Shown here one piece after another: positions 1-29,061 of a DNA stretch of 29,061 nt. The number at the start of each line of letters is the position of its first letter. Positions within the stretch are counted from its first letter, which is position 1. Below the pieces are notes generated by a model. The model saw only the letters and a program-made list of their open reading frames with translations, was not told the origin of the DNA and made no database searches. A program made the position numbers and the translations under genes. The stretch covers positions 1 through 29,061 of IMG/VR virus record IMGVR_UViG_3300010883_000288; one strand, 5' to 3'. This stretch comes from a virus.

Positions 1-1
1 A

Positions 2-2566
2 ATGAGAGAGTTAATAGATAAGCAGATCCTTAATATCTACTTAGATTCAATTCCAAAAATAGATGCTTCGTATTCGGTAGCCGATGGTCCTGCCAACCCA
101 GAGGGCGTACCTCTTAAACTATTTGAGGTTTCTAATCAGCGTGATAAATTGGCTACCCTCATTCGTTCAATCTTAAAAACTTTTTTAATCCGCTTCGGCA
201 ACAGCAAAACCTATTCTTTTATTGGAACTAATATATTTGACCCCGACGAGAGCCTACTTTCTTCTTATAAATCTTTATCATCCACACTTCTACAGGGGCG
301 TTGGGAGTTCCCTGGCGTCGCCGGATTCGGACCTAAAACCTATGAGTTGACAAATAACAAGCCACTGGTACAACTTGTCCCATCCCTGCCGCCGGATTTT
401 GGATCTTTATATTATCTTCCTGTCCCTTTAATTATAGCTATGCAGATACTTTATTATGACAAGGTCATTGACTTAAACGAACGTTGGCCCCAGTTCAGAT
501 TCAATACAGGTCTAAAGTCCGCCCGTGCCGATGATAATTTACTAAGCGCCGTCAACGAAACACATATTAACGTGTTCTCTAATGTTTATGCTGGTTATCC
601 TATCACTATTTCTGGGAGAAGGTACTACTCGCAGGAAGAGATCGAAAAAAGAATTTTATTTCTCCAATCTCAGAGAACCCGAATATATTCTCTAGAAAGA
701 ATTTTTGGTCCGCTAGCACTTGCTGCTGAAAATTATGTTAGTAGAGCTTATCGAACTGGTGAAGATGCTGATTCATATCTAAAGAAGAGTGGGAACACAA
801 ATACAGCTATAACAGAATTTAAAGACTTTTTTAATCTAATATATCCGGCAGCGACGAAGGGGTATCGAGAAACGTATAATACAACTGAGGCACAAAGGGC
901 ATTACAACATACCGCCCTCGGAGCCAGTTTGGCCAGAACTTTCCCTAATGAATTCAGTAATGATTTTGGACGAAATACAACTCAATGGATGCGCCAGCGA
1001 GCCTGGTATGAAAGAGGTCGCCTACTAGGGCAGGCTGAGAGCTATGATAAATCTCTCCTGTATGAGTATATGGAGGGTGAGGATCTATCGGAGTCAGATT
1101 GGCTAAACTTAGGCGAAGCGAGCAGCCAGGCTGCCACAAAGGCTGTTAAAAACGCCCGACAATTAGCAGTAGATGGCAATACATGGGCTAATGTCGTATC
1201 TGGCTCTCCTTATAACGACAACGTGGACATCAATGAATTTTGGCGTTATTTGAGGGAAGGAGCCCGGTACCTGATGAGGCAGCACGGCACCGTCGGTTGG
1301 TACGGCGGTGGGTTCCTCGGCTCTCTGACCATAATACTCCAAGGTCTCTTTACCTTATCACCCTTCGGATGGGTTACTTTTATAGTGCAATGGGCTATGA
1401 ATGGGATTGACGATTGGGACAAATATTTAGACCCTGATGAGCCAGACTCACTCAAATATTTTCGAAACCCTCCTTCTAGTATAATAGAGGGTGAAGTGAT
1501 AACAATTGATATGCAGGGATCTCTAATTAAGGCAGGAAATAGATTAGAGAAGCACAAGTCTCAAAACGGCGGACCCTCGACAATGGATAAAATAGCTATG
1601 TCATTATTATATTATGAGTTAGCGTGGAAATCTAATGATTACAAGCCTTTGTTTGATCCGGAGAGCGAAGATAACGAAATGGAACAGTTGTTAAACTATA
1701 TCGATATTGAGGATGACCAAGCCTTAGAATCCGGCTTCCCGGTTTACTTAGATAGCCTATTTTATAATAATACAGGCCGCTCATCCATCTCTATGCGACC
1801 TTATTTCTCGTTACAAGCGTTAGAAGATTCGTTGCTTGAATTGAAAATGAATCCAATTTATATACAGGCTGAAGGCTACGATACCAACGACAAGGCGATC
1901 ACAAGACTTTTCAACGAAATACTGAGTGAAATTTCTCGGGCAGAGACTGCTGACCCAGACGAGGATTATTATGCTGGGCTCCGAGCAGAAATTTATGGGA
2001 CTAATGCGGCTGTCGGACCAGTTGATGAGTTCAATGGGCACCGAGCCAAAGCGCTGTTCGATCTCGGTGACATCATCTACGATGGAGCTTCTGATTTGTA
2101 TACATTTATTTCAATAACTCGTTATGCAGATCTTTTAGGTTCGTCTGGTCTCACCCAAGACGGATATCCTTCATACAGGGCGGATATGTTAGATGAAGTT
2201 AATACTACTACCGGATACTTGATAAAGCCCCTTCGGAATGAGCCCCACCCAGAGGCGGCATCCCGGACCATTATTAATGACGCTATGAAAAAAATTAGAA
2301 CAAACTCAGCCCAAATTATTCAATTGATTGATAGACAACATCTCCTCTACCAGGAGATCAATGACGAAACACGAGGCGGTGAAGTGGACTATAAAGTAGG
2401 GGATGTGTATTATAGTGCAAACCCGGGCCGCTCGGCGGCTTTAGTCGCAGCAATTGCTGCCGCTCCGGGCACCTTCTTCAAAAATAGATACCCGATGAAA
2501 ACTTGGATTGATGCAATAAATAGTGATATTAGTGCGTTAGAAAACGCCATTCGTTGGAGATCATAA
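2..2566 (+). CDS. Large phage structural protein of unknown function, upstream of baseplate wedge genes (start may lie outside window)
   Basis: An 854-residue reading frame whose first visible ATG is at the second base of the window, so the true start could be further upstream and no ribosome binding site can be judged. I do not recognise the family. The protein is mostly soluble in character, with a helical-looking N-terminus, but residues about 430-470 are strongly hydrophobic: a glycine-rich lead-in (WYGGGFLG) and two apolar stretches separated by SPFG, ending before an acidic DDWDKYLDPDEPD patch. This could be a buried helical hairpin or a membrane-active segment. The C-terminus has an Ala-rich stretch near residues 815-825. 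Its stop codon lies one base before the gp25-like gene, which puts it in the baseplate transcription unit, so a baseplate or tail-hub role is inferred from context only. Confidence 0.75.
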   Translation: MRELIDKQILNIYLDSIPKIDASYSVADGPANPEGVPLKLFEVSNQRDKLATLIRSILKTFLIRFGNSKTYSFIGTNIFDPDESLLSSYKSLSSTLLQGRWEFPGVAGFGPKTYELTNNKPLVQLVPSLPPDFGSLYYLPVPLIIAMQILYYDKVIDLNERWPQFRFNTGLKSARADDNLLSAVNETHINVFSNVYAGYPITISGRRYYSQEEIEKRILFLQSQRTRIYSLERIFGPLALAAENYVSRAYRTGEDADSYLKKSGNTNTAITEFKDFFNLIYPAATKGYRETYNTTEAQRALQHTALGASLARTFPNEFSNDFGRNTTQWMRQRAWYERGRLLGQAESYDKSLLYEYMEGEDLSESDWLNLGEASSQAATKAVKNARQLAVDGNTWANVVSGSPYNDNVDINEFWRYLREGARYLMRQHGTVGWYGGGFLGSLTIILQGLFTLSPFGWVTFIVQWAMNGIDDWDKYLDPDEPDSLKYFRNPPSSIIEGEVITIDMQGSLIKAGNRLEKHKSQNGGPSTMDKIAMSLLYYELAWKSNDYKPLFDPESEDNEMEQLLNYIDIEDDQALESGFPVYLDSLFYNNTGRSSISMRPYFSLQALEDSLLELKMNPIYIQAEGYDTNDKAITRLFNEILSEISRAETADPDEDYYAGLRAEIYGTNAAVGPVDEFNGHRAKALFDLGDIIYDGASDLYTFISITRYADLLGSSGLTQDGYPSYRADMLDEVNTTTGYLIKPLRNEPHPEAASRTIINDAMKKIRTNSAQIIQLIDRQHLLYQEINDETRGGEVDYKVGDVYYSANPGRSAALVAAIAAAPGTFFKNRYPMKTWIDAINSDISALENAIRWRS

Positions 2567-2567
2567 A

Positions 2568-2972
2568 ATGGTAAAAAATATTAATGGAATATCGGTTGCT
2601 CTTCCCTTTGTTTATAGTCCTGAGGATGGGCCATATCGTCTCAACAAAACTATATCTGCTACAGTTAAACAAAATTTAAAAAATCTAATCCTAACTTCTC
2701 CGGGCGAACGTATCATGATACCGGACTTCGGAGTGGGGCTACGAAGGTTTCTATTTGAGGGAATGTCTGGGGACATATATTCAAAACTATCATTTAAAAT
2801 AAAGGAACAAGTGAGGAAATATTTACCTTTTGTTTCGATTGAGGATATTTCATTTTCTACTATGGATTCTGACTCATCTTTAGCCCCCAATCAAGTAAAT
2901 GTAAGCATCGTCTATAATCTAGGTGATATAGGCGAGACAGATGTCATGTCAATATCTCAATTTCTTAACTAA
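2568..2972 (+). CDS. Baseplate wedge protein, gp25/gpW-like
   Basis: A 134-residue protein of the GPW/gp25 family, the small wedge subunit that joins the tail sheath to the baseplate in contractile tails (T4 gp25, P2 gpW, also in type VI secretion and R-pyocins). The family hallmark is visible at residues about 45-63: SPGERIMIPDFGVGLRRFLF, containing the conserved GER, the P-x-FG and the terminal LF. Length matches the family. The start is supported by GGAG at 2556-2559, eight bases before the ATG, and the gene begins one base after the preceding stop. The gp6-like gene follows directly, the order seen in many contractile-tail clusters. The family was once called lysozyme-like, but no lytic activity is implied. 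Confidence 0.93.
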   Translation: MVKNINGISVALPFVYSPEDGPYRLNKTISATVKQNLKNLILTSPGERIMIPDFGVGLRRFLFEGMSGDIYSKLSFKIKEQVRKYLPFVSIEDISFSTMDSDSSLAPNQVNVSIVYNLGDIGETDVMSISQFLN

Positions 2973-3005
2973 TTAAGCTATAACGGAATCACGGAATTTA
3001 AATTT

Positions 3006-4796
3006 ATGCCTAAAAAACCTATTTCATACGCCAGTAGAGATTTTGAAACTATCAAAAATGATCTGGTTAATTACTCTAAACGATATTATCCTACGAGTTT
3101 TAAAGATTTCAACGAGGCCTCCTTTGGGTCCTTGATGATGGATTTGGTGGCTTATGTTGGGGACCAGCTATCATTTTATACAGATTATCAGGCAAACGAA
3201 TCTTTTTTAGATTCTGCTTTAGAATATCGTAATGTTATTCGTGGCGCTCGTCAATTAGGTTATCGCTTACCGGGTGCCGCCAGCGCAACCGGAAAATGTT
3301 CTTTCTACGTGATTGTTCCAGCCGCTACTAATTCTGGCGGGCCTGACGATAATTATATACCTATATTAAAACAAGGTACCGTATTATCTTCTGGCGGTGG
3401 TGCAATATTTACTCTAAACGAAGATGTCGATTTTTCTGATCCTACTAATGAGGTTACTGTAGCTCGGGTAAATGAGACTACCGGAGTTCCTACTTCATTT
3501 GCGATAAAAGCATATGGGGAAATACTCTCAGGACAAACAGCAACCACTACAATAACGGTAGGGGATTACCAAAGGTTTCTGACAGTAAACGTTAATGACG
3601 AGAACATAGTAGAAATATTGTCGATTACTGACACCCAGGGTAACGAGTACATGGAAGTAGAGTATTTAACCCAAGACGTAGTTATAAGACAAATAAAAAA
3701 TTATAATTCTGATAAAATTGCTGTTCCGTATGTTATAAAGACGGAGCCAGCCCCAAGGCGCTTTACTAGCGAATTCGGCGCTGATGGGTCTTGTTATATA
3801 CAATTTGGCTTCGGATCAGCCAACAACCTTACTACGGATGTAATCGCCGACCCGGCTGATGTAGTATTGAATGTAACCGGAAGAGATTACATTACAGATC
3901 GAACGTTTGATCCCTCTAACCTTATCGAAACAGATAAATTTGGAGTGGTTCCTACAGACACTACTTTAACGGTAGTATATCGGAAGAACAATTCAATAAA
4001 TATTAACGCACCAGTCTCGTCCATTAGCCGACCAATTAATCCCTCCTTCGCCTTTAAAAATGCCAGTTCGTTAATATCTTCAGAAAAACTAGGGGTAATA
4101 CAATCCCTAGAGACAGATAACGAGGAGCCGGTCCTGGGAGACACAGAACCTATTGGGCAAGATGAAATTCGTACTCGTGCCTATGCAACCTTTGCTACTC
4201 AAAATCGTGCTGTCACCCGAGAAGATTATATAAGTATATGTTATAGGATGCCGGCTAAATTTGGAAAAATAAAACGAGTGAACCTCGAACAAGACAAAGA
4301 TTCTTTCAAGCGAAATTTAAATTTATATGTTTTATCGGAAGACACGGCGGGAAATCTAACTCAAGCAAACAGCACCCTAAAAGATAACTTAAAAACGTGG
4401 CTCTTAAACTATAAAATGATTAATGATACTATTGATATCTTGGACGCTAAAATTATCAATTATGGAATAAACTTTGAAATCGTTCCGGATCTTGATGTGA
4501 ACCGATATGTCCTTTTGGATAACTGTGTTAATGTTTTGGTCCAAAGGTTATCTGTTAAAAAGAATATTGGAGAAGCCATAGATATCGCAGAAATATATAA
4601 AATCTTAAATGATGTACCGGGAGTAGTGGACACCTCCTTTGTGGAATTAATAAATAAGTCTGGAGGTATTTATTCGCCTCTTTACTATGATATTAGGTCT
4701 AGACTTTCTGACGATGGCCGATTTTTAATGATCCCCGCAGATACCATAGCTGAACTGCTTTCTCCAGATTCAGATATTACGGGAGTGATTAGATAA
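3006..4796 (+). CDS. Baseplate wedge protein, gp6/gpJ-like (baseplate J family)
   Basis: A 596-residue protein resembling the T4 gp6 / P2 gpJ group, which dimerises in each wedge and forms the ring around the hub. The N-terminus carries the signature I recognise for phage gp6-like proteins: YASRDFETIKNDLVNYSKRYYP, then a SFGSLMMDLVAYVGDQLSFY run and QANESFLDSALEYRNVIRGA (about residues 8-82). The middle contains an insertion-rich beta region. Around residues 390-410 the baseplate-J-type element appears (DEIRTRAYATFATQNRAVTREDY), and the C-terminal third has a NIGEAIDIAEIYKILNDVPGV element typical of gpJ. The gene is separated from gp25 by 33 bases that hold the heptamer ACGGAAT twice (2983-2989 and 2991-2997); the second copy may act as a weak ribosome site. 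The stop overlaps the next start by one base. Confidence 0.93.
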   Translation: MPKKPISYASRDFETIKNDLVNYSKRYYPTSFKDFNEASFGSLMMDLVAYVGDQLSFYTDYQANESFLDSALEYRNVIRGARQLGYRLPGAASATGKCSFYVIVPAATNSGGPDDNYIPILKQGTVLSSGGGAIFTLNEDVDFSDPTNEVTVARVNETTGVPTSFAIKAYGEILSGQTATTTITVGDYQRFLTVNVNDENIVEILSITDTQGNEYMEVEYLTQDVVIRQIKNYNSDKIAVPYVIKTEPAPRRFTSEFGADGSCYIQFGFGSANNLTTDVIADPADVVLNVTGRDYITDRTFDPSNLIETDKFGVVPTDTTLTVVYRKNNSININAPVSSISRPINPSFAFKNASSLISSEKLGVIQSLETDNEEPVLGDTEPIGQDEIRTRAYATFATQNRAVTREDYISICYRMPAKFGKIKRVNLEQDKDSFKRNLNLYVLSEDTAGNLTQANSTLKDNLKTWLLNYKMINDTIDILDAKIINYGINFEIVPDLDVNRYVLLDNCVNVLVQRLSVKKNIGEAIDIAEIYKILNDVPGVVDTSFVELINKSGGIYSPLYYDIRSRLSDDGRFLMIPADTIAELLSPDSDITGVIR

Positions 4797-6286
4797 TGGG
4801 AATTAAAAAATATTTTGCCAACAAAGATAACACTATTACAAATGCATACAAAGCAGATTTAACTCTTCGAGGAACTGGCTCTAATATGGGTGCCTCGGAC
4901 ATTCTTGAATCGTTTGTTATATTTGGGCAAATAACTTCATCGGCCAATGTGGGAACTGCGGAACAATCACGAGTTCTCATAAATTTTGATATGCAAGAAA
5001 TTTTGAATGATATTTCTTCCGGAGCAGTTCCATCTTCAAGCGTAGACTATATGCTGCGCCTATACAACACCCCCCACGGGGGGACTACCCCTCTTAGTTA
5101 TAGCTTAGATGTGGCTATGGTATCAAGTGACTGGGATGAGGGACGGGGACTGGATATGGATAATTATTCGGATTACGGCTATTCTAACTGGATTAAGCCT
5201 AATGCCAGCGCCACTTGGAATGTAACAGGCGGTGATTATTACGGCGCTAGTGAGTACTCCTCAAGCTATTTCTTCTCTGGCGGCGTAGAGGACTTAGAGT
5301 TGAACGTTAATTTTGCTGTTGACTTATGGAGATCTCTAGACAAAGATAATTATGGATTACTAATAAAGCACACAGATGCTGTTATATCCGGGACTCTTGG
5401 GTCCTTTTATACTAAAAAGTTCTTTGGACGTACGAGCGAATTTGTATTAAAACGTCCAACAATTGAAGCTCGATGGAACTCTTCAAGGCAAGACCAGCGA
5501 GGAACATTTTTAGTAAGCAGTAGTCTAGCTTCTGCTGCTAACAATATTAACACTCTCTTCTTATACAACTCTGTAAGGGGGCAGCTACAAGATATTCCTT
5601 ACCTAGATAAGGGTCTTCTGGCCTTGAGCTTGTATAGAAATCATAGCGGCTCAGCTAGTGGCAGCGCCCTTCAGATATTGAACGATTCTAATGAAATAGT
5701 TACGGGAGTGACCGGCGGAGTTCTTATCGAGAATGGTGTCAAACGAACTGGGATATATACAGCTTCTTTTGCCAGTACAAGTTCACTAGAATCTCTTCAT
5801 GACGTATGGTTTACTTCTTCTAATGGGGGGGTCACACAAACTCAATATTTCACTGGTAATATTAGCCCAGCTTCCCTTCACGGTGACTCAACAATCTATC
5901 AAGAAGAATACATAAGTTCTTTGTCAAACCTAAAAAATTCTTATTTTGCGGGCGAGACTCCAACTTTACGCTTATTCACCCGTAAGAAAAATTGGAGTCC
6001 TAACATATATACAGTTGCAACCTCTGACATTGTTCCAGAAATTATTGAGGACGCATATTATAGATTATTTCGTGTAGTAGATAAATTTGAGATTTTACCA
6101 TATTCTACAGGAAGTAATCAATATACTAAATTGTCCTATGATATGAGCGGAAACTACTTTAAACTTGATACTTCTTACTTGGAAAATGGTTATGCATATG
6201 GACTTCAATTTTTATATTATGTCAACGGGATATACCAAGAACAGACAGAAATTTTCAAGTTCAGGATTAGCGAACCCACCCCATGA
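4796..6286 (+). CDS. Baseplate/tail structural protein, possible DNRLRE-like beta domain
   Basis: A 496-residue protein with no catalytic motif. Residues about 55-150 (SRVLINFDMQEI, MLRLYNT, then VSSDWDEGRGLDMDNYSDYG) resemble the beta-sandwich DNRLRE-type modules, where a RALLRFDL strand is followed by a W-x-EG turn. A further conserved-looking stretch at about 200-230 (SFYTKKFFGRTSEFVLKRP, then TIEARW) matches proteins I recall next to gp6 in large marine phages. The protein is rich in Ser, Tyr and Asn, as are its neighbours. GGGAG at 4781-4785 lies ten bases before the ATG, which overlaps the gp6 stop by one base (TAATG). The end overlaps the giant gene by four bases (ATGA). Its place between the gp6-like and giant proteins suggests a wedge-associated adaptor. 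The DNRLRE comparison is by eye. Confidence 0.8.
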   Translation: MGIKKYFANKDNTITNAYKADLTLRGTGSNMGASDILESFVIFGQITSSANVGTAEQSRVLINFDMQEILNDISSGAVPSSSVDYMLRLYNTPHGGTTPLSYSLDVAMVSSDWDEGRGLDMDNYSDYGYSNWIKPNASATWNVTGGDYYGASEYSSSYFFSGGVEDLELNVNFAVDLWRSLDKDNYGLLIKHTDAVISGTLGSFYTKKFFGRTSEFVLKRPTIEARWNSSRQDQRGTFLVSSSLASAANNINTLFLYNSVRGQLQDIPYLDKGLLALSLYRNHSGSASGSALQILNDSNEIVTGVTGGVLIENGVKRTGIYTASFASTSSLESLHDVWFTSSNGGVTQTQYFTGNISPASLHGDSTIYQEEYISSLSNLKNSYFAGETPTLRLFTRKKNWSPNIYTVATSDIVPEIIEDAYYRLFRVVDKFEILPYSTGSNQYTKLSYDMSGNYFKLDTSYLENGYAYGLQFLYYVNGIYQEQTEIFKFRISEPTP

Positions 6287-9200
6287 GTATTAAAAATCTT
6301 TTTGACAACAATCGTCAAGCTATCACTGTTAGTAAATATTTAAAGAAGACTAATGTAGCATCCCTTGGCGACGGGATTGAATCCCGTCAGCACCTTAGTC
6401 AGAGCATCGAAAAAAGAGATCGCTTTGTCCCGCCGGTAAATTATAATAACCCTAAAGATTTTGTTCATTTTGGTTCGGCAGAAAAGTATTATGATAATGC
6501 ATTTTCTTATACAACTAACTATTACCCCTATGACGGTTCTGATACTGAGATCACTGCCTATGGAAATGATCTAAATCCTTTAGAGTACTCTGTTTTCAAG
6601 GAATTCTATCCTCGGTCAACTGGATATATAAACCTGGGAGTATCCTATGGTTCAGTGACCTCCGACGCTACTGGCTATTATTCTTCTTCTAATGCAGAAT
6701 ATATAGAAACAAAAGGTGGACCTCATTCTGGCACCATATATTCAGAGTCTTCCTACCGAACATCTAATTTAGAGTTTGGCGGACCTTCCGGCTCTACGGT
6801 GGAGTTCTTCTTTAATAAAGGAACTGGAATACCTTCTACCGGACAATCCGAAAAACAAGTTGTTTTAGATGTCTGGAATAATGTCGTCTCATCCTCCCAG
6901 GATTATGGAAGACTTCGGATAGAAATATTTTCTGGCTCAGAGGACCGTTTTAAAGTAACTATGATGTCGGGAACTCAAGGGTTCTTCACTCAGTCTGTCC
7001 CTACAACCGGAGGTATCGCCGCCCAGCTTGTTAGCGGGTCTTGGCATAATTATTCTTTCGCTTTTCACACCTCCGATAATGAACCTTCTATAGATTTTTA
7101 TATTGACGGGGTATGTTGGGAAACTAATATTACGGCCAGCGGACACCAGGCTGGACTTGTTGGCGTGGTGACTGGGTCTCTTATTAGCAATATCGGCGCT
7201 CTCCGAACGGCACCGAGTGGGACCAAAGATGTTTCCGACTCAAGTTTATTTGGGTATGGAAAACTATCTGCATCTATCGATGAATTTAGATTTTGGAAAA
7301 AGGCTAGAACTCCTGAAGACATAGGGCAGTATTGGTTTACCCCCGTGTACGGAGGATCTAATCGAACCGATGCTAATCGAGCCCTTGGGGTATATTATAA
7401 ATTTAATGAAGGCATTACCTTAACCTCCAGTATCGACGACATAATCCTTGATTATTCTGGAAGACTTTCTAACGGCTTCTTTGCTGGGTATTCATCTGTA
7501 ACTTCTAGAAACACCGGCTCAGCATTAAACATTATGTCTTTAGTCTCAAAACGAGAGGATGGTGATCCAATCGTCAGGGCATCTAATCCTGTCTTGGTAT
7601 CCGAGAAAACCTCTTTTGTAGATTTGGGACGACAATATGATTACACTAACTCATCCTATCTGATGAACATGGTGCCCAGTTGGATTTATGAAGAAGACGA
7701 AAACACTTCTGGAGAGATGGGGAACCTCACTCAGATACTCGGCAGCTACTTAGATACCTTAAACCTTCAAATTTCTCAGTTGTCTAAGATAAAGGACATT
7801 GAATACATTAGCGGTAGTCTGACCGGAAGCTTAAACGAGTTCCCTTATAACAACCGATTACTCTCTAACGCCGGCCTCGTAGTCCCTGAGATTTTTGAAG
7901 ATATCGGGGTATTCGGACAGTTGCTGGAAAGAGACGAACAAATTAACTTTGATCAGGAACTATCCAAAGTTAAAAATGCAATATATAAAAACATTTATAA
8001 TAATCTCAACTTTATATTTAAATCCAAGGGAAATGAAAAGTCTATCCGTAATCTTATTCGGTGCTACGGCATAGACGAAAATATATTAGACGTTAGCGTA
8101 TATTCCAATAACGAGACTTATAGACTGGATAGCAAATATCTAGCCTCTGTATCTAATAAGAAATATATAGATTTTACTGGTCTCCGCAATGCTGAAAGTT
8201 CTGAAGCTACCGTCTATCAATATTACAATGGCGACACTAATAGTTATGGTATTATAACTGGAAGTTCTGAGCTAGAGTATTACGCCTTTACTTTAGAGGG
8301 CGAATTTATTTTCCCCAACAAGCAAAATAGCAGGCTATTAAATTACGTACCTCCTCAGGTCATATCCTCATCATTGATGGGATTTCATACTCCTCTTTCT
8401 ACGGATCCTGATACTGTTGACACTACCTGGGCTACGATTGGAGATCTTACTTATTCTGACCAAGGTTTTCAACTTTATGCGGTAAAAAGTCCTGGTGAAT
8501 ATGCCGAGGTTCTATCGCCAGACTTTTTAGTAAAAGATGCGTTCTTTGTATTGAAAGACAGTTCGGGGAATACTCTTCTGACCACTGACATTTACCAAAA
8601 TGTTTATGATGGACAAAAATGGAACTTTGCTTTATCCCTAAACAATGAAAAATATCCTTTCGCCGACCAAGTAGACGGAACTGAGATTGATAGTTCTACA
8701 AAATATAGATTAAATCTTTATGGAGTCAATTACGACACGGGCATTAAAAGAAACTCTTTCACTAAATCAGTTCTCCTAGATGCTCCCAGCGGATCTCAGA
8801 CCCTTCAATTTCCTAAGAAAATTTATACAGGAGCCCACCGAACTAATTTCTCTGGAGCCGTTTTGGCACAATCTGACGTCCGTGCTTCTAGTATACGTTA
8901 TTGGAGTCAACTGTTGCCTACCGGGACTATTGACATACATTCCCGAGATGTAGATAATTACGGACACTTGTCCCCTTATCAACAAGCTTACAGTTTTCAA
9001 AATAGTAGTATCCCTCAGGTCTATATCCCTAATATTGAAACCCTTGCTCTGAACTGGGACTTTACAAATCTAGAAAATCCAGATAGTGCCGGACGTGTTA
9101 CAGTCGCTGACTTCTCCTCCGGGTCTAACGCCAGCGGATATATGGAAAACTATCAGGGGACTGTATTCTCCAATGTTAATAAACGACAGCTAACAGGCCG

Positions 9201-12200
9201 AGGTGAATATTTTCTAACTGGATCTTCTGTTGCCGTTAAATCATATCCCTATACTGAAAAACAACAATTACCTGAATATGTGTTATCTCGTGATATGGTA
9301 GATATTCGAGCAACAGACATTGAAGTTTTCCGCCAAAACCAACAAGTTAACAACTTATATTTTTCTGTAGAAAAAAGTCCATATAAGAGCATATCCAAAC
9401 GCATGCTTCAATTTTTTGCCTCCCTAAGCGAGATGAATAACCTTATTGGCGAGCCAGCTAATTCATATCGACCTCACTATAAAAACATGGAAAAACTGAG
9501 AGAAGTATTCTTCAGGAGAGTGGGGAACGTCCCGGACTTTGACAAATATGCAGAATATTATAAATGGGTAGACGCAGCTATGGGACAAATAGTTACTCAA
9601 CTATTCCCGGCCTCTTCTAAGCATACCGTAGGAAGTCGCACCCTGGTAGAAAATCATCTTCTAGAAAGGCCTAAATATCATTGGCACTTCCTTGGCGACC
9701 GCAGAAAGCATAAGCCTGACGGACCCGACGAAACTAAAAAGCGTCGTATTTTTGAGACAGCTTTTAAGTGTGAAGAACGTCCGGGCTGGAGATTCTCGCA
9801 TGCGCCGCTAGGGTTAGCCCAAAACGAAAATTGCGATTGGTGGAAGTTTCGGGCGAATCGAGATCTTCCATCTTTCGGGGTCACCGATGCTGGTGTCATC
9901 AATACTCGCCAAGCAATTTTTAGCTCTTCGTTTAATAACCGCCCGCTTCCTACTTACCCCATAGCCCCAGGGGAGGTAGTATTCGAGGCAGGACAGGAAG
10001 TTCTGTGTTTATCTGCTGATCTAAATCCTTTAAAGGTAGGGGGCATTAACCAATATCTTAATAAAAAGAGAGATATCAGAACTCTTTCCTTCGATTCCTT
10101 CCAGCCTATCGAGGATTGTACTGATGTTTTAAACCCATTCGCTAAAACAAGAATAAATTTCCGAGGAACAGTAGACTCACGAAATTTTAAAGGTGAGCAA
10201 GTTACGCCCTTCGGCGCATTTAGTTCTTCTTTATCCGCTGACACTTCAGGGTATGGGGCACAGCTTAACTCAATGGGTCTTGTAAATATAGACCTTGCCA
10301 ACTTACATGAAGATAGCATTGTTCCCATGGGACATAGCGTACCTATGCAGGGTCCTTTTACTAATACCCAGGTTGGAGGATACCAGTCACGGCATGTTGC
10401 CCCTCTAAGAACTTTTAGAAGAAAAGAGAAATATCTTTTAAATATTGCTTCTGGTACCGGGTCCATGCAAATTTATGTGACACAGACTAATACTAGTACA
10501 GAAAATAGCACTCCTAAGGGGCATTACCTTCGGGGACTATCGGCTAAATCCCCAGTAAATATTGCCAATATTGTTACTACTACTGGTTCTTCTGAAATAG
10601 GAGCCGGGGTTAACGTTTTAGGAAATTATTCTAAAAATTACCAAGTAGTCCAAACGGTCGGACGAGACCGGAATAACATGGACTTTGTCTTTAATAACGA
10701 AAACTATAATAATGGTACCGAGCTTGGGTTCACCGGTTCAATGGCTTCAGCCTTTATAATCCCTCCACCACGTCGAATTGGACTTGGAGTTCCAGGCGAT
10801 GGAGCAGAGGGTCTTAGTTTTGCTTATTCTGGATCAGCAGATTATGCGGCTCCACGTCAAATATCCTCTAGAAGAATAAGCAAAACAATTTTTGTAAATC
10901 ATTTTGCTTCTCCTGGGTCTATTCTTGATTCTAAGCAGCAATATCGAGATGTCCCATCAGACCAGTATGCCGCCAATAACGCCCTTCCTTATCGTAATCA
11001 ACTAGTAAGAAAATTAGGTAATTTATCTTATCGTTTTTATGGCGCAGGACTTGGAGATGGTGCGGGATTAAATGGGTATTTAAGACTTTATACTGGGTGG
11101 GGAGGATTCCAACAAGACATCACCCCAGAGTTAGACGCAGTGGCAGGGAATCTATCTCTTCTTAACAGCGGCCAACCATTTACTATACCTATTGCAACTA
11201 GCGTCGCATCGGCAAGCATTTCTAATATCCCATCGGGAAGTATGGTTGCTTTGCATAAAACACAAAGAAATACAATCCAAAGAGTACAAATCAGCGGTAC
11301 TTCTCCGGTAGTAACTTATTATACCGCATCTGTTAGAGACAACGGTTTTGTAGGACGGCCCGTTCCAGACGCAGATAGGAGTCAGTGGTTCAATAACCTA
11401 ACAGGATCTAATAGTGAAGCTTCTACTCTGTACAGCCAATATATATTATCTTCTTCTCGTTACCCTGAAGATATTTCTCTAATCACTTCAAGCTTGAGTG
11501 CTCAAGAAATTAGCTCTTTTGGTGCGTTATCTGTAGTTTCTAATAACGCTGGAAATACTGATTTTGTGTGGGGCGGACAATTTGATGTTGTGCCATGGTC
11601 TCAGCTTCGTCACGGGCAAACTAACCAGGGACTTTATTTCAATAAAAATAATGTCTATAATATTATACCACGATCTAGCTTATATGCGCAGAACACTTCA
11701 AGAGATCTTATTTCTTCTTCTTATACAAGAGAGACCCGTGCTGGATCTTCGGTCTTATACCCCTATTATAGAAGGTTCCGGGAACCACCTGTAACTTCCA
11801 AATATAAGCCTTTGATCCATAAATTAAAAGCTTATCCTGGCAGCCCAGAGAAGACATTAAGAGCCCGTATTGACATAGAGCTTTCTTATGCTTATGGAAA
11901 CGAGCTTCAGGCATTTGCTAATAAAACATTAAATACCTATGTCAACCCCCCTACTAGCACTAAGCATGTGTCTCATAAAGAAAAGAGGCCTTATGAAATA
12001 TTCAGGAATAATTTTATAGAAGGTTTGCCAAAATCAGTAACCGGGATTGACTTCTTTCAGCAAATGCTGTATAGTGAGACAGTATATCCACGGGAAATAT
12101 ATACTTATATGTCAGCTTCTCGGGGTAGATTGGCGTTTTATAATAACTTTTGGAAAAACGATAAGAGTCCTGTAAGTAACAATATGGGGTCGTTTACTTC

Positions 12201-15200
12201 ATATTATCAACTTCGGGATTACGACGCCCATTCAGCAGGTCCTACTTTTAATATTCCGGGCTACAATCGTCAAATAACTAGAGTTACTGGAAACTTTCAT
12301 ACTTCACAGGGATATGCGGTCTTAGCTCTTGATCAGGTTCCGTGGAATCCTTCGGTAGGAGCAAGTGAACCGGCTGGCTTCGGTTCCGCTTCAATATGGC
12401 CAATGGATTCTTTCCTATATTCCGATTCCGTGTCTACTCTCAAAACTGTACTCACTGCCTCTGTGCCTATTTTATTGGCAGACGCCAGCACAATGGCTGC
12501 TGGTGAGTTAATGATGTTGAATTTTGGAACTGTTGAGGATGGCATTACTGACTCTCTGGCAACGACTTCTTCTGGTAGTTGGACCCGTAATAATAGTGTT
12601 ACTTCTCAATACGTGTATTCTGTGCCGGGACTAGCCACGGGGTCTGAAAATGTGGTTACTCCGGCTGTCCCTGCTACTTGTTCTGTGACAATGACAGGTT
12701 TTCTTGCGTCCTTTTTAGACCCAGTGGGCTCTGGAGACCCAACTAGTACCCCACCTCCTTTGAGTGTTAAAGTTTATGATAACTCACTTAATTTTATTAC
12801 TTTCTGGTTTGACGGCGGTAAGCCACCCGCTGGTCCTAGTCGTATTGATGCTACTAACTATCGGGCAGGTATTAACGGAGCAAGCGGGGTTTATGATGTT
12901 GCCCATGGGTTATACAACTCTATAGCTTTCGCCAAGACAAACGCAGAACTTTTAGTAACAGCCGTAGCACCAACGTCCCCATCAGGATTGGTAACAATTG
13001 TTGCTGACAATCCTGGAGCCGCCATCAACACAACTGCCGTCGGGGGGACGGCGATTGGGTCTCAGGCCACTCAGGTTGCATATGCAGGCGGCGTTAATGC
13101 AGTAACTACTGCACATATCACCAAAGATTTACCAGATGCGCTATGTCCAGGCGGCGCTCTTTCTCGTCCAGCTTGGACAGCCGGCAGCCAAAGAAAGTAT
13201 ATTGACGGAATTTCTAAAGGCGCTAATGCCCCCCAGCAATATCCCTTTTATAATTCTTATGAAGATTATGCTCAGGATGTTCGTTTAGCTGGACAGGAGT
13301 ATACAATTGTCCCAGAGTTCCGTATTAGTGAGGTTCTCCCCACCTACCAGTCCAGAGGAGATTTGAGATCATTGGTAAAATCTACTCTAACTCTCACTGG
13401 ATCCAGCCAAGATAATTATAGTGCCGAGTCCAACTCTGATTTTATACCTCGTTATGCTACCACAGATTTGATACAGTACCTGAGTCCATTTATGGAAGAA
13501 GGAAGCCGAGACTTGGAGTTTAATAAAAATCCTCGTCAATTGGGACTTAAGTCAGAAGCTATCTTAAAACTCCTTCCTTACGATGGGTTTTACCCAATGG
13601 ATCGAACCCTACAAATAGCCACTTTATTTTCTCAATCGTATAGCCCTGCTAGCGCAGCTAACTGGGGAGGAACTTCTGGTAGTTCGGCCCAACGCTGGCG
13701 TGCATTGCACAGACCATTCTTTGCACCAGGGGTTATATATAACTCCATTAAATCGGGGATGGGGGTGGAATATCCTATTTGGAGAGCCGGTCGAAACCAT
13801 GGGGAATTCCGAGAAACTTCAGGATATACTGTCCTTGCTGGAGCACTGTCTGGAGCCCTTCCTTCCGGCGCTACCATAGGGCAAATTCCTGGAAACCGTC
13901 GCCGCCGGAATGACGACGGCGCTGATAACTTTAACTTTTCTACTTCCGGAGTGGATAGCTTTTTCTGGTCAGAAAAATTACCATTCGAAGCTATTCTGAA
14001 ACCATTGGAATATATTTCCGACCAGAAGAAGGGGATATTACTTTCAGACCTTAGCCCTTATCTAATAAATGATATTACCGGATCAATAAGCACTACTGGG
14101 TCTGTTGACGACACTCTTTATCGTCTTTCCATCTCAAATTTCCTAGCTACAGTGCCTGAATTCTTTTTGAAAAAACAAGAAGATAATACAAATATGACTA
14201 AATTCGTTGCTCAAGTTCCCACACTGAGTAAAGAACCTCCCCAGGGAACTGCACCAGAGAATACTACCCAAGCTCGGACTGTTCTGGTTAAAGGACAAAC
14301 TGCTTATGTAATGGAGATAGGATTAAAGAAAACAGATAATTTCAATTTATACAATAACCCTTACGCCTTTGGATCCCCTACCTCTAGTGGGTCTGTTGAC
14401 TGGCAAACTATAACTGCTGCCGGCGCTGATATAGCAACCAGAACCCAGGTCGGATCTATACCAGAGGGAAAACCTTGGCCGTTACATCGAGGAGAATTTG
14501 CTCCATTCACACCACCATACTATTATGGTCCAAGCTTGGTGCGTATTATCTATATGCCCAAACAAGATAAAGAAGTAACCTTGAGCGAAATATTATACGG
14601 TCACGAAACCTATACTGAGTTTGTCAATGAAAATGGACAATATTTTGATTTTGCCTCTGGTTCTTTTAAGATTGAAGACGGGTCAACTATAGAGACTAGC
14701 GACTATCCTCCCTACCAATGGAATAGGTCCTGGCAGAACAGAATGGATCTAGACGCCTCTATAATCATTGACAATATTTTCCCAACAGAATTAGGAAACC
14801 TGTCTCCATTGGACCAGAATAAATGGGTAATCATGCCTAAGTGGGAGTGTCCTGCTTTAGATTTCTCCTCATCTGCTGGAACATATGACTTCTCATCTTC
14901 TATAAATCCGGCTAGCTTCGAAACTGAAACTTTAGGTATGTGGCACCAATATGGGGTAGAGCCAAGAACCAATGAGGGTGTGTATCTTTACCTGTCAGAT
15001 GTCAACGAAAATTCTCTTGAGTATCGCCTAGTCGGAAATCCGGCTGGATCCGAGTATCCTGGATCATTCGCAAGTGTAACTTCCTATGTCCAGAAAGTGA
15101 AGAAAATCCCCAAATTTGTGTTTGATGCTGGGGTGAACAACTTTGAATCTCTGGCGAAGCTTGTAGGGTTTAGGGAAGATGATATTATGCCACCTGGGCA

Positions 15201-16146
15201 GTGGGTTCCCGAGCGAGCAAAAAGAATGGGACAACTGGCCGAAGACAATGAAAAAACGATTTCGGAAGCTGTATTGGCAATGCCTTTCTGGTATGATACC
15301 AAAACAGAAGAATATGTATGTATGACGATGACCGCCGATGCTACACAACTAGGTCCTAAAATAAAAGAGTTCAGGCGTGCGTTTACTAAGTATTCTCTCC
15401 CTCCGGCATTGAAGGATTCCATTGCTTCAATGATACCTACTGACTATCCTGAAGTATCTCGAACAATTTTACCTTTTGGTCCGGATGATTATGAATCAAG
15501 TTTTAATGATTATTCAGTAGCTCGAACACCAATAATTTATCTTTTTGAACATACCGCTACATTAACCAAGCAAGACTTGGGAGATATTTGGCAAGGAGTA
15601 ATGCCCGATTTAGCCAAATACCTTAAGAAGACGGTTACGTCTATAGACCATTATATGCCAGGGGAACAGATAGAACAAACCCAGACGGTATTTCCAGAAA
15701 TTCTTCAAACTCAGCTTGATCTAGGGGTAGCCCAGACCGGACATCCCCGAGTAGATTTAATTGATGTAACTGGCTCTCCAAGTGGATTTCAAAGAGAAAT
15801 AAGATGGCTTGTGTTCAAGGTTAAACAACGGGGTCCTACTTCTTATTACGAGACTATCTTTAATGAGATAAACACGGGCAAGGGATCTCGATCTTTCCAG
15901 AATTTGTTCGGCTATATTAGCGCCGACCCCGGAATATCTCCCGCCTTGCGTGAAGCTATAGAACGACAAAAAAATGTATACACTGAATCCCTCTATAATG
16001 CTCAAGATTTGGGACAAGAACGTAATACATATAATTGGCCTTATGATTATTGCTCTCTTATCGAAATGACTAAGTTAACAGCTAAAACAGGATTCCGTCC
16101 CCAATTAGAAACGGAGACTAGGGAGTACCAAAGTGGGAGCATTTGA
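6283..16146 (+). CDS. Giant 3287-residue baseplate/tail protein with LamG-like domains and gpI/gp7-like motif
   Basis: A single uninterrupted frame of 9864 bases. Domains read by eye: residues 60-110, an N-terminal signature (FVHFGSAEKYYDNAFSYTTN, then YYPYDGSDTEI); about 165-400, a LamG/concanavalin-type jelly roll (TVEFFFNKG, YGRLRIEIFSG, SWHNYSFAFH, IDEFRFWKKARTPEDIG); about 470-600, a helical segment ending in NNLNFIFKSKGNEKSIRNLI plus RCYGID, reminiscent of the P2 gpI / T4 gp7 wedge family; about 665-905, a second jelly-roll-like domain (FTLEGEF to YTGAHRTNFSGAV and IHSRDVDNYG); about 1020-1145, a helical conserved-looking region (KWVDAAMGQIVTQLFPASS); about 2120-2280, a possible inserted beta domain; about 2470-2500, FFAPGVIYNSIKSG; about 3067-3287, a C-terminal domain (FEHTATLTKQDLGDIWQGVM, WLVFKVKQRG, NWPYDYCSLIEM). 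No close Shine-Dalgarno: AGGA is 16 bases upstream, so translation is probably coupled through the ATGA overlap. Position after gp25 and gp6 fits the third wedge component. Sugar binding by the LamG domains is inference. Confidence 0.85.
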   Translation: MSIKNLFDNNRQAITVSKYLKKTNVASLGDGIESRQHLSQSIEKRDRFVPPVNYNNPKDFVHFGSAEKYYDNAFSYTTNYYPYDGSDTEITAYGNDLNPLEYSVFKEFYPRSTGYINLGVSYGSVTSDATGYYSSSNAEYIETKGGPHSGTIYSESSYRTSNLEFGGPSGSTVEFFFNKGTGIPSTGQSEKQVVLDVWNNVVSSSQDYGRLRIEIFSGSEDRFKVTMMSGTQGFFTQSVPTTGGIAAQLVSGSWHNYSFAFHTSDNEPSIDFYIDGVCWETNITASGHQAGLVGVVTGSLISNIGALRTAPSGTKDVSDSSLFGYGKLSASIDEFRFWKKARTPEDIGQYWFTPVYGGSNRTDANRALGVYYKFNEGITLTSSIDDIILDYSGRLSNGFFAGYSSVTSRNTGSALNIMSLVSKREDGDPIVRASNPVLVSEKTSFVDLGRQYDYTNSSYLMNMVPSWIYEEDENTSGEMGNLTQILGSYLDTLNLQISQLSKIKDIEYISGSLTGSLNEFPYNNRLLSNAGLVVPEIFEDIGVFGQLLERDEQINFDQELSKVKNAIYKNIYNNLNFIFKSKGNEKSIRNLIRCYGIDENILDVSVYSNNETYRLDSKYLASVSNKKYIDFTGLRNAESSEATVYQYYNGDTNSYGIITGSSELEYYAFTLEGEFIFPNKQNSRLLNYVPPQVISSSLMGFHTPLSTDPDTVDTTWATIGDLTYSDQGFQLYAVKSPGEYAEVLSPDFLVKDAFFVLKDSSGNTLLTTDIYQNVYDGQKWNFALSLNNEKYPFADQVDGTEIDSSTKYRLNLYGVNYDTGIKRNSFTKSVLLDAPSGSQTLQFPKKIYTGAHRTNFSGAVLAQSDVRASSIRYWSQLLPTGTIDIHSRDVDNYGHLSPYQQAYSFQNSSIPQVYIPNIETLALNWDFTNLENPDSAGRVTVADFSSGSNASGYMENYQGTVFSNVNKRQLTGRGEYFLTGSSVAVKSYPYTEKQQLPEYVLSRDMVDIRATDIEVFRQNQQVNNLYFSVEKSPYKSISKRMLQFFASLSEMNNLIGEPANSYRPHYKNMEKLREVFFRRVGNVPDFDKYAEYYKWVDAAMGQIVTQLFPASSKHTVGSRTLVENHLLERPKYHWHFLGDRRKHKPDGPDETKKRRIFETAFKCEERPGWRFSHAPLGLAQNENCDWWKFRANRDLPSFGVTDAGVINTRQAIFSSSFNNRPLPTYPIAPGEVVFEAGQEVLCLSADLNPLKVGGINQYLNKKRDIRTLSFDSFQPIEDCTDVLNPFAKTRINFRGTVDSRNFKGEQVTPFGAFSSSLSADTSGYGAQLNSMGLVNIDLANLHEDSIVPMGHSVPMQGPFTNTQVGGYQSRHVAPLRTFRRKEKYLLNIASGTGSMQIYVTQTNTSTENSTPKGHYLRGLSAKSPVNIANIVTTTGSSEIGAGVNVLGNYSKNYQVVQTVGRDRNNMDFVFNNENYNNGTELGFTGSMASAFIIPPPRRIGLGVPGDGAEGLSFAYSGSADYAAPRQISSRRISKTIFVNHFASPGSILDSKQQYRDVPSDQYAANNALPYRNQLVRKLGNLSYRFYGAGLGDGAGLNGYLRLYTGWGGFQQDITPELDAVAGNLSLLNSGQPFTIPIATSVASASISNIPSGSMVALHKTQRNTIQRVQISGTSPVVTYYTASVRDNGFVGRPVPDADRSQWFNNLTGSNSEASTLYSQYILSSSRYPEDISLITSSLSAQEISSFGALSVVSNNAGNTDFVWGGQFDVVPWSQLRHGQTNQGLYFNKNNVYNIIPRSSLYAQNTSRDLISSSYTRETRAGSSVLYPYYRRFREPPVTSKYKPLIHKLKAYPGSPEKTLRARIDIELSYAYGNELQAFANKTLNTYVNPPTSTKHVSHKEKRPYEIFRNNFIEGLPKSVTGIDFFQQMLYSETVYPREIYTYMSASRGRLAFYNNFWKNDKSPVSNNMGSFTSYYQLRDYDAHSAGPTFNIPGYNRQITRVTGNFHTSQGYAVLALDQVPWNPSVGASEPAGFGSASIWPMDSFLYSDSVSTLKTVLTASVPILLADASTMAAGELMMLNFGTVEDGITDSLATTSSGSWTRNNSVTSQYVYSVPGLATGSENVVTPAVPATCSVTMTGFLASFLDPVGSGDPTSTPPPLSVKVYDNSLNFITFWFDGGKPPAGPSRIDATNYRAGINGASGVYDVAHGLYNSIAFAKTNAELLVTAVAPTSPSGLVTIVADNPGAAINTTAVGGTAIGSQATQVAYAGGVNAVTTAHITKDLPDALCPGGALSRPAWTAGSQRKYIDGISKGANAPQQYPFYNSYEDYAQDVRLAGQEYTIVPEFRISEVLPTYQSRGDLRSLVKSTLTLTGSSQDNYSAESNSDFIPRYATTDLIQYLSPFMEEGSRDLEFNKNPRQLGLKSEAILKLLPYDGFYPMDRTLQIATLFSQSYSPASAANWGGTSGSSAQRWRALHRPFFAPGVIYNSIKSGMGVEYPIWRAGRNHGEFRETSGYTVLAGALSGALPSGATIGQIPGNRRRRNDDGADNFNFSTSGVDSFFWSEKLPFEAILKPLEYISDQKKGILLSDLSPYLINDITGSISTTGSVDDTLYRLSISNFLATVPEFFLKKQEDNTNMTKFVAQVPTLSKEPPQGTAPENTTQARTVLVKGQTAYVMEIGLKKTDNFNLYNNPYAFGSPTSSGSVDWQTITAAGADIATRTQVGSIPEGKPWPLHRGEFAPFTPPYYYGPSLVRIIYMPKQDKEVTLSEILYGHETYTEFVNENGQYFDFASGSFKIEDGSTIETSDYPPYQWNRSWQNRMDLDASIIIDNIFPTELGNLSPLDQNKWVIMPKWECPALDFSSSAGTYDFSSSINPASFETETLGMWHQYGVEPRTNEGVYLYLSDVNENSLEYRLVGNPAGSEYPGSFASVTSYVQKVKKIPKFVFDAGVNNFESLAKLVGFREDDIMPPGQWVPERAKRMGQLAEDNEKTISEAVLAMPFWYDTKTEEYVCMTMTADATQLGPKIKEFRRAFTKYSLPPALKDSIASMIPTDYPEVSRTILPFGPDDYESSFNDYSVARTPIIYLFEHTATLTKQDLGDIWQGVMPDLAKYLKKTVTSIDHYMPGEQIEQTQTVFPEILQTQLDLGVAQTGHPRVDLIDVTGSPSGFQREIRWLVFKVKQRGPTSYYETIFNEINTGKGSRSFQNLFGYISADPGISPALREAIERQKNVYTESLYNAQDLGQERNTYNWPYDYCSLIEMTKLTAKTGFRPQLETETREYQSGSI

Positions 16147-16151
16147 CCTTT

Positions 16152-16179
16152 TTGAGCAGCATCTAACCCCTGATATAGA
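16152..16179 (+). promoter_or_regulatory. Candidate sigma70-type promoter (extended -10)
   Basis: In the 85-base gap after the giant gene, TTGAGC (16152-16157) is followed after 16 bases by TATAGA (16174-16179), preceded by TG plus one base, the extended -10 arrangement. This would start a transcript about 45 bases before the 297-residue gene. The match is reasonable for a host-type promoter, but AT-rich gaps give such matches by chance, and the phage may use a modified polymerase. Confidence 0.4.
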
Positions 16180-16231
16180 ATAATAGTTAAAAATATTAGA
16201 CCACAAATTGTAGGAAATGAATAATTAAGAT

Positions 16232-17125
16232 ATGGCCAAGTTTATAAATAGACAGGAAGAAGTTCTGCAAATACAATTAACTCCTTATGGGAAACACTTG
16301 TTTTCTCTGGGAAAATTTGACCCTCAGTATTATAGCTACTATGACGATGACATCCTGTACGATGGGGTATTTGGTGGGTTAAATGAAACCCAAAATAATA
16401 TTGTGGATAGAATTAAGTCCACCGATCGCCTTGAGATCTTTAGTAATTTTTCTGGGTCGGTAAGAAATAACCAAACGAATTCCAATATTGATAAAAATAG
16501 CTTTGACTCCTTGACTACTGCCAACGGTAAATTTTTTAGATGTCTTGGGTCTAACAGTCCTTGGTCTGATTATGCACCAGCTTGGTCAATTAGCGTAGTA
16601 GGGGATGGATCCTTATTCACGGAGACAGAAACTGTAACTTACCAGAGTGAATATAGTATGCCAACCTTGAATACGGATCTGGACCTAGAATATAGCGGAT
16701 CTATCTCCGAAGTTATGGATGGGCAAGGAAATATCATTCCTTTGGTGTACTATGATATGATACATGAGGATCGTCTCTTGCTGGATATACAAGAACTAAA
16801 TACTATTTTTAAAATGGGGGGCAATTATGATGTTGAAGTTTTTAGAATCCCCGATAATCAGTCTTTATCCACTCAGAATTTGGAGTTTATAGATCCCAAC
16901 TCTGACGCCTATTCTATACTAAGAGAGCAGGTGGAAGACCCAACAACTATTTCTTATTTACAGCCGGATAGAGACCTTGAGACATTGTTCCCAGTAATCA
17001 ACCCTTCTTTCGTTGAATATTTCTTAGAGGTAAGGGTAGACGACGAAATATCTGATATACCAGATTTCCGGTCTGGTATCTATTCAACTAACCGTCCTAA
17101 CGACCCACAGCAACCATGCGAGTAA
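16232..17125 (+). CDS. Tail/baseplate structural protein with collar-fibre-like N-terminal motif
   Basis: A 297-residue protein starting MAKFINRQEEVLQIQLTPYG, followed by a KHLFSLGKFDPQYYSYYDDD element. I recall closely similar N-termini in large marine phages, where they are annotated only as structural. The pattern (V/I)L-x3-LT-x2-G-(K/R)...G-x-F...DD-x-I is repeated in the 353-residue protein at 24547 and is reminiscent of the N-terminal attachment domain of phage tail-collar fibres. The remainder is acidic and aromatic with no enzyme motif. The start is set by the conserved N-terminus: the ribosome site is weak (AGGA at 16212-16215, 16 bases upstream), and an in-frame upstream ATG at 16217 is closed by a stop after two codons. 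It is followed after five bases by the 1254-residue gene. Function is inferred from context. Confidence 0.8.
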   Translation: MAKFINRQEEVLQIQLTPYGKHLFSLGKFDPQYYSYYDDDILYDGVFGGLNETQNNIVDRIKSTDRLEIFSNFSGSVRNNQTNSNIDKNSFDSLTTANGKFFRCLGSNSPWSDYAPAWSISVVGDGSLFTETETVTYQSEYSMPTLNTDLDLEYSGSISEVMDGQGNIIPLVYYDMIHEDRLLLDIQELNTIFKMGGNYDVEVFRIPDNQSLSTQNLEFIDPNSDAYSILREQVEDPTTISYLQPDRDLETLFPVINPSFVEYFLEVRVDDEISDIPDFRSGIYSTNRPNDPQQPCE

Positions 17126-17130
17126 AATAA

Positions 17131-20100
17131 ATGGCTAATCCTCCCCCCGAATTATCGAATCTGGGCTTATCTCAGGCTGCCGGCGTTTCGGCAATGCTTC
17201 CTACTTATTCTGTAAAACTAGCAGAAATAACCAATAATAGCCCATCCGATAGCAAAGAAGAGACTCTTAGCATAACTCTTAGATCTAATTTCATAGAGGC
17301 CGTAAAAGAGTCTTATATACCTTGGTACGATACAAATAATTATATAAATAACCTACGTATTCGTCTTATCATATGTACTGACGAGGAAGTCTGCAAGAGG
17401 ATTGATTATGTTCAGCAGCGGGTTAACGAATATCTTTCGGGGGTTATGGGAAAAACGGATCCAGCCGCCGCTGATCTTCTGCCAGACTTATTCCTTAAAT
17501 CTACTGACTCAGATACTATTATAAATGATCTGATGAAAGATGGTGGTCCGTTTGACGCAGGATCGCTCACCCAGAAAATAAAAGATACCGGACGCAGGGA
17601 ACATTCTTATACTGACGACGAAAGATTCCCAGAATTTATGGAGAATGTCCTTATAATCGACATTCCAGTGCAAAATACCTTACCAGTTAACCAGAATGGA
17701 CGTATCTCTCGCCGTAACACTCGCAGGGTCACTAAATTGTCCCAGCCCGACGGTAGTCAATCCTCCCTCTATTCTTTGGAAGAGATACCAACAACTCCCA
17801 TAACCTTTGAAATCGGGTTAGCACAACAGTTCAAATCAACCAATCTGACCCAGTTTAGCGTTTATGCCTTTACCTATTTTGATATGCGTAGATATGACGA
17901 ATCTCAAGGCCGCCGCCAGCAGCGACCGGGTCGTGGACCTTTTACTGTTATGGAATCTGGTATTGGATATATTTCACCTACTGTCTTTTCGGGAATATAT
18001 ACTCGCTATGGTGCCCAAGATCGAACGGTATTCACAAGAAGAGACGGACAGATCGACGTAGAAAGACGTGGACGCCAGGGAGTTAACCGGGTTCCATTAA
18101 TCGTGGGTTTTGCCGACGCTCAACCGCTAGCAGCCCCAGACAGTTCTAGGCTACATAACTTTAGTTCCTATACTAACAGGGCAGTAGATTCCCTCCAAAA
18201 CCGTATCTTTGAATATATGGATCGTTCTATCGATCGATCTTATATAGGATCAAGAGCCAAGGTCTTATTGGCTGATAATAATTACTTTTCTCCCTTGTGG
18301 CTTTCCAAAGATACCAACGAAGATATAAGATATTCTTATGCTTTTTCATTACGTTCTTACATGATGAACAACAGTAAATATCCGTGGCTATATATCAATT
18401 CATCTTCTGCTCAAGAACTTTTCACCGGTGGCACCGTGATATCTTCTACTAATGAAGACGGTGTAGACGAAAGAACCCATATATTAGCGACGACTATGAC
18501 AAAGTCCTTATTAAACTTTGATGAGTTTGGGTCATCTAACAAGCTTGGATCTATTTCTCGTACCACAGAGAAAAAACTCGGACCCCTAAACCCCCAGACG
18601 GTAATCGCCAGCCCTACTTCTATTTTAAATTTAGACCTAGGAGAAGGCGTAACTGAAAACGTAGCTATATACGAGGGGCGAGATGTTCTAGCTGCCGAGA
18701 AATTATCTCAGCAGTTGTCTCGTATTCAGTACAGTGTTAACTACGTCATAAAGGATAGCGCTGAAATTTATATATCTAAGTATATTAAAATATTAGAAGA
18801 ATCCCAAAGGGAAGTCACTAAGCTGTATAATTTTATCGTGAATTCTCCGCCGGCAATCTATGCCGAAGATCAAAATGTACCTGGCATAGTAAGGACTGGA
18901 GTGGGACTTTTTGATTATGAGACCTTGACCCGAGAAATTCCCATGGAACGTATCGCCATCAAAAATACCAACAACTTACAATACAGAACGGCTGCTGATA
19001 TAATAAACACCCAAATCGACATATACCTAGGATCTTTGGAGGGGTTTGGTATTCCCTATGACTTGGTCTCTTTGAAGCAGGAGCTTCAATCCTTATCTAA
19101 TTCCCCTAATACGGTAGGGTTGCAGCTTATAGCGTCTTCTATCGGCGATCTGGCGAGTTCTTTATCCGGGATTATTGGTGACGGCACCAAGCGTTTTATC
19201 AATGATGGGTCGCAGGATGAGAAATCTATACTGGAGGGCCGGGGATTTTGCCAAAGAAAGCTTGTCCTCCTCCAGGTAGACCATAAGTTCGATAATTTTG
19301 CAACTTCAGGACTAACCTTTGGGACAGGCTACGAATATATTGAAGAGCCCTCTTTTAGCCTACCGTCCCAGGGTCTTCCTCGTATTTCCCCTAACGATTA
19401 TATTAATCGAGTAGTGAGTGAGTTTAACAAATATTTTTACATCCCGAGTGATAGCAATCTCTCTGAGGAGGATGCTGCATTTTCCTCTACATACGAGAAC
19501 TCAAGTATCTCGTTTTTAACCCCCCAGGTTATTAATACATACGGCAAGAATAAAATTATACAAACTAACTATCGCAACGGAAACGGAATCAATACCAATT
19601 ATGACCTGAATCGATATGGTGAATTATTTAGTGACCTCCTTCGGATCAAAAAAGAATCTACCTTCCTTAACGGATCTTACTATCTCTTATCCGACTCCCT
19701 TGTTACGGATTCTGCTAATCAAAGGTTGTTTAATACTTCTCTACAAACAATGGTTGGAGATTATTATTGTGACATAAAATTTGACTCCCTCCTGGACGTG
19801 CCTTCTATAAACCCCCCTTCGGTGACTCCCGCAGGACATACTCTTTTAGAAGTAGATTTGCGACTGCTTCGTATGCTACCGATGATTTACGGCGGGGGCT
19901 CCGATCGATCCTTTACCTCTACTTATTGGCTCGATTTAATTGAAAGAAGCACAAACCTACATTATCCTAGTTCTATAAACAACGACATGAACAAACAGTT
20001 AACTCCGCCGTCTCGTAAGGAAGGGTATCCCATCAAGACCATGTTCAATATCCTAGGAGAACTAGAATTAAATGATACTTACCGAGAATTACCCCAAAGT

Positions 20101-20895
20101 GCTGGGCTATCATTCAACTCAATGAAAGATTTAGCGTTACTTCTCGGATTAAATGAGGCTAACATAAAAGACTATATCGAAGGCATTAGGAATTCCGGTA
20201 TCCCTAATCAATATAAATCGATGTTTGTGACCGCTGTAAGTTCGGAAAATCTATCTCTAGGATCGGGCTTCGAAGCGGTACGTAATTTAGTGAAAGAGGA
20301 GGATCTACCAATATCTGTAGAGACGAGTATTAGCATGCTGACTGGAGATTCACAGTTGCCTTACGGACAGACTTATGATACCATGAAGATATATTCTAAA
20401 ATGTTGGCTTATTGGATGAACTATAAACAACTATGTATAGTGGAGTATTTATCTGGATTTGATAAAACTTCACCAGACTTAATGGTAGACCAGAACAGGG
20501 TAGTAGCTTCGGATGAATCTATTGTAGGATTCAATATAATAGCTACTAATCCTTTTGTCGGTAGGCCTCGAATGCCTGTCTGGAAAACTTTAGACCCAGG
20601 TTTCCTTTTAAAGACTGGTGGACTTAATCGGTTATGCCGGGTTAGAAAATTAATACCTAGTGATATTTCTTCTAACTCAAACCCAGGAGACAAGGACGGC
20701 AGCGAATTGAGGTCATTCTTTGACCCTCAAATTTTCTTCTCTAGCGAAGAAATATTTAATCTTCCTACTTATAACCAGTACTTCATATTAGGAGAGTCGT
20801 CAGGAATCGATCCGGTACCAGGCACCTCAACGCCCGATACTCCTGACACTACATTGGGTGGACTCGTGGGACGATCTAACGGAGATGGATATTAG
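17131..20895 (+). CDS. Large 1254-residue structural protein of unknown function
   Basis: I do not recognise this protein beyond its general phage-structural character. Visible features: a proline-rich start (MANPPPELSNLG); an N-terminal beta region with a SIT-LRSNF strand; a basic Arg-rich patch at about residues 255-270 (SQGRRQQRPGRG) with further RR clusters to about 315; a long amphipathic helical stretch at about 541-575 (KYIKILEESQREVTKLYNFI); and a C-terminal segment with LMVDQNRVV, NPFVGRPRMPVWKTLDPGFL and a Pro/Thr/Asp tail (GTSTPDTPDTTLGG). There is no signal peptide, membrane segment or catalytic motif. It starts five bases after the previous stop with only a weak GCGAG ribosome site, and its stop abuts the next start. 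The size and pairing with the 1185-residue protein suggest a large baseplate or peripheral tail component, by context only. Confidence 0.78.
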   Translation: MANPPPELSNLGLSQAAGVSAMLPTYSVKLAEITNNSPSDSKEETLSITLRSNFIEAVKESYIPWYDTNNYINNLRIRLIICTDEEVCKRIDYVQQRVNEYLSGVMGKTDPAAADLLPDLFLKSTDSDTIINDLMKDGGPFDAGSLTQKIKDTGRREHSYTDDERFPEFMENVLIIDIPVQNTLPVNQNGRISRRNTRRVTKLSQPDGSQSSLYSLEEIPTTPITFEIGLAQQFKSTNLTQFSVYAFTYFDMRRYDESQGRRQQRPGRGPFTVMESGIGYISPTVFSGIYTRYGAQDRTVFTRRDGQIDVERRGRQGVNRVPLIVGFADAQPLAAPDSSRLHNFSSYTNRAVDSLQNRIFEYMDRSIDRSYIGSRAKVLLADNNYFSPLWLSKDTNEDIRYSYAFSLRSYMMNNSKYPWLYINSSSAQELFTGGTVISSTNEDGVDERTHILATTMTKSLLNFDEFGSSNKLGSISRTTEKKLGPLNPQTVIASPTSILNLDLGEGVTENVAIYEGRDVLAAEKLSQQLSRIQYSVNYVIKDSAEIYISKYIKILEESQREVTKLYNFIVNSPPAIYAEDQNVPGIVRTGVGLFDYETLTREIPMERIAIKNTNNLQYRTAADIINTQIDIYLGSLEGFGIPYDLVSLKQELQSLSNSPNTVGLQLIASSIGDLASSLSGIIGDGTKRFINDGSQDEKSILEGRGFCQRKLVLLQVDHKFDNFATSGLTFGTGYEYIEEPSFSLPSQGLPRISPNDYINRVVSEFNKYFYIPSDSNLSEEDAAFSSTYENSSISFLTPQVINTYGKNKIIQTNYRNGNGINTNYDLNRYGELFSDLLRIKKESTFLNGSYYLLSDSLVTDSANQRLFNTSLQTMVGDYYCDIKFDSLLDVPSINPPSVTPAGHTLLEVDLRLLRMLPMIYGGGSDRSFTSTYWLDLIERSTNLHYPSSINNDMNKQLTPPSRKEGYPIKTMFNILGELELNDTYRELPQSAGLSFNSMKDLALLLGLNEANIKDYIEGIRNSGIPNQYKSMFVTAVSSENLSLGSGFEAVRNLVKEEDLPISVETSISMLTGDSQLPYGQTYDTMKIYSKMLAYWMNYKQLCIVEYLSGFDKTSPDLMVDQNRVVASDESIVGFNIIATNPFVGRPRMPVWKTLDPGFLLKTGGLNRLCRVRKLIPSDISSNSNPGDKDGSELRSFFDPQIFFSSEEIFNLPTYNQYFILGESSGIDPVPGTSTPDTPDTTLGGLVGRSNGDGY

Positions 20896-23800
20896 ATGGT
20901 AGCTAAAAATTATACACCCGATGGAGAGATACTTCCAAATGATGACGAAGGGGTATTAAGTCCCAGTGCTCAAGCAGACCTACCGGATCAATCTTTTATG
21001 GACGAGCCCATGGATGAGCCCCCCATTCCATTTAACACTGAATATTATTTAGACCCATTGCGCCCAGACATTCTGACCATATCTCCTGGATATCGAAAAC
21101 TAAAAGTTTTTAAAACTCCGAATTTAGTGAGCCCTATCGATCCATTCTCTATGTTCTATAAAACTATAAACAAGACAATGTATAGTGATCTATTGGAGCG
21201 TCGTAATAACGAGAACGGTGGGCAATATTCTCGTATCTATTTAGGACGGGGAAGATCTTTTAACGGGTTAATCGAGCAAGACATTGATATACAGGAAGGG
21301 CTCCGGAGCCCATCTTCATTGCAAGTGCCCCGTAGTGAGACTTATTTTAACTGGTCCTATGGGGGCTACGAAGGAGAGGTAGAGCAGGGGCAAGAAACCT
21401 CTATAACTTATGGTCCCTTGTTCCGAGGCCCTGGGTCTCCTGATCTGAGTAAAGAATGGCAGAAGGCATACCTATCTCTTTCCATACCTAAGGGGAAAGT
21501 TAGCGATAAATGGATCAACGACGAATTGGTTTACTCTAATAATCTTCCCGGTTTCTTTCCAAACCCCAGAGGAATAAACTTAGCCCAAAGAATCTCCTCA
21601 TTGGCTATGTCTTCGAGCATCAGGCGTTTACCTGCCGATCAAGAAAAGGAAGAACTACAAAAAGTTAGAGCGGGTACTGAAGCAGGACGAGATATAATAA
21701 GCCAACAACTGTCGGTGGGCGGCTTTGCTGATAATCTAGAAGACTTTCTGGAAACCGCATCACCATCCGATCTAGAGGGACTATCTTCGGACAATATAAC
21801 TGCTTATTCTATTCAGAAAATACTCGACAAACTAGACAAGAAGAGGGCCATTCGGGCAGCAATATCAGCATATACTCCTGACTTAAAATATGAACAGAGG
21901 AAGAAATCTTATGTTTCTTATGATTTCTTTACTTTTGAATCTAAATCCCCTTACGTGCAGGATGTATTTATAAATAAATTTGATAGGTCTATGCAATGGC
22001 GAGATCCTGAGTCGATGGCAAGAGCTAAACTTCGAACTGATTATAACTCTTATCAACAAGTCTACGAAGAGGGCATGGGAAATCCCCGAGTCCTTGAAGC
22101 TACTATTCCTAATTTTTATGCTTATAACATTTTAGGCATCTTAGATGGGACTCAACTTTCTTATTCGGACACATTTGAGGGAGGCATCGCCGCCAACACT
22201 ATTGGACTAACTCCTGACGGGCGAAATGCGGATGGAGTAGTCGTTATCCCTCAACTCCCTTTGTATATTCAAAGAGGACTTCGTCTGGAAGAGAGTTATA
22301 GGGCACCCCTTAATCTTTATACCGATGGTGCCTTGCTCCCTCCGGATTTAAATAATGCCACTGAAACCTCTAGGTTCCTAGAAGGTTATGGCGAAGCATT
22401 GAATAACTCCTCTGTAAGTGACACTGAATTAGCTGTAGAAATTAATACTCGGGGACAGAATATTCTATTTGCATCTCGTGAGATAATACAATTTTCACAA
22501 ATGGCCAATAGTAAAGCAGCTAGAAGCTTTCCCACCTCGGTTACTATTGACATCCCCTTCACCGAAACAGGTCCACTGGGATTTGAGTTATTTGGCTGGT
22601 TAGGAGTAGCTGACCAAGGCATCCAGGAACAGCAGAGCACAGCTTATACCACGGTGGCTCTCAATTCCTACCTTAGGATGGAAGAGGACTTAAGTACAGG
22701 GGAAGTTCCATACACCATCCCGGCAGGAATTGAATCTAGTGGGTATTCCAGTAATGTTATCTCCGTTACTCCTAGCGGACGAGGTACCGCAGCGGGGTTA
22801 GGGGGAGAACCCAACGATGCTTCAGGTACGCCGGATCAGGAACTCACCCGGCAGCAAGAGAACAACTCTTTATACGACGCTTTCCTGATAGACGAACTCG
22901 GGGTAGGGGAATTGAAACAATTAAATTATGCATCTCCCTTAAAAGTGTATGACTTGGAACAGTTCTTTGACAAAATCAGCGACCCTATAGGAGAATTTTT
23001 ACTCTTCACGCAGGCCGGGGGGGAACTTATACAGGGAGAATCATTATTATCGGAAGGAAATAATAATTTAGAAAGTAGATTAAGGTCTGCGGTTGACAGT
23101 CATTATAAACAAGGGGCTGAAGGATATGCTCATGACGTGAAGAACTTATGTAGTTTTTCTGATGTAGTCAGAGGGCGGGAAACTGTTACTAGAGAAACAT
23201 TATTTTATAAAATTATTAAATACCAAGTAGGAAATACGCCGGATCAAAACAAGATTATTCAAACATTTTTCCTCCCAAATGCTCCTGAAATAGGACCAGG
23301 AAAGATGCACCCCTTCTTCCGATATTTAGATACCCAAGTCAAATATGGAGTATCTTACCGCTATGAGGTGCTTGCTTGCGATATCGTATACGGCAGCGAG
23401 TTTAGATTTAGAACTTATTCCTATAATATGGGGGAAGTAGATCCGGTTACCGGCATCGCTTTAGACTTGGACGCAAATATCGTGAATATCACGAATTCTA
23501 TATATATATCGTCTCACGTCGAGACACTTTCGAAACCAAAAATTGTGGAATACCCTATTATTTCCCATAAGATACAGTTTAATAACTTAAACGGTGAGAT
23601 TTTAGGCGGGAATGCATTCCCTGACGCTGTGGTCGAAGATTATCCACCCCCGCCCCCGGCCATTTTACCGATCCCCTTACAAGGAAATTATCGACAAATT
23701 TTGTTTGGGGCTAATACCACTGAGGCTGACTTTACTGAAGAGGGATCTTTGCCTTATATCTCTTTCACGAACAACGAGTCTGAGAAAATGTATACAATGT

Positions 23801-24453
23801 CCCTCCGACAAAAGATGTTACGCTACACCGACCTCTCTCGGGGAATGCTAGAGTTCCGAAGCGATTCTTCCTCTGAGATAAAAGTGATGGAAGTATACCG
23901 CTCAGAATTTCTCAACATAAACGCACTCAGCGAAAAACTTGTATATAGGAGCTTCCAGGATCCATTGGCGATCATGGACATCTCGGGTGACGTCGATGTC
24001 CCTGAAGAGAACTCTACGCAAGCTTTTGATTTTATGGATACCATTGAGCCGAATAAAAATTATTATTACACTTTTAGGTGCAAAGACCGGCACGGAAATT
24101 ATTCAAATCCAAGCCCAATTTATCAAGTTAATATGTATTTTAATAAAGGGTTTTACATTCCCAGGATCAAGGTGTACAATCACTCTCCCCAGAGAGTCAC
24201 GGTTCCGACTAAAAGAATGTCTCGGTTTTTAGAAATTAGGCCATCCCAAGTTCAAAGCACAATAGTAGATAACTATGGCGACCGAGGAAACCTGATAGGG
24301 CAAAAAATAGGATATCCGGATAATTCTAAAGACACTCTCCCGAGGAATAAATTCCTAGTTCGCCTTACGTCTAGAGATACGGGCAGAAAAATTGGAATAC
24401 TAGTAAACTTCCGACAAAAAATCACAGATCCAGCAGGACAAGAAGAAAATTAA
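20896..24453 (+). CDS. Large 1185-residue structural protein with C-terminal fibronectin-III-like domains
   Basis: The N-terminus is acidic and proline-rich (MDEPMDEPPIPFN). Residues about 240-340 look helical and charged. From about 760 the protein turns into beta-domain architecture: HPFFRYLDTQVKYGVSYRYE (about 805-825) with VYGSEFRFRTYSY fits a fibronectin-III-like fold. A proline-rich linker follows (YPPPPPAILPIP, about 915-927). A second such domain at about 990-1090 has VMEVYRSE, PNKNYYYTFRCKDRHGNYSN and PSPIYQV; the Y-x-Y-x-(F/V)-R-x-x-D-x-x-GN-x-S spacing is characteristic of FnIII strands F and G. These domains are common in phage tail and fibre proteins and are thought to aid surface adhesion. 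The ATG follows the previous stop without a gap; GGAG at 20881-20884 lies 11 bases upstream, inside the preceding gene. The N-terminal two thirds are unrecognised. Confidence 0.8.
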   Translation: MVAKNYTPDGEILPNDDEGVLSPSAQADLPDQSFMDEPMDEPPIPFNTEYYLDPLRPDILTISPGYRKLKVFKTPNLVSPIDPFSMFYKTINKTMYSDLLERRNNENGGQYSRIYLGRGRSFNGLIEQDIDIQEGLRSPSSLQVPRSETYFNWSYGGYEGEVEQGQETSITYGPLFRGPGSPDLSKEWQKAYLSLSIPKGKVSDKWINDELVYSNNLPGFFPNPRGINLAQRISSLAMSSSIRRLPADQEKEELQKVRAGTEAGRDIISQQLSVGGFADNLEDFLETASPSDLEGLSSDNITAYSIQKILDKLDKKRAIRAAISAYTPDLKYEQRKKSYVSYDFFTFESKSPYVQDVFINKFDRSMQWRDPESMARAKLRTDYNSYQQVYEEGMGNPRVLEATIPNFYAYNILGILDGTQLSYSDTFEGGIAANTIGLTPDGRNADGVVVIPQLPLYIQRGLRLEESYRAPLNLYTDGALLPPDLNNATETSRFLEGYGEALNNSSVSDTELAVEINTRGQNILFASREIIQFSQMANSKAARSFPTSVTIDIPFTETGPLGFELFGWLGVADQGIQEQQSTAYTTVALNSYLRMEEDLSTGEVPYTIPAGIESSGYSSNVISVTPSGRGTAAGLGGEPNDASGTPDQELTRQQENNSLYDAFLIDELGVGELKQLNYASPLKVYDLEQFFDKISDPIGEFLLFTQAGGELIQGESLLSEGNNNLESRLRSAVDSHYKQGAEGYAHDVKNLCSFSDVVRGRETVTRETLFYKIIKYQVGNTPDQNKIIQTFFLPNAPEIGPGKMHPFFRYLDTQVKYGVSYRYEVLACDIVYGSEFRFRTYSYNMGEVDPVTGIALDLDANIVNITNSIYISSHVETLSKPKIVEYPIISHKIQFNNLNGEILGGNAFPDAVVEDYPPPPPAILPIPLQGNYRQILFGANTTEADFTEEGSLPYISFTNNESEKMYTMSLRQKMLRYTDLSRGMLEFRSDSSSEIKVMEVYRSEFLNINALSEKLVYRSFQDPLAIMDISGDVDVPEENSTQAFDFMDTIEPNKNYYYTFRCKDRHGNYSNPSPIYQVNMYFNKGFYIPRIKVYNHSPQRVTVPTKRMSRFLEIRPSQVQSTIVDNYGDRGNLIGQKIGYPDNSKDTLPRNKFLVRLTSRDTGRKIGILVNFRQKITDPAGQEEN

Positions 24454-24458
24454 AATTT

Positions 24459-24482
24459 ATCTTAGGACGGGACATCCTAGAT
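24459..24482. other. Small inverted repeat (hairpin) in the gap after the 1185-residue gene
   Basis: An imperfect hairpin: ATC-T-TAGGA pairs with TCCTA-GAT around a seven-base loop (CGGGACA), with one unpaired T in the left arm. It starts five bases after the stop codon, a typical terminator location, but what follows on the + strand is A-rich rather than T-rich, so it does not read as a standard intrinsic terminator. It may instead protect an mRNA end or be chance. Confidence 0.35.
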
Positions 24483-24487
24483 AAAAA

Positions 24488-24517
24488 TTCAAAAAGAATA
24501 ACCACACACTATTTAAT
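24488..24517 (+). promoter_or_regulatory. Weak candidate promoter before the 353-residue gene
   Basis: TTCAAA (24488-24493), 18 bases, then TTTAAT (24512-24517), in the 93-base gap ahead of the gene starting at 24547. Four of six and five of six bases match the -35 and -10 consensus. The region is very AT-rich, so the support is weak. It gains some weight from lying just after the hairpin, where one unit could end and the next begin. Confidence 0.25.
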
Positions 24518-24546
24518 AAAGACCGATCTTTGTAAGGGGCAGACAA

Positions 24547-25608
24547 ATGGGATTCTTAGACAACAGCGGCGATATCATTCTGGATGCAGTATTAACTGAT
24601 ACTGGGAGAAAAAGATTAGCACAAGGCGATGGCAGTTTCAAAATTGTAAAGTTTGCCCTTGGCGACGATGAAATCGACTATACTCTTTACGACAACTCCA
24701 ATCCTAATGGCAGTGCCTACTACGATCTAAATATTTTGCAAACTCCGGTATTGGAAGCCTTTACCAATAATATGTCTACCATGAAGTCAAAACTGATAAC
24801 GGTAGATAACGAAGAGCTATTATACCTTCCGGTCATAAAATTGAACGATGTTATATTACCTACAGTAGATGTACCCCTTGCTGCCTATAGTAACATTCCC
24901 GTTGGCGGCTATCTTGTAACCTCTGACTACGCTACCTCTACAACGCTCAACACCTCGCAACCTGGAGGGTACTGGACCCCCCTCTCGCCGATGACCAACG
25001 GCGATGCCAGTCAGGGAATTATACGAGGACGGGAGCCCTTTGGCGCTCAAAAAGTACCTATTGTATTTGACCAGGGTTTGGACTCTAATGCCTTGACCGT
25101 ATCAAAAATGACAGCAGGGGATACTCTGAGAGAAACACAATATCTCGTAGAGATGGATCATCGCTTCGGAAGGATAGTGACCCCAGAGGACCAAACAACT
25201 CTGGCCCGACCATCATATATCGATGATGATAATGTAGCTGGATATTATTTTACCCTCAACCGTTATCCTGGATATTTCGCTCGACCTGATAGTCAAATGG
25301 GACTATCCGGCACCCCCTCCTACAGTGTAGGAAATCCTAATGACCCAACCCCTGGACTCCAGGCCTCCTCAGTAATAGGAGAAAATGGATCCACTGGAGT
25401 TTACGGAACTAGATTTGGGTTCTTTATCCGTGCATCAGATGAGTTGGCGAGCAGCACGACCCTATTTACTCAGCTAGGTGGAACTACCGCCACTAATTAT
25501 ATCGGGTCAGGACAATCATTTTATTATATTGATACCACACTCCGAATCACAGGATATTATACAGGATATAGAGTAGACGTCCCAATCAGATTCATCAAAA
25601 AAGTATAA
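24547..25608 (+). CDS. Tail-fibre-like structural protein with collar-fibre-type N-terminus
   Basis: A 353-residue protein beginning MGFLDNSGDIILDAVLTDTG, followed by RKRLAQGDGSFKIVKFALGD and DEIDYTLYD (residues 21-49). This segment resembles the N-terminal domain of phage tail-collar fibre proteins, where an LT-x-x-G-...-A-x-G...(I/V)-x-x-(F/V)-A-(L/V)-GD pattern forms the domain that docks the fibre to the baseplate. The rest is Gly/Ser/Thr/Tyr-rich beta-type sequence with no enzyme motif and ends RVDVPIRFIKKV. A strong ribosome site, AAGGGG (24534-24539), is seven bases before the ATG. The neighbours downstream are two paralogous appendage proteins. A fibre or decoration role is inferred from the N-terminus and context; receptor specificity cannot be told. 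Confidence 0.8.
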   Translation: MGFLDNSGDIILDAVLTDTGRKRLAQGDGSFKIVKFALGDDEIDYTLYDNSNPNGSAYYDLNILQTPVLEAFTNNMSTMKSKLITVDNEELLYLPVIKLNDVILPTVDVPLAAYSNIPVGGYLVTSDYATSTTLNTSQPGGYWTPLSPMTNGDASQGIIRGREPFGAQKVPIVFDQGLDSNALTVSKMTAGDTLRETQYLVEMDHRFGRIVTPEDQTTLARPSYIDDDNVAGYYFTLNRYPGYFARPDSQMGLSGTPSYSVGNPNDPTPGLQASSVIGENGSTGVYGTRFGFFIRASDELASSTTLFTQLGGTTATNYIGSGQSFYYIDTTLRITGYYTGYRVDVPIRFIKKV

Positions 25609-25624
25609 GAATTAGGAAAGAACT

Positions 25625-26845
25625 ATGGCCACCACATTTAAACCCCTACAACCGTCTAGAGATGTTAAAGCTCATCGAACGAACTTGCACGAGGCAATCC
25701 CTCTAACTGGTACAATCGTTTCGGCTTCTGCGTATAACGAAGGGGCTGGTAATTTAAATATTAAAAACTATTCCCACGGAATGTTTCAATCAGTGTATGA
25801 TTACCCCTATCTAAGCTCCTCGGCTAATCACATCTTTGATGTTACCTTCGGGTTTGGAACTGGATCAGCTTTGTCTGAATCCCAATATACTCGTGGACTC
25901 GCCATCGATCAGGTTGCCCAAAAAAGGCAAATGTATAATGAGCTAGCTCAGGTATTGGCGGGCTATAGTTCCACTGGGAGCATCAGAAGTTTCGATGAAG
26001 ATGGAAACCTTTCCGATGGAAGAAAAATAAGTGAGGCCATATTCTTACCCTTCTCTCGCCTACTCAGTAAAGATGAGTTCCAGAAGGGGCAGTTTTACAT
26101 GGACCTGAGCGTCTTCTCAGGCGGGAATAATCCTGGAGGATTAGGTAGCGTCCCAGCAGACTTAAAATTTAATGTAGCTCAATCTACTTCCTCTATCCGG
26201 ATTAAAGACCAGCAAGGGGCTACCTCTTATAAGGTCAACTCCCCGGCGGGAGAGTATAATATTTTATATTTAACCTCTTCTATTTCCGGCGCTGCACCAA
26301 ACCCCTGGATGATCGATACCCCTGCTGGGGTTCCTTGCGGGCTAATTTATTATCAAGCTGGCGTTGTAGTATTGACCTCTTCCATTTTTAAACCGGCAGC
26401 CAGCGGCGGACTTTTAAATAACGCAGTTGTGGATAACGGAGATACCCACGGAAAAATTCTATTCACTAGCGGGACTATCGGTGGTGGAGCAAGTTCCTAT
26501 TTAAGCCTAGACGATATGCTGGTGAGTTCTTCTATTTCCGGAACTGCCGATGCTTTTCGTGCCCGTGTTCAGAACATCTCATTTGCTAATACCACTGAGC
26601 TAAACTCTACTGTTTACTTTTGCCGAGCCCATAATAAAGAATTTAATTATAGTAGTAATCCAACTTACTTAACTGGAAGTAAAATTCGAGTTAAGCAAAC
26701 ACAATCAGATACTCCCATATCTTATTTTACCACTGTTGGACTCTATGGATCAGATAACGAATTGTTGGCGGTAGCTAAACTAAGCGAACCACTTAAAAAG
26801 ACCCCTGACAACGAGTTTACGCTAAGGGTCCGACTAGACTATTAA
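25625..26845 (+). CDS. Phage appendage/structural protein, paralogue of the following gene
   Basis: A 406-residue protein with no catalytic motif, rich in Ser, Gly and Asn. N-terminal half: LTGTIVSASAYNEGAGNLNI, then a region with QKRQMYNELAQVLAG. A centre module reads GLIYYQAGVVVLTSS (about residues 239-253). The C-terminal domain, about 315-406, has YFCRAHNKEFNYSSNPTYL and ends in TTVGLYGSDNELLAVAKLSE, then PLKK and RVRLDY. The centre and end modules recur, diverged, in the next gene, so these two probably arose by duplication. I recall similar C-termini in structural proteins of large marine phages. AGGAAAG (25614-25620) gives a good ribosome site, with AGGA seven bases from the ATG. Location after the fibre-like gene suggests a tail appendage or a capsid or tail decoration; the sequence does not distinguish these. 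Confidence 0.8.
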   Translation: MATTFKPLQPSRDVKAHRTNLHEAIPLTGTIVSASAYNEGAGNLNIKNYSHGMFQSVYDYPYLSSSANHIFDVTFGFGTGSALSESQYTRGLAIDQVAQKRQMYNELAQVLAGYSSTGSIRSFDEDGNLSDGRKISEAIFLPFSRLLSKDEFQKGQFYMDLSVFSGGNNPGGLGSVPADLKFNVAQSTSSIRIKDQQGATSYKVNSPAGEYNILYLTSSISGAAPNPWMIDTPAGVPCGLIYYQAGVVVLTSSIFKPAASGGLLNNAVVDNGDTHGKILFTSGTIGGGASSYLSLDDMLVSSSISGTADAFRARVQNISFANTTELNSTVYFCRAHNKEFNYSSNPTYLTGSKIRVKQTQSDTPISYFTTVGLYGSDNELLAVAKLSEPLKKTPDNEFTLRVRLDY

Positions 26846-26856
26846 GGCGAGTTTAA

Positions 26857-28050
26857 ATGCCTTATTTATATAAATTCCAAGATGACGAAAAGTTCTTTAA
26901 TACCATAGAGGCGCACCCTTCTTGGAATTTCTCCTTTTATTCTGGGTCATCCCACATCAACCAAGATCGTTTCAAGGGGTCCAATATACCCACCGGGTCT
27001 ATAAGCTTATATGAACTAAATGTTGATCGTGCTGAAAATTTAATTTATCCTTATATTGTCAAAGATGGAAACATGTGGACATTCAAGTCCATTACTAGCG
27101 AATCTTTTTCACGAGCCCAGTACGGGACCAAGCTGACAGGAGCTTATCCCTACACAGCATCTCTGACCCGTGAATATATCCCCGCAACTACCCTACCAGA
27201 TCCTTGGGTTGACTCTACCTCTGATGAAAAGAATACTTACTTCAGCAACCGAAAAAGTATGATGGCCCTACAAAACACATTAAATTTTTATAGGGTCTTA
27301 AGCCCTCGTTACGAATACACTGGAAGTTATGTAAGCGGGAATATTAATTTATTAGATATTCCTTCTATCTTTTACGGGTCTTCGATCGAAAAAGGGACTG
27401 TCAATCTTAATTTTTATTTTACGGGAACACTAGTAGACAAAGCAATAGATGAAAAAAGAAATGGTGAACTGATGTCAACTATGGGAGCGACTAGCGGCAC
27501 AGTAGTGGGAATGGTGTTATACAACGAGGGGTTTATTATCCTCACAAGTTCGGAAGGAATAGGCGACGGAACTTCTACAGACGACTATTTGGGCACCGGC
27601 AACCAGACGGCTCCTTCCTGGGTATACTTTGGCGCATATTCGCTGGGTAGTATCCCTTCTGCAACATCCTACCCCACATCCAGCCTATACGAAATTTCCC
27701 TAAGTGGCACCACCTTTGTACCAACTCATACAATGTTCACCGAGGCCCCTCGGGGAGAACTGAACAACTCCCAGAACTTAACTTGGTTAAGTTCTTCTAA
27801 CGGAAATTGGCAAGAAGATTCCACCTTCTATAGTAGTGGGTCGTTTCTGGAGCCTCAATTTTTGAATATTACCAACACCATTCAAAGTCCCTATTGTGAC
27901 TTCGAGGACACTTTTGAAAAACAAACATTCCTGAGCAAGATCGGACTATTCGATAAAGATCGGAACTTGGTAGGACTAGTAAAAGTTGCCAACCCAGTCA
28001 AAAAGAAAGAAAGTGATGGGTATACTTTTAAACTTAAACTAGACCTATGA
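26857..28050 (+). CDS. Phage appendage/structural protein, paralogue of the preceding gene
   Basis: A 397-residue protein. Its middle contains VVGMVLYNEGFIILTSSEGI, matching GLIYYQAGVVVLTSS in the upstream protein, and its end, LSKIGLFDKDRNLVGLVKVA then NPVKK and KLKLDL, aligns with TTVGLYGSDNELLAVAKLSE, PLKK and RVRLDY there. The N-terminus differs: MPYLYKFQDDEKFFNTIEAH, then WNFSFYSGSSHIN. So the pair shares a C-terminal module and has different front parts, as expected for proteins docked on the same partner with distinct exposed or interacting regions. AAGG at 26844-26847 overlaps the previous stop and sits nine bases from the ATG. No enzyme, membrane or signal motif is present. Confidence 0.8.
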   Translation: MPYLYKFQDDEKFFNTIEAHPSWNFSFYSGSSHINQDRFKGSNIPTGSISLYELNVDRAENLIYPYIVKDGNMWTFKSITSESFSRAQYGTKLTGAYPYTASLTREYIPATTLPDPWVDSTSDEKNTYFSNRKSMMALQNTLNFYRVLSPRYEYTGSYVSGNINLLDIPSIFYGSSIEKGTVNLNFYFTGTLVDKAIDEKRNGELMSTMGATSGTVVGMVLYNEGFIILTSSEGIGDGTSTDDYLGTGNQTAPSWVYFGAYSLGSIPSATSYPTSSLYEISLSGTTFVPTHTMFTEAPRGELNNSQNLTWLSSSNGNWQEDSTFYSSGSFLEPQFLNITNTIQSPYCDFEDTFEKQTFLSKIGLFDKDRNLVGLVKVANPVKKKESDGYTFKLKLDL

Positions 28051-28061
28051 TACAATAAGGA

Positions 28062-28640
28062 ATGTTACTAGGCTTAGACATCTCTACAACTATGGTTGGG
28101 GCAGCTTTGGTGGACCCCGCCACCAGAAAATTAGTTTATGTAGATAGCTGGGACATTTCTAAGATTGAGAGCACCTTTGAAAAGGCCGAGACCATTGGTG
28201 CTAACTTATACGGACTCCGGTCAAAGTATCAAATTGACAACATTTTTGTCGAAACAGCGCTTAAGAGATTCCTTCCCGGAAGATCACGAGCCGACACTAT
28301 TATTAAACTAGCTAAGTTTAATGGTATTGTGTCTTGGCTGTGTTATGAGTCCTTGGACTGTGTACCCACCTATATTAATGTTAACAGCGCTCGCTCTTTG
28401 TACGGGCTGTCCTTCCCACGGGGGACCAAAGGTCCGCAGAGAAAAAAGATGGTTGTAGAAGCCGTGATCGAAAGAGAAAAAACATCTTTTCCCTATGAGA
28501 TGGCAAGAGGGGGAAAAAATTATAAAAGAGGAACAGACGATCGAGCAGATGCGGTAGTGATCGTTCGTGCTGGCGAATTTTTGCTAAGAAACAAGAATAA
28601 TGAAGGATTTCTTAGTGAGAAAATTGTTTTAGTAGATTAA
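28062..28640 (+). CDS. RuvC-like Holliday junction resolvase
   Basis: A 192-residue RNase-H-fold nuclease of the RuvC-like type, expected to cut four-way or branched DNA with metal help. The acidic residues sit where the family needs them: D6 in LLGLDIST on the first strand, E64 in NIFVETALKRF, and D160/D163 in the C-terminal TDDRADAVVIVRA, the D-x-x-DA motif. A basic stretch (RGTKGPQRKKM, about residues 120-130) could contact DNA. Length is slightly above bacterial RuvC. In phages such enzymes resolve replication intermediates and branches before packaging. The start is fixed: an in-frame stop lies just upstream, and the next Met (11) would drop D6. AAGGA (28057-28061) abuts the ATG with no spacer, an unfavourable arrangement. 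It is the only recognisable enzyme in the window. Confidence 0.9.
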   Translation: MLLGLDISTTMVGAALVDPATRKLVYVDSWDISKIESTFEKAETIGANLYGLRSKYQIDNIFVETALKRFLPGRSRADTIIKLAKFNGIVSWLCYESLDCVPTYINVNSARSLYGLSFPRGTKGPQRKKMVVEAVIEREKTSFPYEMARGGKNYKRGTDDRADAVVIVRAGEFLLRNKNNEGFLSEKIVLVD

Positions 28641-28655
28641 GGAACTAATTAAAAT

Positions 28656-29018
28656 ATGGATTTAAATCTAAAAACATTACGCTCGCTAATTAAAGAAGAA
28701 ATTTCTTTATACGAGTATGGGGAGAAGCCAACCCCTGAGACAGCGGCACAGGCTTTAGCTACTACTCTGGCCGGATATGCTGGTGCCGGTCTTAATATAG
28801 ACAGTATCATCTCCCAGGCTAAGGTAATTATGGACGACCCCACTAATCTTGCTCCAGCCAACCGTCAAGACCTCTCAAGAATTGGAGAGAGGGCACTCAC
28901 GAAACCAGAAAAAGAAAAAAGAGAAGAAGTCGCCCAAGCAATGGAAGAGGAAGATCCCAACATTGACATGAGCAAGAAAATGGCCATCGCCACAGCGCAA
29001 GCAAAAAAGAACGCATAA
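28656..29018 (+). CDS. Small phage protein with N-terminal prohead-protease-like motif
   Basis: A 120-residue acidic/basic, Ala-rich helical protein of unknown function. The N-terminus (MDLNLKTLRSLIKEEISLYE) matches a short LR-x-LI-x-E-E pattern that I recall at the start of many small proteins of large phages. It includes I12-K13-E14, which fits the (L/I)-x-E cleavage rule of T4-type prohead proteases, so an internal head or scaffold-associated role is possible. The C-terminus (DMSKKMAIATAQAKKNA) is a short basic helix. AAGGA (28639-28643) overlaps the end of the resolvase gene and is 12 bases from the ATG, longer than ideal. Gene assignment is supported by tight spacing and the downstream promoter; the function is a guess. 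Confidence 0.7.
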   Translation: MDLNLKTLRSLIKEEISLYEYGEKPTPETAAQALATTLAGYAGAGLNIDSIISQAKVIMDDPTNLAPANRQDLSRIGERALTKPEKEKREEVAQAMEEEDPNIDMSKKMAIATAQAKKNA

Positions 29019-29023
29019 ACTTC

Positions 29024-29051
29024 TTGACCATCTCCCGATCCGTGCTATTAT
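29024..29051 (+). promoter_or_regulatory. Strong sigma70-type promoter candidate with extended -10
   Basis: TTGACC (29024-29029) and TATTAT (29046-29051) are separated by 16 bases, and TG-C directly precedes the -10, giving an extended -10. Five of six bases match consensus in each box. It begins six bases after the stop of the 120-residue gene and would drive whatever lies beyond the right edge. This is the best promoter match I found in the window's gaps. Confidence 0.65.
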
Positions 29052-29061
29052 AGTGATGGAG

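Follow-up and report, generated by a model that had tools for sequence, protein, structure and literature searches.

A giant protein encoded behind gp25-like and gp6-like genes as a probable baseplate wedge subunit of uncultured marine phages

The giant protein discussed here (3287 aa) is encoded on a 29-kb viral record, IMGVR_UViG_3300010883_000288, which was analysed over its whole length of 29,061 nucleotides (the window). Residues 430-1131 of this protein quite probably represent the gp7/gpI-type wedge core of a contractile-tail baseplate. A preliminary description of the window had placed the gpI/gp7 wedge subunit at this gene. The assignment has since been supported by the position of the gene, by a conserved motif that can be aligned with known wedge proteins in a single register, and by the lack of any other gpI-type match in the whole records searched, but it is not proven. 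It is regarded as no more than probable because each single score is weak and the structure prediction was poor.

The giant is proposed to be a gp7/gpI-type wedge subunit that has grown at either end. The frame of the wedge would be formed by residues 430-1131 packed against the gp6-like and gp25-like proteins, and six copies of the giant would be present in each baseplate. Two flanking modules, an N-terminal one that includes the LamG/ConA-like domain and a C-terminal one of about 2100 residues, would lie outside the wedge, in the manner of the gp7-like part of eCIS wedges. These outer modules would build a peripheral baseplate structure and would likely serve as surface-contact or fibre-docking parts. 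The C-terminal module probably assembles beside the core both as a covalent part of it and as a separate protein, because relatives encode it separately and its sequence is still conserved. With its uncertainty stated, this proposal offers a function for one of the very large proteins of uncultured marine phages, whose group is widespread.

Gene order and domain architecture

The long genes of the window all lie on one strand (Table 1). The giant gene was borne out as a single uninterrupted open reading frame with an ATG start and a stop codon, and its ATG forms an ATGA overlap (6283-6286) with the stop codon of the gene before it. The order of a gp25-like gene, a gp6-like gene, one adaptor and the giant, as the preliminary description had read it, recurs in nearly all of 96 viral-contig relatives, a few of which lie on truncated contigs. 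The giant therefore stands where gp7/gpI is found in the W-J-I (25-6-7) order, with one adaptor between it and the gp6-like protein. The gp6-like protein shares 32-34% identity over nearly its full length with proteins of Flavobacterium phage immuto and Microcystis phage Mel-JY01, and it matches the gp6 of PDB entry 9f4a (E 0.0013). The adaptor counterpart in immuto (L018 21808-22917) gives a sub-threshold match to a DNRLRE domain model (E 2.2e-4), a hint that the adaptor may have a fold of the surface-protein type.

Table 1. Features of the wedge-like gene cluster and of the giant protein (positions in the window)
Feature	Position	Strand	Basis or remark
gp25-like baseplate wedge protein (sheath initiator), 134 aa	2568..2972	+	Pfam GPW_gp25 PF04965, E 2.3e-12; phrog_261, E 2.6e-16
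gp6/gpJ-like baseplate wedge protein, 596 aa	3006..4796	+	PHROG wedge families phrog_10646 and phrog_219, E ~1e-21
Adaptor between gp6-like protein and giant, 496 aa	4796..6286	+	Place conserved in immuto, Mel-JY01 and LR756508; profile E 7e-13 to 9e-21
Giant protein, 3287 aa	6283..16146	+	Open reading frame; fused-form relatives of 2632-4325 aa
N-terminal module, residues 1-429, with LamG/ConA-like domain at 215-347 (DNA 6925-7323)	6283..7569	+	Laminin_G_3
Conserved core, residues 430-1131, proposed gp7/gpI-like wedge part	7570..9675	+	68-sequence alignment of marine relatives
KSKGNEKSIRNLIRCYG motif, residues 580-596	8020..8070	+	Most conserved stretch of the giant
Hypervariable linker, residues 1132-1165	9676..9777	+	Split site: stop and new start in 15 relatives
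C-terminal module, residues 1166-3287	9778..16143	+	Separate protein of ~2180 aa in split relatives (split-relative alignment)
Copy of the mobile ~125-aa domain, residues 2131-2271	12673..13095	+	47 copies at discrete sites in relatives

Conservation is even over residues 1-1131 (42-66% identity to close relatives) with a peak at residues 541-600, and the core has few indels among close relatives. From residue 1132 onward the linker varies freely, and it measures 28-97 residues in those fused relatives where it could be measured. The C-terminal module is more variable than residues 1-1131 and carries insertions; no Pfam family scored above its cut-off there and no known domain was found. Profile comparison of the N-terminal and C-terminal parts for an internal duplication gave only short and weak pairwise matches.

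The LamG-like domain named in the preliminary description is real. It was matched by Pfam Laminin_G_3 with an E value of 1.9e-6 in the window and was matched in 10 of 12 relatives, the best of which reached 1.7e-8. The score exceeds the gathering cut-off of 27.6 bits when residues 1-1140 are scanned (28.6 bits) and falls under it when the whole 3287-aa protein is scanned (24.6 bits). Contact with carbohydrate through this domain is plausible, judging from its family.

The conserved motif and the case for a wedge core

The motif at residues 580-596 follows the consensus K-S-K-G-[T/N]-E-K-[S/A]-x-R-N-L-I-R-C-x-G. Six of its positions (K580, K582, G583, N590, R593 and G596) are identical in all 81 aligned sequences. 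An element resembling the KGT-type pattern of gpI-like proteins had been noted here, and such a motif is indeed present and conserved, but the window itself has KGN and not KGT (KGT occurs in 67 of the 81 sequences and KGN in 14). The conserved region thus holds a motif of the KGT..[AS]..R type. It falls in one register with P2 gpI, cyanophage gp7 and T4 gp7: the segment aligned with the giant is the same for all three, and it also links cyanophage gp7 to T4 gp7.

Residues 436-650 were compared with profiles of known wedge families using hhalign. P2 gpI scored above all controls (28.1 bits; the best of 22 control profiles reached 20.9 and the best of 60 column shuffles 17.2), but T4 gp7 did not: its 24.3 bits were exceeded by two of 60 shuffles, and its match to the giant comprises 19 aligned columns. 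Cyanophage gp7 reached 22.6 bits, barely over the best control (22.2 bits). No signal was obtained for Mu gp48 or for a four-sequence eCIS-type (TIGR02242) profile in the same comparison.

Searches of whole records point to the same place. No separate gpI/gp7 homologue was found outside the giant or its homologue with TIGR02242 (14 whole records) or phrog_5726 (20), where immuto and Mel-JY01 are labelled complete and the viral contigs may be fragments. The two families gave five matches in total, with 11-14.5 bits, and each of them coincides with the motif in the giant ORF or in the immuto homologue. Among 68 core members, TIGR02242 is the most often matched NCBIfam family, and phrog_5726 (a P2 gpI family) ties for first place in PHROGs (E 0.08-0.15). 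The giant, with a best score of 14.5 bits, does not reach the curated TIGR02242 cut-off of 51.85 bits. Relatives of P2 gpI themselves score only 22-37 bits, under the same cut-off, which therefore does not define gpI as a whole.

All of these gpI/gp7 similarities are weak and confined to about 35 residues, and none passes a curated cut-off. It also speaks against the assignment that the giant is not adjacent to the gp6-like gene but is parted from it by the adaptor. Searches of the PDB by sequence (four alignments and one protein) matched no wedge-protein chain and returned nothing or chance matches. AlphaFold prediction of residues 1-1140 from 12 sequences was poor (mean pLDDT 38.7). The profile evidence for a gpI/gp7 identity thus appears to be real but weak, and it becomes stronger when combined with gene order.

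Relatives, natural fissions and a mobile domain

The core of the giant is common in viral contigs. Besides 16 close relatives, a survey with the core profile found at least 525 stretches, of which 80 were kept. No match to residues 1-1500 was found by tblastn among 50,697 cultured-phage records, and no cultured-phage record was matched by the last 1020 residues. Three distant relatives were reached via the gp6-like protein, namely immuto, Mel-JY01 and the 484-kb huge phage LR756508. Their neighbourhood is as in the window, except that the giant is replaced by a protein of 1265-1404 aa with matches to parts of the core. For instance, immuto protein 161 (1265 aa) and Mel-JY01 WWT39511 (1336 aa) resemble the giant in part of the core and in gene neighbourhood, but neither the lectin-like N-terminal module nor the C-terminal module was found in them or in LR756508. 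No paper on the giant-protein family was found in the literature.

The preliminary description had suggested that, if its assignment was right, the wedge protein itself had grown to over 3000 residues. The size of the ORF is real, but the wedge-like part is limited to residues 430-1131 and the C-terminal part of about 2100 residues is physically separable. In 15 relatives, some of them near-copies, a stop and a new start occur near residue 1140, and the second gene (~2180 aa) aligns with the C-terminal part of the window protein. The reading frame is fused across this junction in 66 sequences, the window included. In a tree of the gp6-like proteins, the fused state lies at the base of the marine clade and the split state needs two changes; this tree was rooted on the three distant phages, with long outgroup branches, and was built by a quick search with SH-aLRT support only. 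The two splits comprise one clade of nine rows and a single contig (L023) whose two genes overlap as ATGA. On this tree the fused form appears to be ancestral within the marine clade, and fission near residue 1140 appears to have occurred twice, later. A fused relative near the split clade (L027) has a proline/glycine-rich linker of 97 residues that resembles the ends of the N proteins in split relatives.

Other relatives are broken elsewhere. Breaks followed by usable starts occur in single relatives at ~1640, ~1710 and ~1965, and a further relative is broken at ~905. Two further breaks, in L004 (~400; contig ~9900) and L059 (~1846 in its own numbering; contig ~10100), have the appearance of frameshifts and were left out of the count of natural splits. 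Breaks at several junctions indicate that the giant is built as a chain of modules that can be separated. For expression and structural studies, the naturally split forms indicate where the giant can be cut, and with them the need for a covalent link between outer module and wedge becomes testable.

Part of the length differences between giants comes from a mobile domain of about 125 aa that is absent from Pfam. It is present in 0-4 copies per giant, at discrete and nested sites whose window equivalents are ~950, ~1391-1406, ~1613-1647, ~1737, ~2100-2285 and ~2863, and it also occurs inside the adaptor of two relatives. In a 12-copy alignment, the copies share 16-37% identity with that of the window; carriers noted besides the window are L002, L005, L006, L013, L014, L017, L032, L046 and L066. 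A profile of the domain gave 11 matches in 22 whole records, in ORFs of 644, 2186-2217, 2937 and 3761 aa, lengths that correspond to adaptor, C-module and giant ORFs. In its behaviour the mobile domain would resemble the Ig-like accessory domains found in structural proteins of phages.

Taken as a whole, the architecture leads us to lean towards a baseplate periphery that, in the marine clade, would be one covalent polypeptide of 2600-4300 residues. It would join a gp7-like core to an outer-wedge protein, carry the nomadic ~125-aa domain at several fixed sites, and have been re-cut at module boundaries more than once. If true, these cuts would amount to a dissection, made by nature, of a giant structural protein of a virus.

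Two other explanations of the giant have been weighed. It could be a peripheral tail fibre or adhesin (a receptor-binding protein) seated on the wedge, with the true gp7/gpI being another, unrecognised protein and the motif a chance or convergent helical element. Such a protein might well be large and have a LamG/ConA-like domain and a variable, insertion-rich C-terminal part, and the weak gpI/gp7 scores and lack of a PDB match would then be expected; receptor-binding parts vary, however, whereas the motif-bearing core is among the least indel-prone parts of the giant. This core is also kept directly behind gp25, gp6 and the adaptor in the Flavobacterium and Microcystis phages, and the whole records searched (14 with TIGR02242, 20 with phrog_5726) hold no other gpI-type match. 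The adhesin explanation is considered unlikely for these reasons. Far less likely still is that the giant ORF is an assembly artefact in which neighbouring genes were fused through missing stop codons. In close relatives the junction does hold a clear stop and start that separate two genes, but dozens of independent contigs, drawn from many metagenomes, carry fused ORFs of 2632-4325 aa, and these make up the larger part of the tree, which refutes the artefact. The gp7/gpI-type wedge subunit is thus retained as the preferred identity of the giant.

Comparison with known wedge proteins and neighbouring genes

A giant gp7 behind gp25 and gp6 is already annotated in cyanophage S-SSM7, and the phenomenon is not new. 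The S-SSM7 gp7 (SSSM7_101, 3007 aa) resembles the giant in its length of about 3000 residues, its long C-terminal extension, its KGT-type motif (MSKGTDSSYQILFKLLYGED, at ~200-220) and its place after gp25 and gp6. It differs in that no adaptor lies between gp6 and gp7 and that the motif is nearer the N-terminus (in the giant it is at residue 582). No similarity between the two proteins was found by BLASTP, and the profile match of the giant to T4-like cyanophage gp7 is confined to the motif. In S-SSM7 (L145), two ORFs are annotated as gp7, at 7562-16585 (3007 aa) and 17651-26656 (3001 aa), with one structural gene between them. PHROGs also holds a wedge family of 4179 positions, which is weakly matched by T4 gp7.

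The classical wedge proteins are shorter. P2 gpI and TIGR02242 share with the giant a KGTxxAIRxxxxxxG motif of the same spacing and a gene position after W and J (gp25 and gp6), but P2 gpI has 176 aa. Large proteins of this family also exist, as ORFs of 734-1154 aa carry a TIGR02242 domain. T4 gp7 (1032 aa) likewise follows gp6, and its STKGIEASYKFLFKVLYNEE segment aligns with the motif, but its score is not above shuffles and no similarity beyond the motif was found.

The (gp6)2-gp7 module has been described as conserved across contractile systems, with gp7 counterparts of 242-1032 residues (PMC10457771). In eCIS wedges, the gp7-like part is reported to lie exposed at the side and to bind fibres, and it has been described as a hotspot of evolutionary re-engineering (PMC8894135). 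The giant can be likened to Alg12/Afp12 of these systems, where the gp7-like part is enlarged, peripheral and fibre-binding. Alg12 combines gp6-like and gp7-like parts in one fused protein, whereas gp6 is a separate gene in the window. The marine clade would fit and extend the published idea that gp7 is the part of the contractile baseplate that is rebuilt by evolution.

Several observations were made on the neighbouring genes. The first gene of the window (P0001, 2-2566) encodes 854 aa, and its relatives exceed 1600 aa and run off their loci; the window copy may be cut by the contig end. Downstream of the giant lie large genes (P0006-P0008) without convincing family matches. Further on, P0012 (28062-28640) has a weak RuvC match (E 0.036) and is a possible Holliday-junction resolvase adjoining the structural genes. 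P0010 (25625-26845) and P0011 (26857-28050) have a C-terminal segment of about 80 aa in common, which also ends up to five tandem genes in Mel-JY01 (L019 28996-37945). This recurrence suggests that the segment may be a shared attachment or capping domain.
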